The notes below the pieces were generated by a model that made no database searches, was not told the origin of the DNA, and was given only the letters and a program-made list of their open reading frames with translations. A stretch of DNA of 64,000 nt from Phormidium tenue FACHB-886 (GTDB lineage Bacteria > Cyanobacteriota > Cyanobacteriia > Elainellales > Elainellaceae): contig NZ_JACXWX010000004.1 of NCBI RefSeq assembly GCF_014764505.1, positions 124,001 to 188,000 on the forward strand, written 5' to 3'. The translations under genes and the position numbers were made by a program. This document shows positions 1 to 64,000 of the stretch, piece after piece (within the stretch, counting starts at the first letter, position 1; every line of letters starts with the position of its first letter).

Positions 1-1536
1 CAAGCGTCCTTGGCTCTGGCGAATTCCGGCTAGTCCCTGCAGGGCGCTGGTCGTTACGCCTGGATCAAGCGAGTCTTGCGACAGAATTGTTTCATAGCGC
101 TGGGCGCTAGCATCAAGGTTGCCTTCCTGTCGATCGATTTCCGCCAGCAGCAGGCTAGTTTCTGGGGTGCGCTGTCCTTCAGCGGTGCTGCTGTAGGTCG
201 CCAGCGTTTGCCGAGCAGCGGCAAGTTCGCCCTGCTGAAGCTGAATCTGGGCAATCCGAAAGTACAGCAACGGCACTTCGGTTGGCAGCAACGATTGATA
301 GAGGGGCAGCAACGCTGGATCGGGAGAGTCCAGCCGAGTCAGGGATTGTGCCAACACCTTTTGCTGATACGGGTCATCGGGGAGTGGCTGAAGTGCAGCT
401 TGCAGCCGCTGCTGCAGGTCTGCTCTAGAAATATCACCCAGCTCCCGTTCTAGGACTGCCTGCTGAATCTGCAGGCTGCGATCGTTGGGCTGCTGCGCCA
501 AAAGCTGCCGATAAATTTCCAGCGCATACGGTTTTGTGCTGGGATAGGCGCTCAGTCCATCGGCAATTTCTTGCCCAATGCTGACCGTCAGAAACTGCGG
601 CGTGCGGGTGAGCACATCTTGAAACAGCGCGATCGCCTCGTTGGTATAGCGAGAATCACCGCTGTAGCGCCCCAGCCCGATCAGCGATCGCGCCAAAATC
701 ATCCGAGAATCCCCCCGCGATTGCAGCGGCGCTAGCGTTTCTTCGGCTTCGGCAAACTGCCCGAGTGCCCCATAGCCCAGCCCCAGCTCGGCTCTCATGC
801 GGATCGTCACACCGCTGATGGTTCGCAGGCGAGCGAGCTGGGGTTCCAGCACCTGCACCGCCTGCTGCGGGTTGCCCGTTTCTCTAAGGGCGCGCGCATA
901 AGCAGTGGCAGCATCACCGTCGATCGAGCCGCCCGTCTGTTGATAGCGATCGAATAAATCCAGGCTGGTTTCGTATTCGCCGCCGTAGGCATAAACCTGC
1001 GCTGCTCCCAGCAGCACATCCGGCGGTGGATTGTTGGGCAGCACTTGTTCATAATCAGCGATTGCTTCGCTAAATCGCCCCTGATAGCCATAAAGCAAGG
1101 CACGCTGCGCTCTGGCTTCGGCGTTGGTTGGCTCTAGATTTAGCAAGGCGTCTAGCGCTTCAATGCCGCGATCTTGCCACTTCTGGTTGTAGCTGCCCAG
1201 CACCCCAATGCTCAGGAGCGCTAAGCGGTTGTTGGCATCCACCGTCAGCACGTCTTCATAGGCTTGCAGTGCTTCGTCATTGCGCCCCGCCCGCCGATAG
1301 GCGATCGCCAGCCCCAGCCGTGCCTCTGCCGATTGGGGATACTGACGGATTGCCGCTCGAAACAGGGGAATCGACTGGTTGACCAGGTTTTGATCCAGCA
1401 GTGAGAAGCCTTCTCGGACGGTAGCAGGGATAGACTGCGCCAGCGCAGGCAGCGGCATGACTTGCATCAGGCTCAGCAGCAGAGCGCTGAATCCCAGCCG
1501 AAAAGAGTGCTGAATCCGCAAAGATTGCTGTCTCAT
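1..1536 (-). CDS. TPR-repeat exported protein (3' end cut by window)
   Basis: The frame runs from an ATG at 1536 off the left edge, so the C-terminus is missing (512 codons visible). The start gives MRQQSLRIQHSFRLGF, a hydrophobic stretch and an ALAQS signal-peptidase site, so export to the periplasm is likely. After residue 30 the sequence is a long run of 34-residue TPR-like helical pairs (for example AEARLGLAIAYRRAGRNDEA), which normally scaffold protein complexes. Its ATG overlaps the TGA of the upstream barrel gene (ATGA), and a GGAG lies 6 bases before it, so the two are translationally coupled. Pairing of a periplasmic TPR protein with an outer-membrane barrel recalls the architecture of BcsC/PgaA-type polysaccharide exporters, but no synthase is visible here; that role is inference. 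Confidence 0.8.
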   Translation of the reverse strand, partial: MRQQSLRIQHSFRLGFSALLLSLMQVMPLPALAQSIPATVREGFSLLDQNLVNQSIPLFRAAIRQYPQSAEARLGLAIAYRRAGRNDEALQAYEDVLTVDANNRLALLSIGVLGSYNQKWQDRGIEALDALLNLEPTNAEARAQRALLYGYQGRFSEAIADYEQVLPNNPPPDVLLGAAQVYAYGGEYETSLDLFDRYQQTGGSIDGDAATAYARALRETGNPQQAVQVLEPQLARLRTISGVTIRMRAELGLGYGALGQFAEAEETLAPLQSRGDSRMILARSLIGLGRYSGDSRYTNEAIALFQDVLTRTPQFLTVSIGQEIADGLSAYPSTKPYALEIYRQLLAQQPNDRSLQIQQAVLERELGDISRADLQQRLQAALQPLPDDPYQQKVLAQSLTRLDSPDPALLPLYQSLLPTEVPLLYFRIAQIQLQQGELAAARQTLATYSSTAEGQRTPETSLLLAEIDRQEGNLDASAQRYETILSQDSLDPGVTTSALQGLAGIRQSQGRL

Positions 1537-3257
1537 TGCGATCTCCTCGGTGACAGATCAAAGACCGTCCGGACGCGCACTCCGGCAATTGTTTCGGAAA
1601 AATCATTGAGGGCTTGCACTGTAAAGCCTAGCCGCAAGTTGGGAATTACCTCGAAATCGTAGAAAATCTCGCCTACATCTGAAATGCCATTGCCCAAGTC
1701 TTGCCGCAAGCTATTGCTCGAGAGTTCTCGACCGTAGCCAATCCCCAGGCGATCGGCTGGTAAAAATAAATCCAAAAACGTCACACCCACCACAAACGTA
1801 TCCCCACCCTCATCGATTGCTAAATTTTCATAGCGTCCATAGCGCCCAAAAATGCCCATGCGAATCGCAGGAATAAATAGCTCTGCGTTCACGCCATAAG
1901 CTTCTTCGCGGTCATCCTCCCGCAAGCCTCTGCCGCTGCGGACGCTGAAGATCTCCCGGAAACCGGTATCTGCCCCGCCATCGCGCCCAGTGGCGTAGGT
2001 TCCCCGAATAATCAAATTCTCTGCGAGCCGCAAGCCAACTTCCCCAGCAAAGCCATCTAGCGCAAAATCGCTAATGCTGCGATCGGATGAAAACACGGCG
2101 GCTCGTGCCTCCAGATCATCAGTGATACTCCAGTTGACCAGCGCACCAGGACGAGAGCCAATGCTGGCAGCCGTTAGTGCGGGATTGGTCTGAAACACTG
2201 GGTTAAAGAACTGCGTTTCGCCATCTTTGGCAAAGCTATTGCGATCGAAGTACGAGGTCAGGTCTAACTGCCCCACCACAAAGCGCAAATTGGGTAGGTC
2301 AGGCAGCGATGCCGCTAAATACAGCTCGTTGATGCTTACCCCATCCTCGTCATCCACGTTGAAGAGATCGCCATCGCCTGTCGTCAAGTCGATCGACCCA
2401 CCCACCTGCAAATTGGGAGTCAGCGGGTACACCCCAACCAGCCGTGCCCGTGCAGAAGACTCTCCCCCCTGATACACATACACCCCTTGAATTCGCAGCG
2501 AAGGCGGAGTCAGCGGAGCCCGCCGATTAAGCGGATCAACTGCCGCTCCAGGAGCAGCAGGGGTAGAAGAAGGGCTGGTATCTAGTCCGTCAGCCGGGTT
2601 AGCATCTGGGTTAGCAGCCGGACTGGCAGAGGACGGTGGAAAAGGGGCTTGATAGTCTGAGTCGGAAGCCTGCACTGGAATAGCTGCGGGCGGATTGGAA
2701 ATAGGACGCATGCCAAACTCGTCGCGTTTGGTGGAAGTAGTCCTGACGGCGGCTGGCGTTTCAGAACTAGTTAAAGCAGGCGGCACGATCGCCCGCTGAG
2801 GAGCGACAGTAGTTGCCTGCTGGGGTTGTTCTGCCTGCTGGGGTTGTTCTGCCTGCTGCCGCGGGGCTGGCGGCGCATCTGATAGATCAGGAAGCCGATC
2901 GGGAAGCCGAAACATGAATTGTGCCGTGCGATTGCAAGCAGCAACACAGGTAGCCTGGTTAGGCAGTGTGGTTTGGACTGGCGTAGCCTCTTGCGCTAGC
3001 GCATTATCCGGCGGCAGGTCAGCTTGCCCACTGTGGGCAGGTGTAGTGGCTGAGGCAAACGCTTCGGAAGCTTCCTCTAAGTCGAGTAGAGGGCTAGGGG
3101 CTGCATCAGCTGCGCTGGGAGTAGACAAAGGCTCAGGTGCAGGAAGCTCATTTGCCGTTGCTGCGCCATTAGACAAAATCCCAACGCTCAACCCCAGACA
3201 AATTGAAATCTGAGGCACTATTAACCTGCGATGGGCAGCTATGGAAAGATATCTCAT
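1533..3257 (-). CDS. Outer-membrane beta-barrel protein with Pro-rich N-terminal linker
   Basis: 574 residues from ATG 3257. A GTG at 3308 would add 17 residues, but MRYLSIAAHRR followed by a hydrophobic core and GAATA is a better signal peptide. Residues 20-240 are low-complexity Pro/Ala/Gln/Ser sequence with a short PQQAEQ repeat. From about residue 250 the sequence alternates as amphipathic strands (LRIQGVYVY, LRFVVGQLDLTSYF, LRLGFTVQAL) and ends with an FDLSP segment, typical of porin-like or carbohydrate-porin barrels in cyanobacteria. It most likely forms a channel in the outer membrane. It is the first gene of a two-gene unit with the TPR protein. The substrate is unknown; the family call rests on strand pattern, not on a diagnostic motif. 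Confidence 0.65.
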   Translation of the reverse strand: MRYLSIAAHRRLIVPQISICLGLSVGILSNGAATANELPAPEPLSTPSAADAAPSPLLDLEEASEAFASATTPAHSGQADLPPDNALAQEATPVQTTLPNQATCVAACNRTAQFMFRLPDRLPDLSDAPPAPRQQAEQPQQAEQPQQATTVAPQRAIVPPALTSSETPAAVRTTSTKRDEFGMRPISNPPAAIPVQASDSDYQAPFPPSSASPAANPDANPADGLDTSPSSTPAAPGAAVDPLNRRAPLTPPSLRIQGVYVYQGGESSARARLVGVYPLTPNLQVGGSIDLTTGDGDLFNVDDEDGVSINELYLAASLPDLPNLRFVVGQLDLTSYFDRNSFAKDGETQFFNPVFQTNPALTAASIGSRPGALVNWSITDDLEARAAVFSSDRSISDFALDGFAGEVGLRLAENLIIRGTYATGRDGGADTGFREIFSVRSGRGLREDDREEAYGVNAELFIPAIRMGIFGRYGRYENLAIDEGGDTFVVGVTFLDLFLPADRLGIGYGRELSSNSLRQDLGNGISDVGEIFYDFEVIPNLRLGFTVQALNDFSETIAGVRVRTVFDLSPRRSQ

Positions 3258-3736
3258 GTGTGGTTCCACGGAGTAGACAGGTGAGGCAGATACACATTTT
3301 CTAAACACAGCTCGCCTGGGGACGTAAGTTTAATCCTCGGTACAGAACGAGCTGAGAGGGTCGTTAAACTAGACTGAGTAGCGCCAGACGTTGCTATTTT
3401 GTAGACTGTTGGCGTTTCAAGCTATCAGGAAAAACGGTTAAAACGTCAAAGCAAGTTAACAATCAACATAGGAATACACTCTCTCTAGAGTTTTTCCGGA
3501 AGGTATCAACCGTTGATTCACGGATTTCTGCTTAGCCGACTGCACAGTCAGTTTGCTAAATTTCTGGTAAGTTGCTGGCTAAGGCGGATATATCGCCATT
3601 CTGTTAGGTTGGTTATTCGATTAGGCAGGCAATGCCTTTTTTTAAGACTGAACTGGGTGCACTTCCAACTGCGATCGCCCGTTTGCGATCGCCCCTTTTC
3701 AATTGCCATATCACGCCCTCCATCGGAATCACCGCT
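3258..3736. other. Divergent intergenic region
   Basis: 479 bp between the minus-strand barrel gene and the plus-strand lipoprotein gene. It must hold both promoters. The second half contains two GCGATCGCC (HIP1) copies close together near 3670-3695. I see no RNA gene, clear -10/-35 pair or convincing coding sequence. Confidence 0.5.
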
Positions 3737-4513
3737 ATGAAATTAGGATCTCAATTTGCCTTCAAGCCTTTATCTGAGCTGCTAGCGAGGCTGCTGCTGG
3801 GGCTGTTATTGCCTGGGTTACTCTTGCTGAGCGGCTGCACAACTTGGTTTAACAGCTTCACAGATTCCACTGACGTACCCCTTGAGTTTCGGATTAGCGA
3901 GGTTGAAGCGGCTAGCCGTCCTGGGCTGTTCACCGTTGCGGGCGAAACAAGCCTCCCCGACAAAACCCGCATCACTGTGGCAGCTTTCCGCTCCCTCAGC
4001 CAGACTGGAGCCAGCGGAACCGCTTCGGCAGAACGCGCCGCTGCCCAAACCACACCCAACTATGCCATCCTCGATCGCCGTATCGCTGAAGTACAACAGG
4101 GAACCTGGAAGATAGACCTCAACCTTTGGAAAATTGCTCCCAACGGCGACTTCCGTGAAATTTGGCAAATTGACCAATCTGCTCTAGAAGTCCGGTTTCA
4201 GCCGCAGCCAGAGGTAACTTTTCTGGCAACACTGGAGCCTGCCAATCAGCCTGCCGATCTGCAGCCGCAGCTCAGCCAGCTGAGCGAGAGCGCCCGCGCT
4301 ACCCTTGCCCAATACACCCCCGAAGGCGAGCCTTACCTGCAAGCTAGCCAAACAATTGCGGTTGCTCTTCCCACCGGAAAAACCACCCCGCCTGCTGCGC
4401 CCGCCCAGCCTACAGCCAGTCGCCCTGTCAAAGTAACGCCTGCCTCTGAACAGACAGGTAATAGTTGGAAACAAACCTCAGCGCCGATCGCACCCGATGC
4501 TTTTTTACGTTAA
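3737..4513 (+). CDS. Lipoprotein of unknown function
   Basis: 258 residues from ATG 3737, chosen because it places a short basic N-terminus directly before the hydrophobic run LLLGLLLPGLLLLSGC. LLSGC is a lipobox with the lipidated Cys near residue 33, so the mature protein should be anchored to a membrane facing the periplasm. The middle part (EFRISEVEAASRPGLFTVAG; then TRITVAAFRSLS) looks like a small beta-rich domain that I do not recognise. The last 50 residues are Pro/Ala/Thr-rich and probably disordered. It converges on the next gene with a shared hairpin. No function can be assigned. Confidence 0.7.
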   Translation: MKLGSQFAFKPLSELLARLLLGLLLPGLLLLSGCTTWFNSFTDSTDVPLEFRISEVEAASRPGLFTVAGETSLPDKTRITVAAFRSLSQTGASGTASAERAAAQTTPNYAILDRRIAEVQQGTWKIDLNLWKIAPNGDFREIWQIDQSALEVRFQPQPEVTFLATLEPANQPADLQPQLSQLSESARATLAQYTPEGEPYLQASQTIAVALPTGKTTPPAAPAQPTASRPVKVTPASEQTGNSWKQTSAPIAPDAFLR

Positions 4514-4563
4514 AGATGCGCTGAGGCTATAGACAGTAAGAGGTCAATCGTTTAGGTAACCAA

Positions 4564-4603
4564 CACAGCGATCAACCCAGCTACACTCGCTATGATCGCT
4601 GTG
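4564..4603. terminator. Bidirectional hairpin between convergent genes
   Basis: CACAGCGATCA at 4564 pairs perfectly over 11 bp with TGATCGCTGTG ending at 4603. It lies after the lipoprotein stop and overlaps the last codons of the convergent gene. No long T-run follows in either direction, so it may act only partly as an intrinsic terminator. Confidence 0.5.
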
Positions 4604-5261
4604 AATTTATTTGCTCTAGCTGGGTCATTACTTGTCGCAAGTTAGTGAGCAGTTCATTAACCTGGGTTGGGTTGTTCAAATCAATATCTGTAGCCTGATG
4701 CTCTAAAGAGTGAGTAATTGATTCTTCTTTAGAACGAGAAAATGTTACAAACGGCTGAACGTTTGAGAGAGCAATCACCTTGTTTAAGCCATTCAGTGAT
4801 TCTGATTTGGGAACATCGACTCCAGCCCGAGTTGCTGATGGGTGCAGCTCAGCTACAGGCTGCACCAGGGTTGCTGTAGAGCCATTTCCACTGTGTAAAA
4901 ACTCCCTCAGTCCTAAGTGCTCTAGCTTAGAGGGAGAAAACTGCATCTCCTCTAGCTGAGCTGCTTGCGCCTGAATTTTCTGAGAAAGGCTGGAAATTCT
5001 GTCTTCGGCGGCAGATAGTTTTCGGGAGGAATGTCGCCAACCCATGACTGCGAGGTTGGTCGCGCCTGCCCCAATGCCCAATGCTGCTGCAATTGCCAAA
5101 CAAGGCGGAGCGGCATCCCTAAGCGATCCAGCAAACACCGTATCGTTGTCTATCTGAACTGTTAGCGGTTTGGAGCCAAGCACAGCCAGGGGGAAAGTTG
5201 CTGCTGCAAAAACTGCGCCCGCCAAGATAGCAGAAGAAATGACATGATTTGCAAAGCTCAT
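4590..5261 (-). CDS. Small membrane protein with coiled coil, unknown function
   Basis: 223 residues from ATG 5261 (MSFANHVISSAILAG). A longer frame exists upstream to 5381, but the extension is basic and unlike a protein N-terminus. Residues 5-30 and roughly 50-72 are hydrophobic and look like two membrane spans with a short loop (SKPLTVQIDNDTVFAGS) between them. Residues 75-105 (LSAAEDRISSLSQKIQAQAA) have heptad spacing suited to a coiled coil. The tail contains polar helices ending LRQVMTQLEQINSQRS. No catalytic motif is visible and I do not recognise the family. Confidence 0.55.
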   Translation of the reverse strand: MSFANHVISSAILAGAVFAAATFPLAVLGSKPLTVQIDNDTVFAGSLRDAAPPCLAIAAALGIGAGATNLAVMGWRHSSRKLSAAEDRISSLSQKIQAQAAQLEEMQFSPSKLEHLGLREFLHSGNGSTATLVQPVAELHPSATRAGVDVPKSESLNGLNKVIALSNVQPFVTFSRSKEESITHSLEHQATDIDLNNPTQVNELLTNLRQVMTQLEQINSQRS

Positions 5262-5766
5262 AAGCCTATAGGAAAAGGAACAAGATGATACCTGACCGAC
5301 GTTGCGAAGGCTGAGAAGGTTCAGCCCTAGCTGCCGATCAAGCCTGTGACGATATGCACCCCTGATATGAAAAGCTCGCAAAACTCTTAGTTAATCTCGA
5401 GTCGAAGGTAGTGTACACAAAATTCTACAAACCCTGTAGTTGTACATACACTCCACGCCAAGATTATAAACTTCTAGTGAAAGTGTCCCATACCGTAGCA
5501 TGGAAAAATTTGTTTAAAGGGTAACTTTCAATACACATTTGCACAATATTGCTTTACACAAGTCGCCACAAATAAAGCAAGCGCCAAATTGCGCAAAGCT
5601 TAGCAAACCCCTGCGGAATATAGGATACGACAGACTAGCACTGTACATACTTAGCTAGAAACCTGATGGGAGATACCGCTGTATTCTTAATAATAAGTTT
5701 TGCTAAGTCATGACGGTACCCTGAGACAGAAGTTTGCTAAATCTTTTACTGCTCAAGGAAAAAACT

Positions 5767-5882
5767 GCCCGATCGGGTTCTGTCTATAAATTTGTTTCTG
5801 TTAGGAGGATATCTGAGAAACCAAAGCCTTTGCATTGCTCCCTAAAATCCTTAGTTCTAGAGGATTTAGGAGCGGATCGGGC
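5767..5882 (+). ncRNA. Candidate structured RNA (three-way junction)
   Basis: GCCCGATC (5767-5774) pairs perfectly with GATCGGGC (5875-5882). Inside are two more helices: GTTTCT (5794) with AGAAAC (5816), and GCTCCCTAAAATCC (5837) with GGATTTAGGAGC (5862) apart from two one-base bulges. A further hairpin AAGGGGA/TCCCCTT lies at 5911-5931. It sits in the chromosomal flank 163 bp before the transposon. The strand is uncertain because helices read on both strands. It does not match the parts of tmRNA, RNase P or SRP RNA that I can recall; it could also be the remains of an insertion element. Confidence 0.3.
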
Positions 5883-6040
5883 AAAGCTTGCAGCTTCCCA
5901 ACTATTCTCTAAGGGGAAATTTAATCCCCTTGCTGGTACAAACTAGATTGCTATGCGACCCATTTAGCAATGAATTAATACTCAAAATGAGTAAAAAGAT
6001 AAGGCTGGAGAGATGTTGTCCAGCAGACAAATACATCTTT

Positions 6041-6045
6041 CCAGC
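6041..6045. repeat. Left target-site duplication CCAGC
   Basis: CCAGC immediately precedes the left end of the transposon. The same five bases follow the right end at 26694-26698. In both cases three bases lie between the duplication and the shared GACTGAAA inverted repeat, so the two copies sit at symmetric positions. Five bp is the duplication length made by Tn7-family elements. Confidence 0.75.
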
Positions 6046-6207
6046 TGCGACTGAAACCATAAGTTGAACAATTTTGCAACCATAAGATGAGCAATTGGGG
6101 TGTCCAGTTGCTCATTTTTTAGTTCGGATGACTTTATGGCTTTCAGGGTTTCGCAACCATAAGGTGAGCAAAAGTTCAAAACTGAAACCATAAGGTGAGC
6201 AAAAGTT
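6046..6207 (+). repeat. Left transposon end with TnsB-type sites
   Basis: Four copies of a motif close to RAAACCATAAGNTGAGCA read inward, at 6052-6070, 6076-6094, 6153-6176 and 6183-6207. The last two share CCATAAGGTGAGCAAAAGTT exactly. One copy is reversed (ACTTTATGGCTTTCAG, 6131-6146). Clustered sites of this kind are what TnsB binds in Tn7-family ends. The EVE gene starts 34 bp inside the last site. Confidence 0.75.
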
Positions 6208-6241
6208 TTGGCAGCAAGGAGCTTGCCCATCTTCAAAAACT

Positions 6242-6793
6242 ATGATAAAGCTAAAGCGTTGGATTAGAGTTTGCAAAAATCAAAATTCTAGAGGCGTGAG
6301 CGATCGCAATTACTGGTTGACTTTATTTACTGGAACCACTTGGCAAGAGTTCCTTAATGCTGGGGCTAATACGGCTGGTTTTCCAGAAAAGCGCTGGGGA
6401 AGCGTGAGACGAATCAAACCAGGAGATTACTTGCTGTGTTACCTCACTGGAGTTTCCCGTTGGGTTGGTATCCTAGAGGTTGTATCGGCCCCTTTTACAG
6501 ACAACACACCGATCTGGACAAGTGGCACATTTCCTAGCAGGGTGAAGGTTAAGCCAGTTTTTCAACTGGAGCCTAAAACTGCTGTACCTGTATTAGATCT
6601 TAAGGAAAAACTCAGTGTCTTCCGAAATTTGTCCAATCCCAAAATTTGGTCAGGAGCATTTCGAGTTGCCCCGTTGCAATGGAAAAAGGAAGACGGTGAA
6701 GCTGTAGCTATTGCAGTGGAGAAGGCGAGTAGGAATCCAATAGAACGTCCTACCGACGAGAAAAAGCTAAACAGAAAACCTAAGCGATACTAA
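6242..6793 (+). CDS. EVE-domain protein
   Basis: 183 residues. From residue 23 the sequence matches the EVE (PUA-like) fold: NYWLTLFTGTTWQEFL, then WGSVRRIKPGDYLLCYLTG, then RWVGILEVVS. EVE domains bind modified bases in DNA or RNA, and in defence loci they often guide nucleases to modified phage DNA. The protein has no nuclease domain of its own. ATG 6242 is used here; a GTG at 6296 giving MSDRNYW is an alternative, and neither has a well-placed Shine-Dalgarno. It is the outermost cargo gene and converges on the HNH nuclease gene with only four bases between stop codons. A joint role with that nuclease is inference. The C-terminus is basic (KKLNRKPKRY). Confidence 0.75.
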   Translation: MIKLKRWIRVCKNQNSRGVSDRNYWLTLFTGTTWQEFLNAGANTAGFPEKRWGSVRRIKPGDYLLCYLTGVSRWVGILEVVSAPFTDNTPIWTSGTFPSRVKVKPVFQLEPKTAVPVLDLKEKLSVFRNLSNPKIWSGAFRVAPLQWKKEDGEAVAIAVEKASRNPIERPTDEKKLNRKPKRY

Positions 6794-6797
6794 CAAT

Positions 6798-8849
6798 TTA
6801 AGAAATCAGGCAATATAAAAGCCAGTAGGCAAATTTATAATTAGGAATGAATTGGAGGCGTCGGCTTAATTTCAGTAACTTTCGGAGAGTAAACGACAAC
6901 TCATCAAAAGTTTCGATCTTAGCTAGCTCAACCAGCTTATTCCAAGTTTCTTCTGAGTATGTTCCAAGATTATCTTGACAGGGGACTTGTTTAGCTAAGA
7001 TCAAACCATTCTCATAGAGATTAATCAGATCTTGTATAAGCACCCTAGGTGATTGAAAACTACTTAATAAGTTCACATATCGCCAGACAGCTAAATCGTC
7101 CTTGTTCACAATCGCTTCTATAAGTGCAAGCAAGTCATTATCGATGTAATTAGAAGGTAGTTGTTCCTGTGATCTTTCTCTTTCAACATCACTTGAGGTG
7201 AGCAAGTTGATAGACTGATCAAATGGTAGATCCCCTATAGTATTTTTATCTATTTCGGATAATTCAGCAGATAATTCATCTTGAGAAGGTGAAATAAGGC
7301 TTTGATCTGACAATTCCCCTGCTTGGTTGCCCACTAGCAGCGATTGAGAGTCTTTAGCGTTTAGGAATGTAGTATTTTGCTGTTTGCCTTCCTCTCGATC
7401 TAATAGCGTCGGTTCTGATTTTTCTACAATTGCTTTTTGCCGATCTCCTTTTTGAGAAAGAACTTCTGGCAGTTGTAACTGCTCTGTCTGTTCTAACAGC
7501 ACAAAATGGGGATTCTGAATTGCTAGTACTTTAGATTTTTTTTTTCTGTTCTCTCGAAGAGTATCGGTCTTTTTTCTTAAATGCTCTGTCTGACATACAT
7601 CAAGTGACCTAGCGATGTGTTCAAGCACTACCTCATCACCGTAAGTTTCCTTCTCCTGTGCAAACTTTTTATCTATGTTTGCTCTGAGATTACGAAGTAG
7701 ATTTCGGTGGTTTTTAGTTAGAGCTGATTTAGTTACTGATGGTTCAATAACTTGCTCTAATATCGTGAACAACCACCAAGTATGAATATATGCAAACGGT
7801 TGCATTCCTTGCAATCTTTTTAACCTTTCATGAAACCTTTCAAGAACATCAAATAAAACACTCTCATCTGTATAGCAAGCTGGATAGGAGTCTATTTCAT
7901 TCAATAAATGGTCAAATAGCTGCTCCCCAATCCGCTCCTCGGGTAGCTTTCGTTCCCATCTATCCGGTATTTCATATATTTCTTTAACAGTATCAATTTT
8001 GTGCTGGATGCTTTCACTTGGCATAGGTTTAATTGCAGTAAACTTAGCCAGCTTTGGGTCTTCTTGTAAGCAAACCTCTAAGTAAGTTCTTGAGGATAAT
8101 CCGTCTTTATCTCTATAAGGCAGGTAAATTTCCTCAAGATTGAGCCGGGAACCATCTGAAGCTTTCAATGGATCTTTGTTGCTTTTAGGTAAGTTACAAA
8201 GATGGCAAATTGGTACTAGATTAAGAGGATGACAGCATAGATGAGGGTACAAACTTTTAGGAAGGTAATGATCTTTTTCTGCCAAGATACCGTCCCTTCT
8301 CTCTGTATGAAAATCTGACTCCTCACATGCAGCACACATTCCAAGCTTTTTATTATGGTTAATAAAATCAATGAGAAAATTCTGGGCGTCAAATGATTTT
8401 TTTGAGCTAAAAATCTGGCTTGGAAAACCATTATTTAATTCATCATAGAATTGCATCAGAAATAGCCAGGCACCTCTTTTCCATTCTGGGGTTGCATTCC
8501 ACTGATTACGTTGATTCTTTGGAATTGCCAAATGATGTAACTGACCATTTCCAAGCCTAAAAGTTTCGATATCTTGCTTAATGGTAGATATCAAATCATT
8601 TTTTTCGTCAGGAGTTCCTAATGCAAATTTTTTTAACGGGCTACAGCGGCTATCCGCATTCCAGATCCATGCCGCAATTGCGTCGGCTGTTTTATCCAAA
8701 CTAGAATTGTGCTTGAGAAATACAGCGCAACTTGTCTGCTCAAGAATAGAGTTACTTGCAGCACATTCTAATAGACTAATTTGAATAGCTACTATTTCTA
8801 AAAGTTGGTTCTCGGTAGAATCTGAAAACTTGTTGACTTTGTAAAGCAT
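6798..8849 (-). CDS. HNH nuclease, last gene of the restriction operon
   Basis: 683 residues. Residues 172-228 form a zinc-type HNH core: CAAC (C172, C175), DHYLPKS with D193-H194, N210, then CHLCNLPKSNKD with C215, C218 and N219. This fold cuts DNA (some members RNA) with one metal ion. The N-terminal 160 residues and the C-terminal 450 are unassigned; residues 430-560 are polar, low-complexity and probably disordered, and the last 100 are helical. It starts 17 bp after the stop of the ATPase gene, so the two are very likely co-expressed. An ATPase followed by an HNH nuclease is the layout of Septu (PtuA-PtuB) and related modules, but this protein is much longer than typical PtuB. The gene looks AT-richer than hsdR, hinting at separate origins of the two halves of the operon. 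Confidence 0.75.
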   Translation of the reverse strand: MLYKVNKFSDSTENQLLEIVAIQISLLECAASNSILEQTSCAVFLKHNSSLDKTADAIAAWIWNADSRCSPLKKFALGTPDEKNDLISTIKQDIETFRLGNGQLHHLAIPKNQRNQWNATPEWKRGAWLFLMQFYDELNNGFPSQIFSSKKSFDAQNFLIDFINHNKKLGMCAACEESDFHTERRDGILAEKDHYLPKSLYPHLCCHPLNLVPICHLCNLPKSNKDPLKASDGSRLNLEEIYLPYRDKDGLSSRTYLEVCLQEDPKLAKFTAIKPMPSESIQHKIDTVKEIYEIPDRWERKLPEERIGEQLFDHLLNEIDSYPACYTDESVLFDVLERFHERLKRLQGMQPFAYIHTWWLFTILEQVIEPSVTKSALTKNHRNLLRNLRANIDKKFAQEKETYGDEVVLEHIARSLDVCQTEHLRKKTDTLRENRKKKSKVLAIQNPHFVLLEQTEQLQLPEVLSQKGDRQKAIVEKSEPTLLDREEGKQQNTTFLNAKDSQSLLVGNQAGELSDQSLISPSQDELSAELSEIDKNTIGDLPFDQSINLLTSSDVERERSQEQLPSNYIDNDLLALIEAIVNKDDLAVWRYVNLLSSFQSPRVLIQDLINLYENGLILAKQVPCQDNLGTYSEETWNKLVELAKIETFDELSFTLRKLLKLSRRLQFIPNYKFAYWLLYCLIS

Positions 8850-8866
8850 TCAAACTGATTTATAAG

Positions 8867-10537
8867 CTATTCAATAGATTCCAACATCTGTTCTATTTCA
8901 AGCAATTCATTAAAGACTTTAGAGTGCCAGTACCCAGGTCCAAGCTGATCGAGCAAGTGCTCTATGCCCTCTTTCCGCTGCTCCAAATCATCGTTTGACA
9001 AACTTTCTAACACTCTGTCGATGTGATTAATTCCATGATCACCTGCTGCATAGGGAGCACCAAAAACATGGACTAGGATGTCATTTGGGCTAGCAGCTAG
9101 TGTTCTAATACGGGGATTAAAAGAGCGACTAGTATGATTCGCATTACGCTCTAGAAGTAAAATATCTTCTCGTGGAACATCTGTGAGGGTAATGCTAGAG
9201 TGCGTTGTAATCAAGACGTGGCTATGCCTTCCAGTAAGAGCTTTGTCTAGATTAGAAACAATTTTACGTTTCCAAAAATCATTAAAATGAACTTCTGGTT
9301 CATCTAAGAGAATTAGAGCCTCTGCCTCACCCAGTAGGACAAATAAGCACATTCTCGCCAGAAAGCTCTGTTCACCATCACTGAGCCAGTTTAGGAGATG
9401 TAATGGAGGAGAGCTTTCTTCGTCATTTTCTGGATAGTTATCATTTTCTGGATGGTTAGAGGAAGTTCTTTCTATAAAAATGTTTACCTCTCGTAGTACT
9501 GATTGACCACTAGCTCCCGCCTCGTGCAACCTAGACAATCGCTTAAAAAATTCTAAGCTATTAATAAATGCCTTCAAGATCGCTTGGGCAGTGGCTTGAC
9601 CAGAGACAGTTAAGTCAAAAATGATTAAATAATCAGTGCCTAACCGTAAAGCACGTCCAGTCGATGGCTCTCGCGTTGCAATTTGAGCCAGCTGTTCGAC
9701 AAATTCTCGATCGCGCGGGCTAGCAGTGACTTGATTAAGACGGAATTTTAATGAGAAGCCAGACAGCCCTTTTATACTTGCCCCGTTTTCTCCGTTGAGC
9801 ACTTCTACCAATCGTGGATAGTCTGGCGATACGGCTAAATCAGCAAGAAGTCCACAAAGAGTCACCAAAGCTAGTTGCTTTGTTTCTATGAATGGGAAAC
9901 GGGTTTTCTGCTTCTGCTTCTGTTCGTTTTCCTCATCTAGGTCTTCCTCTATTGAGTCAGGGGAGGTAGTAGACCATCCAGGCAATTCTTGAAGCGCTCG
10001 TTCTCGCAAAATTTCTCTTCTTTCAGATAAATCTTGCGGCAAAGGAGCAAAACTGCCCTCTGACTTATCTCTATCTTCTTTTTCTAATTCTTTCCAGGCA
10101 GTTTCGCTGCCGGTCGTAAAAGCCACGACAATTTTAGGCAAGATGTCTTTGTCTACCCTGACAGGCTCACTAGCATCATCTATCCAAGCCTCCGGCTCAT
10201 CAAGAATAAAATTATCATTTACCTCTATGGCATCTGGAGTTTGAGCAATGTTTGTTATTTTTACTGCTTTCTTTTTTACTATTTTCTGTGGGTCATCATG
10301 ACCAAGGTCATACTCCAGAACGAATCCATAATCTGGTGAGTTGTTTCGTTCTAAACACCGCATGATATCAAGAAGTAACCGCAAGACAGTCGATTTGCCT
10401 GTTCCATTGACTCCGACTAAAAAGTCCAAGTAGTAGGTAGGCGAATAGTCAGGGGAATCGTCGATGTCAGGGCTGAATTTAATTTCCAGCTTTCTTAAGA
10501 CACGATAATCTTCTACGCGCAAGCGTCTTAGTCTCAT
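8867..10537 (-). CDS. RecF/SMC-type AAA ATPase (restriction-associated, PtuA-like)
   Basis: 556 residues from ATG 10537, whose ATG overlaps the TGA of the methylase gene (ATGA) and follows a GGGAGAG. The start MRLRRLRVEDYRVLRKLEI is the usual first strand of RecF-like ATPases. Walker A is GVNGTGKST (residues 42-50), the ABC-type signature is LSDGEQ (385-390), Walker B is ILLDEPEVHF (409-418) and the H-loop is TTHSS (444-448). The middle holds charged helices (EEDLDEENEQKQKQK) instead of a long coiled coil. Such OLD/PtuA-class ATPases act as sensors or DNA clamps that licence a partner nuclease, here most plausibly the HNH protein encoded next. AAA ATPases of this type are known next to restriction-modification genes; the partner assignment is inference from order and spacing. 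Confidence 0.85.
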   Translation of the reverse strand: MRLRRLRVEDYRVLRKLEIKFSPDIDDSPDYSPTYYLDFLVGVNGTGKSTVLRLLLDIMRCLERNNSPDYGFVLEYDLGHDDPQKIVKKKAVKITNIAQTPDAIEVNDNFILDEPEAWIDDASEPVRVDKDILPKIVVAFTTGSETAWKELEKEDRDKSEGSFAPLPQDLSERREILRERALQELPGWSTTSPDSIEEDLDEENEQKQKQKTRFPFIETKQLALVTLCGLLADLAVSPDYPRLVEVLNGENGASIKGLSGFSLKFRLNQVTASPRDREFVEQLAQIATREPSTGRALRLGTDYLIIFDLTVSGQATAQAILKAFINSLEFFKRLSRLHEAGASGQSVLREVNIFIERTSSNHPENDNYPENDEESSPPLHLLNWLSDGEQSFLARMCLFVLLGEAEALILLDEPEVHFNDFWKRKIVSNLDKALTGRHSHVLITTHSSITLTDVPREDILLLERNANHTSRSFNPRIRTLAASPNDILVHVFGAPYAAGDHGINHIDRVLESLSNDDLEQRKEGIEHLLDQLGPGYWHSKVFNELLEIEQMLESIE

Positions 10538-12681
10538 GTCTCTCTCCCTGAAAGTGAGCCGTTTGAGCCGAATAGCCATATATCTCGCTCCGTTACACGA
10601 CGGTAAGCGAACATCGTTGATTTACTTTTGGGATCTACGACTGTTACAGGCACAATCAACCCCATGCATTCTAGGAGGGCTAATGTAAGACGAGTTGACT
10701 CTAAAGTTCCCTCGGAATAATCTAAATTTAACTGCTCTAGGGTGAAATGTAACGCTGTCTCATAATTATCAGGCTCTGCATCCCCAACCAATGCTGTCTT
10801 CTCGCATATCTTTCGCCAAACCTGCTGCTGGTCATCGTTAAGCTTACTAACTACATTCAATTCCTCTTGAATAAGCTTGGGAGGCGTTCGCTCCTCCTGA
10901 GCAAGTGAAGGTAGTTCCAATCGTCCAAAAAGGCTATCAATTCGCTGAGCTAGTTTTCTCTGATTATCATAAATATTGCGAAGAAGGGTGGTGGGAGAAT
11001 CAATGAGTTGGGATTCAACCGGGGTAATAACGTAGCGCTCTGGGCGGAGATCGTAGGCTTGTTGCTGAATATCGATTGCTCGAACCCCCACCCCTAGTAA
11101 TCTAGGGGATTCACCAATTGCCCCTTTTCCATCTCTAAAGAACGCGATCGCAGCAGCCCAAGCTGGACTAGTAAGCAGTTTGATTGAGGATGGCTCTACT
11201 TGCTTCGAGATCTCTTCTGTTTCTTCGACTTCAAGTTCTTGCTCTTCGCTAGGGTTTTCAGCGGAGGAAATTACGGCTCTAGTCGAGATCCAGACTGTTT
11301 TAGGTATAGGGACCTTGACTGTAATCTTGAATTCTGTTGGTGGCGTTAGTAGTTCCAGCAACAGGTGCGGACCCTGCTCAACTTCTTCGACTTCAGGTTC
11401 TTGCTTGGTTGACCCTGTTGCTGACGGATCAATAAATTCAACAGATTTGAGAGCATGGTTAATGCCCCAACAAACTACACCTGGACATCCTGTTTCTCTA
11501 GAGATCCAATGCACTTTTACCTCTGGAGCATCGCCTTTAGGGAACTGAGCATTAGGTGCGGGGTGCCGCTTTGCCCACAGCTGTTCTACAAAGGGTAAAT
11601 CGCTGGTTTGAGGAGGTGGGTACTGAGTTAAATTGCGTCCCCGACCGGAAGGATAGCCATCCTGCTCTAGCTGGAAGAACCAGGTCAAATGATCTTCGGG
11701 AGATAATCGCTTCGTAAAGAGTAATAGATTGGTCTGTAATGGGCTGTAGGGTTGAAACGCATCTTTAGGAAGGGCGACAACTGCATCTAACGTATTTCCA
11801 TCCACTAAATCAGTGCGGAGGGCTTTATCGGCTGAATTGTTACTGAATAGTAAGCCAGAAGGGGCTAAAACACCTGCTATTCCATCCTGGTCTAGATTGC
11901 GTAAGGCTAACGTAATGAGGGCTGTCTCACTTCTACTAATTTTCCTACCTAACTTGTCCCCTGTAAGAGCAGCGTCCATCTTTTCGCCAAAAGGCGGGTT
12001 CATGAGAACACGGCTGAAGGCTTTAACACCACTAAATTTTTCAACTCTGAATGGAAAAAGTCGCTCTTGGGAGAGTAATGAGTCTGATTCATCAACAATG
12101 CTGAGGGAATTGCCATCCTGAATGGAGTCTTCTCGTAAGGGAATTCTGTGTAGAAGTAGATTTGCTCTGGCAATTCTTGCCCATTCTGGCGATATTTCAA
12201 CACCAAAGGTTCGAGGTTCCTGGTTTCCCTCAGTCACTTCTCTAGTAACTAGTAGCCCACCACTTCCACAGGCAAAATCTGCTAAAGAGTCGCCTGGGTT
12301 AACTTCAGCAAGAGTGTGCATGAAACGAGCGATATGGCGTGGTGTGGGGTAGCGCCCTCCTGCCAGCATTTCAGACAAGCGAAATAGGACATGCTGATCG
12401 AAGAGAGTAGCAAATTGTTGAACCCGGTCATCACCGCCTAGTTGTTCAGCGGCAGATCTTAAATCATCTCGCAATCGGGCAAACTTAGTAATATCGACAG
12501 AGTCAGCCCGCACAGTAAGGGATCGGGGCAATAAGCGATCGGGCAACTCTCCTTCTAGTTCGCTTTCGTTTAGAAACAACCGAGCGATGTACTCGATAAT
12601 TGTTAAGTCATCAGCGATTCCGGCACTACGAAAGACCGACCATGAACGGTTTACTGCTTCATTAGCTTCGTTGGCTGACAC
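10534..12681 (-). CDS. Second N6-adenine DNA methylase with long C-terminal extension
   Basis: 715 residues. The AdoMet-binding motif is DFACGSGG (135-142) and the catalytic motif NPPF (228-231), the signature of gamma-class adenine methyltransferases such as HsdM. It is not a duplicate of the HsdM two genes upstream: the N-terminal domain differs and residues 430-480 contain two acidic repeats (EPEVEEVEQ; EEQELEVEETEE). The C-terminal part has helices (LRNIYDNQRKLAQRIDSLFG) like the end of HsdS/HsdM conserved regions and then a possible winged-helix (LNLDYSEGTLESTRLTLALL). It starts 39 bp after hsdS and overlaps the ATPase gene by four bases. It may methylate a second site, or act as a DNA-binding scaffold for the ATPase and HNH nuclease; the sequence does not decide. 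Confidence 0.8.
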   Translation of the reverse strand: MSANEANEAVNRSWSVFRSAGIADDLTIIEYIARLFLNESELEGELPDRLLPRSLTVRADSVDITKFARLRDDLRSAAEQLGGDDRVQQFATLFDQHVLFRLSEMLAGGRYPTPRHIARFMHTLAEVNPGDSLADFACGSGGLLVTREVTEGNQEPRTFGVEISPEWARIARANLLLHRIPLREDSIQDGNSLSIVDESDSLLSQERLFPFRVEKFSGVKAFSRVLMNPPFGEKMDAALTGDKLGRKISRSETALITLALRNLDQDGIAGVLAPSGLLFSNNSADKALRTDLVDGNTLDAVVALPKDAFQPYSPLQTNLLLFTKRLSPEDHLTWFFQLEQDGYPSGRGRNLTQYPPPQTSDLPFVEQLWAKRHPAPNAQFPKGDAPEVKVHWISRETGCPGVVCWGINHALKSVEFIDPSATGSTKQEPEVEEVEQGPHLLLELLTPPTEFKITVKVPIPKTVWISTRAVISSAENPSEEQELEVEETEEISKQVEPSSIKLLTSPAWAAAIAFFRDGKGAIGESPRLLGVGVRAIDIQQQAYDLRPERYVITPVESQLIDSPTTLLRNIYDNQRKLAQRIDSLFGRLELPSLAQEERTPPKLIQEELNVVSKLNDDQQQVWRKICEKTALVGDAEPDNYETALHFTLEQLNLDYSEGTLESTRLTLALLECMGLIVPVTVVDPKSKSTMFAYRRVTERDIWLFGSNGSLSGRET

Positions 12682-12720
12682 TCTACAAGTCTCCGATAAG
12701 CTTTCTACATCATAAATGGA

Positions 12721-13992
12721 CTACAATTCGCCTCGAAATGCCCGTTCCAGGATCGCTTGTTCTAGCTGGTCAAGAGTTTTAGCATCCTGATCCATGAGTT
12801 TTATCATTGCCTCCGACTCATCAAGCACAGAATCAAGATAGTTAACTACTTGATTCTGGGCATTGATTGAAGGTTTAGGGACTGGAATTTCTAGAACACT
12901 TGTGGGAGAAATACCCGTTTGTCCCCGGTTTTCAGCAAAAGCAGTTCCAGTTCGGCGACTTAAAACCTCCCGATTGCCTCGATCAGACCAGAGGTAGTAG
13001 TAAAGCCATTTACTAGAAAGATCTTGCTGATCCCTGGAGCGTAGAATCATAATTTTGCCGTCTACCGTCCAATTTTCTTCACATTTGTCAACATAAGAGA
13101 CACGTCCAAGTGTCCCTTCAGCAGCATTTGCCATCAAAACATCACCAGGTTTCAAAAACCTATCTTCAGGCATTTTTTGAGCTTGATCTTCCTTCATATA
13201 TGAAGGTCTATCCATTTTTAGGGAGTGTGGGTAGACGTGCTTACTTTTGAAAACTCGAATATTTGACGTTCCTTCACCCACAGCCCTACCGTTAAAGGCT
13301 GTCGCTACTGTCGCTAAAGGAACAATTTCAGCCATAGATTCGAGTTTATTGAAAGCATCATTAACCGTAACAGCTAATAATCGATCGCAATCCCGACGCA
13401 TTTCATCAAGCAATTCACGAGACGATCTCACCTCAGCCAACAGTGCTTCTACCCGCGCAATAATTCGTTGCTGAATATCAAGAGTCGGAGGTACCGGAAT
13501 GAGAGATAATTTCACGAAATCAGATGGAACTCGCTGTTGTCCAACTGCACCCTTGAAATGTTTTTGAGCTTCCTGTCTAAAAGATAGTCGTCTAACAAAC
13601 CTATAAATCCACTCTGGTAATACATCAGGTCCAGGACGAAGTACATGGAATTCAGTAGAACCAAACCCAATTCCATCAACCAGATTACGCGCTATTGCTG
13701 ATTTCCCATTCTCCATACAAGGAGTAATCTTCGCAAATAAGACATCTTCTTCCTCGAAGTATGTATAACCACGAGCTACTTCCTGATATTGACGAATTTC
13801 TAAACTATCAATACTTCCTTCTATATCATTAACGCCAGCCATTGGTAGGAATGAAGTGAGTTGCTCAGGTTGACGCTCGATTCGAGGTCGTCTTGGATTA
13901 ATTTCACAAACTTCTTCTAAAGGTTGTAGCCTCCAAGAGGGTGGTAACTTCCTTTGAAGTTCTTCGATTTCGGTTGTATTCAATGCAAGCAT
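12721..13992 (-). CDS. hsdS: Type I restriction specificity subunit HsdS
   Basis: 423 residues with the two-fold plan of HsdS: a first target-recognition domain (PLEEVCEINPRRPR to about residue 160), a helical spacer (QQRIIARVEALLAEVRSSRE), a second recognition domain (VPLATVATAFNGRAV to about 375) and a second helix ending LEQAILERAFRGEL. Each recognition domain reads half of a bipartite target, so the specificity cannot be predicted here. The start ATG shares one base with the TAA of hsdM (TAATG). There is no sign of recombinational shuffling repeats or a second hsdS nearby. Confidence 0.92.
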   Translation of the reverse strand: MLALNTTEIEELQRKLPPSWRLQPLEEVCEINPRRPRIERQPEQLTSFLPMAGVNDIEGSIDSLEIRQYQEVARGYTYFEEEDVLFAKITPCMENGKSAIARNLVDGIGFGSTEFHVLRPGPDVLPEWIYRFVRRLSFRQEAQKHFKGAVGQQRVPSDFVKLSLIPVPPTLDIQQRIIARVEALLAEVRSSRELLDEMRRDCDRLLAVTVNDAFNKLESMAEIVPLATVATAFNGRAVGEGTSNIRVFKSKHVYPHSLKMDRPSYMKEDQAQKMPEDRFLKPGDVLMANAAEGTLGRVSYVDKCEENWTVDGKIMILRSRDQQDLSSKWLYYYLWSDRGNREVLSRRTGTAFAENRGQTGISPTSVLEIPVPKPSINAQNQVVNYLDSVLDESEAMIKLMDQDAKTLDQLEQAILERAFRGEL

Positions 13993-15512
13993 TATGCCTC
14001 CTCCCCAGTCACTATCTTATGGAGGCGCTCTACAATACTCTGAAGCTTTTCCTGATTCTCTAGAATTCTGGCAGTGAGCTTTGACGGGTGGGGTAAGGCT
14101 TCTTCCTCAGCTTGATTGGGATTCCGAGCGGACAGGTCAAATCCCAGATCCGTGAAGGTTTTAATGTCTACATACCAGCTTGACTTTGGCAGCTTTTCAA
14201 TCGGAACCTCACCCGATTCAAATAGTCTTAAAAGCTGATTAATCTGTCCTGCCTCAGCAAAATGCTCGTCGTTGATTGGGCTGCCCTTGCTAAACTTCCT
14301 CAGGTTCTCAGGCAAAGGCATCTCGTAGTAAAGGACCTGCTTGGTCGAACCCGATCGCTGGAAGAACATCAGAGCCGTTTTGACATCAGAATAGGGGGCA
14401 AAGGCTCCAGGTGGGAGGCTAACGATTAGAAACAGATTGAAATCGTCTAAGAGCATTTCCTTGACGGTAGCAAATGCCCCACTCCGAAAAAGAGTGCCTT
14501 CAGGAACCACCACACCACACCGCGCTTTTCGACCAGGCTTCAGCTTCTTCAGAATGTGCTCAAGTGCGAGCAGTTCAGTGGCATTGCTCTTGATCGGAAA
14601 GTTCTCCTGAATTTGAGCATTTTCCTTGCCACCAAAGGGGGGATTGGTCAGCACCACGTCAAAGCGTTCAGAAACGGTGCGAACATTTTCTTCCAGCGTG
14701 TTCCGCCGCCGAATGTCGGGCACCAATACCCCATGCAGCACCATATTCATCGCTCCCAACAGGGCAGGCAATGCCTTTTTCTCTTGCCCCGTAAACGTTT
14801 TGGTCTGAAGGATTTTGCGGTCTTTAGTTGTTTTCTCCTGCTGTTTCATGTGGTCATATGCTTCAACTAAAAATCCACAAGAGCCGCAGAAGGGGTCATA
14901 AACGGTTTCGCCAATTTGGGGATCAATCACCTCTACCATGAAGCGAATAATCGATCGGGGCGTATAAAACTCTCCAGCTACCTTATTTTCGTTGCCTAGC
15001 CGTCTGAGTAGGGCTTCATATACATGGGAAACGGTGTGGATGTCATCAGGATTCTTAAAGTCAATGCTATCGACAATCTCTAGCACATCCTTTAGGTTAT
15101 AGGGCGAGGCGCAGACCAGGACGTTGCGATCGCCAAAGATGCCAGCAATGATCTCCCGCTCTTGGGAACCGGATAAATTCGCTAAATAAGGAATTAACGT
15201 CCCTCGAACAAACCGCATCAGTTCTTTGCCGTCCCACGTTGGCGTTGCCCGACGACCATTTTCGCCTGTCTTTTCTCCCAGAGCGTTAGGCACCCAATCC
15301 GACCAGCGATAGCCACTGTCAATTACCCGCGTGAACTTGCGCCCTGACAGTTTTGCTTCCAGTTCAAATATTTCTTCCTGCCCATCCAAAAACTTGAGGA
15401 ACAACAACCAGGCGAGATGCTCGACATACTCCATCACCCCGCCGCAATTATCATCTCGACGGAGAATATCACAGGCTCTCCAAATGTCGTTTTCTAGCTG
15501 CTCCCGACTCAC
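13992..15512 (-). CDS. hsdM: Type I DNA methyltransferase subunit HsdM
   Basis: 506 residues. The N-terminal helical HsdM_N domain (YVEHLAWLLFLKFLDG) is followed by the methylase domain with DPFCGSCGFL (206-215) and NPPF (290-293). The consensus Gly-Gly in motif I is Cys-Gly here, a substitution seen in other HsdM proteins and unlikely to inactivate. It transfers methyl groups to adenine N6 in the target read by HsdS and protects host DNA from HsdR. The start ATG overlaps the TGA of hsdR (ATGA). Confidence 0.95.
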   Translation of the reverse strand: MSREQLENDIWRACDILRRDDNCGGVMEYVEHLAWLLFLKFLDGQEEIFELEAKLSGRKFTRVIDSGYRWSDWVPNALGEKTGENGRRATPTWDGKELMRFVRGTLIPYLANLSGSQEREIIAGIFGDRNVLVCASPYNLKDVLEIVDSIDFKNPDDIHTVSHVYEALLRRLGNENKVAGEFYTPRSIIRFMVEVIDPQIGETVYDPFCGSCGFLVEAYDHMKQQEKTTKDRKILQTKTFTGQEKKALPALLGAMNMVLHGVLVPDIRRRNTLEENVRTVSERFDVVLTNPPFGGKENAQIQENFPIKSNATELLALEHILKKLKPGRKARCGVVVPEGTLFRSGAFATVKEMLLDDFNLFLIVSLPPGAFAPYSDVKTALMFFQRSGSTKQVLYYEMPLPENLRKFSKGSPINDEHFAEAGQINQLLRLFESGEVPIEKLPKSSWYVDIKTFTDLGFDLSARNPNQAEEEALPHPSKLTARILENQEKLQSIVERLHKIVTGEEA

Positions 15513-18163
15513 GCAATATCCTCACGATAGAGACGCTGCTGCACCTCATTTAGGGCTTGGCGTAAATTCTCTATCGTACCGAATCTTTGGACAACCCCAG
15601 ACACTTGCCCCATTTCTCTAAAGGGTGACAAGCGAAACACCTCAGGGTTAACCATTTCATCTACCCCTGCCAGACGATACTTGTCCAATAAAGCCAAAAT
15701 CACTTCTTTAGCCTCCGGAGTCTGGTTCTCCAGAAATCGCTCCTCATAGTTCAAGAATGCCTCTGTCCGCTCATCACGAGTGTGAACTGGCTTGTTGAAA
15801 GCTATATGTGCCAGAAGGTCAAACTGATCGGCTTTGGGTTGTGCCAAGACCTCGGCTAAAACCTCAATATGAACGCTCTCGGCTTCTAGTTCCTCTAGAA
15901 GGGCTTCTCGGTGATTAGTATCTGTCCAAATCTCATGCAGTTGGCTCCAGGCAGGAACATACCCCACCACCTTTCGCTTCGTGTAATCCAAATACTGTGC
16001 CAGAGTAAGCTGCTCTCCGGTAGACTCCACCAGAAATGTGGCTTCATCAGCGATCGTAACCTCCAGTCCCCGCACTCGAATCTTGCCAGGAGTGGCTTCA
16101 AAAGGTTTTAGCTCGATCGCTACACTTTGAGTAGCATCTGGAGCCGTTTCAACGCTCAAATTGCGGGGACGAAAGCCCGCTCCCTTCACAGCAAGACGAA
16201 TGGTTGTGGCTGGCAATTCTTCAAATCGAAAATGCCCATCGTCATCCGTTCGGACAGGTCCAACCTGCTGGTTTGCTCCAATCAAAGCACTTACCGCAGC
16301 CCCTACAATTAAGTCGCCCGTGTCAGCATGAATGACTGTCCCTTCTAGAATGCTGGTTCGCGGTCCTTCAATTTCTGCTGGTGGCTCTCCTGGTGGGCGA
16401 TCCCACTCATCAAACAGTCGGGATGCTCCTACATAATCAATAATACGGAACCATTCCTTGCCGATTGCAGCGTCAACCCGTGATCCCCGACCGATGATCT
16501 GTTTGAACAAGATTGGGGAAGCAATAGGCTTGATGAACACAATGTTCCGGCAGGAGGGCACATCAACCCCTGTGCTCAATAATTCTGCTGTGGTGGCGAC
16601 TATGGGAGTTTGGCGATCGCTATCCTGAAACTGCTCCAGCCAAGACTCCGCTTCCCCCTCTTCCGCAATGATAGGAACGGCATAGTCCGAGTAGCCCAAC
16701 TCAGCGAACTCATTCTGGAGCAGGCGAGCCGTCAAACGAGCATGAGTTCTATCCACACAGAAAACCATTGTTTTATCAGTAGCTCCAAAGCGGCGGAGTA
16801 ACCCCGCTAGGTGCTTGGTAATGGCTTCAGTGCGATCGGGCACCGTAATCTCTCGCTCAAACTGGGGAGTCTGGTAAACATCCCGCAAGTCCTGCCCTTC
16901 GGGAACGTAGATCTCAGCCCCCTGAACTTGGGCATCTTGAACGTGCAGCCCATCCTTATCTACCGTTGTCCGAACTCGATGGATTTTGTAGGTAGCGAGG
17001 AACCCATCTTCAATACCCTGTCCTAAGCTGTAGCTGTAGGCAGGCGGTTGCCAGGTTCCTTTAGTCGGGTCTTCTGGGTCTAGAGGAATTTCTGGCTCTT
17101 CCGCACAGAAGTAGGCATAGGTATCAACGCTCTCACTCTGCTTGGGCGTAGCCGTCATGCCCAACTGAATTGCCCCAGTGAAGTGTTGAAGAATCGCGTT
17201 CCACTTACCAAAGCCCGATCGATGGCACTCATCAATAATGATCAAGCCAAAGAAATCGGGTGGAATGCTCTTGAATAGCGAGTCATCTCCGTCACCAGAA
17301 TCCAAAGCCTGGTACAGGGCAAAGTAAAGCTCACGATTCGCGTTGAACTTCCCTCCCCGAATCAAGGCACGCGGATCGGCTGATCCACTGGCAAACGGTC
17401 CAAAGGCGTTGTAAGCCTGATTGCGTAAGACAATGCGATCGGCAATAAAGAGAACAGGCTTATTCAGCCATCCCGACTTCTTCAGCTTCCACACAAGTTG
17501 GAATGCCGTGAACGTCTTACCCGTCCCTGTCGCCATCGTCAAAAGGATTCGCTTCTGTCCAGCTACTACTCGTTCAATTACCCGCCGAATCGCCACCTCC
17601 TGAAAATAGCGAGGCTCCTTGCCGCAAATAGAAGTTGGACAGAATGGGTAAAGTAGCGGATCAGCTTTGGCATCTGGTTCTACGGCATAGGTTCCACCTG
17701 CTTCTGCTGCGATCTGGCGATCGTGGAGTTCCTCAGCAGCTTGCTCACGATACTGCTGCCACCGTTGCCAAAGCTCATGAGGGGTTGGGAAGGTGGAAAG
17801 CTCGTGGCTTCGATTCGAGAAAAAATCAAATTCTACGAATCCATGTCCATTGCTGGAGTAAGCAAAAGGCACGTCCAACATTTTGGCGTAAGACTTAGCT
17901 TGTTCTAGCCCCGAATCGACTTCGTGCGTCTCATCCTTCGCCTCCAGCACAGCGACCATCTGTCCGTAATAACGCAACAGGTAATCGACACGCCGGGGCT
18001 GACGACGTTTAGACTCTTCACCCACTAAATAAATTCTGCCAGCCGTAACGGGACGACCCTTAACAAAGTAATGCTCACGTTCAATCTGGCTCTCTCCCCA
18101 ACCTGAGAGCTTAAGTTTAGGGTCAATCAGTTTGGCACGTGTATCAGCTTCGTTATAAGACAC
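15509..18163 (-). CDS. hsdR: Type I restriction endonuclease subunit HsdR with Ig-like insertion
   Basis: 884 residues, first gene of the operon. The N-terminal nuclease has D60 and E74-A-K76 in VDYLLRYYGQ..AVLEAK. The SF2 motor has Walker A ATGTGKT (211-217), DECH (311-314), TATP (about 337) and QIIGRGSR (555-562). Between the motor and the C-terminal helical domain, residues 604-688 form a carboxypeptidase-regulatory-like Ig fold (GTVIHADTGDLIVGAAVSA; DDDGHFRFEELP; IRLAVKGAGF). That fold is common in secreted and membrane proteins and is out of place in a restriction motor. The C-terminus (about 720-884) resembles the EcoEI-type HsdR tail that contacts HsdM/HsdS. The start MSYNEADTRAKLIDPKL is the standard family start. 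Confidence 0.94.
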   Translation of the reverse strand: MSYNEADTRAKLIDPKLKLSGWGESQIEREHYFVKGRPVTAGRIYLVGEESKRRQPRRVDYLLRYYGQMVAVLEAKDETHEVDSGLEQAKSYAKMLDVPFAYSSNGHGFVEFDFFSNRSHELSTFPTPHELWQRWQQYREQAAEELHDRQIAAEAGGTYAVEPDAKADPLLYPFCPTSICGKEPRYFQEVAIRRVIERVVAGQKRILLTMATGTGKTFTAFQLVWKLKKSGWLNKPVLFIADRIVLRNQAYNAFGPFASGSADPRALIRGGKFNANRELYFALYQALDSGDGDDSLFKSIPPDFFGLIIIDECHRSGFGKWNAILQHFTGAIQLGMTATPKQSESVDTYAYFCAEEPEIPLDPEDPTKGTWQPPAYSYSLGQGIEDGFLATYKIHRVRTTVDKDGLHVQDAQVQGAEIYVPEGQDLRDVYQTPQFEREITVPDRTEAITKHLAGLLRRFGATDKTMVFCVDRTHARLTARLLQNEFAELGYSDYAVPIIAEEGEAESWLEQFQDSDRQTPIVATTAELLSTGVDVPSCRNIVFIKPIASPILFKQIIGRGSRVDAAIGKEWFRIIDYVGASRLFDEWDRPPGEPPAEIEGPRTSILEGTVIHADTGDLIVGAAVSALIGANQQVGPVRTDDDGHFRFEELPATTIRLAVKGAGFRPRNLSVETAPDATQSVAIELKPFEATPGKIRVRGLEVTIADEATFLVESTGEQLTLAQYLDYTKRKVVGYVPAWSQLHEIWTDTNHREALLEELEAESVHIEVLAEVLAQPKADQFDLLAHIAFNKPVHTRDERTEAFLNYEERFLENQTPEAKEVILALLDKYRLAGVDEMVNPEVFRLSPFREMGQVSGVVQRFGTIENLRQALNEVQQRLYREDIA

Positions 18164-18254
18164 TAGCTGTCAATTCATATCTCTGTTTTAGATTGCCCAA
18201 AAATCAAGTTGGTGCATAAGCCTCCTTCAAGAGGAGCCTACTCAAAAATATAAA

Positions 18255-18283
18255 TTGATATGCTGCGAGTCGCTAAATAATAT
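18255..18283 (+). promoter_or_regulatory. Putative promoter of the small winged-helix gene
   Basis: TTGATA (18255-18260), 17 bp, then TAATAT (18278-18283), 38 bp before the ATG at 18322. An overlapping TATAAT at 18281 is an alternative -10. The 158-bp gap between the divergent small gene and hsdR must also hold the restriction operon promoter. Confidence 0.45.
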
Positions 18284-18321
18284 AATCTAGTTCAAAAGTA
18301 CTATTCATTGAGATCAAGGTT

Positions 18322-18597
18322 ATGAATAAAGCTGCTGAAGTAGGCTACCTGCTTGATCGGGAAGAACTTTTAAGCCTCCGAGAGCGCAAGTTGCTGACAA
18401 GTGATCGGGATTATGTTTTCTTCGCGCTACAAATTGACTATCCTGGCAAACTTAATCCTACGGTTGATGTCACTGCCTTTTGCGATCGTTGGGAGTTGAC
18501 TGTTGGTGGCTTCTATAAAGCTTTGGGAGACCTAAAAAATAAAGGGGTAGTAGTGGCGATCGGCGATCGACTAGATCTGCAAATACAACACGAGTAA
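18322..18597 (+). CDS. Small winged-helix-like protein divergent from hsdR
   Basis: 91 residues. The C-terminal half (VTAFCDRWELTVGGFYKALGDLKNKGVVV) has the spacing of a winged helix-turn-helix with a recognition helix around FYKALGDL and a short wing. The N-terminal half (LLDREELLSLRERKLLTSDR) is charged and helical. It is transcribed away from hsdR across a 158-bp gap, the position of a controller gene for restriction operons. A regulatory job is inferred from fold and position. CAAGG 6 bases before the ATG supports the start. Confidence 0.6.
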   Translation: MNKAAEVGYLLDREELLSLRERKLLTSDRDYVFFALQIDYPGKLNPTVDVTAFCDRWELTVGGFYKALGDLKNKGVVVAIGDRLDLQIQHE

Positions 18598-18667
18598 CTT
18601 GCTAGTAAGTTTTGGCTCTGTCGCGCTAGGCGCAAGATGCCCAATACCAGCTATAGCTGTGAAGCAT

Positions 18668-19282
18668 TTACTCCTCACTGTTTGCCGAAGGTTCTAAACG
18701 GCGCATCTCGTTTGTAAGCGATCGAGATAGCACTTCGTCTCGAATAGACTCGAAAGCTGCCCTAATATCAGACCAAACAAATTTTAATAATCTGGCATCA
18801 CAAGTGAGCCAAAGGATGAAGAGGTTGTCTGGTAAACCATCGAAATGGTCTTTTATAACTTCAATAAAACGATAGTCCTGAAATCGATGCCTTAAATCCA
18901 TATCGGAACCGTAGAAATCACGAATCCAATCACTGACAATAAAGGCACCAGGACTGTTAGGAAGTGAAGCTCGTTCAGCAAATGGCAGAACCTGAATTTT
19001 AGAACTCTCCTTGATCTCTAGAGGAGGCATGGACTGTATAGCCTCTTCCATAAAGAGGAAGACCGAAGGATCTAATTTTCTAGAATCGCAATTGGGAAGA
19101 TCGCCCAATGGAATTCTTCTACGACCAATCTGTTCTATTAACTCTGATCGGGACAGTCCTCGATCTGTCGCTAAAAGATCAAGTCCTTCAACAGCTTTAG
19201 GAGTCAACGAAAAGTTAACTCGTTTTTTAAGCTCATCATGAAGCTCAGGGATACCTCTAGTACGTTTGTGTCCCTTGGGCAT
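18668..19282 (-). CDS. Ribbon-helix-helix DNA-binding protein, likely repressor
   Basis: 204 residues. Residues 20-55 (KRVNFSLTPKAVEGLDLLA, then DRGLSRSELIEQIGRRRI) match the Arc/CopG ribbon-helix-helix: a short strand and two helices that bind DNA as dimers on tandem sites. The remaining 150 residues are unassigned (LPFAERASLPNSPGAFIVSD; HFDGLPDNLFILWLTCDARL) and may be a ligand- or protein-binding domain. The gene lies between cargo and tns genes and diverges from tnsAB over 354 bp. Three 20-bp direct repeats lie 49-108 bp before its start. It is therefore a candidate autoregulated repressor of transposition. Confidence 0.65.
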   Translation of the reverse strand: MPKGHKRTRGIPELHDELKKRVNFSLTPKAVEGLDLLATDRGLSRSELIEQIGRRRIPLGDLPNCDSRKLDPSVFLFMEEAIQSMPPLEIKESSKIQVLPFAERASLPNSPGAFIVSDWIRDFYGSDMDLRHRFQDYRFIEVIKDHFDGLPDNLFILWLTCDARLLKFVWSDIRAAFESIRDEVLSRSLTNEMRRLEPSANSEE

Positions 19283-19330
19283 GAGGCTAGTTCTCCGGGG
19301 GGATCAGTGTTCTTCTCAAGATCGTAGTTG

Positions 19331-19390
19331 ACTACCCTACAAAGTACTCGATCACCTTGCAAAGTATTCGACTACCTTACGCAAGCGAAC
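19331..19390. promoter_or_regulatory. Three 20-bp direct repeats, probable RHH operator
   Basis: Units start at 19331 (ACTACCCTACAAAGTACTCG), 19351 (ATCACCTTGCAAAGTATTCG) and 19371 (ACTACCTTACGCAAGCGAAC). The phase is exactly 20 bp, about two turns of DNA, so all copies face the same side of the helix. Tandem half-sites are the normal target of ribbon-helix-helix dimers, and such a gene starts 48 bp away. The third unit is degenerate at its end. Confidence 0.65.
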
Positions 19391-19456
19391 TTAGAGCCTA
19401 CAACATAGTCGATTCTAGGCAAGGAGAGATAGCTATGTACAGCTAGGTTTGCCTTC

Positions 19457-19484
19457 TTGCGGTCGTTTAGAAGTTGTGTATAAT
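19457..19484 (+). promoter_or_regulatory. Putative tnsAB promoter
   Basis: TTGCGG (19457-19462), 16 bp, then a consensus TATAAT (19479-19484). Transcription would begin near 19491, leaving a leader of about 145 bases before tnsAB. The iterons lie 67 bp upstream of the -35. Confidence 0.45.
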
Positions 19485-19636
19485 TGTGTAACTACAGGAC
19501 TCCAAACATTCCTTCAAAATCCGGGGGGATTCTGAATTGGCTATGTAAGGGCTGTAGCTCCTGTCATTCAAATGACGCAAACGCAGAGTAACGTTTTGCT
19601 CTGCACGTTCAGGCATAGCGTTTGGGACTCTAGACA

Positions 19637-22450
19637 ATGCTGAGCCAGGAAGAATTTGAGCGATGGTGCGATCGCCTCGCTCTTCCGGAAACAACACAAA
19701 AGGTTATTCAAGAGATTCGATCCTCTGATCCCTCGCGCCGAGTCTTAGGAAATAGAGTCAGCGTTACAGGCTTTTATTCCAGTCGAAAAATGGGACTGAC
19801 AATCCAATTTGAGTCCCATCGGAGTGAATTAGCACGTATATACGAACTAGAGCATGATCCAGACGTACTAGAGTATTATGATCAGCCGCCACCCGTCGAA
19901 CTCGTTTATAACGCCAAGAGTGGGAAGCAAAACCGACATCAATATACACCGGATTTCTTTATCATTCGTACCAACTCGGCAGGATGGGAAGAGTGTAAAA
20001 CTGAGCAAGAACTAATAAAACTTGGTCAGGATAAGCCAAATCGTTACCGAAAGGAAGATGACCAGAAATGGCATTGTCCACCCGCAGATGTGTACGCATC
20101 AAGATATGGATTAAGCTTCAACGTTTGGTCAGATGCAGAGATTAGCTGGACTTTTCAACAGAATTTTGTTTGGCTAGAAGACTACATTGGGTTAGAAGCA
20201 TCCAATGTGCCTGATGAAGCTAGCCAAGCTGTCATTGCCACAGTCGAAGCAGAACCAGGAATTACACTTGCACAGTTGCTTCAACAGGCGGAGTGCTTCA
20301 ATGCAGATGATGTCTACACCCTAATTGTTACTGACCAGCTATACGTAGATTTGGAAAAGTTTAGATTAGCTGAGCCAGAAACCGTACGCATCTTTTTGAA
20401 TAAAGAACTGGCTTTAGCATTCGATCGCATTACAAGCATCTCTCCCTCTAATATTCCAACCAGCCTTCACAATGTTCAGATTGCTGTAGGTTCATCTTTA
20501 CTATGGGACGGTGAGCTTTGGACAGTAGCCAATACAGGTATCACATCGACTACTTTATTGAGATATGATGGGGAGCTTTTGCCATTACCAAATTCTACGA
20601 TTGATAAACTGATCTTAGAAGGAAATATATCCGCTCCAGTGATTGAGGAGGATGTTCAAAAGAAGGCAGAAGTCAAAGAGATTTTACAACGTGCTCGCCC
20701 TGAAGACATCAAAGAAGCAAATCATAGATATGAAGAAATTCGACCTTACTTAGATAAAAATCCTCCTCCTAGACCATCCAGTACAATTCGTCGTTGGCGA
20801 GACGCTTATCGCAAATCTGAGGAGATATACGGGAATGGGTATATCGGGCTTTTTCCTAGGAATCAGAAAAAAGGGAATTATGGGTCAAAGGTTGGCGAGG
20901 AATCTCGTCAATTCATGCTCAAGTTTATAGAGGAGAACTACGAGAATCCTAAGAATCGAGGAATTCTTCGAGTTTATGAGAGCTACGCTGAGGCATGTTC
21001 AAAACATGAACCATCTTTTATTCCTTTGAGCCGTACCACCTTTTCTCAAGCAATTAAGGAACGAAGTGGAGTAAATCAAACACTTAAACGTGAGGGTCGT
21101 CGAGCCGCTATCCAGAAGGAACAATTCTACTGGGAGCTAAAAACAACAACTCCTCAACATGGTAATCGTCCTTTTGAGATTGTTCACCTCGATCATACAG
21201 AGCTAGACATTCAATTAATTAGTTCTATTCAATCTCTTACTACCTGTAGTCACATCTCTATTAGTGATGCAATAAAACACAATCTTGGTCGCCCTTGGGC
21301 GACCTTTATGAGTGACGCTTTTTCAAGAAGATTATTGGCGGTTTATCTCACCTATGAGGAGCCAAGCTATCGCTCGTGTATGATGGCGTTGCGTATTTGT
21401 GTACAGCGATTTAGAAGATTTCCTCAAACTATCGTAGTAGACAACGGACCAGAATTCCACAGCCATTACTTTGAGCAGTTAATAGCTTACCACTACTCCA
21501 TTAAGAAGCATCGTCCTGTAGCTAAAGCACGATTTGGGGCTGTTGTCGAAAGGCTCTTTGGTACTGCTAATACCCAATTTGTTCATGAATTGACAGGTAA
21601 CACTCAAATCATGAAGAAACAGCGTCAAGTTACCAAATCAGTCAATCCTAAAAATCTAGCAATCTGGACATTAGATGCCCTTTACGAATCACTTTGTGAG
21701 TGGGCTTATGAGATATATGACAAGCGGGAACACTCAGCCTTAGGTAAAAGCCCTCGTGAAGCTTTTAATGAAGGACTTGCATTAGGAGGTGATCGTTCAC
21801 ATCGGAGAGTCGAATATGACGAAGCCTTTCGTATACTAACTTTGCCCGCTCCTGATGGTGGTACACGGAAAGTACAACCTGGCTATGGAATAAAGATTCA
21901 TAATATCTACTACTGGTCTAACGCCTTCCGCAATCCAGAAATAGAGAAATCCTCAGTAGAGGTAAGATATGACCCGTTTGATGCTGGCGTTGCTTATGCT
22001 CTCGTTGAAGGGCAGTGGGTGCAATGTGTATCTAACTATTATCAGTATCTTCAGGGTCGCTCTGAAAAAGAAATACGACTTGCTAGTGCAGATTTGCGTA
22101 AGCGTAAGCTCACGCAAGGACAAAAAACTATTGAGACTGACAAAGAATTAGTCCAATTTCTCAGTTCAGTAGAAGCAAAAGAAGGGCGATTAATGGAAGA
22201 ACGATTAAGAGCTTCCGAAAACCGTCATGTTTTGCAAATGCTTGAGACTGGATTTGATAGGAATGGAAACTCTATTAATTCAGAAGCATCACTGCATCAG
22301 GATATCGAGATTGTTTCTCCAAGCAGCTTAACAGCGAACCCTAAAGCTGACACCTTAAATAATATTGCCAAAGAAAATAATGTTGCTGAAGGCGAAGCAG
22401 AGATCGTTAATGACGAGGCAGATGATTTTGTATTTTATGGAGAGTTTTAA
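19637..22450 (+). CDS. tnsAB: TnsA-TnsB fusion transposase
   Basis: 937 residues joining two Tn7 functions. Residues 40-165 are a TnsA-type PD-(D/E)xK nuclease: ELARIYELEHDP, D106 in YTPDFF and K121 in EECKTE; it cuts the 5' strands at the ends. Residues 500-720 are the TnsB DDE core with D519 (HLDH), D602 (VDNGPEF) and E638 (VVERLFG), a DD35E spacing; it cuts and joins the 3' strands. Residues 380-500 are helix-turn-helix domains that would bind the end repeats, and the region after 720 is a Mu-type beta-barrel plus a polar tail likely to contact TnsC. The fusion is known from cyanobacterial Tn7-like and type I-B CRISPR-associated elements. The TAA shares one base with the tnsC ATG. All catalytic residues are present. 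Confidence 0.93.
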   Translation: MLSQEEFERWCDRLALPETTQKVIQEIRSSDPSRRVLGNRVSVTGFYSSRKMGLTIQFESHRSELARIYELEHDPDVLEYYDQPPPVELVYNAKSGKQNRHQYTPDFFIIRTNSAGWEECKTEQELIKLGQDKPNRYRKEDDQKWHCPPADVYASRYGLSFNVWSDAEISWTFQQNFVWLEDYIGLEASNVPDEASQAVIATVEAEPGITLAQLLQQAECFNADDVYTLIVTDQLYVDLEKFRLAEPETVRIFLNKELALAFDRITSISPSNIPTSLHNVQIAVGSSLLWDGELWTVANTGITSTTLLRYDGELLPLPNSTIDKLILEGNISAPVIEEDVQKKAEVKEILQRARPEDIKEANHRYEEIRPYLDKNPPPRPSSTIRRWRDAYRKSEEIYGNGYIGLFPRNQKKGNYGSKVGEESRQFMLKFIEENYENPKNRGILRVYESYAEACSKHEPSFIPLSRTTFSQAIKERSGVNQTLKREGRRAAIQKEQFYWELKTTTPQHGNRPFEIVHLDHTELDIQLISSIQSLTTCSHISISDAIKHNLGRPWATFMSDAFSRRLLAVYLTYEEPSYRSCMMALRICVQRFRRFPQTIVVDNGPEFHSHYFEQLIAYHYSIKKHRPVAKARFGAVVERLFGTANTQFVHELTGNTQIMKKQRQVTKSVNPKNLAIWTLDALYESLCEWAYEIYDKREHSALGKSPREAFNEGLALGGDRSHRRVEYDEAFRILTLPAPDGGTRKVQPGYGIKIHNIYYWSNAFRNPEIEKSSVEVRYDPFDAGVAYALVEGQWVQCVSNYYQYLQGRSEKEIRLASADLRKRKLTQGQKTIETDKELVQFLSSVEAKEGRLMEERLRASENRHVLQMLETGFDRNGNSINSEASLHQDIEIVSPSSLTANPKADTLNNIAKENNVAEGEAEIVNDEADDFVFYGEF

Positions 22451-23598
22451 TGCAATTAATAAATGGTTTTCCTCGTGAGCTATTAAACTCTTCTGTTCAG
22501 GAAAGAACAGCCTTTTTTGAAAACTATACGATGCCACACCCAAGGTTAATTGAGTCGGTTAAACAATTAACGGATTCTATATATGAATCTGCTAAACCGC
22601 CAATTGTCTTTGTATTTGGTCCTACTGGTGTTGGCAAATCGACCTTAATACGCAAGGTCAGAAAAAACCTTATTGAGTCGGCTTTACCTGATTTGTTTGA
22701 GGATAGAGCGCGGATTCCATGTGCAGTCATTGAAGCTGCAACGCCGGAGTTTAGCAACTTCGACTGGAAGGATTTCTATGTTCGAGGCTTGACTGCTTTA
22801 CAAGAACCGTTAATTGATAACAAAGTTGACCCTGACTCCGCTAAAAAAAAGCCTAATCCTGACAAAAATAAATTGAAATTACGCCTTTCTTTTGAGGAAG
22901 CATTACGTCAACGTCACCCTGATGCCTTCTTTATTGATGAAGCCCAGAACTTGGGAAAGTTAAGCAGTGGGCGCAAGCTGAAAGATCAGACAGATTGCAT
23001 CAAATCTATTGCCAATATTTCTGGGGTTCAATTTGTTCTGGTTGGAACATATGAGTTGATAGTTCTTCGGAATTTAAGTGCCCAGTTATGTCGCCGTAGT
23101 ATTGATGTCCACTTTTCACGCTATCAATCAACTCCTGAAGATCTAAAAATCTTTGAAAATATTGTTAAAACTTTCCAATACTACTTACCGCTACCAGAAA
23201 TTCCCGACTTAGCTAGCCATTGGGATTTCTGCTATGAACGGACGATTGGTTGCGTTGGGATTCTTAAAGATTGGCTATCTCGTACACTCAGTGCAGTCCT
23301 TAAAACTAATCCATCAGCAAAAACGATCACTTACAAAGATTTGATGAAGCACGCTTGGTCTGTAGAACAATGCAGAATTATGTTGACCGAAGCTATGGAG
23401 GCGGAGGGGAAGTTTAGGGACAAGGATGCGGGGAAGAATGATTTAAGAATGGCTTTAGGTCTAGTTGCCAGTCAAGCATCAACCTCACAGGTGACTTCTC
23501 AATCTGATACAGCAACCCCTCAAGGAAAAGGAAAAACTCGGAACGTAGGTAAGCCAAACCCAACCCGTCGTCCTACAGGAGAACGAAATGATAGCTGA
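22450..23598 (+). CDS. tnsC: TnsC-type AAA+ transposition regulator
   Basis: 382 residues. Walker A is GPTGVGKS (57-64) and Walker B FFIDEAQ (160-166), as in TnsC/TniB ATPases, which polymerise on target DNA and pass the chosen site from a TniQ protein to TnsB. The last 60 residues are Gln/Ser/Thr-rich and basic. It is translationally coupled to tnsAB (TAATG) and overlaps tniQ1 by 11 bp. Confidence 0.92.
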   Translation: MQLINGFPRELLNSSVQERTAFFENYTMPHPRLIESVKQLTDSIYESAKPPIVFVFGPTGVGKSTLIRKVRKNLIESALPDLFEDRARIPCAVIEAATPEFSNFDWKDFYVRGLTALQEPLIDNKVDPDSAKKKPNPDKNKLKLRLSFEEALRQRHPDAFFIDEAQNLGKLSSGRKLKDQTDCIKSIANISGVQFVLVGTYELIVLRNLSAQLCRRSIDVHFSRYQSTPEDLKIFENIVKTFQYYLPLPEIPDLASHWDFCYERTIGCVGILKDWLSRTLSAVLKTNPSAKTITYKDLMKHAWSVEQCRIMLTEAMEAEGKFRDKDAGKNDLRMALGLVASQASTSQVTSQSDTATPQGKGKTRNVGKPNPTRRPTGERNDS

Positions 23599-25159
23599 CC
23601 CAACAACTATCTATGGCTTTTGGGACTTGAATGAGCCAATACTTCCAGCACGTAGCCGTTTGTATTGCCTAGAACCAATTGGTCTAGGTACAGCTTATGT
23701 AGAAAGCCTAACAGGTTATGTGGCTCGCCTATCTGAAACTCATCGAGTTGAAACCGGGATGCTCATCTTGACCCAAATTGCACCCTTCATGAAGGAGGGA
23801 TATGTATTTGATGGGCGTGCAGGTGGCATAGATAAACTGTTTGGACGATACACTCAGGCTTTTAACGGAGCATCTGATTGGACAAATGCTCTAGTTACAG
23901 CTTTGGAGTCCCTGACCTTACGCCATGATTTAAGGTTTCTATCGATGTTACCTTGGGCTGAAGTAATTCCTCTCAGATATCTGCTTCGCACTAACCGAGC
24001 TTGGTGCCCAGTTTGTTACGAGGATTGGAACAGCAATGAACAGGAAATTTATGAGCCACTTGTATGGGTCTTCGATGCTATAGAAATTTGCCCTCATCAC
24101 GATCTCCCGCTCTGTACTAAATGTCCCCATTGTGATGTGGAAAACAGGCAGTTGGATTGGTCCTCTAGACCTGGTCATTGCTCCAAATGTAAGGAATGGC
24201 TCGGAATGAGGCTGAATTTTTATCAAGCGAATTTGGAAGAAGTTTCCAAGGAGGATTTGAGTCGGCAACTATGGGTTTTTGAGAATATAGGGGGTCTGCT
24301 TGCTGCCACTCCAAGGCTAGCTTGCTCACCATCCAAAGAAACAATCTCAACAGCGATCGCCACTTATGTTGAAGCAACCTCTCAAGGAAAAGTATCCAGA
24401 TTTGCCAATAAAGTCGGTATCGCAAAACAGCAAATTCACCGACATATTGATGGCAAGACGCTTCCCTCCTTGAAAACCCTATTACACCTTTGTAAGCATC
24501 TTGACCTTCCCTTACTAAATTTCCTAACCCAGCAGCCTACGTTAGAAGATTTAACAAGAGCCTCTGAAAACCTTCCCCAATTAGAGCGTTCTGCTAGAAA
24601 AGAAACTCTTGAGATTCGGCATAATGCTGCCGGTGTAAAGGTTGCTCTAGAAGCAGCCTTACTTGAAGAGCCGCCACCATCAGTTCAAAATTTGAGTACA
24701 AGGCTTGGATATGCAAGCCCAGGTCCACTGTACTATCATGCATCCGAGTTAACTCATGCTCTTGCAAAGAAATATGCTGCTTACGACAAGATGCGACGCC
24801 TAGAAGGAATGCGAAGCGTTTTGGAGAGCACACTTCAGAAGGAAGAGTACCCACCTCCTTCAATGCAGGATGTTGCTAGAAGAGAAGGATTTAGCGTTCA
24901 ACTCGTCAAACGCACTTTTCCAGAGTTATCAAAAGCTATTTCGGCTCGTTACGAAATGTATCGAAAGTCTCTTAAGGAGGTTCGTATAGGGAAGTTGCGT
25001 CAAGAAGTTAGGGATGTAGCCCTTCAATTACACAACCAGAGGATTGAGCCTACAGGTGCACGCATATCGAAGTATTTAAGCAAACCAAGATCAATTCTTC
25101 AGCAAGCAGCTATTGAAGCTGTACACGAGATTCGGCGTGAACTGGGCTGGGAAAAGTGA
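23588..25159 (+). CDS. tniQ: TnsD-like TniQ target selector 1
   Basis: 523 residues. The TniQ domain starts SRLYCLEPIGLGTAYVESLT and carries zinc-ribbon cysteines C140/C143 (WCPVCYED), C168-H171, C176/C179/C182 and C198/C201 (HCSKCKEWLG). Residues 265-315 (FANKVGIAKQQIHRHIDGKT) are an XRE-like helix-turn-helix. The C-terminus holds repeated winged-helix-like modules, PPPSVQNLSTRLGYASPGPL and PPPSMQDVARREGFSVQLV. Large C-terminal DNA-binding regions mark TnsD proteins, which recognise a fixed chromosomal site; the natural target here is tRNA-Leu(GAG). It shares the whole domain order with the next gene. Which of the two reads the tRNA is unknown. Confidence 0.9.
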   Translation: MIADPTTIYGFWDLNEPILPARSRLYCLEPIGLGTAYVESLTGYVARLSETHRVETGMLILTQIAPFMKEGYVFDGRAGGIDKLFGRYTQAFNGASDWTNALVTALESLTLRHDLRFLSMLPWAEVIPLRYLLRTNRAWCPVCYEDWNSNEQEIYEPLVWVFDAIEICPHHDLPLCTKCPHCDVENRQLDWSSRPGHCSKCKEWLGMRLNFYQANLEEVSKEDLSRQLWVFENIGGLLAATPRLACSPSKETISTAIATYVEATSQGKVSRFANKVGIAKQQIHRHIDGKTLPSLKTLLHLCKHLDLPLLNFLTQQPTLEDLTRASENLPQLERSARKETLEIRHNAAGVKVALEAALLEEPPPSVQNLSTRLGYASPGPLYYHASELTHALAKKYAAYDKMRRLEGMRSVLESTLQKEEYPPPSMQDVARREGFSVQLVKRTFPELSKAISARYEMYRKSLKEVRIGKLRQEVRDVALQLHNQRIEPTGARISKYLSKPRSILQQAAIEAVHEIRRELGWEK

Positions 25160-26529
25160 TTAACGTTATGGGTGAAATCTTCTCCCCTGACAACTTATGG
25201 GATCTCAATCTACCTGAAGTTCCACCACGCAGTCGTCTTTATTGCTTGTCCCCCTTTGGTGTTGGTACTCCTTATATTGAAAGCCTAACTGGATACGTTG
25301 CTCGTCTTGCCAACCTTCACTACGTCAATGCTGGCACTTTACTAGCGAAAGAATTTGTAACGCTTTTAAGACAGCCTAATAGCAAGAGCTATCTTCATGG
25401 TATGAGCAGCCGTACAGAAGCCTTTAATGGAACAGGTGCTATGGCTGCTGATCTAGTCCAGGCACTAGAAAGACTTACTACGCAGAATAACTTAAGATTA
25501 CTGACAATGCTAACCTGGGCTGAGGTTCTTCCTGCCAAAGGGTTACTACGCCACAATCGTGCTTGGTGCCCCATGTGCTACAAAGATTGTTTAGAAGGGA
25601 AGCGATCGGTATGTGATCCACTCCTCTGGTCACTAGAGGTAGTTAAAATCTGTCCAAATCACCGCCAACCTTTGCAGAGCCATTGTCCTCACTGTGAACG
25701 TCAACTACCTTTTTTAGGATGGCTTTCTCGCCCAGGCTATTGTTCTAAGTGTGGAGAGTGGCTTGGTCAACAGCTTAAAGACACGGAAACGGAACCAGGT
25801 GGGTTGGATTGGCAGCTGTGGGTTTCAGAAACTGTAGGGGATCTGCTTGCAAAAGCACCATTCCTAACCAGCCCACCAGCAAGGGAAAAGGTTGCAAGGA
25901 CGCTAAGGGCTTGTATTAATCAAATAGCTGAGGGAAATACTGCCGAGTTTGCTCGGCAGATTGAGATGCCCAAAAATACAGTCTGGCTGTGGATGTCAGG
26001 CAAGGTATTGCCACAGCTTGATGCCCTTCTAAAAATCTGTCATTATTTGGAACTATCTGTGAGCGACTTCCTGACAGAAACGGGCGTAAGCTTGGGAAAT
26101 AATGGGGCGATCAGGACATCTCATAGCTCAGCTATTTCAAATTCGAGACGATCTACTAGTAGAGTATTCGATGCCTCCAAAATTCACTCTTTGTTAAAAG
26201 AATTTCTTGATGACGATACTTACGCATCCTGGTCAATGCAGCGCATTGCCAAACAGCTTAACTATGATGCGAACTTTCTTCGCAGACACTTTCCAGAACT
26301 TTGTCGTAATATCTCTGCTCGGTATTTAGAATATTGTAAATCCGAACGTATTAGAAAAGTTAATCAAAAGTGCTTAGAAGTCCAGGAAATTGCAATAAAA
26401 CTCTACAAGGAAGGGGAAGAGCCAACACGCAATAGCATTTCCCAGCATTTAGGTAAACCTGCTTACTTCAGAGAGAATGAGGTTTGCGTGGCTTTGGAGA
26501 ATGTGCGGCATCACTTAGGATTTGACTAA
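25156..26529 (+). CDS. tniQ: TnsD-like TniQ target selector 2
   Basis: 457 residues, starting at a GTG that overlaps the tniQ1 stop (GTGA); an ATG at 25168 is an alternative. It repeats the plan of tniQ1: SRLYCLSPFGVGTPYIESLT, zinc motifs C138/C141 (WCPMCYKD), CPNH, CPHC and YCSKCGEWLG, then an XRE-like helix-turn-helix (FARQIEMPKNTVWLWMSGK). Only one clear winged-helix module follows (YASWSMQRIAKQLNYDANFL), so it is shorter by about one module. The two genes arose by duplication and have diverged well beyond recent copies. In type I-B CRISPR transposons the second TniQ links to Cascade, but here no cas gene exists and this protein keeps its own DNA-binding tail. A second fixed target is the simplest inference. 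Confidence 0.9.
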   Translation: MINVMGEIFSPDNLWDLNLPEVPPRSRLYCLSPFGVGTPYIESLTGYVARLANLHYVNAGTLLAKEFVTLLRQPNSKSYLHGMSSRTEAFNGTGAMAADLVQALERLTTQNNLRLLTMLTWAEVLPAKGLLRHNRAWCPMCYKDCLEGKRSVCDPLLWSLEVVKICPNHRQPLQSHCPHCERQLPFLGWLSRPGYCSKCGEWLGQQLKDTETEPGGLDWQLWVSETVGDLLAKAPFLTSPPAREKVARTLRACINQIAEGNTAEFARQIEMPKNTVWLWMSGKVLPQLDALLKICHYLELSVSDFLTETGVSLGNNGAIRTSHSSAISNSRRSTSRVFDASKIHSLLKEFLDDDTYASWSMQRIAKQLNYDANFLRRHFPELCRNISARYLEYCKSERIRKVNQKCLEVQEIAIKLYKEGEEPTRNSISQHLGKPAYFRENEVCVALENVRHHLGFD

Positions 26530-26543
26530 AAGAAGAATCAAAA

Positions 26544-26593
26544 ATTATGCGCTTACTTGCCGAGGTGTTCACCAAGGTGAGTAAACGCATAAT
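26544..26593 (+). terminator. Imperfect hairpin after tniQ2
   Basis: ATTATGCGCTTACTTGCC pairs imperfectly with the stretch ending GTGAGTAAACGCATAAT, with a second small hairpin GGTGTTCACC in the loop. It begins 15 bp after the tniQ2 stop. No T-run follows, so it may serve transposon-end architecture as much as termination. Confidence 0.4.
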
Positions 26594-26620
26594 CATGTCA
26601 GGCTTACTTAAGGGGATTAT

Positions 26621-26693
26621 GTAAGCATAAAGTGAGCAACCAGTTCTGAAAGCATAAAGTTAGCAATTTGTTCACTTTATGCTTTCAGTCATA
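26621..26693 (-). repeat. Right transposon end with TnsB-type sites
   Basis: The terminal site (26669-26688) reads inward on the minus strand as CTGAAAGCATAAAGTGAACA. Two further copies, 26621-26639 and 26647-26666, read in the opposite direction (GCATAAAGTGAGCAA and GCATAAAGTTAGCAA). The last pair forms a palindrome with 15-bp perfect arms (CTGAAAGCATAAAGT at 26646, its complement at 26674). Same-end sites in opposing orientation are unlike the tandem sites of canonical Tn7. Confidence 0.7.
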
Positions 26694-26698
26694 CCAGC
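26694..26698. repeat. Right target-site duplication CCAGC
   Basis: Copy of the CCAGC found directly left of the element at 6041-6045, here directly after its right end and 26 bp before the tRNA-Leu 3' end. Confidence 0.75.
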
Positions 26699-26724
26699 CT
26701 TATCTCTAGACCCATATAAACTCA

Positions 26725-26805
26725 TGCGGATGGCGAGACTCGAACTCGCAAGGCAAAGCCACACGCCCCTCAAACGTGCGCGTATACCAATTCCGCCACA
26801 TCCGC
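26725..26805 (-). tRNA. tRNA-Leu (anticodon GAG)
   Basis: 81 bases. Acceptor GCGGATG pairs with CATCCGC, discriminator A, no encoded CCA. The anticodon stem CACGT/GCGTG encloses the loop TTGAGGG, giving GAG. The long variable arm (TGGCTTTGCCTTGC) is typical for tRNA-Leu. The T arm is GAGTTCGAGTCTC-like. The transposon lies just past its 3' end, making it the probable attachment gene. Confidence 0.93.
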
Positions 26806-27023
26806 AAACAGGGTTTGGAGTGTCAGCGCTTGAAACCACCTAAGAATAGGCTAAATCAAGCTTGGCGTTCTCCAGTATCTCAGCATACTGCAAAATTCTA
26901 AATTCTGCATCCCCTCAGTTGCCCGGCTCCCTTTTAGCAGAATGCCAGTGCATTCCCAAAACCTACAGTAAACTTACAGTCAAAGCCTACAGTCCGCAAA
27001 GCCTATACCCTGCAGAAACTGCC
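26806..27023. other. Intergenic, upstream of tRNA-Leu
   Basis: This stretch carries the tRNA promoter side and the 3' flank of the subtilase gene. I see no coding sequence with support and no strong hairpin. Confidence 0.4.
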
Positions 27024-28730
27024 CTATGGCGCTGGGATCAACCCCGTCCGATCGCTGGTTTTCACTAGAATTTGGTTAACTTGGGCAGGAGTTAAATTAG
27101 GATTTGCACTCAGCATCAACGCAACTACGCCTGAGACATGCGGCGTTGCCATTGAAGTACCGCTGTAGGTGGCGTAGCTATTGCCCGGAACCGTTGAGCG
27201 AACGCTGATACCCGGAGCCACGACGTAGGTTAAAGGCTTTGCGCCTGCTGGGTTAGAGTCGACATCTAGCTTCCGTCCTTCGTCTAGCGCTCCGACCGCG
27301 ATGCCAATATTTTGGGCCGCGGCGTAGGCAGCAGGGTTGTCGGGAGCATTTGCCCCCATGCGCTGCCGTCGGTTGCCTGCTGCCATCACCACCACCGCGC
27401 CCGCCTGATTAGCGAACCGCACTGCCGATTGCAAATCTGCAGAGACTGCCGCACCAGGTTCTTTGCCCAAGCTGATATTGATGACTCTCGCCCCATTCTG
27501 CACGGCATAGCGAATGCCTTGGGCAACGGCAGCATCAGAGGTGTCTTCCCCCTCAATTACTTTAATGGGCATGATTTTGGCGTTGTAGGCAACGCCTGTG
27601 ATGCCAAATCCATCGTTGGCAGCTGCGATGATACCTGCAACATGAGTGCCGTGCCCATCAAAGGGAGAATCATTTGGATCGTTATCTTGGTTGCTGAAAT
27701 CCCAACCCTGAGTGTCATCGACAAAGCCATTGCGATCGTCATCGATGCCGTTAGCAGGAATTTCCTTGGGATTTGTCCAGATATTGCGCTGTAGATCCGG
27801 GTGGGTATAATCTACGCCACCATCTAGGACTGCCACAATGGTGTCCTGCCCGGTGTAGCCCTCTGCCCAAGCGGTTGGCGCTTTAATAAGGTCAAGCCGC
27901 CAACGCTCGCTCTCCATCTCCGACAGTCCAGACAGCCCACTGTTCTTGGAAGCGGCATTGCTAAAAAGGCTGGACGTGCTGCCTGCCGCCTCAGAAACAG
28001 CCCTAGCAACAGCCGCTGACGCATCGACTAAACCGTTACCGTAGAAGAAATTAAAGTCCCCTTTAGGAGCAGCGACTGCCTGCACCTGCAGCGTGTAGTT
28101 GCCCGTTTTGCCGCTTACGGTATACCCAAATCCATCGCCAAAATCGTCGTCTGCTTTGGGCGAACTACTCACTCGCAGAAGATATTTGGACCCTGCCTTC
28201 GCTGTAAACACCAGCCGTGGCGCGTCATTACTGTCGCTGCTATCTTCGCCATAGAGCAACACCTTGTTGGTGCGGGCATCCACTAGCCGCAAGTAAGGGT
28301 CTAGCGATCTGGATTTGAGGCTGATCTGAATGATCTGTCCGGGGGCAACTCGCTTGAGTTGATAGTCATCTACGTAGGAGCCCAAACGAGATTGATAGCT
28401 ATCCGATCGCGTCAGTGCGCCTTTAATCGTTTGCTTTAGCCGAGACGCTGCCAAAGTGATTTGTCCTGGTTTAGAACTACGCTTAGAGCCCGATCGCGGC
28501 TTGGAGCGATCGTTTGATGCAGAATCGTTCAATGCAGGACTGTCTGTAATTTTGTCTGGCTTACCAATGACCCCTGCCGCTGCCCGCTGGATGCTGCTTG
28601 TGCGCCGCCACTGTGAGTCTGCCAAGCTCGATGAAGCGTTCTCTGTGGAGCTGTTCTTAACCCAGCGAGCAGGCAGCAGCGGGGAAGACAATTGACGGGT
28701 AGAAGAGACAGACGTAAGCCAACCAGACAT
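27024..28730 (-). CDS. Subtilisin-family (S8) serine protease with PPC domain
   Basis: 568 residues from ATG 28730; a longer frame upstream lacks a sensible start. The triad is D303 (VAVLDGGVDY), H360 (DGHGTHVAG) and S526 (GTSMATPH), with oxyanion N453 (AAGN). Before the catalytic domain, residues 120-220 form a PPC (pre-peptidase C-terminal) beta-sandwich: VAPGQIIQISLKSRSLDPYL to GKTGNYTLQV. PPC domains usually follow the protease domain, and the segment FYGNGLVDASAAVARA, which normally closes subtilase catalytic domains, also lies in front, just after the PPC. The order is therefore permuted. No classical signal peptide is visible. The protein ends soon after the catalytic helix (LVKTSDRTGLIPAP). 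Confidence 0.88.
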   Translation of the reverse strand: MSGWLTSVSSTRQLSSPLLPARWVKNSSTENASSSLADSQWRRTSSIQRAAAGVIGKPDKITDSPALNDSASNDRSKPRSGSKRSSKPGQITLAASRLKQTIKGALTRSDSYQSRLGSYVDDYQLKRVAPGQIIQISLKSRSLDPYLRLVDARTNKVLLYGEDSSDSNDAPRLVFTAKAGSKYLLRVSSSPKADDDFGDGFGYTVSGKTGNYTLQVQAVAAPKGDFNFFYGNGLVDASAAVARAVSEAAGSTSSLFSNAASKNSGLSGLSEMESERWRLDLIKAPTAWAEGYTGQDTIVAVLDGGVDYTHPDLQRNIWTNPKEIPANGIDDDRNGFVDDTQGWDFSNQDNDPNDSPFDGHGTHVAGIIAAANDGFGITGVAYNAKIMPIKVIEGEDTSDAAVAQGIRYAVQNGARVINISLGKEPGAAVSADLQSAVRFANQAGAVVVMAAGNRRQRMGANAPDNPAAYAAAQNIGIAVGALDEGRKLDVDSNPAGAKPLTYVVAPGISVRSTVPGNSYATYSGTSMATPHVSGVVALMLSANPNLTPAQVNQILVKTSDRTGLIPAP

Positions 28731-29148
28731 AATCAATATCCGTAGAATCGGATGCGGAGCAGCTTGGTGAAACAATTCAACTGGAAGAGAGGCTGTGGGG
28801 CGATCGACTTCACCTGAGCCTGGCAACCGTAGGGTTTCGGAAATTTCCTTGCTTCAATCTAGTTCTGCTCTCCTCAAAGTGCCTACTTTTCCGTAATTTC
28901 TCTACACACTCTTCATCTGTGAGTCGGGCTGCAGCTGCGAACTAAGAAGCTTGCAGCCTGGTATAGCGCTACGCGCTTACATAAAAACAATTTTGATTTA
29001 GGCACGTAGTGCCATAAATCTTGCACCTTGCAAACTTAGACGGAACACCTGCCGAAAATAGCGGCTGTCTGCCGCAAACGACAGCGGTTCGATACAATGG
29101 TTCGATACAATTCGTTATTGTTTGCCATCCCATCCCCCACCTGCCGTG
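28731..29148. other. Divergent intergenic region before ileS
   Basis: 418 bp between the subtilase and ileS. It holds one copy of a dispersed 43-bp repeat (28977-29019) and a tandem GGTTCGATACAA near 29086-29110. It must contain both promoters; no T-box-like structure is seen. Confidence 0.5.
28977..29019 (+). repeat. Dispersed hairpin repeat, copy A
   Basis: Starts TTACATAAAAACAATTTT and includes the small hairpin GGCACGTAGTGCC. A second copy on the minus strand at 55918-55960 matches at 36 of 41 positions, and the hairpin arm differs by a paired change (A-T to G-C). Confidence 0.6.
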
Positions 29149-32046
29149 ATGACAGAACCCGGAAGCTACAAAGACACCGTTAACCTGCCTCAAACCAAGT
29201 TCGACATGCGTGCCAACGCCGTCAAGCGCGAACCTGAGCTGCAACGCTTTTGGGCAGAACACCAGATTTACGAGAAATTGTCAGAAAGCAACCCCGGTGA
29301 GCTGTTCATTTTGCACGATGGGCCGCCTTACGCGAACGGCGAGATTCACATGGGGCACGCCCTTAATAAGGTGCTGAAAGATATTGTCAACAAATATCAA
29401 ACGCTGAAAGGGCGGAAAGTCCGCTATGTGCCCGGTTGGGACTGTCATGGGCTGCCGATCGAGCTAAAGGTTTTGCAGGCGATGAAAGCCGAAGAGCGGC
29501 AAAAGCTGACCTCATTAGAGCTGCGCCGTCGGGCAAAAGAATGGGCATTGGGGCAGCAGCAGCAGCAGTGTGACAGCTTTAAGCGGTTGGGCATCTGGGG
29601 CGATTGGCAGCATCCCTATTTAACGATGCAGCCAGAATATGAAGCGGCTCAGATCCATGTGTTTGGGCAGATGGTGCTGAAAGGCTACATCTACCGGGGC
29701 GTAAAGCCGGTGTATTGGAGCCCTAGCTCCCGGACTGCTTTGGCAGAAGCCGAGCTGGAATATCCAGAAGGGCACACCTCCCCCAGCCTCTATGCTGCCT
29801 TTCAGATGCTGAGCCTGTCTGATGCCGCTGCTGCCCTCCAGCCCTATCTGCCAGAGCTGGGCGTGGCGATCTGGACGACAACTCCCTGGACAATTCCGGC
29901 AAACTTAGCGGTTGCCGTTAACCCCAAGCTGAAATACTCAGTGGTGGAAGCAACCGGGCTGCCGTTCAAGTATCTGATCGTGGCAACAGAATTGGTCGAT
30001 CGTCTCGCTAAGCTGTTTGAAACCCAGCTGACCGTGAAAGCGACGGTGACAGGCAAAGATCTGGAGTATTCCACCTACCAGCATCCGCTGTTCGATCGGC
30101 AGAGTCCGATCGTGGTGGGCGGCGACTATGTGACAACCGAATCGGGTACAGGGTTAGTCCATACGGCTCCGGGGCACGGACAAGATGACTTTGCGGTGGG
30201 GCAGCGCTATGGCTTGCCGATCTTGGCTCCGGTAGACGACGAGGGCAAGTTTACCGATGAAGCAGGGCAGTTTGCCGGGTTAAAAGTGGTGGATGGCAAT
30301 AAGGTCAGCGAGGGCAATGCTGCCGTTATTGCTGCGCTCAAGGAAGCTGGATCGCTCTTGAAAGAAGAGCCTTACGTCCATAAATATCCCTACGACTGGC
30401 GCACTAAAAAGCCTGTGATCTACCGGGCGACCGAGCAGTGGTTTGCATCAGTAGAAGGCTTCCGGGATGCAGCGCTGCAGGCGATCGCCGATGTGAAGTG
30501 GATTCCTGCCCAGGGCGAGAACCGAATCACCTCAATGGTGGTGGAGCGCTCGGACTGGTGCATCTCGCGGCAGCGGAGCTGGGGTGTCCCCATCCCCGTG
30601 TTCTACGACGAAGCGACGAATCAACCGCTGCTGAACCAGGAGACGATCGCCCACATCGAGCAAATTTTTGCCGAAAAAGGCTCGGATGCCTGGTGGGAGC
30701 TACCCGTCGAAGAACTGCTGCCGGAGCAGTATCGCCAAGACGGACACCAGTACCGCAAAGGCATGGACACCATGGATGTCTGGTTTGACTCCGGATCTTC
30801 TTGGGCAGCCGTGGCAGAACGACGACCGCAGCTCCACTATCCGGTGGATCTGTATCTGGAAGGCTCGGATCAGCACCGGGGCTGGTTCCAATCCAGCTTG
30901 CTGACGAGCGTTGCCGTAAATGGCTTTGCGCCTTACAAGTCGGTGCTGACGCACGGCTTCACGGTGGATGAAGACGGCAACAAGATGAGCAAATCGCTGG
31001 GCAACGGCATTGACCCGATGCTGATCGTAGAAGGTGGCAACCTGAAGCTAAAGGGCAAATCGGTGAACGTGCTGCCGTTTGGCTCTGATGTGCTGCGTCT
31101 CTGGGTGTCTTCGGTGGACTATTCCAAAGATGTGCCGCTGGGTCCCAACATCCTCAAGCAAATCAACGATATGCGGGGCAAAATCCGCAATACGGCTCGC
31201 TTCCTGCTGGGCAACTTGCACGACTTTGATCCAGCAAAAGATGCCGTGCCCTATGACGAGCTACCCGAACTCGATCGCTACATGCTGCACCGCATAACGG
31301 AAGTCTTTGCTGATGTCACCGACGCGTTTGAAACGTATCAGTTCTTCCGCTTCTTCCAGACGGTGCAAAACTTCTGTGTGGTTGACCTGTCGAACTTCTA
31401 CCTGGATATCGCCAAAGATCGCCTGTACATCAGTACGGCAACGGCATTACGGCGACGGAGCTGCCAAACGGTGCTAGCGGTGGCGCTGGAGAGTTTAGCA
31501 CGGGCGATCGCGCCGGTTTTGTGCCACCTTGCCGAAGATATCTGGCAGTTCTTGCCGTACAAAACGCCGTACGAATCGGTGTTTGAAGCAGGCTGGGTGC
31601 AGATGGACGATCGCTGGCAGCAGCCGGAGCTAGCAAAGGTTTGGGAGCAGCTGCGCCAGATTCGCCAGGAAGTGAACCGGGTGCTGGAGCAAGCCCGCAC
31701 CGCGAAGGAGATCGGCTCTTCGCTGGAGGCAAAAGTGCTGCTATATGTGCCCGACCTGACGCTGAAACAAAAGCTGGAATCAATGAATCCCACCGACAGT
31801 CTCAGTGGCAACGGCGTGGATGAGCTGCGCTACCTGCTGCTCGCTTCGCAGGTGGAGCTGCTGGAGTCTGCCGATCGGCTGGCTGGAAAGCATCAGTCTC
31901 AGTCGGATGCGCTAGGCGTGGGCGTAGTGGATGCAGACGGCAAGAAGTGCGATCGCTGCTGGAACTACTCGATCCACGTGGGCGAGTCTCATCAACATCC
32001 GCTGCTGTGCGAGCGATGTATAGAGGCGATCGTCGGGAAGTTTTAG
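29149..32046 (+). CDS. ileS: Isoleucyl-tRNA synthetase
   Basis: 965 residues. ATG 29149 (MTEPGSYKDTVNLPQTKFDM) is the usual cyanobacterial start; an in-frame TTG at 29122 is less likely. The class I HIGH motif is HMGH (67-70) and the KMSKS motif is KMSKS (612-616). The editing (CP1) domain lies between, including the stretch TTTPWTIPANLAV. The C-terminus binds zinc (CDRCWNYS, then CERC). It charges tRNA-Ile in the cytoplasm. Full length for the bacterial-type enzyme. It converges on the next gene with five bases between them. Confidence 0.98.
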   Translation: MTEPGSYKDTVNLPQTKFDMRANAVKREPELQRFWAEHQIYEKLSESNPGELFILHDGPPYANGEIHMGHALNKVLKDIVNKYQTLKGRKVRYVPGWDCHGLPIELKVLQAMKAEERQKLTSLELRRRAKEWALGQQQQQCDSFKRLGIWGDWQHPYLTMQPEYEAAQIHVFGQMVLKGYIYRGVKPVYWSPSSRTALAEAELEYPEGHTSPSLYAAFQMLSLSDAAAALQPYLPELGVAIWTTTPWTIPANLAVAVNPKLKYSVVEATGLPFKYLIVATELVDRLAKLFETQLTVKATVTGKDLEYSTYQHPLFDRQSPIVVGGDYVTTESGTGLVHTAPGHGQDDFAVGQRYGLPILAPVDDEGKFTDEAGQFAGLKVVDGNKVSEGNAAVIAALKEAGSLLKEEPYVHKYPYDWRTKKPVIYRATEQWFASVEGFRDAALQAIADVKWIPAQGENRITSMVVERSDWCISRQRSWGVPIPVFYDEATNQPLLNQETIAHIEQIFAEKGSDAWWELPVEELLPEQYRQDGHQYRKGMDTMDVWFDSGSSWAAVAERRPQLHYPVDLYLEGSDQHRGWFQSSLLTSVAVNGFAPYKSVLTHGFTVDEDGNKMSKSLGNGIDPMLIVEGGNLKLKGKSVNVLPFGSDVLRLWVSSVDYSKDVPLGPNILKQINDMRGKIRNTARFLLGNLHDFDPAKDAVPYDELPELDRYMLHRITEVFADVTDAFETYQFFRFFQTVQNFCVVDLSNFYLDIAKDRLYISTATALRRRSCQTVLAVALESLARAIAPVLCHLAEDIWQFLPYKTPYESVFEAGWVQMDDRWQQPELAKVWEQLRQIRQEVNRVLEQARTAKEIGSSLEAKVLLYVPDLTLKQKLESMNPTDSLSGNGVDELRYLLLASQVELLESADRLAGKHQSQSDALGVGVVDADGKKCDRCWNYSIHVGESHQHPLLCERCIEAIVGKF

Positions 32047-32051
32047 CGGGT

Positions 32052-32537
32052 TCAAGCTTCGGCGGCAAAGAAAATCGGCAGGCGTTTGGCGATCGGGTCT
32101 TCGATCGTCTGACCCTGCTGTTTTGCCCAATACTCGCTAAGGAAGTGTATCTGCCGTAGCCCCACGAGCAAATTTAGCCCCGGCATAAACAGCCACCAAA
32201 CCGTTAGCGGCTCCTTTTGCCCCGCCTCCCGATACAGTCGATTGACGGTACGGTATAGCTTGAACTGAACGACGTAAATCCAAACGATCCCCAGCAGCGA
32301 GAACCAGCCAAACCAACCGGGCACATCCGGGTCAAAAATACGCAAGGCTTGCGGCACAGCCAACCCCAGCCCAAACGGCAGCAGCGACACTGCCCCCGAC
32401 CAACCCTTTCCCTCATAGGCTTTCAGCTCATCTTGGATGACCCACTTGTAGTAGCCGTAATAGCCGAGGAAGGTAATACCAGACAGCAGAATCACCTGCC
32501 AAAGGGGGCGGGGTTTTCCGAGGGGGCGATTGCTCAT
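32052..32537 (-). CDS. Membrane protein, DUF4234-like
   Basis: 161 residues from ATG 32537 (MSNRPLGKPRPLWQVI); a TTG at 32582 would add 15. Spans are visible at about 14-32 (VILLSGITFLGYYGYYKW), 45-62, 68-92 (WFGWFSLLGIVWIYVVQFKL) and 112-130 (LTVWWLFMPGLNLLVGL). The YGYYKW motif near the first span is typical of DUF4234 and related small membrane proteins. Function is unknown. Confidence 0.6.
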   Translation of the reverse strand: MSNRPLGKPRPLWQVILLSGITFLGYYGYYKWVIQDELKAYEGKGWSGAVSLLPFGLGLAVPQALRIFDPDVPGWFGWFSLLGIVWIYVVQFKLYRTVNRLYREAGQKEPLTVWWLFMPGLNLLVGLRQIHFLSEYWAKQQGQTIEDPIAKRLPIFFAAEA

Positions 32538-32634
32538 AGGGCTTGAATGAGAATTGAGACTGTCATTACAATTCTTAATCAAATTGCCGATCGCTGCAAT
32601 CTCTCTACTGCATCCTGTGCAAATCCCATTTGAA

Positions 32635-33909
32635 TCAAAGCTGATTCAAGATCGTCTCAATCCCCTGATAAACCAGCGCTAGTTCTTCATCTGTAATGCA
32701 GTAAGGCGGCATCACATAGAGCACATTCCCCAGCGGACGCAGCAGCAAGCCTTGTTCGATCGCCTTTTGGCGAATTTGCATCGTCACTTGATTGAGGTAG
32801 CCCGGTTGGTCAGCGGTTCGGATATCCATTGCAGCGATCGTGCCGGTAACGCGCAGTTTCTCTAGTTTGGGATGCGAATCGAACCGATCGAGATACCGTA
32901 GATGGGTTGCCTCCAGACTGCGAAAAGCGGGTTCATGTTCAGTCATCAGTTCCAAAGAAGCTAACGCTGCCGCACAGCCGATCGGATTGGCAGCGTAGCT
33001 GTGACCGTGATACAGTGTCTTCGCTGGATCGTCACTGTAGAACGCCTCATAAATCCGCTCCGAGGATACAGTCACAGACAAAGGCAGAAATCCGCCTGTG
33101 ATACCCTTAGACAGACATAAAATATCTGGCGTAACCTGCGACCTTGCACAAGCAAACCAATCGCCTGTCCGGCCAAACCCCGTCATCACTTCATCAAAAA
33201 TCAGCAGCAGATCGTATCGTTGGGCAATCTGCGAGAGCTGCTGCAAAAATGACGATCGACACATCCGCATCCCGCTTGCGCCTTGAATCAGCGGTTCAAC
33301 GATTAGCGCTGCATAGCGATCGCCCTGCTGTAGCTTTTGCTCTAGCAGGCTCAAAATCTGCTGCTCTCGCTCGTCTATGCTGCGATCGCCAATGTATGTT
33401 TCTGGGTACGGCAAATAATCGACTTCAAACAGCAGATCGGCAAAAGCATGTGTAAACAATGATTTCCCTGCTGCTGACATTGCCCCAAACGTATCGCCAT
33501 GATAAGCGCCCTCCAACGCCAAAAATGTCGATCGCTTCTGCCCCAAATTTGCCCAATACTGGTATGCCATCTTCAGCGCCACCTCAACCGCCGTTGAGCC
33601 ATTATCTGAGTAGAAGACGCGGCTCAACCCCTGCGGCAATCGAGCTACCAGCTTTTCGGCAAACTGCTCGGCTGGATCATGCGTGAACCCTGCGAAAATC
33701 ACATGCTCTAGCTGCTGTGCCTGCTGATAGATCGCCTCCGCAATTTTGGGATGGGCATGCCCATGAATATTGACCCACCAGCTAGAAATACAATCAATAA
33801 TCTGACGATCGTCTTCTAATTGCAGCCAAACGCCCTTTGCCGACTTGACTTTGATAGGTTCGGGTGCGGTTTTTGCCTGCGTGTAGGGATACCAGAGATG
33901 GAGATGCAT
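32635..33909 (-). CDS. bioA: Adenosylmethionine-8-amino-7-oxononanoate aminotransferase
   Basis: 424 residues of a class III PLP aminotransferase. It opens HLWYPYTQ, has the BioA-specific SSWWVNIHGHAHP, GSTAVEVALKMAYQYW and the PLP-lysine region LSKGITGGFLPLSV. It converts KAPA to DAPA using S-adenosylmethionine as amino donor. It is the last gene of the biotin operon, 59 bp after bioD. Many cyanobacteria use BioU instead; here the classical BioA is intact. Confidence 0.95.
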   Translation of the reverse strand: MHLHLWYPYTQAKTAPEPIKVKSAKGVWLQLEDDRQIIDCISSWWVNIHGHAHPKIAEAIYQQAQQLEHVIFAGFTHDPAEQFAEKLVARLPQGLSRVFYSDNGSTAVEVALKMAYQYWANLGQKRSTFLALEGAYHGDTFGAMSAAGKSLFTHAFADLLFEVDYLPYPETYIGDRSIDEREQQILSLLEQKLQQGDRYAALIVEPLIQGASGMRMCRSSFLQQLSQIAQRYDLLLIFDEVMTGFGRTGDWFACARSQVTPDILCLSKGITGGFLPLSVTVSSERIYEAFYSDDPAKTLYHGHSYAANPIGCAAALASLELMTEHEPAFRSLEATHLRYLDRFDSHPKLEKLRVTGTIAAMDIRTADQPGYLNQVTMQIRQKAIEQGLLLRPLGNVLYVMPPYCITDEELALVYQGIETILNQL

Positions 33910-33968
33910 GGGGGGATGTTCCTTGCTGGAGCGATGGAGGGCGGAGAAAAGGGGGATAGGATAAGCGA

Positions 33969-34604
33969 TTAGGACAAAAACATTTGAGTGAATGCCGCTT
34001 TGAGTGTAGCCGGATTGATATCCTTTAAAGGCTCAAGCTCTCCTAGAATGGGCACTTCTCCATAGTGGGCGATCGCCTCCCGATTGCTAGGATTTTTTTC
34101 TCCATTCAGGATCACGCCCAACACCGGAATTTCTGCTCGCTGCAGCTGAGCCAACGACAGCAGCGTGTGATTAATCGTGCCCAAGCTACTACGAGCAACC
34201 AGACAAACTGGCAGATTTAAGTGTTTGATTAGATCAATGACCAAGTCTTGCGAGTTGAGGGGAACCATTAAGCCACCTGCCCCTTCGACGATTAGATGGG
34301 AAGTGGGCAGCGATCGCGGCAGTTGAAAATCAGCGAGGTGAATCTGCACATCATCGATCGCAGCGGCAGCATGAGGCGAAAGTGGCTGCGTCAGGCGGAA
34401 GCGTTCGGGCATAAAAAAAGACGAGTCTAAGCCGGTGGTAGAGCGTACAAACTCTGTATCGGTGATTGGCTCCAGTCCCGATTGAATCGGCTTCCAATAG
34501 GTGGCTTGCAGCCCCAGCGTCAGCAAAGCCGATACTACCGTTTTGCCGACATTTGTATCTGTTCCGGTCACAAAAAAACGTTCTGGAAAGATGAAGCCAG
34601 TCAC
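33969..34604 (-). CDS. bioD: Dethiobiotin synthetase
   Basis: 211 residues. The P-loop FVTGTDTNVGKTVVSALL and the second motif VEGAGGLMVPLN are diagnostic. It closes the ureido ring of dethiobiotin using ATP and CO2. Its ATG overlaps the bioC TGA (ATGA). Confidence 0.96.
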   Translation of the reverse strand: MTGFIFPERFFVTGTDTNVGKTVVSALLTLGLQATYWKPIQSGLEPITDTEFVRSTTGLDSSFFMPERFRLTQPLSPHAAAAIDDVQIHLADFQLPRSLPTSHLIVEGAGGLMVPLNSQDLVIDLIKHLNLPVCLVARSSLGTINHTLLSLAQLQRAEIPVLGVILNGEKNPSNREAIAHYGEVPILGELEPLKDINPATLKAAFTQMFLS

Positions 34605-35398
34605 CGCTGAAATACTCCAAAGTAGGCATGACAGTGAACCGTAACCTCACCGGCCGATCGGGCATCCCAAGCTTGGATGAGCCGCCGCATTTGCTGAACA
34701 GAGAGCTGTTTCCCGGTTTGGCTAGCCTGTGCGCCGATCGCCTTAAAGCTGCGCAGAAATTCTGCAGCGCTAGAAAACTGCAGCGGCAGCATCTTTTCAA
34801 TCGTTTGGTGAGCTTGAGTCATGGGCGCAAGCGCATTCGTAATCGTAGCTGGATCTGGGAGCGGATTGGCGGTGAAAGGCAGGTTTAAATCCTCACAGAT
34901 CTTCTGCCATTCTGGAAAGCTCTGGGCTGTAGGAAGCGAAATCAGCAAGATTCCGCCGGGTTGAAGCTGCTTCAAAAGATGCAGCAGACTTTGGGTTGGA
35001 TGGCGAAACCACTGAATCACAAAGCCACTCACAATCAGTGCATAAGGCATAGCTGGCGGGCTGATTGCCTCTCCATCGCTCTGTTGAAACTGAATCAAGG
35101 CTTTTTGGGCAATTGGTATCTCTAGGCGTGAGCGGCAGAATTCCAACATCTCCTTCGAAAGGTCAGTAACTTGGATCGATCGACTTGGGAAACAGTAAAT
35201 TAATTTCTCAGTGACAAAACCAGTCCCACAGCCAATTTCTAATAGTTCACCTTCGGGTAATTTTGGCTGCCAATCCTGTAATAAATCGATCAATATTGCC
35301 GCACAGTCTTTTTGAAGCTGAGCCTGAGATGCATAAGCCTGTGCCGCTTGCCCAAAGCAGTCAGCGACCTGCTGTTTGTAATCCTGAGTAAGCATCAT
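34601..35398 (-). CDS. bioC: Malonyl-ACP O-methyltransferase
   Basis: 265 residues from ATG 35398, chosen because it overlaps the esterase stop as ATGA; an upstream in-frame start at 35431 is less likely. Motif I is LLEIGCGTGFVTEKL and the post-I acidic end is VTDLSKEML. BioC methylates malonyl-ACP so that fatty-acid synthesis can build the pimeloyl chain. Order and coupling within the operon support the assignment over a generic methyltransferase. Confidence 0.9.
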   Translation of the reverse strand: MMLTQDYKQQVADCFGQAAQAYASQAQLQKDCAAILIDLLQDWQPKLPEGELLEIGCGTGFVTEKLIYCFPSRSIQVTDLSKEMLEFCRSRLEIPIAQKALIQFQQSDGEAISPPAMPYALIVSGFVIQWFRHPTQSLLHLLKQLQPGGILLISLPTAQSFPEWQKICEDLNLPFTANPLPDPATITNALAPMTQAHQTIEKMLPLQFSSAAEFLRSFKAIGAQASQTGKQLSVQQMRRLIQAWDARSAGEVTVHCHAYFGVFQR

Positions 35399-36081
35399 AG
35401 TGCCAATATCCGTCGCAAAACTGACCAGCATTGTTCAAGATGGGTGAAGGGTAAGGCATGTCCTGCCCCTGCAAGCTCAATATACTGGCTGTTGGAGCTG
35501 AGCGCATTGGCAAGTTCTTGCCCTTTTTGAACCGGAACAATTCGATCGTCAGACCCGTGAAATAAGACAATTTGGGGCAGCCTTTTTAAGTGATCCAGAT
35601 TGAGCACACATTCATCCAAGTCTTTCAGATCCTGGACTAGCAAATCAAGATTCCACTGTGCAGAATTCGATAGCGGTGGGTTCAGTGCAGCCCCACGGTT
35701 TGGAGCTTCACCCTTAGGAGTTTCGCATTTTGCTTTAAAGTTATCTAAAACCCTCAGCGGATCATTCTGTAACTGAATCAACATCTGCTGCAACATCTGC
35801 TGCGATCGTCGCCTTGCGGACTCTTTCTGGAGATGAAAGGTTGCAAAACTGCTGAAGAGGACTAGTAGCTCTGCCTGCTGCAGCTGGGCGATCGGGCAGA
35901 GGTGCAACCCATACGAATGGGCAAAGATAATTTTGCTGCCTCCCCCCTCAAGCGCCTCTCCAAAGTAGCCCCGATCGACTGCCCCAAACCCGATTCCGGC
36001 TTGCTCAAACAGCGCTGCCCATCCTTGCCAGCAGGTGCGATCGAAACCCCAGCCGTGGTAGGCAATAATCTCATTGCTCAT
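35395..36081 (-). CDS. Alpha/beta hydrolase, probable pimeloyl-ACP methyl ester esterase
   Basis: 228 residues. The fold has an oxyanion segment YHGWGFD, the nucleophile elbow AHSYG, the acid in FHGSDDRIVP and the histidine in GAGHALPF. It sits between bioF and bioC and overlaps both, so it almost certainly makes the free pimeloyl-ACP needed by BioF after BioC methylation, the job done elsewhere by BioH, BioG, BioK or BioV. It is closest in motif pattern to BioH/BioG-type enzymes but I cannot name the subfamily. Confidence 0.8.
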   Translation of the reverse strand: MSNEIIAYHGWGFDRTCWQGWAALFEQAGIGFGAVDRGYFGEALEGGGSKIIFAHSYGLHLCPIAQLQQAELLVLFSSFATFHLQKESARRRSQQMLQQMLIQLQNDPLRVLDNFKAKCETPKGEAPNRGAALNPPLSNSAQWNLDLLVQDLKDLDECVLNLDHLKRLPQIVLFHGSDDRIVPVQKGQELANALSSNSQYIELAGAGHALPFTHLEQCWSVLRRILAL

Positions 36082-37252
36082 GCCATGCCTCGATCGCCTT
36101 GGTCAACAGGTCTAAATGAGCAAGCTGATGCTGACTGGAGAGGGCAAAGCGAATTCGCGACGTTCCGGGAGCAACCGTGGGTGGACGAATGGTGATAGCT
36201 AGAATCCCTTGTGCTTCCAGCCACTGCGAGAGCTGCAGCGTCTTTGCCTCGTCGCCCAAAACCAACGGTACAATCTGGCTGGTGGATTTGCCTGTTTCGT
36301 AGCTTAGCCTGTGCAGCCGCGATCGCAGCTTTTCGGCAAGATGAGCGAGGTGAGCGCGATCGGCTGCTAGGGTTGGCATTAAACTCAGAGCTGCCTCGAT
36401 CGCGCCGATGACAGCAGGCGGCAGGGCGGTTGTATAGATGAAGCCCGGACAGCAGTTAATGAGGTAATCCCGCAGCTTTGCCGAACAGGTGACAAATGCG
36501 CCAAACGCCCCAAACGCTTTGCCAAACGTCCCCACCACCAGATCGACATCTGCCCGATGCGCCGCCAGCCCCATGCCCTCTTGCCCCCATACGCCGATCG
36601 CATGAGCATCATCTAGATAGAGAATTGCGTTGTACTGCTGCGCCAGCTGCACCAGTGCTTCCACATCTGCCCGATCTCCATCCATGCTGAAAACGGTTTC
36701 TGTGACGATCACCACCCGGCTGTACGACTGTCCCTTTTGCAGCGCCGCCTCTAGCTGGTTCAAATCATTGTGAGCATAACGCACGAACTTTGCCCGACTC
36801 GCCAAAACGCCCTGAAGCAGGCTGTTATGCACCAGCCGATCGCACAATACCAGCGATTGAGCATCCAGTAGCGCTGCCAAAATGGAAAAGTTTGCCTGAA
36901 AGCCAGAATTAAACAGCAGTGCGGCTTCTCGTCCGCAGGCGATCGCCAGTTTTTCCTCTAGCTGCTGGTGAATCTCGTAAGTGCCTGTTACCAGCCGAGA
37001 AGCAGTCGCGCCTGCGCCATATTTTGCCGTGTAGTCTTGGGCTGCTTGAATCAGCAGGGGATGTTTTGAAAGCCCCAAATAATCATTAGAGCTGAAGTTG
37101 AGCAGACGGCGACCCTGCTTGCAGACGTGAACGGCAGTCTCTGGGGTAATGGCTTGCAGCGATCGGAGGCGTTGCGCTTCTGCCCGTTCTGCTAGGGCAC
37201 GATCGACGAAAGCAAACTTGTCGCGGTGAGCCTGAAGAGAAAAATTAGCCAT
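36071..37252 (-). CDS. bioF: 8-amino-7-oxononanoate synthase
   Basis: 393 residues from ATG 37252 (MANFSLQAHRDKF); a longer frame reaches 37405. Signature segments include LLNFSSNDYLGLSKHPLL, GAGATASRLVTGTYEIHQQL, YLDDAHAIGVWG and the PLP-lysine region GTFGKAFGAFGAF. It condenses pimeloyl-ACP with alanine. It is the first gene of the biotin operon and overlaps the esterase gene by 11 bp. Confidence 0.95.
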   Translation of the reverse strand: MANFSLQAHRDKFAFVDRALAERAEAQRLRSLQAITPETAVHVCKQGRRLLNFSSNDYLGLSKHPLLIQAAQDYTAKYGAGATASRLVTGTYEIHQQLEEKLAIACGREAALLFNSGFQANFSILAALLDAQSLVLCDRLVHNSLLQGVLASRAKFVRYAHNDLNQLEAALQKGQSYSRVVIVTETVFSMDGDRADVEALVQLAQQYNAILYLDDAHAIGVWGQEGMGLAAHRADVDLVVGTFGKAFGAFGAFVTCSAKLRDYLINCCPGFIYTTALPPAVIGAIEAALSLMPTLAADRAHLAHLAEKLRSRLHRLSYETGKSTSQIVPLVLGDEAKTLQLSQWLEAQGILAITIRPPTVAPGTSRIRFALSSQHQLAHLDLLTKAIEAWHEQ

Positions 37253-37483
37253 ATGCTCAATAGTACAGCTCCTTTTTGCCAAAAGCTGAAGCAAAGCGCT
37301 GGGTGGCGATTGCCATAATACTGAAGACGTTTTTGTCCCAGTTCTAGCTTTCACCGTCAGGCGATCGACCCACCATTTGCGAGAGACTAATATCCTGGTA
37401 TACATTTATAAACCCATAGAGTCTGCTAAACAGGATCAAGCCATTGCGCGCTCGATTTATTAACCCCTCAAGGAGACTGACCC

Positions 37484-38842
37484 ATGACAGCCGCAGCCGC
37501 ACAAACCCTCGACTGGAACTCCTTTGTTGCAGAACTAGATGGCATTGAAGTCATCCGTGAGCCGAGTCAGGTTGCCAAACTCTCAAAGGACTACTACACC
37601 TACAGCCCAATTCTGGTGTCGCTGCTGGCAGATAAGGTAGGCGATCTGGTGGTGCGTCCGGCAAGCGAGGCAGAGGTTTTGAAAGTGGCGCAGGTCTGCG
37701 TCAAACATCGGATCCCGATCACTGTGCGCGGAGCCGGAACCGGGAACTATGGGCAGTGTGTGCCGCTACAGGGGGGCGTGATTCTCGACCTGACTAAAAT
37801 GCAGGCGGTGAAATGGGTGAAGCCGGGTTTGGCCTGCGTTGAACCGGGGGCAAAGCTAGCGGCGATCGACAAACAAACTCGCGAAACAGGCTGGGAGATC
37901 CGCATGGCTCCCTCCACCTATCGGACTGCGACAATCGGCGGCTTCATTGCGGGCGGCAGCGGCGGCATTGGCTCGATTACCTATGGGCAGCTGCGCGATC
38001 GCGGCAACCTGAATGCCGTTCGCGTGGTGACCATGGAAGATACCCCACGTGTGATTGAGCTACGCGGCGATGAGGTGCAAAAGGTGAACCACGCCTATGG
38101 TACGAACGGCATCATTGCCGAACTCGAAATTCCGCTTGGGGCAGCTTATCCTTGGGCAGAGCTAATCGTCACCTTCTCAGATTTTATGACGGCAGCCCGG
38201 TTTGGACAGTCCTTAGGCGACTCCGATGGCATCATCAAAAAGCTGATCTCGATCCACGCTGCCCCGATCGCCAACTATTTCGCTGCGCTAAAGAACTATA
38301 TTCCGTCTGATAGCCACTGTGCCCTGCTGATGATCGCTGAGTCGAGCTTAGAGCCGTTTGGCGAACTGGTGAAGGAGTTCGGCGGAACGATCGTCTACCA
38401 AAAATCGGCGCAAGAAGCCAGCAAAGGCACGATGCTGTGCGAATATACCTGGAACCACACAACGCTCCACGCCCGCAGCGTTGACCCAACGCTGACCTAT
38501 CTGCAAACTCTGTTTCCGCCCGACAAGGAGCTGAAGCTACTGGAGCATATGTATCAACACTTTGGCAATGAAGTGATGATACATCTAGAGTTTTTGCGAA
38601 CAGGTGGAACGGCGGTACCTGCCGCTTTACAGATTGTGCGGTATACAACGGCAGAACGGCTGCAAGACATCATTAAGTATCACGAAGAGAACGGCGCATT
38701 TATTGCCAACCCGCATACATACATCCTGGAGGACGGCGGACGGAAGGCGATCGATCCCATTCAGCTAGCCTTTAAAGAGAAGGTCGATCCCTACGGACTA
38801 CTAAACCCTGGCAAGATGAAAGCCTGGGAACAAAGAGGCTGA
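37484..38842 (+). CDS. FAD-binding oxidoreductase (GlcD-like)
   Basis: 452 residues. The N-terminal FAD domain of the PCMH/vanillyl-alcohol-oxidase type is seen in DLVVRPASEAEVLKVAQVCV, TVRGAGTGNYGQCVPLQGG and the phosphate loop IGGFIAGGSGGIGSITYG. The C-terminus ends PYGLLNPGKM, standard for the family. It likely oxidises a 2-hydroxyacid or related compound. AAGGAG lies 11 bases before the ATG. It is diverged from bioF across about 230 bp. Confidence 0.85.
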   Translation: MTAAAAQTLDWNSFVAELDGIEVIREPSQVAKLSKDYYTYSPILVSLLADKVGDLVVRPASEAEVLKVAQVCVKHRIPITVRGAGTGNYGQCVPLQGGVILDLTKMQAVKWVKPGLACVEPGAKLAAIDKQTRETGWEIRMAPSTYRTATIGGFIAGGSGGIGSITYGQLRDRGNLNAVRVVTMEDTPRVIELRGDEVQKVNHAYGTNGIIAELEIPLGAAYPWAELIVTFSDFMTAARFGQSLGDSDGIIKKLISIHAAPIANYFAALKNYIPSDSHCALLMIAESSLEPFGELVKEFGGTIVYQKSAQEASKGTMLCEYTWNHTTLHARSVDPTLTYLQTLFPPDKELKLLEHMYQHFGNEVMIHLEFLRTGGTAVPAALQIVRYTTAERLQDIIKYHEENGAFIANPHTYILEDGGRKAIDPIQLAFKEKVDPYGLLNPGKMKAWEQRG

Positions 38843-38911
38843 ATGGAGCCAAGCAGGAAATTACTCCAGCACTCCAGCTAGATCCCTGCTGCCGAAATAC
38901 TGCAAAAAGTG

Positions 38912-38943
38912 AAAATCTGCGCTTTGTACAAAGCGCAGATTTT
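38912..38943. terminator. Bidirectional terminator
   Basis: A 32-bp perfect palindrome with arms AAAATCTGCGCTTT and its complement around GTAC, flanked by A-run and T-run. It lies between the convergent flavoprotein and HU genes and should stop transcription from both. Confidence 0.85.
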
Positions 38944-38997
38944 CGCCATATGAGCCGTGCAGTGCACGGCTTGTAAACATTTGAGTAACGTAAGACG

Positions 38998-39273
38998 CTA
39001 CTCCGCAACCTTTTCTTTAAACAATTTGCCTGCCGAGAAGGCAGGAACCGTTGTTGCTGCAATTTTGATCGCTTTGCCCGTTTGGGGATTACGTCCTTCA
39101 CGGGCAGCACGCTGGCGGGGCTCAAACGTCCCAAATCCAACGAGCGTAACCTTTTCTCCTGCTGCCACTGCCTCCATAATCGCGTCGATCGTCGCGGTCA
39201 GGACGGCATCGGCATCCTTTTTACTAGTTTGGGTTTTACTAGCAATTGCATCAACCAATTCACCTTTGTTCAT
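38998..39273 (-). CDS. hup: HU-family nucleoid protein
   Basis: 91 residues from ATG 39273 (MNKGELVDAIA); upstream in-frame ATGs are poorer. The beta-arm sequence is TLVGFGTFEPRQRAAREGRN followed by PQTGKAIKIAA, the signature of HU/IHF proteins. It bends and packages DNA as a homodimer. Confidence 0.96.
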   Translation of the reverse strand: MNKGELVDAIASKTQTSKKDADAVLTATIDAIMEAVAAGEKVTLVGFGTFEPRQRAAREGRNPQTGKAIKIAATTVPAFSAGKLFKEKVAE

Positions 39274-39673
39274 AGTCTGAAAGTCCATTGAAGGATGAAC
39301 GTCTAGAATTCTAATGCACATCACTGGTTATGGGGCTGTTTTGAACCTTCTCGATTTTGAAGAAACGTTGCAAATCAGCCAAACAGATGTGGGCAATCTT
39401 GCCAGAAAAAGACTGGGCAAGTGCCCTGCTGCTTCTACTTTCGACCCTCTGGCAGAGGTATTTTGATTTGTACCCAATAATATACTTCATCGCTTACTGT
39501 AGCCTCCACATGATGCGACTTTGAATTAACTAATCTAAATCATGTGTTAATCGCAGCAAATCTAATGAACAACTCAGCCGCTTGACGGCTAAACTTGCAT
39601 GAACTTAGCCCAGCTCCATTGCCTTAGCCTTGAGCAGAGCCTCCTGCAAGTACGGCCCTGACGATCGCACCTT
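39274..39673. other. Intergenic region
   Basis: About 400 bp holding the HU promoter side. At 39605-39665 on the minus strand a short open stretch reads PYLQEALLKAKAMELG and stops; it looks like a protein C-terminus but has no start, and may be a gene remnant. The acetyltransferase stop is embedded in a small hairpin GCACCT/AGGTGC at about 39663-39679. Confidence 0.35.
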
Positions 39674-40138
39674 TCACAGGTGCTTTTCCATGACGTAATT
39701 CGTGAACGTTTCACCCCGGCGAGTAACCTGCTGCTCCTGGACAACCGAAAACCCCATGCGCTGGAAAAACGGCTTTGCGGTAATGCTTGCTTCAGTAAAC
39801 AAGCGGCTCACGGGCAATTCAACCGCTTTTGCTTCGATCGCCCGATAGATTTGGCTACCGACTCCGCAACGCTGGTAGTTTTTATGGCAATAGAAGCAGT
39901 CGATGTGACCATTCGGCTCTAGTTCTCCGAACCCTGCAATCACACCCTCATCATCAGCAACATAGGTGAATCGGCTTGAACACACCTCTGCCCAGTTTCT
40001 AAAGTGAATGTCGTCAGGTGCCCATGCCTGAACTTGGCTGCTTGAGTAATCGCCAAGATTGATTTCCCGGACTGTTTCGTAAAACAGCCGTGCTATCTGT
40101 TCAGCATCTTGTGTTTCAAACAAGCGTATCCTGATCAC
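39674..40138 (-). CDS. GNAT-family acetyltransferase
   Basis: 154 residues from GTG 40138, preferred because AGGAG lies five bases upstream and the protein then starts MIRIRLFETQDAEQIARLFY. The acetyl-CoA loop is YQRCGVGSQIYRAIE and a C-terminal motif is PFFQRMGFSVVQEQ. The family acetylates small molecules or proteins; the substrate is unknown. Confidence 0.85.
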   Translation of the reverse strand: MIRIRLFETQDAEQIARLFYETVREINLGDYSSSQVQAWAPDDIHFRNWAEVCSSRFTYVADDEGVIAGFGELEPNGHIDCFYCHKNYQRCGVGSQIYRAIEAKAVELPVSRLFTEASITAKPFFQRMGFSVVQEQQVTRRGETFTNYVMEKHL

Positions 40139-40272
40139 GATCGCTCCTGGGTAATTGAACTGTATCCCTAGCATCCCTAGCAAAAATAGAAGCTATCTAG
40201 ATGCCCGAATTGCTTAGCAACAGGCGTCTGGCAATTCCGTGCAGCTTGCTCGTTCTGCTGCACAGGCAATAG

Positions 40273-40770
40273 CTATGCTGCGCCGATCTCCCATCTCCAT
40301 AAACGCCCATCTTCAGGGTCGATCGTCTCTGAGACTTTGGTCATCCCACACTTTTCTAAAACCCTAGCCGATGCATTGGGTTCTGCCAGCGTATGAGCGC
40401 AAACACAATCAACCAACTTAGACTCAAACGCTATCTCAATAAGTTGCTGTACTGCAGAAGTCGCAAAACCTCTACCCTGGTAGCTTGGGGCCACAGCATA
40501 ACCAATCTCCACTGTGCGCTGAGAATCAGGAGCAGATTTGAAGCCTCCAAGCCCAACTAACGCCCGATCAGGCTGAAAAAGAAATTGATAGGGCAGCCAC
40601 GGATGCCAAATTTGCGAATCCTGCATCTGGGTCAGAATGTACTGAAGCGCTCCCTCAAAGGGCATGTATCCATCAACTACCTGAAATCCATACGCTTTTT
40701 GAAAAGCATCTGCATCCTCAATCAGCTTTTCAAGGTGTTCAATAGAACAAGGAATAATTTCTACAGCCAC
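40273..40770 (-). CDS. GNAT-family acetyltransferase (RimJ/RimL-like)
   Basis: 165 residues from GTG 40770, which has GAGGAAG nine bases upstream; a TTG at 40794 is the alternative. The acetyl-CoA loop is YQGRGFATSAVQQLIEIAF and the C-terminal segment NASARVLEKCGMTKV is typical of RimJ/RimL-like enzymes. Substrate unknown. It is in tandem with another GNAT gene but shares little sequence with it. Confidence 0.85.
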   Translation of the reverse strand: MAVEIIPCSIEHLEKLIEDADAFQKAYGFQVVDGYMPFEGALQYILTQMQDSQIWHPWLPYQFLFQPDRALVGLGGFKSAPDSQRTVEIGYAVAPSYQGRGFATSAVQQLIEIAFESKLVDCVCAHTLAEPNASARVLEKCGMTKVSETIDPEDGRLWRWEIGAA

Positions 40771-41020
40771 GATTTGGTCTTCCTCACCTTGCAATTCTTT
40801 CCGCTTGGGACACTGTGCTTAGGACGTTTCTGGGTGTCCGGCATCAACAAAAATGTTTCTGTCCTGATCGCTGTCGCGATTGCTATAACCATTACAACCT
40901 GAAAACTCAGCTTCAAACACCACTCCGACTGAAGCTCAGACTTTCTCCGATCTTTTCTGACTGACGATCGAGGAAGCGCTCTTTATTCTGGGCATAGAAG
41001 ACTTTAAACGGAGTTGCTAC

Positions 41021-41509
41021 ATGATTCGCCATATCTCAATTGACGCTCATGATCCATTACGGGTTGCTACCGTTCTAGCAGAAATCTGGAACGGCAAAGC
41101 CTATCAATTCTTCTATCCCGGCAGCTACAACGTGTTGCCCTTTGATCGCTATGGCACTGCCGTTGTGGTGTTTCCTCTAGGAACAGTTTGGGCTCCGGGT
41201 GCTGATACTCAAGCCGCTCAACTGGTGCCATCTACATCTACCAATCTGGTGGCTGTTCATGCTGCAATTTCGGTTCCCATCGCTCAGCAGCAGATCGAAC
41301 AGATTGGACAACGGGAGGGGTGGCGTGTTTTGACTCGCAAGCAGGGAGACGGTGCCTTTAGGCTCGTTGAAATGTGGCTAGAGAATCGCATCTTGTTCGA
41401 GTTTTTGCCACCCGGATTTGAAGCTGAATATTTGCAGACGATGCAGCCAGAGATGATGGAGCAAATTTTAGGACAGCCAATTCAGCCCGCAGCAACGTCG
41501 ATCGCTTGA
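41021..41509 (+). CDS. Conserved protein, possible VOC-like fold
   Basis: 162 residues starting MIRHISIDAHDPLRVATVLA. The opening strand-helix pattern and IPIAQQQIEQIG-type helix-strand pattern near residue 85 recall vicinal-oxygen-chelate proteins, but no metal triad is obvious. The C-terminus (FLPPGFEAEYLQTMQPEMME) is polar. I cannot assign a function. Confidence 0.6.
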   Translation: MIRHISIDAHDPLRVATVLAEIWNGKAYQFFYPGSYNVLPFDRYGTAVVVFPLGTVWAPGADTQAAQLVPSTSTNLVAVHAAISVPIAQQQIEQIGQREGWRVLTRKQGDGAFRLVEMWLENRILFEFLPPGFEAEYLQTMQPEMMEQILGQPIQPAATSIA

Positions 41510-41754
41510 TCATTGATCTCAGCAATCCAGGCACAACAGCCTGTTTCTAGCAGCCTGACAACTGGCTTTCAAGTAATGCCAAGTTCAGCAATTTCTTCGC
41601 GGGATTGATAATTGAGGGTATTAAGTGTTGAATACCCTAGCGCTTCGCGCACAAACTTGGACTTCGCTTATCTAAGCAGCTTATCTAAGCACAGAATCAC
41701 CTGCAGACGAACCACTAGAAACATCCCTGGGTAGGAGGTATTTCAGCTCAGTGT

Positions 41755-42585
41755 TCAAGAATAGCCTGATGCGATCGCATCGGTACGCTCAACCTGATAA
41801 ACGAAATCAAGCAAAATTGATGCAAATTTTTCGGGATACCAGAGCCCCCATTCGTGAAAACCTTCTTCTACAGTCGTTAATCTGACATCTGGAATCTCTG
41901 CAGCCATTTCCCGAGCGGCAGACAATGGTGTAGTCAAGTCTTTTTCTGACCATAACAACAGGCAAGGAGCTTCAATTTTGGGCAACAGATGTTTTAGCTC
42001 GACCTGTAGTGAAAGTAGTAACGCTTGAATAATGTTTCCCGTATTAAACAAAAGGTTATGAGAAAAGACCTGAGGAATATCCACCAATTTCAGTTTCAGC
42101 CCTGGAAGAAGGAACTGAGCTGTCATTTCAACTGCTCTTCGCGGTACGACTTCAGGAATAGATACACGCGGGATACCTGTACTATCTACTAGAACCAGGC
42201 TTTTTACTCTATGTGGAACCAGAGCAGATAAAGTAATTCCAATTCCTCCTCCAAATGAATGCCCGACCAGATGCACTTGTTGAAGATCTAAGGCGTCCAG
42301 GAACGAAAGCAGAAATTTAGCATAGGTATCGTAGTCTGGAATAAGTTTAGGGTAGGACGAGCGGGCAAAACTTGGCAGGTCAGGCGCAAGCACAAGGTGC
42401 TGCCGTGCCAGTAGCTTCAGAACTTCATGATAAGGTTCAGCAGAGATTCCCCAGCCGTGTAGAAACAGAATAGGAGTTGAATCTGCCTGTGACCCACCTT
42501 GTGTATAACAGATGGTGCAATCCTGTAGCTCAACATAATGATTGCTCAGTTGGGGTTGCAGCGTCGAAGCCTGATCGGAAATCAT
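41755..42585 (-). CDS. Alpha/beta hydrolase
   Basis: 276 residues from ATG 42585; in-frame codons continue upstream to 42675 but start with TTG. The oxyanion motif is FLHGWG, the nucleophile elbow GHSFGGG, the acid LLWSEKDLTTP and the histidine EGFHEWGLW, so the catalytic triad is complete. Substrate unknown; not linked to neighbours. Confidence 0.85.
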   Translation of the reverse strand: MISDQASTLQPQLSNHYVELQDCTICYTQGGSQADSTPILFLHGWGISAEPYHEVLKLLARQHLVLAPDLPSFARSSYPKLIPDYDTYAKFLLSFLDALDLQQVHLVGHSFGGGIGITLSALVPHRVKSLVLVDSTGIPRVSIPEVVPRRAVEMTAQFLLPGLKLKLVDIPQVFSHNLLFNTGNIIQALLLSLQVELKHLLPKIEAPCLLLWSEKDLTTPLSAAREMAAEIPDVRLTTVEEGFHEWGLWYPEKFASILLDFVYQVERTDAIASGYS

Positions 42586-42846
42586 GTGCCAATTACTTTG
42601 ACCGACAATGTGAATGTAACAAAGCTTAATAACTGGTGACACTTTCCAAAGAAATATAGTGCTGCTGGCAGTCAATTGTTTTGTAGACCTTGCAGCCTAA
42701 CTGTTGCCCATCAGCTGCCGCAGATCGCCTCTACATCAACACCGTCAGTTTCCAACGGTTAGTCTGCATAGCAACCAATTACTCAACCTGCCCCGACCCC
42801 TTCTGTTCGCCTACAATCAAATCTATACAGTCAAAAATATTGTGAC

Positions 42847-43422
42847 GTGTCCAATTCTCCCAATCCTGAAGTACAACCGCTGACCCGACCTCAGCTCCTA
42901 CTTACTATGGGAATTACAGCGATCGTGCTGCTGGTCATTGCTCGGCTCTGGCTGCTGTTCGATCAATCGATTGAGATGTTGCCCTTGAAGTGGACAGGAT
43001 TTTCTTTAGGGTTAGGAGTCGGGCTAGGGATTGGCATTACGATCGCAAGCAGCATTGCTTATCGTTTCTGGGTAAACTACCGCCACAGCGCCGATTATTA
43101 CTTAGAACTCGTGGTGAAGCCACTGGCGCTGTTAGATGTGGTCTGGCTGGGGCTATTGCCTGGGATGAGCGAGGAGCTGCTGTTTCGGGGTGTGATGTTG
43201 CCTGCCATCGGGCTGAATTGGTTTGGTTTAGTGATAACTAGCCTCTGCTTTGGCGTACTGCACTTCACTAGCTCACAGCAGTGGTCGTATGTTATCTGGG
43301 CAACGATCGTTGGCGGCGTTCTGGGATGGTGTGCCTTGGAGACTGGGAATCTGTTGATTCCGATCGTCGCTCACATTACAGCAAACTTCATTTCGGGCTG
43401 TGTTTGGAAGCTCAACCACTAA
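42847..43422 (+). CDS. CPBP intramembrane metalloprotease
   Basis: 191 residues from GTG 42847. Hydrophobic spans are at about 16-37, 48-70, 88-110, 124-140 and 150-185. Conserved motifs are EELLFRG (the glutamates), LCFGVLHF and IVAHITANF, the three signature positions of the CPBP (Abi/CAAX protease-like) family. It probably cleaves a membrane substrate. The gene overlaps no neighbour; the aldolase gene follows at 38 bp. Confidence 0.88.
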   Translation: MSNSPNPEVQPLTRPQLLLTMGITAIVLLVIARLWLLFDQSIEMLPLKWTGFSLGLGVGLGIGITIASSIAYRFWVNYRHSADYYLELVVKPLALLDVVWLGLLPGMSEELLFRGVMLPAIGLNWFGLVITSLCFGVLHFTSSQQWSYVIWATIVGGVLGWCALETGNLLIPIVAHITANFISGCVWKLNH

Positions 43423-43459
43423 AATGAGGGGCAATCGTTGTGACGCTCCTCCTTCTCCT

Positions 43460-44242
43460 ATGCTTCAACTCAATTTACCTGAGACTCAACCCGATCTACC
43501 CAAATTGCCTGTCTTCAACTCTCCTGCAGAAGAACGGCTGCACCGCAAGCAGAGACTTGCTGCCGCTCTGCGCCTGTTTGCCCGATACGGCTTTGACGAA
43601 GGCGTAGCAGGACATATCACCGCTCGTGACCCAGAGTTAGCTGACCATTTTTGGGTCAATCCTTTTGGCATGTACTTTGGACACATCCGCGTTTCCGATC
43701 TGCTGTTGGTCAACCACAAAGGTGAAGTGGTGGAAGGCGATCGCCCCGTCAATGCTGCCGCCTTTGCCATTCATTCCCAAATTCATATTGCCCGCCCAGA
43801 TGTGGTTGCCGCCGCGCACTCTCACTCGCTCTATGGCAAAGCCTTTTCGTCGCTGGGGCGGTTGCTCGATCCCATCACGCAAGACGCCTGCTCTTTCTAT
43901 GACGATCATGCAGTCTTCGATGACTATACAGGCGTTGTCCTATCTACCGATGAAGGACAACGGATCGCCGCAACCTTGGGCGAGCGCAAGGCTCTAATTT
44001 TACGCAATCACGGCTTGCTCAGCGTCGGGCGATCGGTAGACGAAGCAGCTTGGTGGTTTATCACCCTCGATCGCTCCTGTCAGGCACAGCTTGCCGCTGA
44101 GGCAGTTGGCAAACCCGTTTTGATCGATCCAGATGTGGCAAGCCTCACTTTTAGCCAGGTCGGGTCGCACTATATGGGTTGGTTTAGCTTCCAGTCGCTC
44201 TACGACAAAATTGTGGGGCTAGAGCCAGATTTGCTGGACTAA
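43460..44242 (+). CDS. Class II aldolase/adducin-family protein
   Basis: 260 residues from ATG 43460; ATG 43424 is also possible, and neither has a clear Shine-Dalgarno. Family segments are FARYGFDEGVAGHITARDPE, FAIHSQIHIARPDVVAAAHS with HSHS as zinc ligands, and LILRNHGLLSVGRSVDEAAW with the third histidine. Such proteins cleave sugar phosphates or act as dehydratases. A terminator follows. Confidence 0.85.
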   Translation: MLQLNLPETQPDLPKLPVFNSPAEERLHRKQRLAAALRLFARYGFDEGVAGHITARDPELADHFWVNPFGMYFGHIRVSDLLLVNHKGEVVEGDRPVNAAAFAIHSQIHIARPDVVAAAHSHSLYGKAFSSLGRLLDPITQDACSFYDDHAVFDDYTGVVLSTDEGQRIAATLGERKALILRNHGLLSVGRSVDEAAWWFITLDRSCQAQLAAEAVGKPVLIDPDVASLTFSQVGSHYMGWFSFQSLYDKIVGLEPDLLD

Positions 44243-44268
44243 CGCAGAATTGCCCAACTATTCACATT

Positions 44269-44300
44269 ATTGGGGGTAGCGTACTGCGCCACCCCCAATT
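44269..44300 (+). terminator. Terminator after the aldolase gene
   Basis: ATTGGGGGT pairs with ACCCCCAAT around a short loop, followed by TTTTC. It begins 27 bp after the stop at 44242. Confidence 0.75.
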
Positions 44301-44892
44301 TTCTTAACCCATCTGCTTGTTCATCCAGAATGGAAGAGTGGCTGGCTGTATGTCAAGAAAGATTGCGGTTAAGCAATGCAGTTGCTTTACATTTGCAGGT
44401 TTGGCAGCTGTGATCTGGATCACAAGTTTTCTTCAAATTCAAAGCTTTCAGGCTTTTTAGGAGATCTCTTATGCTTCACGTTTCGAAATATTAATTAAAG
44501 GTATGATATATTTTCACGGGCTAGCTTAAATTAACTTAACATTTGAGCTATGCTGAGATTGCCGGCATAGATAGGTACATCTTCCTACTGATTCACCTTT
44601 AGCTGAATGCAAGTGTTCTTGCTTAAGTCTCTTGCTTAGTTTGTGAAGGACGTTTTGTGGGAAAGGTGCAAAGGTCACGCCCTCTTAGTCTCTGGTCTAG
44701 CCTCTAGGACAGTTCGCCCTAAGACTTCTCCGCTTCAGATTAATGGGTTTAGCGGCATTGAGCGTTGCTCGTAGTGCGTTCAAGTGCGAGAGTGCCCCGC
44801 ATCATCCCATTTCAGTGATATGCCCTCTTTTGCAGACTGAGCGATCTTCAAGTCCTCTACAACCTCAAACTTTATTTGGGTAGGCTCTCACC
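44301..44892. other. Long leader region before ndhD
   Basis: About 590 bp. Several AT-rich stretches near 44480-44580 could hold promoters, and the ATG of ndhD follows CTCTCACC without a strong Shine-Dalgarno. No gene, tRNA or clear riboswitch is visible. Confidence 0.4.
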
Positions 44893-46497
44893 ATGAGTAT
44901 GCAATTTCCCTGGCTAACCGTTCTCATCCTCTTGCCGCTGCTGGCAGCGCTGCCCATTCCCTTCATACCAGATAAAGAGGGTAAGACTGTGCGCTCCTAT
45001 GCGCTGGGAGTTGGTCTAACTGAATTTACGCTGATTATTTACACCTTCTGGAAGCACTACACCCTAAGCGATGCTAGCTTCCAGCTTGCCGAAAGCTATC
45101 CCTGGGTTCCTCAAATCGGGCTGAATTGGTCAGTCGCTGTCGATGGTTTATCGATGCCTCTGGTGATTCTGACAGGGCTAGTCACCACGCTAGCGATCTT
45201 CGCCTCCTGGAAAATTTCCTACAAGCCTCGCCTGTTCTACTTCCTGATGCTGCTCATGTACAGCGCTCAAATCGGGGTATTTGTGGCGCAAGACATGCTG
45301 CTGTTTTTCCTGATGTGGGAGCTGGAACTGGTTCCGGTTTACCTGCTGATTGCGACTTGGGGCGGACAGCGTCGCCAGTATGCTGCAACGAAATTTATTC
45401 TGTATACCGCAGTCGCTTCTATTTTCATCCTAGTGGCGGCACTGGCGATGGCGTTCTACGGAGACACCGTTACCTTCAATATGCAGGAGCTGGGGCTAAA
45501 GCAATACTCGCTGGGCTTCGAGGTCTTGATGTATTCTGCCTTCCTGGTTGCTTTTGGGGTCAAGCTGCCGATCTTCCCGCTGCATACCTGGTTACCAGAT
45601 GCCCATAGCGAAGCGCCCGCTCCTGTCTCCATGATTTTGGCAGGTGTGCTGCTGAAGATGGCAGGATATGCGCTGATTCGCATCAATATTGAAATGCTGC
45701 CCGATGCCCACGTGTATTTTGCACCTGTGCTGGCGGTTCTGGGTGCAGTGAGCGTGGTGTATGCCTCGTTGACGGCTTTTGCCCAAACGAATTTGAAGCG
45801 ACGCTTGGCGTATTCTTCGATCGCCCACATGGGGTTTGTGCTGATCGGCATTTCTGCCTTCACCAGCCTGGGTTTGAGTGGTGCAGTCCTGCAGATGGTC
45901 TCGCATGGGCTAATTGCCGCTAGTCTGTTCTTCCTGGCTGGCGTAGCATACGATCGCACTCACACGCTGATGATGGACGAAATGGGTGGCATGGCGAAAC
46001 AAATGCCGACGGTGTTCGCGCTATTTACGGCTGGCTCCATGGCTTCTTTAGCCCTGCCTGGAATGAGCGGTTTTGTGGGAGAAATCTCGGTGTTCTTGGG
46101 TTTTGCGACCAGCGATGCCTACAGCACAGTCTTTAAGGTGGCGATCGTCTCTCTGGCGGCAGTTGGCGTCATCCTCGCGCCGATTTATCTGCTCTCCATG
46201 CTGCGGAATGTCTTTTATGGAGCAGAGAATACCGAGCTGACAGCGCACACCACGCTAACCGACAGCAAACCGCGTGAAGCCTTTATTGCGCTCTGCTTGC
46301 TGATTCCCATCATTGGGATTGGCGTTTATCCAAAACTAGCCACCCAAATCTACGATGCCAAAACGGTAGAGGTTGCAACTCAAGCCCGCCAAGTCCTGCC
46401 GATTCTGGCAGCGCAGCCGCTAGATCAGTTCAAGCCTTCTGTCATTGCGGCTCCGTCGATCGGTGCAGTGGAAGAGCTGGCAAGTCTGGCAGAGTAG
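44893..46497 (+). CDS. ndhD: NAD(P)H dehydrogenase subunit D (NdhD/NuoM)
   Basis: 534 residues, about 14 membrane spans. It starts [19 protein letters not shown] and carries the NuoM proton-channel signature: E in [16 protein letters not shown] in [20 protein letters not shown], and H/K residues in the discontinuous helices ([14 protein letters not shown]). It is a proton-pumping subunit of thylakoid NDH-1. The N-terminus looks like the respiratory D1/D2 type instead of the CO2-uptake D3/D4 type. It stands alone, as ndhD genes often do in cyanobacteria. Confidence 0.95.
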
Positions 46498-46539
46498 CTT
46501 AATACAAGCACAACACAGATGCTACGCCATTAAAAGAAT

Positions 46540-46586
46540 CCATGTTATGAAGAAGCCTCGCGCAGCGAGGCTTCTTCATAACATGG
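46540..46586. terminator. Long perfect hairpin after ndhD
   Basis: A 22-bp perfect stem (46540-46561 with 46565-46586; arm contains GAAGAAGCCTCGC) around the three-base loop GCA. It starts 42 bp after the ndhD stop. The stem is longer than normal intrinsic terminators and lacks a T-run, so it may instead be a small palindromic repeat. Confidence 0.6.
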
Positions 46587-46633
46587 TCTTGATGAAATAC
46601 ATGCATCTTGATCAAGCACTGCTTAGCTGAACG

Positions 46634-46760
46634 CTATCGCCCTTGTACTTCTTCCACCGACAATCCCAGTGCTTCGGCTATTTGCTCAATACTCAAGCCC
46701 ATATTAAGTAATCGGGGGATAGCTTCTCGCTTCGATTGGTGTATAGCTGCGTTTCACTTC
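46634..46760 (-). pseudogene. C-terminal remnant of an Rpn/PD-(D/E)XK-type protein
   Basis: On the minus strand the sequence reads REAIPRLLNMGLSIEQIA then EALGLSVEEVQGR and a stop. This helical tail is common at the C-terminus of cyanobacterial Rpn-family recombination-promoting nuclease/putative transposase proteins. The upstream part, from about 46740 to 46850, shows related pieces (IQVSREEVKR) in a shifted frame and no nuclease core, so the gene is broken. Further minus-strand scraps up to 47060 (MVASAAKFELKPFEVG, then a stop) suggest more decayed material. Confidence 0.55.
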
Positions 46761-47077
46761 TTCACGAGACACTTGAATCAGTGGCACAAAGCTTCAATTG
46801 GGTGCTTTGATTACCATTCGTTGATTGAGCGTAGCGCAGATGCCTTAGTTGGTAGGTTTAAGCGTGGTAGCAGAGAGTTTGTCTGCCAGTTCCAGGCTGT
46901 CAGTGAGAGCAGCAGCTAGTGGGGGCTGGTTAACGTCATCCCCAGAATCATCGGGTAAAACAAAATCATTGGGCAGCTTCTCTCAACCCACCTCGAACGG
47001 CTTTAGTTCAAACTTTGCAGCACTCGCTACCATACTCGCTTTGCCATTACATGCACACTAGTGAGTCTACAGTTAGC

Positions 47078-47689
47078 CTAAAGCCAACCCCGTACCTGCT
47101 GATGGACGATCGCTAAGTAGCCCATGTAATCTTCGGTGCGGTAGCGACTGCGAAATTCCTTCACCGCTTTGCCAATCGCCGATCGTGCCTCTGCTTCCTT
47201 TCCAATTGCCTCATAGTATAAGCCCACGTACAGGAAGCTGTAGAATCTGCCGCGATTCCCCTCCTGTGCCCCAATGCTAAAGACCGTATCAACAGTACAG
47301 GCTCCCGCAAACAGATTGTAGACCGATCGCATGACTAAGCGAGGGTCGTTCTTCACGTCCAACAAGCTTGCCTGTGCTGCACCCCGCCCCCGAGCCAGGC
47401 AGAGATAGCGCCAGATAGTTTCTTCAATGTCGTTTGCGTTGACAGTCAGGTCAATTTCAAACTGTTTTACCCCTTCCTCAAATCGATCGGCATAGTAATA
47501 GGACAGCCCGCGCTGCCATAAATAGGGAGTGATGGTGGCATCGAGCTGTTCGGCACGATCGAAATCTGCGATCGACTCTGCAATATTGCCCAGCTTAAAT
47601 TGCGCCATGCCTCGGCGCACATAGGCTCTGGGAGCGTTGGGATAGCGGCGAGTTGCTTGATCCCAGCGGGAGAAGTCTTCCAATATCAT
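47078..47689 (-). CDS. TPR protein paired with WD40 kinase
   Basis: 203 residues. Residues 5-90 contain two to three TPR units (APRAYVRRGMAQFKLGNIAE; PYLWQRGLSYYYADRFEEG). The second half (RYLCLARGRGAAQASLLDVK; GRFYSFLYVGLYYEAIGKEA) is a helical domain found in cyanobacterial and plant TPR proteins of this length. It starts seven bases after the kinase stop, so the two form an operon and may share a pathway. Enzymatic activity is not expected. Confidence 0.8.
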   Translation of the reverse strand: MILEDFSRWDQATRRYPNAPRAYVRRGMAQFKLGNIAESIADFDRAEQLDATITPYLWQRGLSYYYADRFEEGVKQFEIDLTVNANDIEETIWRYLCLARGRGAAQASLLDVKNDPRLVMRSVYNLFAGACTVDTVFSIGAQEGNRGRFYSFLYVGLYYEAIGKEAEARSAIGKAVKEFRSRYRTEDYMGYLAIVHQQVRGWL

Positions 47690-47696
47690 CAGAACT

Positions 47697-49736
47697 TTAG
47701 AACAATTGCCAAATTTTGATCATCTTGTCTGAGCTGCCGCTCACCAGTAGCTTCCCGTCAGGGCTGATGGAAAGTGCGTTTACGGTATCCAGGTGTTCCC
47801 GCCAAGTATCCAGAACTTTGCCGCTGGTGAGATCCCATCGTTTGATCGTAGTGTCACCACTGCCGCTGTATAGTGTTCTACCGTCAGGCATGAAGGCGAT
47901 CGAGTTAACATCCCGAATATGGTCAGTGAGGGTCCGCAGTACCTCGCCCGTTTGCAAATTCCAGAGGCGAATGCTTTTGTCTTTGCCTGCAGTGGCAATC
48001 ACCTGCCCACGCGGACTGAAGGTGATCGCTAGAATATGATTGCTGTGCCCTACCAGCGTTTGCAGTTGTTCGCCGGTTTGCAAACTCCAAAGCTTCACTT
48101 TATTATCCAAACCACCACTCGCTAGCAGCTTACCATCCGGGCTAATGGCAACCGCCTTAATCATGCCTGCCACACCAGGTAAAACTCTCAGCGGTGAACC
48201 TGTATTTAGATCCCAGAGGCGGATCGTCCGGTCTTCACCGCCGCTCACTAGCAGCCGACCATCCGGACTGATGGCAACTGAGGTGACATCTCTAGAGTGT
48301 CCTGTCAGATTTTTTAGCAGCGTCCCATTGAGCAGATTCCAAATCTTTACGGTGTAATCGTCGCTGGCACTGACAATCAATTTGGCGTTGGGGCTGATTG
48401 CGATCGCATTTACGCCTCGCGTATGTCCAGCCAAAGTAAGCAGCTCTTCACCCGTGCTGAGATTCCATACCTTTACAGTATCATCGAGGCTACTGCTGGC
48501 AAAAATAGGCGTGCTACGGCTGATTGCCAAATCGGTGATCCAAGAAGTATGACCCGCCAGCGTTTGAATGCAGCGGGAAGAACCTAGCCTACCAGAGGGA
48601 CGAGAAACAGGTTGTGCGCTTAGCGGGCGCGAAGCTGGCTGGCGCGAAGGCGGCTGAGAAGTTGCCTGCAGATTGGGCTGAGCAGCAGGCGGTTTTGAAA
48701 CCGGAGGTTTTGAGAAAGGATTGGAAACAGGTGAACGGGTCACGCTCGGTCTGCTAGGCGGGGCTGGCGGAGGGGGTACCGCAGGAACAACGGGGGTGCT
48801 GGCAGTTCTCATTGTTGGAGCAGCTTTGGCGGTAGGCAGAAACGAATCGGCGTTGAGGTCGCGCATCACTTCATCTGCCGACTGATAGCGTTCTGACACT
48901 AAGTCCTTCAGCATCAAATCCAAGATGTGGGCTAGCTGATCGCTGACCTGTTTGCCACGCTGCTGTTGTAAATAGTCCCGCCAAATCCAGCGACCATTCA
49001 GTGGGTCATATAGGCTATCGGGTCGGGTTTCTGTCATTAAATGCAGACAGGTTGCACCGAGGCTGTAGAGATCGCTAGCTGGAAAAGCTTTGCCGCCTCG
49101 GAACTGTTCGATCGGCGCATAGCCTTCTGTGCCAATGCGAGTGCCGCCTTGCTCTACCGCCTCTTCATCCACCTGTTTAGCAACACCAAAGTCAATCAAG
49201 ACTAGGCGATCGTCAGACCTGCGCCGCAGAATGTTGGTGGGCGTGATATCTCGATGAATCACCTGCTGCTTGTGGATAAACCGCAGCACCGGCAGCACAT
49301 CTGCTAGTACATCCCGGATTTGCCGTTCGCTGAAGCCCCCCTGCTGCCGCATTTCCTGCAGCAAACTTTGCCCTTCCACGAATTGCTGCACAAGGTAGAA
49401 GTAGCCATCCTGCTTAAAGTAAGCCAGGAGATTAGGAACTTGTGGGTGAGTTTCCAGTTCATCTAGCCGTACAGCTTCTTGCGTAAATAGCTGTTCAGCT
49501 TTCTCGCGCGACTTCTCGCTTTGCACTTGTGGAGCGAATTGCTTGATGACGCAATGGGTGTTAAGCCGATCTTCATCCTGTGCCAGATAAGTGCGCCCAA
49601 ACCCGCCTTGCCCTAGTGGTTTGACTGCTTTATAGCGCCCCCGCAGCACCACAAGGGACGAACCACAGTTCTGACAAACCTTCATGTCATCAGGATTGAG
49701 GGGCTTCTGGCATTGAGGATTGATGCAGCAAATCAT
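47697..49736 (-). CDS. Ser/Thr protein kinase with WD40 propeller
   Basis: 679 residues. A Cys-rich N-terminus (CCINPQCQKPLNPDDMKVCQ plus NCG) looks like a zinc ribbon. The kinase domain has the glycine loop GQGGFGRTYLAQD, the lysine in CVIKQF, HRDITPTNIL and LIDFGVAK, so it should be active. A Pro/Ser-rich linker of about 90 residues with repeats of PVSKPPA-type sequence follows. Residues 390-679 are seven WD40 repeats (TLAGHTSWITDLAIS to KMIKIWQLF), enough for one closed propeller. Such hybrid kinases are frequent in filamentous cyanobacteria. The substrate is unknown. Confidence 0.93.
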   Translation of the reverse strand: MICCINPQCQKPLNPDDMKVCQNCGSSLVVLRGRYKAVKPLGQGGFGRTYLAQDEDRLNTHCVIKQFAPQVQSEKSREKAEQLFTQEAVRLDELETHPQVPNLLAYFKQDGYFYLVQQFVEGQSLLQEMRQQGGFSERQIRDVLADVLPVLRFIHKQQVIHRDITPTNILRRRSDDRLVLIDFGVAKQVDEEAVEQGGTRIGTEGYAPIEQFRGGKAFPASDLYSLGATCLHLMTETRPDSLYDPLNGRWIWRDYLQQQRGKQVSDQLAHILDLMLKDLVSERYQSADEVMRDLNADSFLPTAKAAPTMRTASTPVVPAVPPPPAPPSRPSVTRSPVSNPFSKPPVSKPPAAQPNLQATSQPPSRQPASRPLSAQPVSRPSGRLGSSRCIQTLAGHTSWITDLAISRSTPIFASSSLDDTVKVWNLSTGEELLTLAGHTRGVNAIAISPNAKLIVSASDDYTVKIWNLLNGTLLKNLTGHSRDVTSVAISPDGRLLVSGGEDRTIRLWDLNTGSPLRVLPGVAGMIKAVAISPDGKLLASGGLDNKVKLWSLQTGEQLQTLVGHSNHILAITFSPRGQVIATAGKDKSIRLWNLQTGEVLRTLTDHIRDVNSIAFMPDGRTLYSGSGDTTIKRWDLTSGKVLDTWREHLDTVNALSISPDGKLLVSGSSDKMIKIWQLF

Positions 49737-49841
49737 GATGGGTAATGCACAAGGCAGTCAGGGCGTGATATGTGACAGTGCGCCCAAACGTTATAGTCAG
49801 TTTAATTCAAATCTTAAACGGATTATCGAAGAATAGACGTT

Positions 49842-50180
49842 TTAGACTGTTCCTTCTCCAGGTTCCGTCTTGGCTTGCTTGGCCACCAGGAATTGGGTCA
49901 GCCGCCTCTCAACAATTGCCTGCCGAAATCCCAAAACCACTAAAATGTTTGCAAGCGTCAAAAAAAACTCAGCCCCACCATGTAAATAGTCAACGTTTGC
50001 TAACGATGTTCCATAGGCAGTTTGGGCATAGATCCCAGCGGGAATCGTTACTGCCACAAATACCAGCGTCATATAAAACCCAATTAGCGCTAAGCGAGGA
50101 GTTTGGCGAGATCGAGTCAAAAACCACAGAAACGCTAAATAAGGAAACAAAGAAAGACCAAAAAGGGTAGGCTGCGACAT
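49842..50180 (-). CDS. DUF3593 membrane protein
   Basis: 112 residues. FGLSLFPYLAFLWFLTRSRQ, ALIGFYMTLVFVAVTIPAGI and VDYLHGGAEFFLTLANILVV are the three spans of the cyanobacterial and plastid DUF3593 family. The family is confined to oxygenic phototrophs and has no known function. In other genomes it often follows a DUF2499 gene, which is not seen here. Confidence 0.8.
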   Translation of the reverse strand: MSQPTLFGLSLFPYLAFLWFLTRSRQTPRLALIGFYMTLVFVAVTIPAGIYAQTAYGTSLANVDYLHGGAEFFLTLANILVVLGFRQAIVERRLTQFLVAKQAKTEPGEGTV

Positions 50181-50434
50181 TGAAGAAGAATGGTATGGGG
50201 CAAGAACAGAGTTGGGCTGATGCAGCTATAGGCTGAGCAACATTCAGCAGCATTTAAGGCATTGGGTAACTTCTATTATGCGGTGCTAACTTCATCAACT
50301 AAGAACATTTCTCTGAGCACGCCCACAAAAATATTTTCGTCTTGACTTGTCGTAGCGACGGCTATAAAACGAATACCGGAGCGACGATCGTCACTCTAGT
50401 TGTAATTACTTCGGTAGCTTTAAATTCACCGCTT

Positions 50435-50878
50435 CTAGAGTCGAAAGGTCATCCTAAATGCCCCTACAAAGGTGCTGTCAATATCCTTGTTATTGCTGAA
50501 GCGTTTAATTAGAGCAAGCTGGGTGTGACGGAGATATTATCATTTGCTATTGAAGCGATAGAACACTTCACCCACAAAGTTGTTCTAGTTAACGGCTCAA
50601 CTAACTTGAAGGAAATTGCACAAGCACAGGGTGCTACCTGCTTTATCATTACTTTTGAGGAGATGGAGCAGCGGTAAGCTGCACAGGAGTGATCTCATTT
50701 GCTTGAATAGGCTCCGGACTGGAGGTAGACGTCGCTTCATTCAGAAGAGCGTCCGCATCCAGGTTACGGTAGGTTTCTGCAGCAATTGCAGAAGACGAGA
50801 TATTTGACAAGATAACTAAGGCTGCGCCCAACAATTTTGGCGCCCCCTATTGGGAACGCCAAAAACTTCAGATTGCAT
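50435..50878 (-). pseudogene. Collapsed third porin copy
   Basis: The minus strand begins MQSEVFG, matching MQSKVFW of the intact porin at 53430-55259. After a frameshift it reads LLGAALVILSNISSSAIAAE and DADALLNEATSTSSPEP, both close to that porin's signal region. It then jumps to the extreme C-terminus: VGEVFYRFNS, SVTP-like and DIDSTFVGAFRMTFRL, with frame changes, before TAG at 50437. The SLH domain, coiled coil and almost all of the barrel are gone, leaving about 444 bp of some 1,830. The intact porins downstream in the same direction are its paralogues. Confidence 0.75.
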
Positions 50879-51111
50879 TGTCTAAAGTTTTTACATCTAA
50901 TCTAAAAAAGGTTAAGCAGGCATTTACTCTTTCTCTCTGCCCCAAAAGGTAGGGACTTACCTACAATCTAGCAGCTCTGCTCAAATTACTTGTCCTCGCA
51001 AAATCTTTAGGCTCTACAAAAAATTTGAGTTGCCTTAATACAATTTGCTAGGACAACACCCCCTTTTTCCGGAAAAATCTTCAGCTCAAACTTCAGAGGA
51101 TAGTTCTCCTA
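50879..51111. other. Intergenic region upstream of the porin remnant
   Basis: 233 bp of AT-rich sequence, presumably the old promoter region of the decayed porin. No hairpin or gene is evident. Confidence 0.35.
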
Positions 51112-51158
51112 CTAGCCTCTAGAAGGTAATTGCAGGATAACTACTCTCTAGAGGCTAG
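51112..51158 (-). terminator. Hairpin after porin 1
   Basis: CTAGCCTCTAGA (51112) and TCTAGAGGCTAG (ending 51158) form a 12-bp perfect stem with a 23-base loop, 13 bp past the porin stop. No T-run follows on the minus strand. Confidence 0.5.
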
Positions 51159-51171
51159 AAGCTTACATCTT

Positions 51172-52977
51172 TTAGAATCTGAAGGTGGTGCGAATGGCAC
51201 CTACAAGGGTACCATCGTTTTCTTCATCATTGCCTGGAGCACTCAAATAAATCAAACTAGGGGTGACAGAGATGTTGTCATTCACGTTAAACCGATAGAA
51301 GCCTTCCACTAAGAAATTATTCTCCTCATTGATAGGACCGCTCAATTCCTCAGGAATAGCTGATCCGTAGGGTGTAACGCCTGCCAAGATACCTAGTAAG
51401 TTGCCTTCACCACCTAGATCCCGAAACGCCACTGTTGCTTGATAGCTCCAAGCGTCATAGTCGCCCACGCCAATGCGGCGAATCGGCACATAGGCAACTC
51501 CGCCCCCAATCTCGATCGCGCCAAACTTAAAGTTAACCTGACCCGCATATACATTAGCGACTTCTGGATCACCAGGACCACTGAGGCTCAAAAAGCTGCT
51601 GTCTCTGTAGCTATTGCCATAGGTGAGAGCAGCATCAATGAAGTCACTTAGATAAGTCAACTGAACTAGAGCGCTGTAATCACCGTTGAACAAGCCATTG
51701 CCGGCTGAAGGATTGTCTGGTTCACCAGCAGTATAGGCGAGGTCAAGGCTGAGGCTGCTCGGGCTATCTTCGCCAGTGAAGCTGAAAGACAAACCTACAC
51801 CCGCATCACCTCTAAGGAAGTTGTACTGAGGAGGTTCTCCAAAGTTGATCAGAGAACCATTAGCACCGCTCTCAAACGGCGTAATGGCACTTGTCGGTAA
51901 ATCAGTATCAGAAAAGGAATTCGCACCAAGCGTAATCTGTGCTCTGCCAACCGAGAAACGGTAGTACAGGTCGTCGATCGTCACGTCATTGGTTGCCCCA
52001 TTACCTGGAGCATCGCTGCTAATATTCCATTCCGTAGTGTTGACATTGCTGCCGCCAAAAGCATTGAAGTTATCGAGGTCTCTAGCCTGAAGACGAGCAC
52101 GCAGCAAGTCATCGCCGGTGAAGCTGGTGTCAAAGTTCAGGCGCACTCGGTACCCTGCGATCACCTGCTCATCCCCGAAGGCATCTTCGTCGCTATCAAG
52201 AGGAACCCCTACCACAAAAATCGTTTCACCCCGCAATTTTGTGGTGGTGGAGAACTGATTAGCTTCCAACTCAGCAGTACGCGCTTCCAACGAGTCTACT
52301 CGTCCTCGCAGCGTGGCTAGCTCAGCAGCGAACTCTTCTTGCAAGCGCTGCAGGGTTGCCAGGTCTTCCTTGGTTGCCAGGTCAGCTGTGCTCGAAGCAA
52401 TCAGTTCACTGATGCGGTCCAAGCAAGCATTGAGACCAGCGGCGAACTCGTAGCGAGTTAGTGCTTGGTTGCCTCTGTAGGTGCTGTCGGGATAGCCGAC
52501 GATACAGCCGTAGCGTTCAACGAGCGACTGGAGGGCTTGGAATGCCCAGTCAGTTGGCTGCACATCGGTCAACTGCGAAATCGAGGTGACTTGCTCCTGG
52601 ACAATGTTAGTGCCTTCGCTGCTGTACTGGGCAAGTTGGTTGAGAGGGGTGATGCCTGTGCTTGCAGCAGATTCTTCTACGGGTGCTGGCACTTGGGCGA
52701 CTTCAGTAGTTGCTTGCAGCTCTACACCAGTAGATACGGCATCTCCTATCGCTGCATCGATGGATTCAGCACTCATCTCAGTTGAGATGAGCAATGTTGA
52801 TGATTGAGTAATGTCCGAAATTTGCGTACTAGAGGCGATCGTTACTTTGTTGAGTGAATCATCGGCATTCAAAGTTAACTGGGTTTCGGCGGCAGTTGCT
52901 GTGGATGAAACGACCAAAGCTGTTCCCAATAAAGCGGGTGCAGTCAGTAGCGATCTCCAAAAGACCTTAGATAACAT
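51172..52977 (-). CDS. SLH-domain/OprB outer-membrane porin 1
   Basis: 601 residues from ATG 52977; a GTG at 52989 is part of the Shine-Dalgarno (GTGAGGG). Signal peptide MLSKVFWRSLLTAPALLGTA to about residue 30, a variable Ser/Thr/Val-rich segment to 130, an SLH domain (SQLTDVQPTDWAFQALQSLV; TYRGNQALTRYEFAAGLNA), a coiled coil (LATLQRLQEEFAAELATLRG) and a C-terminal OprB barrel ending TLVGAIRTTFRF. The SLH domain anchors these porins to peptidoglycan or its attached polymer. The family supplies small solutes or iron across the cyanobacterial outer membrane. The central 507 bp are nearly identical to porin 2. Confidence 0.92.
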   Translation of the reverse strand: MLSKVFWRSLLTAPALLGTALVVSSTATAAETQLTLNADDSLNKVTIASSTQISDITQSSTLLISTEMSAESIDAAIGDAVSTGVELQATTEVAQVPAPVEESAASTGITPLNQLAQYSSEGTNIVQEQVTSISQLTDVQPTDWAFQALQSLVERYGCIVGYPDSTYRGNQALTRYEFAAGLNACLDRISELIASSTADLATKEDLATLQRLQEEFAAELATLRGRVDSLEARTAELEANQFSTTTKLRGETIFVVGVPLDSDEDAFGDEQVIAGYRVRLNFDTSFTGDDLLRARLQARDLDNFNAFGGSNVNTTEWNISSDAPGNGATNDVTIDDLYYRFSVGRAQITLGANSFSDTDLPTSAITPFESGANGSLINFGEPPQYNFLRGDAGVGLSFSFTGEDSPSSLSLDLAYTAGEPDNPSAGNGLFNGDYSALVQLTYLSDFIDAALTYGNSYRDSSFLSLSGPGDPEVANVYAGQVNFKFGAIEIGGGVAYVPIRRIGVGDYDAWSYQATVAFRDLGGEGNLLGILAGVTPYGSAIPEELSGPINEENNFLVEGFYRFNVNDNISVTPSLIYLSAPGNDEENDGTLVGAIRTTFRF

Positions 52978-53351
52978 ATGAGCCCTCACACCTATGATCC
53001 AAAAACTCTGGGTTTCGCATATATCTTAAGGCGATATTTAATGGTTCACAAGGCAAACTCTTAAGAATATTTAAGTGCCTTGAATGTTTACCTAGTAAAG
53101 CTTTCGGGCATTTCTCCGTCTTGCTTGAAGAAAGAGTTGAAGCCAATCTGTGCTGCAAAACACAGCATTTTTATTAATACGTTGGCCGCTAAAAGTAAGG
53201 GTTTGCCAATAATTGGACTAATGATGTGCAGAATTACGTCACTCCTCCCCATCCTTTTTCCCATGTTGCAGAAGGGTTGCAGTAAGGGAGGTTAGGAAAG
53301 TTACTCCTGTAAACGCTAGTCGCTTTCAAAGCTTAGCCGTGAATGAGCAGT
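52978..53351. other. Spacer between porins
   Basis: 374 bp carrying the porin 1 promoter side and leader. It contains GGTGTGAGGGCTCAT directly before the ATG, shared in pattern with porin 2. No gene or strong hairpin besides the terminator at 53352. Confidence 0.4.
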
Positions 53352-53387
53352 CCCAAAAAAATCCAAGCCCTTTAAAGGCTTGGATTT
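53352..53387 (-). terminator. Intrinsic terminator of porin 2
   Basis: On the minus strand AATCCAAGCC pairs with GGGCTTGGATT around a TTTAAA-rich loop, followed by TTTTT. It begins 43 bp past the porin 2 stop. Confidence 0.85.
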
Positions 53388-53429
53388 AATTAAAGAACGA
53401 ACGCTTAACTCTGTAACTTAAGCTGCTTT

Positions 53430-55259
53430 CTAGAAGCTGAATGTGGTTCTGATCGCGCCCACAAAGGTATCGTCATTGGTGTCGCTGTTTCCAGGATTAG
53501 CAATGTAGATCAGACCAGGCGTAACAGAGATATTGTCGTTGACCTGGAACTTATAGAACCCTTCCACCAAGAAGGAGTTGTCTTGGTTGGATTCACCTAC
53601 AAGCTCAACTGGAATAGCAGAAGCATAGGGCAGAACACCTGCCAGAATACCTAGCGTATTCCCTTCGCCACCGAAATCACGGAACGCCAGGGTTGCTTGG
53701 TAGCTCCAGATATCATAGTCACCGACGCCAAGACGACGAATGGGCACATAGGCAACACCGCCACCGATTTCAACAGCGCCAAACTTGAAGTTAACCTGAC
53801 CACCGTAGGTGTTTGCCACTTCTGCATCACCTGCACCGCTCAGGTTACCAAAGCCACCAGCGCTGTAAGCGTTTGCGTAGGTTAGAGCAGCATCAACAAA
53901 GTCGCTCAAATAGGTCAGCTGAGCAATGAGACCATAGTCACCATTGAACAGACCGCTACCTGGATTTGGGTTATCTGGCTCAGCTGCGCCATATCCCAAG
54001 TCTAAGCTGAGGTTGTCAGTTAGCTGGAAGATGATACCTGCGCCTGCGTCACCCGGAATGTAGTTGTACTGTGGGGGTGCACCAAAGCTGGTCAAAGAAC
54101 CACCACCGTCATCGTCAAACGGGCTAACCGTGCTGGTAACCCAGTCGGAGTCCGACATACCTTGAGCGCCCAGCGTGATCTGGATGCGATCGCCAACCGG
54201 GAAGGTGTAGAACAACTTTTGAAGAATTACATCATTGGTAGCACCGCTGTCAGGCGCATCGGAGCTAAACTTCCAAGCCAAGTTAGAAGTACCACCACCA
54301 AAGCTGTTGAGTGTGTTGAAATCTCTAGCCTGAAGACGAGCACGCAGCAAATCATCGCCGGTGAAGCTGGTGTCAAAGTTCAGGCGCACTCGGTACCCTG
54401 CGATCACCTGCTCATCCCCGAAGGCATCTTCGTCGCCATCGATGGGAATGCCAACTGCGAAGATCGTTTCACCCCGCAGTTTTGTGGTGGTGGAGAACTG
54501 ATTAGCTTCCAACTCAGCAGTACGCGCTTCCAACGAGTCTACTCGTCCTCGCAGCGTGGCTAGCTCAGCAGCGAACTCTTCTTGCAAGCGCTGCAGGGTT
54601 GCCAGGTCTTCCTTGGTTGCCAGGTCAGCTGTGCTCGAAGCAATCAGTTCACTGATGCGGTCCAAGCAAGCATTGAGACCAGCGGCGAACTCGTAGCGAG
54701 TTAGTGCTTGGTTGCCTCTGTAGGTGCTGTCGGGATAGCCAACGATACAGCCGTAGCGTTCAACGAGCGACTGGAGGGCTTGGAATGCCCAGTCAGTTGG
54801 CTGCACATCGGTCAACTGCGAAATCGAGGTCACCTGGGACATCGAAGCAGTGTCGTTACTGTACTGAGAGATTTCATCGAGGGAAGAAACATTAGACGTT
54901 GCGCTAGGAGCTGCCTGCGTAGGTGCAGCTTGTGCAACCTGAGCTGGAGCTGCAACAGGGGCAACCGCTTGAGGAGCCATCTCCACAACAGGAATGGTTG
55001 CTTCAGAAGCAGGAGCAACTGCCTGAGCAGGAGCAACGCTGATTTGAACGGGTGCAATCTCAGTAGAGAGCGACGTAGCTGATAGGGCGCTCGAACCTGT
55101 TGCTTCTAGACTAGGAACAGCTGCAATTTCATTAAGCAGTGCATCTACGTCTGTGCTGGGCTGAGCTTCTGCAGCAACTGCAGAAGATGAAACGATCATA
55201 GCTGCGCCTAATAGAGCGGGCGTAGCCAGCAGGGATTTCCAAAAAACTTTGGATTGCAT
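53430..55259 (-). CDS. SLH-domain/OprB outer-membrane porin 2
   Basis: 609 residues from ATG 55259; GTG 55274 again overlaps the Shine-Dalgarno. Same plan as porin 1: signal peptide MQSKVFWKSLLATPALLGAA, a longer Ala/Pro/Val linker, SLH domain, coiled coil and OprB barrel ending TFVGAIRTTFSF. The barrels of the two proteins have diverged in many loops while the SLH and coiled-coil region is almost unchanged. It lies downstream of a small ORF and a terminator-like hairpin that may govern it. Confidence 0.92.
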   Translation of the reverse strand: MQSKVFWKSLLATPALLGAAMIVSSSAVAAEAQPSTDVDALLNEIAAVPSLEATGSSALSATSLSTEIAPVQISVAPAQAVAPASEATIPVVEMAPQAVAPVAAPAQVAQAAPTQAAPSATSNVSSLDEISQYSNDTASMSQVTSISQLTDVQPTDWAFQALQSLVERYGCIVGYPDSTYRGNQALTRYEFAAGLNACLDRISELIASSTADLATKEDLATLQRLQEEFAAELATLRGRVDSLEARTAELEANQFSTTTKLRGETIFAVGIPIDGDEDAFGDEQVIAGYRVRLNFDTSFTGDDLLRARLQARDFNTLNSFGGGTSNLAWKFSSDAPDSGATNDVILQKLFYTFPVGDRIQITLGAQGMSDSDWVTSTVSPFDDDGGGSLTSFGAPPQYNYIPGDAGAGIIFQLTDNLSLDLGYGAAEPDNPNPGSGLFNGDYGLIAQLTYLSDFVDAALTYANAYSAGGFGNLSGAGDAEVANTYGGQVNFKFGAVEIGGGVAYVPIRRLGVGDYDIWSYQATLAFRDFGGEGNTLGILAGVLPYASAIPVELVGESNQDNSFLVEGFYKFQVNDNISVTPGLIYIANPGNSDTNDDTFVGAIRTTFSF

Positions 55260-55489
55260 GTTTTGAGTCCTCACACCTTAACCTAGTGGTTTATCTTTTC
55301 AAAACCCGGTTCATGCATTATAAACCTTAGAGTTTTCATGCATCAAGACTTGGGAAGTTAGAAATTTTTGAGAGCGAACTAACGGGGTCTTGCAAACGCT
55401 TGACGCCGCCTAAACACTATTGTTCCCAAATAATGCCTCAAATTTTAGGAACGTCAAAAACAAAAACTTCATGGCATTTAAAAAACTAT

Positions 55490-55544
55490 CCGCTCTCACA
55501 GGGCAGCAATCCGGAAAATTCCATCAGCTAAAGTGTGAGAGCGG
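55490..55544 (-). terminator. Terminator-like hairpin upstream of porin 2
   Basis: On the minus strand CCGCTCTCACA (55544-55534) pairs with TGTGAGAGCGG (55500-55490), an 11-bp perfect stem with a 33-base loop holding GGAATTTTCC, followed by ATAGTTTTTT. It ends 231 bp before the porin 2 start and 94 bp after the 23-codon ORF. Confidence 0.7.
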
Positions 55545-55637
55545 TGTAGCGGGTCTTCAGGTTGAAACTAGACTGCCAGGAGGAACCCTAGCTTAGTAAT
55601 TCTTTCGGGTACAAGACCTGAGAGAACTATCTAGTTT

Positions 55638-55709
55638 CTAGAGAGCAGCCCTGGCACGCAGCCAGCTTACCTCAACCTGATGACCCATACGACTACTACT
55701 ATCTTGCAT
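55638..55709 (-). CDS. 23-residue ORF with perfect Shine-Dalgarno
   Basis: The reading frame is 24 codons: MQDSSSRMGHQVEVSWLRAR plus AAL and TAG. AAGGAGGTGAT, an unusually full match to the 16S rRNA tail, lies 4-14 bases upstream of the ATG. No other start in this window has so strong a site. A terminator-like hairpin lies 94 bp downstream. It could be a leader peptide that controls porin 2 by attenuation, or an independent micropeptide. I do not recognise the peptide. Confidence 0.5.
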   Translation of the reverse strand: MQDSSSRMGHQVEVSWLRARAAL

Positions 55710-55917
55710 GGGCATCACCTCCTTGGTTCCCTAAACGGTATTGGTTTGGAACGACAGAGCGGCAAGCTCTAGGTGTTTCCACCTGCTTGCAGCATAACAT
55801 ACGAATGAGTGAAATAGGCAACTCAATCCTATATTTCTCTCGACTTGTTCATCTGTACCTGCCCAAATACCACTTGGAATCTGGTCTGACTCTGTTGAAT
55901 CCTTAATACAGAGCAAC

Positions 55918-55960
55918 CGTTGTGGCGCTACGCGCCTAAATTAAAATTCTTTTTGTGTAA
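55918..55960 (-). repeat. Dispersed hairpin repeat, copy B
   Basis: On the minus strand it begins TTACACAAAAAGAATTTT and contains GGCGCGTAGCGCC. It is the partner of the copy at 28977-29019. It lies in the gap between the small ORF and psbD. Confidence 0.6.
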
Positions 55961-56056
55961 AAGGTTGTTCTACAGATATGCGTAGCACCACGTATACGCT
56001 ATATAGCGGATAAAACAGGGACATTTTTGAGGGAGTAAGCGCCTCCTCAAATACAA

Positions 56057-56084
56057 AGAGGCTCCTGGGTTAAACCAGGAGCCT
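56057..56084 (-). terminator. psbD terminator
   Basis: GAGGCTCCTGG pairs with CCAGGAGCCTC around GTTAAA-type loop sequence; TTTGTATTT follows on the minus strand. It lies 49 bp past the psbD stop. Confidence 0.85.
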
Positions 56085-56132
56085 CATTAATTAAAATTTA
56101 AGGAAGAACAACCTTGCTAAGCAAGAACTGCC

Positions 56133-57191
56133 TTAGAGAGCGTTACCACGTGGGAGTACCTCTTCAGGGAAAGTAAAGTGTTCGTGCGGCTGGTCTGCAG
56201 GTGCCATCCACGCCCGGATGCCCTCGTTGAGCAGGATGTTCTTGGTGTAGAACGTCTCAAACTCCGGGTCTTCCGCTGCGCGCAACTCCTGCGACACAAA
56301 ATCATACGCCCGCAGGTTCAGGGCTAAGCCAACAATGCCGATGCTCGCCATCCACAAGCCCGTCACCGGCACAAACAGCATGAAGAAGTGCAACCACCGC
56401 TTGTTGGAGAAGGCAATGCCGAAGATCTGCGACCAGAATCGGTTTGCCGTCACCATCGAGTAGGTTTCTTCTGCCTGCGTCGGGTTGAACGCTCGGAAAG
56501 TGTTGGCTTTGTCGCCGTCCTCATAGAGCGTGTTCTCCACGGTGGCACCGTGAATCGCACACAACAGCGCACCGCCCAGAATACCCGCAACTCCCATCAT
56601 GTGGAACGGGTTGAGCGTGAAGTTGTGGAACCCTTGGATGAACAAGATGAAGCGGAAAATAGCCGCTACCCCAAAGCTGGGCGCAAAGAACCAGCCCGAC
56701 TGACCCAACGGGTAAAGCAAGAACACGCTGGTGAATACCGCAATTGGTCCAGAAAACGCCAAGGCGTTGTAGGGGCGGATGCCCACCAAGCGGGCGATCT
56801 CGAACTGCCGCAGCATGAAGCCGATCAGGGCAAAGGCGCCGTGCAGCGCGATGAATGCCCACAGTCCACCCAACTGGCACCAGCGAGTGAAGTCCCACTG
56901 GGCTTCGGGTCCCCACAAGAACAGCAACGAGTGCCCCAAGGAGTTAGCAGGCGTCGAGACTGCAGCGGTCAAGAAGTTGCATCCCTCCAGGTAGCTTGAG
57001 GCGATGCCGTGGGTGTACCAGGAGGTGACGAAGGTGGTACCGGTCAGCCAGCCGCCGAGTGCCAGGTAGGCACAGGGGAACAGCAGGATGCCTGACCAGC
57101 CGACGAAGACGAATCGGTCGCGCTTGAGCCAGTCGTCGAGGGCATCGAACCACCCTCGCTCTGCTTGCGCTCGTCCCATTGCTATGGTCAT
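56133..57191 (-). CDS. psbD: Photosystem II D2 protein, divergent solitary copy
   Basis: 352 residues, the standard D2 length, ending [12 protein letters not shown]. Core ligands are present: H117 for peripheral chlorophyll (ALHGAF), tyrosine D in LLYPLGQ, H189 in GFHN, H197 in FHMMGV, and H214 and H268 for the quinone-iron site ([17 protein letters not shown]). Unusual residues: F191 where D2 normally has Trp ([11 protein letters not shown]), W99 where Gly is usual (EAQWDFTRW) and A121 where Gly is usual (GAFALIG). Cyanobacteria usually carry one psbD overlapping psbC and often a second, separate one; here there is no psbC and a terminator follows directly. This is therefore likely the second, condition-specific copy. 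Confidence 0.96.
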
Positions 57192-57544
57192 AACGCTTAA
57201 ATCTCCAAAATGCTTGATAAAGACAGGAGTGAACGTAACTCAACTCTGATGTATGTTTTGGCAGATCTACTGCAAAGGCGCAACAGAATGTGAATTGAGT
57301 TAACGTTTCTTTACTTATCACTCATTATAGAGGGATGATTAGGGATTTTTCATCTTGAAAGCCTGAGAAATATGTAGCTTTTCTTAAAATCTTGCCGGAA
57401 CATGGTGCTTTAAGGGCGTGGTGATCGACGGCTAAATCACTGTAAATGGCAGAGGCAGCAGATCTTAGTGCTATGAAACCGATCACTCGGGGATTTGGGA
57501 TACTAGAAATTGAATACTATTTAATTTTGAGCGGCACGAATTTC
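57192..57544. other. Divergent promoter region of psbD
   Basis: 353 bp with AT-rich stretches at 57300-57360 that probably hold the psbD promoter. An in-frame extension of the next gene reaches 57446, but conservation of the family favours the start at 57545. No other gene seen. Confidence 0.4.
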
Positions 57545-57823
57545 ATGTTCATTATTGATATCACGCTGAAAAACACGCCAATGGCGCTATCGGTGCAGCG
57601 CAAATCTGCTGAAGACGCTAAAGCCGTCTATGAGCAAGTGCTAGAGGCAATGCGGTCGGGTAACCCGATTACGCTGGAGTTAACCTGTGAGCAACAGGTT
57701 GGCAAAACGATTGCCGTTTTGGTCAACGAAATTTCGGCGGTGCAAATGGCAGAAAAGACAAGCTCTGCGACGGCTTCAGGCAGACCGCCCGGATTTTTCT
57801 CACTCACGGCTAGTGATTCTTAA
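57545..57823 (+). CDS. UPF0367 family protein
   Basis: 92 residues from ATG 57545. MFIIDITLKNTPMALSVQRK, then AEDAKAVYEQVLEAMRSGNP and the ending GRPPGFF, are the whole signature of UPF0367, a small soluble protein conserved in cyanobacteria and some plastids. Function unknown. Confidence 0.88.
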   Translation: MFIIDITLKNTPMALSVQRKSAEDAKAVYEQVLEAMRSGNPITLELTCEQQVGKTIAVLVNEISAVQMAEKTSSATASGRPPGFFSLTASDS

Positions 57824-57926
57824 AACCTCATCCCCCTAATCTTGGTTTGGAAAGGCAATTGCCCTTCCAAACCAGGACCTACAGGTAATTTAATCGCTCT
57901 CAACATGAACTCTAAGGAATCGCTGT

Positions 57927-58619
57927 GTGGGGAACATGGATAAGCTAAATCATCCCGCGATCGTTGTTGAAGATGTGAGCTTCTCCTGGTCAAAAAATGC
58001 CCCAGTATTACAATCCTGTTCTTTACAGGTTCCGAAAGGTGAGTTTTGGATGCTATTAGGAACTAATGGCAGCGGTAAATCAACGCTGCTCCAGCTGCTG
58101 AGCGGGCTGCTAGAGCCACAATCCGGCAAGATTGAAATGCAGCCACCGTTGGGGTTTGTCTTCCAAAACCCCGACCACCAGCTTGTGATGCCAACTGTAG
58201 GAGCAGATGTGGCTTTTGGATTGGTAGAAGAAAAGCTGCCGATTGCAGAAGTGCGACAGCGAGTGGAGGAAGCTCTGGCCGTTGTGAATCTTTGGCATTT
58301 GCAGCGCCGTCCAATCTACGCTTTGAGCGGCGGACAAAAGCAGCGGATTGCAATTGCTGGAGCGATCGCCCGGCATTGCGAGGTGCTGTTGTTAGATGAA
58401 CCTACAGCTTTGCTTGATCCAGATAGCCAGCTTGACTTAGTTGCCCAAGTACAGCGTTTGGTGAAAGACCGAGGTATGACCGCACTCTGGGTAACACATC
58501 GTTTGGATGAGCTGGATTACTGCGATGGGGCATTTCTACTAGAGGCAGGGCGAGTGGTTGAGCAAGGTGATCCGGCTCGTTTGAAGCTGCGTTTAATGCA
58601 GAGCCATGAAGCTGCTTAA
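57927..58619 (+). CDS. ABC transporter ATPase, ECF/CbiO type
   Basis: 230 residues from GTG 57927 with AAGGA about 9 bases upstream; ATG 57936 is an alternative. Walker A GTNGSGKST, Q-loop VFQNPDHQLVMPTV, signature LSGGQKQR, Walker B VLLLDEPTALLD and H-loop WVTHRLDE. The Q-loop text FQNPDHQ is typical of EcfA/CbiO ATPases that power vitamin or metal uptake. No membrane partner is encoded nearby, as is common for cyanobacterial ECF modules. Confidence 0.9.
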   Translation: MGNMDKLNHPAIVVEDVSFSWSKNAPVLQSCSLQVPKGEFWMLLGTNGSGKSTLLQLLSGLLEPQSGKIEMQPPLGFVFQNPDHQLVMPTVGADVAFGLVEEKLPIAEVRQRVEEALAVVNLWHLQRRPIYALSGGQKQRIAIAGAIARHCEVLLLDEPTALLDPDSQLDLVAQVQRLVKDRGMTALWVTHRLDELDYCDGAFLLEAGRVVEQGDPARLKLRLMQSHEAA

Positions 58620-58771
58620 ACTGTGAAGCTTAACCAAAATCTTGATTAGGTCTTGAGCAGGAATTTGGTCAACGATGAAAAATTGCTGGTGGAATTCTTA
58701 CACCTTTACAGCAAGGTGAGGCATTATAAAAGAAATGTGAAAAGATATTAAATATTAGTCGTTGACCTCTC

Positions 58772-59338
58772 ATGCCTGCCTCAACTCCTCAAGCACTTCT
58801 ACTCGTTGACGGCTACAATATTATAGGAGCTTGGCATGGCTTGAAGGAAACGCGCGATCGCTATGGGCTGGAGGAGGCGAGACGCGAACTGGTAGATGCG
58901 CTAGCAGGTTATAGCGCCTACCAAAATTTTGATACCCATGTTGTGTTTGACTCCCAATATCAGGAAACTCCAGGCAGACGGGAAGTTTTGACCGGCAACA
59001 TCTGCATTTGTTATACAGATTATCGGCAGACAGCAGATACCTATATCGAGAGAGCCTGTGCGCTATTTCGTAAAGATATTCGCAAATTTGATCAACGGCT
59101 AATTGTGGCGACCTCTGATCGTGCCCAGCAGTTAACGGTTGTAGGGTATGGTGCGGAGTGTATGTCGGCTGAAAAGCTGCAGGCTGAGGTGGAGTTTACT
59201 GCGCTTCGAGTACAGCGGAGACAGCAGAAAGCCCAGAAGGGGCGATCGCCCAAGCGATTTTTGTCTAACACGATCGATCCGGCTGCTCGGCAGCGGCTAG
59301 CACAAATGCGATTAGGGCAAATTAGCAAAGAAGATTAA
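58772..59338 (+). CDS. NYN-domain ribonuclease-like protein (YacP/Rae1 family)
   Basis: 188 residues. The PIN-like NYN core has LLVDGYNII with the catalytic Asp, VVFDSQYQ and YIERACALFRK then VATSDRAQQ. The family includes Bacillus Rae1, which cuts mRNA on the ribosome. The C-terminus (RVQRRQQKAQKGRSPKRF) is basic and suited to RNA or ribosome binding. Confidence 0.85.
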   Translation: MPASTPQALLLVDGYNIIGAWHGLKETRDRYGLEEARRELVDALAGYSAYQNFDTHVVFDSQYQETPGRREVLTGNICICYTDYRQTADTYIERACALFRKDIRKFDQRLIVATSDRAQQLTVVGYGAECMSAEKLQAEVEFTALRVQRRQQKAQKGRSPKRFLSNTIDPAARQRLAQMRLGQISKED

Positions 59339-59444
59339 CCATTTTTATTCGAATAAGTTGTCGCTAACTCTATCAAAAATAATTATCAAACCGAGTTAAG
59401 CCCTTGCCAAATCTATTCGTTTATCGTTAATATGAGATTCGCGT

Positions 59445-59516
59445 TCCTCAGTAGCTCAGTGGTAGAGCGGTCGGCTGTTAACCGATTGGTCGCTGGTTCG
59501 AATCCAGCCTGGGGAG
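59445..59516 (+). tRNA. tRNA-Asn (anticodon GTT)
   Basis: 72 bases. Acceptor TCCTCAG pairs with CTGGGGA, discriminator G. The anticodon arm CGGCT GTTAA-type loop gives GTT. The T arm is CTGGTTCGAATCCAG. No encoded CCA. Confidence 0.97.
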
Positions 59517-59535
59517 TTGATAAGAGAGGTGAAGG

Positions 59536-60765
59536 ATGAAGGATGGATGCAATGCTCCAGCTCCGATGAATCCCGATTACCGTAAATATTGGCAGCTAGA
59601 TTCAACAATTACGTTTCTGAATCATGGCTCATACGGAGCTTGTCCAGTAGCTGTGCTGGAGAAGCAACGTCAGCTACGCGAGCGCCTAGAGCAAGAACCC
59701 GTTCGTTTTTTTGCGCTAGAGCTAGAGGCTCTGCTGGATGGAGCGCGTCAGGTGCTGGCAGATTTTGTTGGAGCAGAAGCAGATAATCTTGCGTTTGTGC
59801 CAAATGCGACAACTGGCGTAAATACAGTATTGCGATCGCTCTGTTTGCCCAGCGCTGACTTTCCTGCCTTGCAAAAGGGCGATGAACTGCTAACCACAAC
59901 ACATGAATATAACGCTTCGCGGAACGCCTTAAATTTTGCAGCTCAAACGAGTGGGGCAACGGTCGTTGTGGCAGAAGTACCGTTCCCAATTGCCGCCCCA
60001 GAGCAGGCGATCGCGGCTGTCTTAGCTAAAGTTTCTGACCGGACTCGGCTTGTACTGCTAGATCACGTTACGAGCCAGACTGGTTTGGTCTTTCCGCTGA
60101 AGCCCCTGATTGAACAACTCACCGCCGCTGGAGTCGAAGTTCTCATTGATGGCGCTCATGCACCGGGCATGATTCCATTGAACCTGAAAAAATTGGGAGC
60201 TACTTACTACACCGGCAACTGTCACAAATGGCTATGTGCGCCTAAAGGTGCAGCTTTTCTCTATGTCCAACCTGAGCACCGCGATCGCCTACGCCCGCTG
60301 GTTATCAGCCATGGAGCTAACTCTACTCGTGGTGATCGGTCTCGGTTCCGGCTGGAGTTTGATTGGACAGGCACAGCTGACCCAACGCCTTATCTTTGTG
60401 TACCAGAAGCTATTCAATTTATGGGGTCATTGCTGCCAGGAGGATGGGCGAATATGATGCAGCAGAACCGCGCTAAAGCTTTAGCCACAAGAGAAAGCTT
60501 GTGTCAAATGCTACAGGTTGCGTCACCTTCTCCAGCGGCAATGGTCGGTGCAATGGCAGTCGTTCCGCTGCCAAATGGCTCCGCAGAAGCACTTCAGGCT
60601 AGACTGTTCCAGGATTTTCAGATTGAGGTTCCGGTGGTTCCCTGGTTTGGTAGGTTAAATCGATTAATTCGTGTTTCAGCTCAGATTTATAATACGCAGG
60701 CAGATTATGATGTGTTGGCTAGGGCGCTGTCGCTCCTGCTGGCTGAAGAAATCAAAACCACTTGA
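59536..60765 (+). CDS. PLP-dependent aminotransferase class V (isopenicillin-N-epimerase-like)
   Basis: 409 residues; ATG 59566 (MNPDYRKYWQLD) is a possible later start. FLNHGSYGACPVAVLEKQRQ, FVPNATTGVNTVLRSL and the PLP lysine in GNCHKWLCAPKGAAFLY mark the isopenicillin-N-epimerase-like branch, whose members often act on cysteine or other amino acids. The real substrate is unknown. It lies 19 bp after tRNA-Asn. Confidence 0.87.
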   Translation: MKDGCNAPAPMNPDYRKYWQLDSTITFLNHGSYGACPVAVLEKQRQLRERLEQEPVRFFALELEALLDGARQVLADFVGAEADNLAFVPNATTGVNTVLRSLCLPSADFPALQKGDELLTTTHEYNASRNALNFAAQTSGATVVVAEVPFPIAAPEQAIAAVLAKVSDRTRLVLLDHVTSQTGLVFPLKPLIEQLTAAGVEVLIDGAHAPGMIPLNLKKLGATYYTGNCHKWLCAPKGAAFLYVQPEHRDRLRPLVISHGANSTRGDRSRFRLEFDWTGTADPTPYLCVPEAIQFMGSLLPGGWANMMQQNRAKALATRESLCQMLQVASPSPAAMVGAMAVVPLPNGSAEALQARLFQDFQIEVPVVPWFGRLNRLIRVSAQIYNTQADYDVLARALSLLLAEEIKTT

Positions 60766-60777
60766 CGGGAACTAGGA

Positions 60778-60933
60778 ATGAAGCGGGCTGTTTCGCTGCT
60801 AGAGGGTCGACATGACGAATGGATTTCCTACAAAGCTGCATTAAATCGTCTATCTTTGCTCCAGGATAGAGTTTTGTGGAAACAAGCAGAAACAACTCAG
60901 CGATGGCAGCATAGCGTTGGAGCGAAAGCATGA
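60778..60933 (+). CDS. Possible 51-residue protein
   Basis: A frame of 51 codons (MKRAVSLLEGRHDEWISYKA ... HSVGAKA) begins 12 bp after the preceding stop with CTAGGA before its ATG and ends 61 bp before the glycosyltransferase. The composition is protein-like (helical, Trp/Lys/Glu-rich) but I do not recognise it. It could equally be chance. Confidence 0.35.
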   Translation: MKRAVSLLEGRHDEWISYKAALNRLSLLQDRVLWKQAETTQRWQHSVGAKA

Positions 60934-60994
60934 AGAACCGATCGCATCCTCTAGCTTTACACCATTGGGTAGCACATCAGCGAGGGGCGATTAC

Positions 60995-62782
60995 ATGAAA
61001 TTAGCCTCTTCTCTACGTTCGGATGGAGTCTTGCTGTTGCTATGGACAGCAATCGGCTTGGTGCTGCGCTTTACTAACCTGACGGCAAAGCCTCTCTGGA
61101 CAGACGAGTTTTCAACAATTGTTTTTAGCTTAGGCAACAGCTTTCTACCGATTCCACTCGACCAAGTGCTGAGCTCGGCACAACTGTTGCAGCCACTTCA
61201 GCCTGTTCCACAAGCAGGCGTTGGCTCTGTGCTGGAGAATTTGTTTGGTGAAAGCAATCATCCGCCTTTGTACTTCGTGCTGGCGCACCTATGGATGAGG
61301 TTGTTTCCAACTACCTCAGAAGGGCTAGTCTCTACGATGGCAGCACGATCGTTACCTGCCCTGCTAGGAGCCCTCTCAATTCCAGCAGTGTTTCTGCTGA
61401 GCCGAATGGCATTTCGATCGAGCCTCGTTGGTCAGATCTCTGCACTGCTAATGGCGGTGTCTCCGTTTGGTATTTATCTAGCGCAAGAGGCGCGGCACTA
61501 TGCCCTGTCAGTGCTATGGGTCACTGCATCCTTGGGGTGTTTAGTGATTGCAACGCGCACCATCCGCGATCGTACTTCACTGCCCTGGTCGCTTTGCTTC
61601 ACCTGGATTGCAGTGAACGGCTTGGGAATTGCCACTCATTATTTCTTTAGCTTAACGCTGGGAGCTGAGGCGCTGGTCATCTCAACTATGGGACTAGTGC
61701 AAAGCTGGCGCGAACGAGGAATTTGGCATTCAGCGGCGCACTGGAACCAAATTTGGGTAGTTGTAGCAGGTACTATGGCAGCAGGCTTGATTTGGTTACC
61801 CATGCTGCAAGAAATCCAAGATAGCGATCTAACGCGATGGATTCAGCAAGGCAACCGTTCTGGGCTAGTGTGGCTGGAACCGATCGCTCAGGCAGCAGCA
61901 GGATGGATCACCATGCTGTATCTCTTGCCTGTGCAAGGCACAACAGAGTTGATCATGATTGTCTGTGGCGCAAGTTTGATTCTGCTAACGCTGTGGACGC
62001 TACCCAAACTGTATCGCGGACTGGCGGTGCAGAGCCTCGATCGCAATCGACGTTTGGCAGTCTGGAGCTTGAGTGGCTTTGTGATTGGCGCAGTGGGGCT
62101 GTTTTTCGCGATCACTTACCTGTTTAGCACTAATCTGACGAGCGCCTTTCGCTATAACTTCGTCTACTACCCTGCAGTAATTGTGCTAGCAGGAGCCGGA
62201 CTTGCCAGCAGTTGGGATATTGCAGCCCGGATTGCCAAAACAGCAGCGCATCGGGTTTCCCCAGTGCTGCTAAGCTTAATTCGCACAAGCGGCAGACAGG
62301 TCGTGGTCCTGGTGGCGCTGCTCAGCTTTCTGGGAGGGCTGACGGTTTTGGCAAATTTGGGCTATCAAAAAACGCATCGTCCAGATGTGGTGGCACAAGA
62401 AATTCAAGAGCGATCGCAAGGCGATACGCTAGTGACGATCGTGCACCAAACGCATGGGCAAACTGGCAGGCTAATGGGCGTGGCTTGGGAGCTACTGCAG
62501 TCTACTCCTGCTGAAAATAGCAGCGCTCCCCTGATACCTCATTTTTTGTTGGCTCATCAAACCCAGAATCAGCGATCGGTCATTATGACATTGCGAAAGG
62601 CGATGACAGAGTTACCCAGACCTCTCGACCTTTGGGTAATCAACTTTCAGACAGTGCCAGAACCCCCCCTCAACCGCTTCCTAGAGCAGCAAAACTGCGA
62701 TGCTGAAACTAAAAATTTGTACACTGATGGCTATCGCTTCCGGCTCTACCGCTGTAAAACGTTGACCCGGAAGCGATTGTAA
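60995..62782 (+). CDS. GT39-like membrane glycosyltransferase
   Basis: 595 residues from ATG 60995, which has GAGGGG 8 bases upstream. The first span is followed by AKPLWTDEFSTI, whose Asp-Glu matches the catalytic first-loop motif of PMT_2/GT39 enzymes (ArnT, mannosyltransferases), and by NHPPLYFVLAHLW. Ten to eleven further spans follow to about residue 455; the C-terminal 130 residues are a soluble domain. These enzymes transfer sugars from lipid carriers at the periplasmic face. Acceptor unknown. Confidence 0.85.
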   Translation: MKLASSLRSDGVLLLLWTAIGLVLRFTNLTAKPLWTDEFSTIVFSLGNSFLPIPLDQVLSSAQLLQPLQPVPQAGVGSVLENLFGESNHPPLYFVLAHLWMRLFPTTSEGLVSTMAARSLPALLGALSIPAVFLLSRMAFRSSLVGQISALLMAVSPFGIYLAQEARHYALSVLWVTASLGCLVIATRTIRDRTSLPWSLCFTWIAVNGLGIATHYFFSLTLGAEALVISTMGLVQSWRERGIWHSAAHWNQIWVVVAGTMAAGLIWLPMLQEIQDSDLTRWIQQGNRSGLVWLEPIAQAAAGWITMLYLLPVQGTTELIMIVCGASLILLTLWTLPKLYRGLAVQSLDRNRRLAVWSLSGFVIGAVGLFFAITYLFSTNLTSAFRYNFVYYPAVIVLAGAGLASSWDIAARIAKTAAHRVSPVLLSLIRTSGRQVVVLVALLSFLGGLTVLANLGYQKTHRPDVVAQEIQERSQGDTLVTIVHQTHGQTGRLMGVAWELLQSTPAENSSAPLIPHFLLAHQTQNQRSVIMTLRKAMTELPRPLDLWVINFQTVPEPPLNRFLEQQNCDAETKNLYTDGYRFRLYRCKTLTRKRL

Positions 62783-62871
62783 AAAGACTGCGCAAAGCTA
62801 CGTTGTACAAGGCTATAAAAGGTAAAGTGGAAAATTGCATAAGATACAATCTTCCACTCCTATCAACTCAA

Positions 62872-62953
62872 TGGGCAGAGGGAGGGTCGAACTCCCACGA
62901 CCGAAGTCGCCACATTTTGAGTGTGGTGCGTCTACCAATTCCGCCATCCGCCC
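62872..62953 (-). tRNA. tRNA-Leu (anticodon CAA)
   Basis: 82 bases. Acceptor GGGCGGA pairs with TCTGCCC, discriminator A. The anticodon stem CCACA/TGTGG encloses CTCAAAA, giving CAA. Long variable arm CGACTTCGGTCG with its own stem. The first 22 bases of the gene overlap the 3' end of the M48 protease gene. Confidence 0.97.
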
Positions 62954-63804
62954 GTTCGTTTGGCTTCATCATTATACTGCATTTTTCGCGTTTGCAGTAG
63001 CATTTGATAGTCTTGGCTGCTTGCCCAGCGATCAATCTCCAATGCCCGTAAAACCGGAACCGGATGGGTAAGCTGCGCGGTCTGCGCTTGCTTCAGCAAG
63101 TTACCCAGCTCGTCTGTTCCAATGTTTTCATACGAGCGAGCTTGCTCTAGAAAAGCATCCAGATTGAGCTGAGGCGCGAGCGAGGGCGATCCCCCTGTTA
63201 GCTTCATCAGCACCGATGCGACTATACGTGGATCTTGAGCAACCAAAAGAGCAGCCCGATCGCAGGTAAATTCAGCACAGCGCACCCACTGCAAAATTTG
63301 ACTCTGCAGGGTTTGAGTAATCAAGCTACCCAGCGGCAGGAGCTGTCCTGCTAGCACGATCAAATTTGCCAGCGTCAAATAGACGCTGTGTTCGCACTTC
63401 AGGTGTCCTAGTTCGTGGGCGATCACAGCTTGGGTTTCTTCGGGTGTAAGCAGCTCAATCAACGAGGTATGCACCACAATGAAGGGCTGTTTTCCCCGCA
63501 TGGCGAAGGTGTAAGCATTAGGGGCGGGATTTTGCCGCACGTAAAGCTGCGGAGGCTCCAGATCTAAAATCTCGCAAGCTTCTAGCAGCAGCTTATGCAG
63601 ATGAGGCAACTGTCGATCGCTCACCAATACGCTAGAAGCAATATTTTCGACATAAAATACTTGTTCTGCCAAAGGACCTAGCAGCGATCGCACCAGCAAA
63701 TCTAATCCTGGAAGCTGCTTCAGGCTCTGGGTTGCCTGTAGGTCCAGCGGATGACGGAACTGGTCTGACTTCAGACCCATCAGAACGGTTTTGGGAAACG
63801 ACAT
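62932..63804 (-). CDS. M48-family metalloprotease
   Basis: 290 residues. The zinc motif HELGH lies in VIAHELGHLKCEHS, with the third ligand probably in EFTCDRAALL. Flanking hydrophobic stretches (LANLIVLAGQLLPLGSLI) suggest membrane association as in HtpX-like enzymes, although fewer spans are present. The last seven codons and the TAG lie inside tRNA-Leu(CAA): its first bases encode GGWRNW and the stop. The protein's natural C-terminus may therefore have been replaced by tRNA sequence. Confidence 0.88.
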   Translation of the reverse strand: MSFPKTVLMGLKSDQFRHPLDLQATQSLKQLPGLDLLVRSLLGPLAEQVFYVENIASSVLVSDRQLPHLHKLLLEACEILDLEPPQLYVRQNPAPNAYTFAMRGKQPFIVVHTSLIELLTPEETQAVIAHELGHLKCEHSVYLTLANLIVLAGQLLPLGSLITQTLQSQILQWVRCAEFTCDRAALLVAQDPRIVASVLMKLTGGSPSLAPQLNLDAFLEQARSYENIGTDELGNLLKQAQTAQLTHPVPVLRALEIDRWASSQDYQMLLQTRKMQYNDEAKRTGGWRNW

Positions 63805-64000
63805 GACTCTAGAAGCGGCGTGTGAAGGGGTGAGACCGGAACGCCAAGGGTACAGACTATTTTAGCGCTGACGCGAATTTGATGAACGGGCTTTTGGAGA
63901 TGTGCGCTCACACTACCCAAAAAACTCAATTTAATGAGAATCATGCACCTGCGAAATTAAGCAGTTGGATGGAGGATGGCGCTGACGCTGATTTTCACAA
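63805..64000. other. Upstream region of the M48 gene
   Basis: 196 bp to the window edge. It should contain the protease promoter. Nothing else can be supported. Confidence 0.3.

Follow-up and report, generated by a model that had tools for sequence, protein, structure and literature searches.

The window analysed here, a 64,000-nucleotide stretch of DNA from the 8.9-Mb genome of Phormidium tenue FACHB-886, carries on its minus strand (18163-6798) six co-directional and intact open reading frames (ORFs) in the order hsdR-hsdM-hsdS-MT2-ATPase-HNH; neighbouring genes overlap at three junctions and stand 39 and 17 bp apart at the other two. The leading gene, hsdR (15509-18163, minus strand, 884 aa), encodes a type I restriction motor/nuclease subunit of the EcoAI/FtnUII family, with ResIII (E=4e-39) and EcoEI_R_C (7e-24) domains in profile searches, a score of 693 bits against the EcoAI family model NF046051, which exceeds the cut-off of 550, and TGTGKT, DECH and EAK motifs that are all intact. 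It overlaps by 4 bp with hsdM (13992-15512, minus strand, 506 aa), the product of which keeps AGEF and NPPF (NPPFG) and matches N6_Mtase (2e-56), HsdM_N (3e-13) and the structure 5ybb_A (E=2e-202). An overlap of 1 bp leads into hsdS (12721-13992, minus strand, 423 aa), a short form without a C-terminal adaptor, in which Methylase_S is matched in two stretches and PADLOC Specificity_I at E=3e-85. MT2 (10534-12681, minus strand, 715 aa), a paralogue of HsdM that contains an internal insertion and ends in an adaptor, follows after 39 bp, the largest gap in the operon; its C-terminal adaptor domain, which is winged-helix-like, spans residues 611-702 (10576-10851, minus strand). The gene for a PtuA-like ABC/SMC-type ATPase (8867-10579, minus strand, 570 aa) overlaps MT2 by 46 bp, or by 4 bp if it begins at an internal Met that aligns with the homologues, and is separated by 17 bp from a PtuB-like HNH nuclease gene (6798-8849, minus strand, 683 aa), whose HNH core, C172xxC175...D193H194..K198...N210L...C215xxC218N219 (8193-8336, minus strand), consists of alignment columns that are conserved in the family members compared. 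In the window proteins, none of the Walker A, ABC-signature, Walker B, NPPF, EAK and HNH motifs is disrupted. The earlier note on this DNA had described six genes on one strand with tight junctions, and both this layout, with every ORF in place and no gap above 39 bp, and the domain identities that it gave the six proteins hold, the latter by profile searches. Scans of the operon for sigma-70 promoters and terminators performed no better than on shuffled sequence, and are therefore uninformative on the ends of the transcript.

The last two genes resemble the PtuA and PtuB proteins of Septu, remotely in both cases. The ATPase belongs to the AAA_21/AAA_15 families (AAA_21, 5e-14), matches PtuA models down to E=4e-33 and the PDB PtuA 8ee4 at E=5e-7, reaches 129 bits (E=2e-37) on TIGR04435, which is under the cut-off of 300, and scores 60 bits on the curated PtuA model NF041760, where 500 would be needed. 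The HNH protein has no Pfam HNH match; its PADLOC matches are to PDC-M01B (E=8e-14) and PtuB (4e-8), and its best fold matches are to the PtuB of retron Ec78 (9u9y_H) and of Septu (8eea_G). We considered whether it is a plain Septu PtuB and rejected this assignment, as the fold agrees and the family threshold is missed. Its C-terminal extension includes a stretch that resembles DnaX (gamma/tau) domain III, the clamp-loader collar (6900-7145, minus strand; PRK14948, E=6e-7); it is 29% identical to the DnaX encoded in this genome (E=7e-4) and is modelled at low confidence. This DnaX-like stretch was not seen in the relatives, and is possibly a replisome-targeting fusion, or an accident.

A Tn7-like element about 20.7 kb long (window 6050-26688) carries the operon as its cargo. 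TnsB-site-like repeats mark the left end (AACCATAAGgTGAGCAA, 6050..6207, repeat families D3-D5) and the right end (aaGCATAAAGTgAGCAA, 26617..26688, repeats D3, I3 and I5), the latter adjoined by a tRNA-Leu(GAG) gene (26724-26806). On the plus strand lie a TnsAB fusion (19637-22450) with Tn7_TnsA-like_N and rve domains, a putative TnsC (22450-23598), a TniQ-like ORF (23588-25159) and a TniQ/TnsD-like ORF (25156-26529), the last three assigned by position, size and sequence character, with no library match that named them. No cas genes were noticed in the interior of the element. The transposon also holds, convergent with the HNH gene, a gene for an EVE-domain protein (6242-6793, plus strand); EVE domains bind modified bases. 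In Nostoc carneum (locus L072, 3-2235), a partial TnsAB of 45% identity and a ribbon-helix-helix gene flank a version of the operon that lacks MT2, so related transposons carry both variants.

We collected relatives by searching cyanobacterial genomes, plasmids and, in one scan, 84,980 species genomes with the ATPase as the query, and labelled the ORFs of each locus by profiles built from the window proteins. The same gene order recurs in 60 non-redundant loci (L042-L103 minus two duplicates) from at least eight phyla, the hosts including Cyanobacteriota, Chloroflexota, Pseudomonadota, Desulfobacterota-type lineages, Planctomycetota, Verrucomicrobiota, Poribacteria and Bacillota, which excludes an adjacency unique to P. 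tenue FACHB-886 and is far beyond chance. An HNH gene lies directly downstream of the ATPase gene in all 58 loci with sequence there, and an hsdS or MT2 gene lies directly upstream in 55 of 56; the sole exception, L044, has an ATPase gene split by a transposase gene, the N-terminal half of which does adjoin MT2, so that the count is effectively 56 of 56. HsdM was found in 49 of 51 loci and HsdR in 45 of 50, and the junctions are mostly of -4 or -1 bp. In the ATPase tree the window superclade comprises 54 tips (support 1.0), and no stand-alone ATPase-HNH copy was found inside it. Such stand-alone pairs occur in a distant branch only (L146, L147, L150, L151), on plasmids of Rhizobium, Streptomyces, P. 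megaterium and Rhodococcus; other, more distant plasmid relatives, in Priestia aryabhattai, Hymenobacter and Pseudoalteromonas, are hsd-linked, as is a Pantoea plasmid copy that falls in the main superclade. The check on co-occurrence that had been proposed, namely whether the last genes are found mostly alone, hence came out the opposite way.

Trees of HsdR, HsdM, HsdS, ATPase and HNH correlate with one another (r=0.61-0.95; 0/999 permutations), and the ATPase and HNH distances co-vary with those of HsdR and HsdM (r=0.66-0.82; the observed value is attained in 0/999 permutations). The clade that bears MT2 is monophyletic in all five trees. Some strongly supported splits conflict (e.g. 7 of 22 HsdR splits against the ATPase tree), which indicates limited exchange of subunits. 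Ordinary type I operons do not bear the ATPase-HNH arm, since twelve loci of the same phylum with HsdR of 40-45% identity have no adjoining ATPase or HNH gene. Taken together, we regard it as nearly certain that the hsd-ATPase-HNH operon is one conserved unit, as had been suggested for the complete type I system and its Septu-like pair; the order conserved in 60 loci bears this out.

MT2 is found in the window, in Mojavia (L050), in a Coleofasciculus metagenome-assembled genome (MAG; L051), in the genome G307 (L044) and in Chloroflexota (L042, L053-L062, L073), and wherever the contig extends far enough it lies between hsdS and the ATPase gene; most of the 60 loci lack it, and it is confined to one clade, made up of window-type cyanobacteria and Chloroflexota. 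By sequence and by its predicted structure, MT2 is an HsdM paralogue and not a free-standing methylase. It matches N6_Mtase at E=1e-32 in profile searches, its profile covers the N-terminal part and core of EcoKI M (residues 1-381), its tail aligns with the tail helix of HsdM, and its AlphaFold model (mean pLDDT 75) matches the HsdM structures 5ybb, 2y7c and 7vru, including PacII M1/M2. The window MT2 keeps NPPF and has GGRY where HsdM has its AGEF pocket. NPPF is retained in 12 of the 14 MT2 sequences with a readable site and is replaced by APSF in the two Ktedonobacterial loci L053 and L062. A lineage of the same phylum with 2-Mb genomes, which is probably Gastranaerophilales-like, has between hsdS and the ATPase gene a diverged MT2-like gene (L046, L047, L049, L140; hhalign probability 84, E=8e-6, against MT2) in which the methylase motif is degenerate (FDPPL) or absent. 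The paralogy with HsdM and the loss of the motif in relatives make it unlikely that MT2 is simply an independent methylase, and we rejected it as an ordinary second modification enzyme with a specificity of its own, there being no specificity gene for it. The earlier note's 'separate methylase' with a second motif is therefore not supported: MT2 ends in an adaptor tail, has no S gene of its own, is missing from most loci and has a degenerate catalytic motif in several. The clade with MT2 has a further mark, a carboxypeptidase-regulatory-like (Ig-type) domain inside HsdR (residues 606-685, 16109-16348, minus strand; PF13620, E=4e-13), which fills 80/80 columns with about 29-44 identical residues in the clade, as against at most 64 columns and at most 11 identical residues in HsdRs outside it, and which, among the loci compared, is common to the MT2-bearing clade only.

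The strongest clue to a physical coupling of the arm is the adaptor on the gene upstream of the ATPase. HsdS is about 515-700 aa long in systems without MT2, versus about 390-430 aa in the MT2 clade, and the C-terminal extension of long HsdS aligns with the C-terminal ~90 residues of MT2 (hhalign probability 97.6, E=5e-12). Profiles built on one set recover the other: an MT2-only tail profile picks up 14 HsdS tails, the best at E=1e-6, an HsdS-only tail profile finds 8 MT2 tails, and a joint adaptor profile matches 39 HsdS and 16 MT2 ORFs among 4,479 ORFs, with no other ORF among these and none in the twelve ordinary hsd loci. HsdS tails of the MT2-bearing clade have no adaptor. On this sequence evidence, the adaptor domains of MT2 and of long HsdS are homologous, and in both well-sampled lineages the gene directly upstream of the ATPase gene, whichever it is, ends in an adaptor. 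The adaptor part of the MT2 model has the helix-strand-helix-helix-hairpin order (H-b-H-H-b-b) of winged helices. The MT2-like tail of the Gastranaerophilales-like lineage matches the adaptor weakly (probability 83, E=9e-6); for a viral contig of this type the match is at E=6e-4. Two other relationships were considered and dropped. The MT2 C-terminus is not the extension of long (~820 aa) HsdM proteins, as that match (probability 75, E=3e-5) proved, on reading the tails, to be the normal tail helix of HsdM, and the adaptor is not common to the long HsdS tails of the TIGR04435 sister clade, which give no profile match.

Natural variants that lack parts of the system bear on what the arm depends on. 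The Mojavia locus (L050, 2414-5137) has HsdR only as a C-terminal remnant, with a distant HsdR elsewhere in the genome, and L053 and L062 have no HsdR anywhere in the genome searched; all three retain M-S-MT2-ATPase-HNH, so the arm can be retained without HsdR. These loci could be decaying copies. In Ktedonobacter robiniae (L062, 5196-13209) both methylases are also without NPPF (HPPL and APSF), and the motifs of ATPase and HNH are intact, which disfavours a DNA cutter gated purely by methylation. L062 may be viewed as a natural 'sensor-only' version, and L044 (G307, 9960-10952), in which a transposase gene splits the ATPase, as a natural knock-out; there hsdM is split too, and the remainder is largely kept. 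Just upstream of hsdM in L050 lies a gene whose product combines pentapeptide repeats with an Mrr-like nuclease domain.

The reading that we put forward, at roughly even chances, is that of a single mobile system against phages, in which a type I enzyme incorporates a PtuAB-like effector that acts through the adaptor as a PrrC-like guardian. HsdR, HsdM and HsdS would form an ordinary sequence-specific restriction-modification enzyme, and the PtuA-like ATPase and PtuB-like HNH protein a latent effector, held and gated by the HsdM-HsdS recognition complex. The ~90-residue adaptor would be the physical link, on HsdS in most lineages and on MT2 in the lineage of the window, where MT2 probably binds HsdS in the manner of an additional M subunit. 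Disturbance of the recognition complex, by an anti-restriction protein of the phage or by a DNA state, would lead the ATPase to free the HNH nuclease, which would then cut tRNA or DNA and stop the infection. This guardian reading combines two precedents: PrrC, encoded inside the type I locus of EcoprrI, is activated once phage Stp inhibits the type I enzyme (PMC12707154), and the PtuAB of Septu cleaves tRNA-Tyr upon infection, in an abortive response that requires both active sites (PMC13096335). Conserved order, coupled trees and the adaptor all support the idea of one system with two arms; the coupling mechanism is about as apt to be wrong as right, and the physical complex, the trigger, the substrate and the abortive outcome are inferred. 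The trigger that the earlier note suggested, failed restriction or erased methylation, is conjectural and would follow from the case of PrrC. A related version, which we hold somewhat tentatively, is that of a widespread hybrid immune system: a mobile adaptor on HsdS or MT2 would wire the PtuAB-like effector to the type I complex, MT2 would be a sensor subunit (M-S-MT2), sometimes inactive as a methylase, and the arm may outlast the loss of HsdR and of methylation as a pure infection sensor.

The same adaptor, carried as it is on the DNA-recognition subunit, also suits a restriction arm that is no guardian, in which HsdS-HsdM(-MT2) on unmethylated sites would bring in ATPase-HNH as a second effector that cuts DNA, either alongside HsdR or in its place. 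Cleavage of DNA is common among HNH enzymes, and the operon is retained without HsdR in L050, L053 and L062. However, with NPPF lost from both methylases of L062 and its ATPase and HNH motifs intact, an arm gated by lack of methylation would attack its own host unless another methylase protects the sites, and the nearest characterised PtuAB pair cleaves tRNA; we therefore consider this direct recruitment unlikely. That two independent defence systems merely share a promoter and travel together on mobile elements, with no functional coupling, seems distinctly improbable. Defence genes generally cluster, the window copy is transposon cargo, and the stand-alone pairs in other branches (L146, L147, L150, L151) indicate that the fold can exist without coupling to hsd genes. 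Chance clustering nevertheless does not explain a superclade with zero stand-alone copies, a strict gene order with overlaps, clades that match across trees and an adaptor that tracks the position upstream of the ATPase. Least of all do we favour MT2 as a functional second modification subunit in a non-canonical M1M2S enzyme, as in PacII, that would have two modification activities, with ATPase-HNH sensing the loss of the MT2 mark. The MT2 of the window and of most relatives keeps NPPF, and it has an HsdM-like N-terminus, an S-docking tail and a model that matches PacII M1/M2, but NPPF with GGRY is unlike a PacII-type M2, L053 and L062 have lost the motif, the Gastranaerophilales-like loci have it in altered form or not at all, and most loci have no MT2.

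Type I restriction is a textbook defence, and to our knowledge PrrC is the main known suicide device built into it. If type I enzymes are indeed coupled to a Septu-like pair, in a conserved manner and across several phyla, the idea of guarding the restriction enzyme would become general, a defined physical link of ~90 residues between restriction complex and effector would be at hand, and the curated and so far unexplained family TIGR04435 would be easier to understand; the relatives without HsdR and with dead methylases make the restriction complex as a sensor directly testable. In the open-access literature searched, which takes in only a minor part of subscription journals and preprints, we found no description of an hsd-PtuAB operon or of the adaptor.

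HsdR, HsdM and HsdS, in which the motor, nuclease and methylase motifs are all intact, place the operon in type I restriction-modification, and by their respective tests it is not Septu, TIGR04435, MADS, PARIS or PacII. Like the MADS (methylation-associated defence system), it combines HsdM/HsdS-like proteins with an ATPase, with MAD2, MAD3 and MAD5 far below their cut-offs, the others of MAD1-8 unmatched and a different gene set; the likeness to AriA of PARIS is limited to the ATPase core, and there is no TOPRIM AriB partner. PacII-type M1M2S enzymes likewise combine one S subunit with two M subunits that differ from each other, the M2 being marked by NPPY and AAEF and the M1 by AGEF (PMC9613975), a signature (NPPY/AAEF) that MT2 lacks, bearing instead an adaptor and, in some lineages, a degenerate motif. 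The best matches of the HNH protein are to the PADLOC candidates PDC-M01 and PDC-M62 (A, ATPase; B, HNH), which are listed as A/B pairs, whereas the window genes match them in part and the pair is joined to restriction subunits. TIGR04435, the 'restriction system-associated AAA family ATPase' of NCBIfam, shows that curators had already noted the restriction link of a sister family, and its clade (L043, L048, L145, L148) also has the order hsdM-hsdS-ATPase-downstream ORF; a Kovacikia member scores 799 against the cut-off of 300, whereas the window ATPase falls in a separate clade and below the cut-off, and the HsdS tails of the TIGR04435 clade have no adaptor match. With Septu and retron Ec78 PtuAB, the nearest solved sequences and folds, the operon shares an ABC-type ATPase followed by an HNH protein, yet the similarity is remote, the window-family HNH proteins are of about 290-680 aa versus about 205-270 for PDB PtuB chains, and in the window superclade, where the contig allows a view, ATPase-HNH never occurs without hsdS or MT2 upstream. 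The likeness to PrrC of EcoprrI lies in an ATPase-containing suicide effector that is encoded within an hsd operon as a proposed guardian of the restriction enzyme. No PrrC/ACNase family is among the profile matches listed for the window proteins, and in place of a single ATPase-ACNase the 3' end of the operon encodes a PtuA/PtuB-like pair, with the HNH protein separate from the ATPase; these systems also have the adaptor on HsdS or MT2 and, in one clade, an extra HsdM paralogue.

Follow-up and report, generated by a model that had tools for sequence, protein, structure and literature searches.

A CRISPR-free Tn7-like element beside tRNA-Leu(GAG) with paired long TniQ proteins and a candidate second target selector

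The window, i.e., the whole 64-kb stretch of DNA analysed here, harbors a complete Tn7-like element of 20.6 kb (6046-26693) that carries two intact TnsD-like genes, tniQ1 and tniQ2, in tandem 3' of a tnsAB fusion and tnsC (Table 1). We consider it likely that TniQ2 reads a tRNA gene and that TniQ1 acts as a second, protein-only selector for other targets, which would make this a CRISPR-free element with two targeting pathways. The region singled out by an earlier note on this DNA (23588-26529) does contain both tniQ genes but covers only part of the element.

A TnsA-TnsB fusion found together with TnsC and TniQ places the element in the TnsAB-fusion branch of Tn7-like transposons. It is inserted 30 nt from the 3' edge of tRNA-Leu(GAG), and the 5-bp target duplication CCAGC, read directly, is identical on both flanks. 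The end motif has nine matches in the window, six of them at the two ends (0.94 expected). Set against the conserved TGT..ACA, the tips of the element read TGC and TAT; a relative (G025) has TGT at both ends, and the nearest relative (G180) has TGT at the right and TGA at the left end. An end-pattern search for a second copy in the same genome gave no other end pair; a third match to the pattern (C190:130177) falls within the left end.

Table 1. Features of the element and its attachment site (window coordinates)
Feature	Position	Strand	Remarks
Target-site duplication CCAGC, left copy	6041..6045	.	direct reading; same as 26694-26698
Left end	6046..6207	+	tip TGCGACTGAAACCATAAG; repeated transposase-type binding motifs (predicted)
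Cargo ORF, 183 aa	6242..6793	+	without PADLOC match
Cargo ORF, 683 aa	6798..8849	-	weak matches to PtuB-type / PDC-M01B models
Cargo AAA ATPase, PtuA-like / restriction-associated	8867..10579	-	
Cargo type I methyltransferase-like protein	10534..12681	-	
Cargo type I specificity subunit	12721..13992	-	
Cargo type I methyltransferase	13992..15512	-	
Cargo type I restriction subunit R	15509..18163	-	
Ribbon-helix-helix protein	18668..19282	-	PF01402
tnsAB, TnsA-TnsB fusion, 937 aa	19637..22450	+	matches PDB 9bw1_M, E 1.6e-278
tnsC, AAA+ ATPase / TniB-like, 382 aa	22450..23598	+	
tniQ1, long TniQ, 523 aa	23588..25159	+	TniQ core, XRE-like HTH, two ~65-aa HTH repeats
tniQ2, TnsD-type, 457 aa	25156..26529	+	GTG start; TniQ core, XRE-like HTH, one HTH repeat
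Right end	26617..26693	.	three predicted binding motifs; inward-read tip TATGACTGAAAGCATAAAG
Target-site duplication CCAGC, right copy	26694..26698	.	
tRNA-Leu(GAG), attachment site	26724..26806	-	3' edge 30 nt from element

The two tniQ genes overlap by 4 bases. Both products match the Pfam TniQ model (TniQ1, 54.2 bits; TniQ2, 59.6 bits; cut-off 27) and, just above its cut-off of 22, the Cro/C1-type HTH_26 model (22.4 and 22.8 bits), and neither lacks any of the zinc ligands. The zinc domain and the XRE-like helix-turn-helix described in the earlier note are thus borne out. Its C-terminal winged helices are not, and were ruled out by AlphaFold models (mean pLDDT, 83.8 for TniQ1 and 80.9 for TniQ2) in which the HTH modules past the XRE-like domain are all-helical, without beta wings. 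A home-made profile of a ~65-aa HTH repeat detects two copies in TniQ1 and one in TniQ2. Full-length TniQ2 aligns with the TnsD of PDB 8v32 (E 9.6e-111; Foldseek, 4e-35).

Relatives were gathered in partly overlapping searches of 388, 36, 386, 42, 3, and 63 genomes plus one named scan of 12 loci; the G136 locus was left out of the sample, the TniQ tree leaves out L021_q (a near-copy of L022) and L028_q (a fragment), and the TnsAB tree leaves out L077 (start coordinate). None of 46 candidate stretches on viral contigs encodes a relative. Across 17 tRNA-linked loci, TniQ2 similarity tracks tRNA isotype after correction for TnsAB: same-isotype pairs exceed the regression on TnsAB identity by 5.3 points (1/5000 permutations), whereas the slot-1 TniQ shows an excess of -0.3 points (2773/5000). 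Thinning to 10 backbones left +4.2 points for TniQ2 (47/5000) and -0.75 for slot 1 (3049/5000). Since TniQ2 follows the isotype and the slot-1 protein does not, TniQ2 is evidently the component that selects the tRNA gene, as far as sequence comparison can tell. It would recognize tRNA-Leu(GAG) and direct insertion in a fixed orientation ~30 nt beyond its 3' end; by eye, the end repeats stop ~30 nt from the tRNA in one orientation in 17/17 loci. The same genome also holds a second tandem pair of long TniQs (668 and 441 aa) at tRNA-Ala(GGC).

The two proteins might instead work as one complex, recognizing the tRNA site jointly in a single pathway. The adjoining, overlapping genes, the resemblance of both AlphaFold models to one TnsD structure, and the presence of a tRNA, with one exception, at the examined dual copies with a right end in reach are consistent with such cooperation. 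Against it, slot 1 is independent of tRNA isotype, CAST I-D elements with a very different slot-1 protein keep the same tRNA spacing, and one insertion of this type, in G180, lies outside any tRNA. Moreover, the accessible text of PMC10293859 reports that TnsD of CyCAST needs no TniQ to home to tRNA-Leu and does so less when TniQ is added. Taken together, we regard a joint selector as improbable. The expectation of two selectors with different jobs, one of them for the tRNA, agrees with both the isotype test and the coexistence of tRNA-Leu and non-tRNA sites in G180.

That relative, with a TnsAB 85% identical to that of the window, carries one and the same right end twice, beside tRNA-Leu (contig C30) and within a protein-kinase gene (C5), as well as two left ends. 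A perfect duplication, AAGCG, is common to C16 and C5, and once the flanks are joined the kinase frame of 513 aa, broken at codon 427, reads through. As the draft assembly yielded only one tniQ pair of the window type, the copy at the tRNA is either collapsed or incomplete; its flanks differ (AAGAA left, GTTCA right). A pseudo-tRNA site was ruled out, as the kinase flank lacks similarity to the tRNA flank (395/500 shuffles score as high; window control, 0/500). A plasmid-type site was likewise rejected, the best of 15 comparisons (12/1000 shuffles) not being significant. The kinase gene holds the one non-tRNA insertion found for the window element type and the single one known for TniQ1's clade. 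It could represent an off-target event via TniQ2, TnsC alone, or TniQ1.

In the reading that we prefer, TniQ1 would itself bind DNA, TnsC would accept either selector, and TniQ1 would have made the second insertion in G180, choosing targets other than tRNA-Leu(GAG) by protein alone. A relaxed or decaying TniQ1 would account for the same event as near-random insertion, a behavior claimed for Tn5469 in the accessible part of PMC11406308. The interruption of a coding gene without recognizable relation to other sites fits this idea, as does the faster divergence of TniQ1 than of TniQ2 (69% versus 83% identity between the window and L017). Nonetheless, all three members of the closest clade keep an intact frame with zinc ligands, and related long TniQs occur at plasmid sites that recur; we hold loss of specificity to be unlikely. 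Where a long, TniQ1-like protein is the only TniQ nearby, the element does sit at a non-tRNA plasmid site, and related long-TniQ elements lie at a fixed distance from conserved plasmid sequences, including the end of another transposon. These plasmid targets are not transferable to TniQ1, since the TniQs concerned fall outside its own clade in the TniQ tree.

The earlier statement that the element lacks a CRISPR system holds. Scanning of proteins from the element turned up no Cas protein; the sole Cas-flavored hits were those of TniQ1 to generic TniQ models and a weak one of HsdR to a DinG-type helicase. No CRISPR-type array was detected in the element, where three direct-repeat families (minimum length, 20) are transposon-end repeats. 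As a positive control, L019 returned Csc3, Csc2, Csc1, and Cas6 between its ends. A small Cascade-coupled TniQ is also missing from the element, TniQ1 lying outside the CAST clade and bearing two extra HTH repeats. Type I-B Cas7 was not found near any tnsAB; 3 of 31 genomes were positive, but elsewhere. Because a separate contig of the host carries a csc2 locus of type I-D together with two CRISPR arrays, the element may use Cascade in trans.

The earlier note had weighed an ancestor-like state against a reduced descendant of CRISPR-associated elements. The latter would be a I-D (or I-B2) CAST minus its cas genes, with TniQ1 as the former Cascade adaptor. In the TnsAB tree, small-TniQ lineages do surround the window clade, and two CAST I-D elements, L019 and L020, are close (TnsAB, 60-61%; TniQ2, 46-48%). 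Thus, relatives with a CAST I-D TniQ and I-D cas genes in the same slot, which the note had named as evidence against its reading, do exist at ~60% TnsAB identity, but in the two nearest relatives (TnsAB, 85% and 80%) the arrangement is dual and CRISPR-less. TniQ1 itself does not belong to the CAST TniQs: it groups with long CRISPR-free TniQs (support, 100/96), those of CAST I-D make up a separate clade (100/99) at ~30% identity to TniQ1, and the two extra HTH repeats of TniQ1 have no counterpart in CAST TniQs. Its 44% identity to the L024 protein is close to the expectation from TnsAB (49%), as if inherited vertically. A truncated CAST was rejected on the TniQ trees and identities, and descent by reduction appears very unlikely. 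As to whether TniQ1 entered the window backbone horizontally, an AU test shows that the nine backbones of its clade are not one clade, but the identities are also compatible with vertical inheritance and subsequent replacement in other elements; we claim no direction for TniQ1 itself.

CAST I-D TniQs are 54-60% identical across TnsABs that share 36-41%. As these TniQs are much closer than their TnsABs, the CRISPR selector was exchanged among backbones. AU tests reject a single clade for the TnsABs of five elements with CAST-type TniQ (p 3.9e-05) and for those of nine elements in TniQ1's clade (p 3.4e-47), and CAST/dual pairs in three backbones are 56-68% identical in TnsAB and 46-63% in TniQ2 but 30-36% in slot 1. 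This exchange favors, short of proving a direction of change, a "platform" over a reduced descendant for dual long-TniQ elements. A fuller version is offered tentatively: the long TniQ pair would be the platform for I-D CASTs, with a plug-in slot 1 in which HTH count mirrors the job: no repeats in small or CAST TniQs, one in tRNA selectors, and at least two in most long selectors. This last type would provide a "spread" pathway by reading mobile-element DNA, as suggested by the fixed distance of long-TniQ elements from conserved plasmid sequences, and CASTs would have swapped it for Cascade in up to three backbones.

These findings bear on how Tn7-like elements adopted CRISPR for target choice. 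Closely related backbones of TnsAB, TnsC, and TnsD have a slot 1 that is CRISPR-coupled in some elements and CRISPR-free in others (three backbones), and slot-1 exchange is therefore directly testable by swapping. Should TniQ1 prove to read a DNA target of its own, a protein-only layer with countable HTH modules could be compared with an RNA-guided one on the same transposase. CRISPR-free dual TnsD loci are already counted in print: Faure et al. 2023 lists 1,048 tandem tniQ/tnsD loci, including "two tnsD genes", and its accessible text assigns no functions to CRISPR-less dual pairs (PMC10293859). Relative to that text, the isotype test and the second-site relative are new.

The window element belongs to the TnsAB-fusion group that also holds the I-B2 and I-D CASTs. 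Like CAST I-D (CyCAST, McCAST) and I-B2 (PmcCAST), it combines a TnsAB fusion, TnsC, a tRNA-homing TnsD (here predicted), and paired TniQs with ~30-nt spacing from the tRNA; TniQ2 and TnsAB align nearly full length with TnsD of 8v32 and TnsAB of 9bw1, both of which we take to be PmcCAST. In contrast to these systems, it lacks cas genes, an array, and the small Cascade-coupled TniQ, and slot 1 is occupied by a long TniQ with two HTH repeats. As TniQ1 fills the slot held in related elements by the Cascade-coupled protein, the element probably has a two-pathway lifestyle without guide RNA, combining a safe chromosomal site with others. Canonical Tn7 likewise relies on two protein-only pathways, through TnsD and TnsE, one of them to a fixed chromosomal site. 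The two pathways proposed here would differ in that the second selector is a TniQ paralogue instead of TnsE and the attachment site is a tRNA gene instead of glmS.

Close relatives of the window's TnsAB, a TnsA-TnsB fusion, occur in 32 genomes of a 388-genome cyanobacterial sample, and this sample plus further searches provided 17 fetched loci in which a TniQ2-type protein is followed by a tRNA gene (Leu in 5, Ala in 11, Val in 1). As judged by eye, the end repeats stop ~30 nt from the tRNA in all 17, the tip at L025 being degenerate; at three loci (L031, L034, and L035), cargo separates tniQ2 from the right end. When identity was regressed on TnsAB identity and then assessed by 5000 label permutations, pairs of loci sharing a tRNA isotype had TniQ2 proteins 5.3 points more identical (1/5000 permutations), and no gain was seen for the protein in slot 1, the place of TniQ1 (-0.3 points; 2773/5000). 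Thinning to ten backbones, i.e., TnsAB lineages, gave +4.2 for TniQ2 (47/5000) and -0.75 for slot 1 (3049/5000). Our literature search, which did not reach Hsieh and Peters 2023, the study closest to this question, found no published test of which member of a CRISPR-less pair reads the tRNA; we therefore claim no priority.

The end repeats and the CCAGC on either side define a window element of 20,648 bp, whose right end lies 30 nt from tRNA-Leu(GAG). Its cargo consists of type I restriction genes, another methyltransferase-like gene, and a PtuA-like ATPase, perhaps with its partner; neither a cas gene nor a CRISPR array was found within it. The terminal bases of transposon ends are important. 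The window's right tip reads TATGAC versus TGTGAY at the right ends of its relatives in G025 and G180, and this TAT for TGT suggests that the window copy may be frozen or immobile. The source genome is an 8.9-Mb draft in 255 contigs. It encodes another tandem pair of long TniQs (668 and 441 aa) beside tRNA-Ala(GGC), with tnsAB cut off by the contig start, and it has a I-D csc2 locus accompanied by two CRISPR arrays (L129, contig C4). No tns gene was found at that csc2 locus, and its I-D system may work in trans or have nothing to do with the window element.

Locations of the features discussed
Feature	Location	Strand
Window element	window 6046-26693	
End repeats	window 6052-6207 and 26617-26693	
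TnsA-TnsB fusion, TnsC, TniQ1, TniQ2	window 19637-26529	+
Right tip	window 26688-26693	
Second tandem TniQ pair of the source genome (G000)	contig C124, L008:51-6197	
First plasmid sequence	L079:10993-11040; L052:11679-11726; L117:2501-2547 (end only)	
Second plasmid sequence (TGACAGCTTCGCTATATCTAC)	L077:10683-10742; also L120, L121, L126; weaker L122, L123	
TnsD with internal stop, I-D CAST	G303:C1:2604044-2605090	

The window type of element does reach a non-tRNA site. In G180, whose TnsAB is 85% identical to the window's, no tRNA adjoins the fetched copy, and the DNA beyond its right end belongs to a protein-kinase gene. This copy is flanked on both sides by AAGCG, the 513-aa kinase frame is unbroken once the flanks are joined, and the kinase flank bears no resemblance to the tRNA flank. 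The same right end directly adjoins tRNA-Leu(GAG) on a different contig, and two left ends are present. Since the tRNA copy has mismatched flanks (AAGAA and GTTCA) and no second tniQ pair of the window type was found in the assembly, it may be a collapsed or incomplete copy or the product of rearrangement.

An earlier note had proposed that the pair comprises two selectors with different fixed targets or forms a cooperative selector complex. Each protein has a TniQ core, complete zinc ligands, and an XRE-like HTH, and past this HTH, where winged-helix modules had been envisaged, both AlphaFold models are all-helical. The top Foldseek match of both is TnsD of 8v32, followed by the TniQ of a type I-B CRISPR-associated transposon (CAST), 8fcu. 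A small profile made from the window's own repeats detected ~65-aa HTH repeats, two in TniQ1 and one in TniQ2. With it, one repeat was found in 18/18 TniQ2-type proteins of the set used; proteins labelled long TniQ1 had two (17/20), three (1/20), or one (2/20), and those labelled small TniQ had none (20/22) or one (2/22; 414 and 471 aa). The 668-aa protein at L008, one of the 17, has two by profile and more by eye. The repeat may be TetR-like, a weakly supported reading apart from the annotation of the NIES-4105 relative as a TetR-type regulator.

Plasmid-borne TnsAB-fusion elements whose sole nearby TniQ is long and TniQ1-like (L052, L077, and L079) support the second-selector idea by analogy only, because these TniQs fall outside TniQ1's own clade. 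A common 47-bp sequence, the first plasmid sequence, abuts L052 and L079 (0/500 shuffles); the L079 version recurs at 45 places in 26 plasmid records. At L113, L116, and L118, it occurs without such a long-TniQ element, preceded by repeats and 280-290 bp from a serine-recombinase-type gene, with a DDE transposase alongside in two of the three. It is apparently the terminus of a different plasmid transposon, one that bears a recombinase, and the right ends at L079, L052, and L117 all meet a single position inside this presumed terminus. L077 abuts the second plasmid sequence, present in 20 records and lying ~28-45 nt from such right ends; it occurs without such a right end in L125 and L127, and L120, L122, and L127 have tyrosine-recombinase genes close by. 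Counting near-identical records from one strain group once, ten right ends were inspected (L117, L120-L124, and L126 being known from that end alone): three had the first sequence, six the second with varying closeness, and one (L124) neither. At L054 and L055, where the sole nearby TniQ is also long, the right tips adjoin unrelated, non-tRNA sequences. A relative on a conjugative plasmid of Nostoc sp. C052 (L128) has one small TniQ of ~305 aa and no other, and its right end is ~80% identical to that of G180.

In the TniQ core tree, TniQ1 belongs to a clade of nine long TniQs (100/96), and the small TniQs of I-D CASTs form a separate clade (100/99). The TnsAB tree nests the window clade with two I-D CASTs (L019/L020) and places TniQ1's other clade members in a sister group; a single TnsAB clade was rejected for the nine TniQ1-clade elements (p 3.4e-47). 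It was also rejected for five CAST-type backbones (p 3.9e-05), with CAST status checked by HMM for L019 and L020, taken from TniQ alone for L032, and based for L043 and L036 on a csc2, broken in the latter, that lies ~4.3 kb from tnsAB. The CAST TniQ sits between tnsC and tnsD in L019 and L020, as TniQ1 does in the window, and upstream of tnsAB in L032, L036, and L043. In the G303 I-D CAST, an internal TAG stop interrupts TnsD. CAST TniQs are 54-60% identical across backbones that are 36-41% identical, and CAST/dual pairs (dual, CRISPR-less with tandem TniQs) within three backbones share 56-68% in TnsAB, 46-63% in TniQ2, and 30-36% in slot 1. Because CAST TniQs are more alike than their backbones and slot 1 differs within backbones, these comparisons indicate that the CRISPR-coupled selector was passed between backbones. 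TniQ1 identities are in keeping with vertical inheritance from an ancestor that had two selectors. On that reading the window would exemplify the older state, but deep TnsAB support is modest (80%), and the direction of the slot-1 exchange, dual form before CAST, is tentative. For the TnsAB-fusion branch, published accounts already describe TnsD loci arranged in tandem and the exchange of TniQ proteins, including non-CRISPR targeting systems, and one of them (PMC10293859) reports experimental tRNA-Leu homing by the CyCAST TnsD, 30-33 nt downstream.
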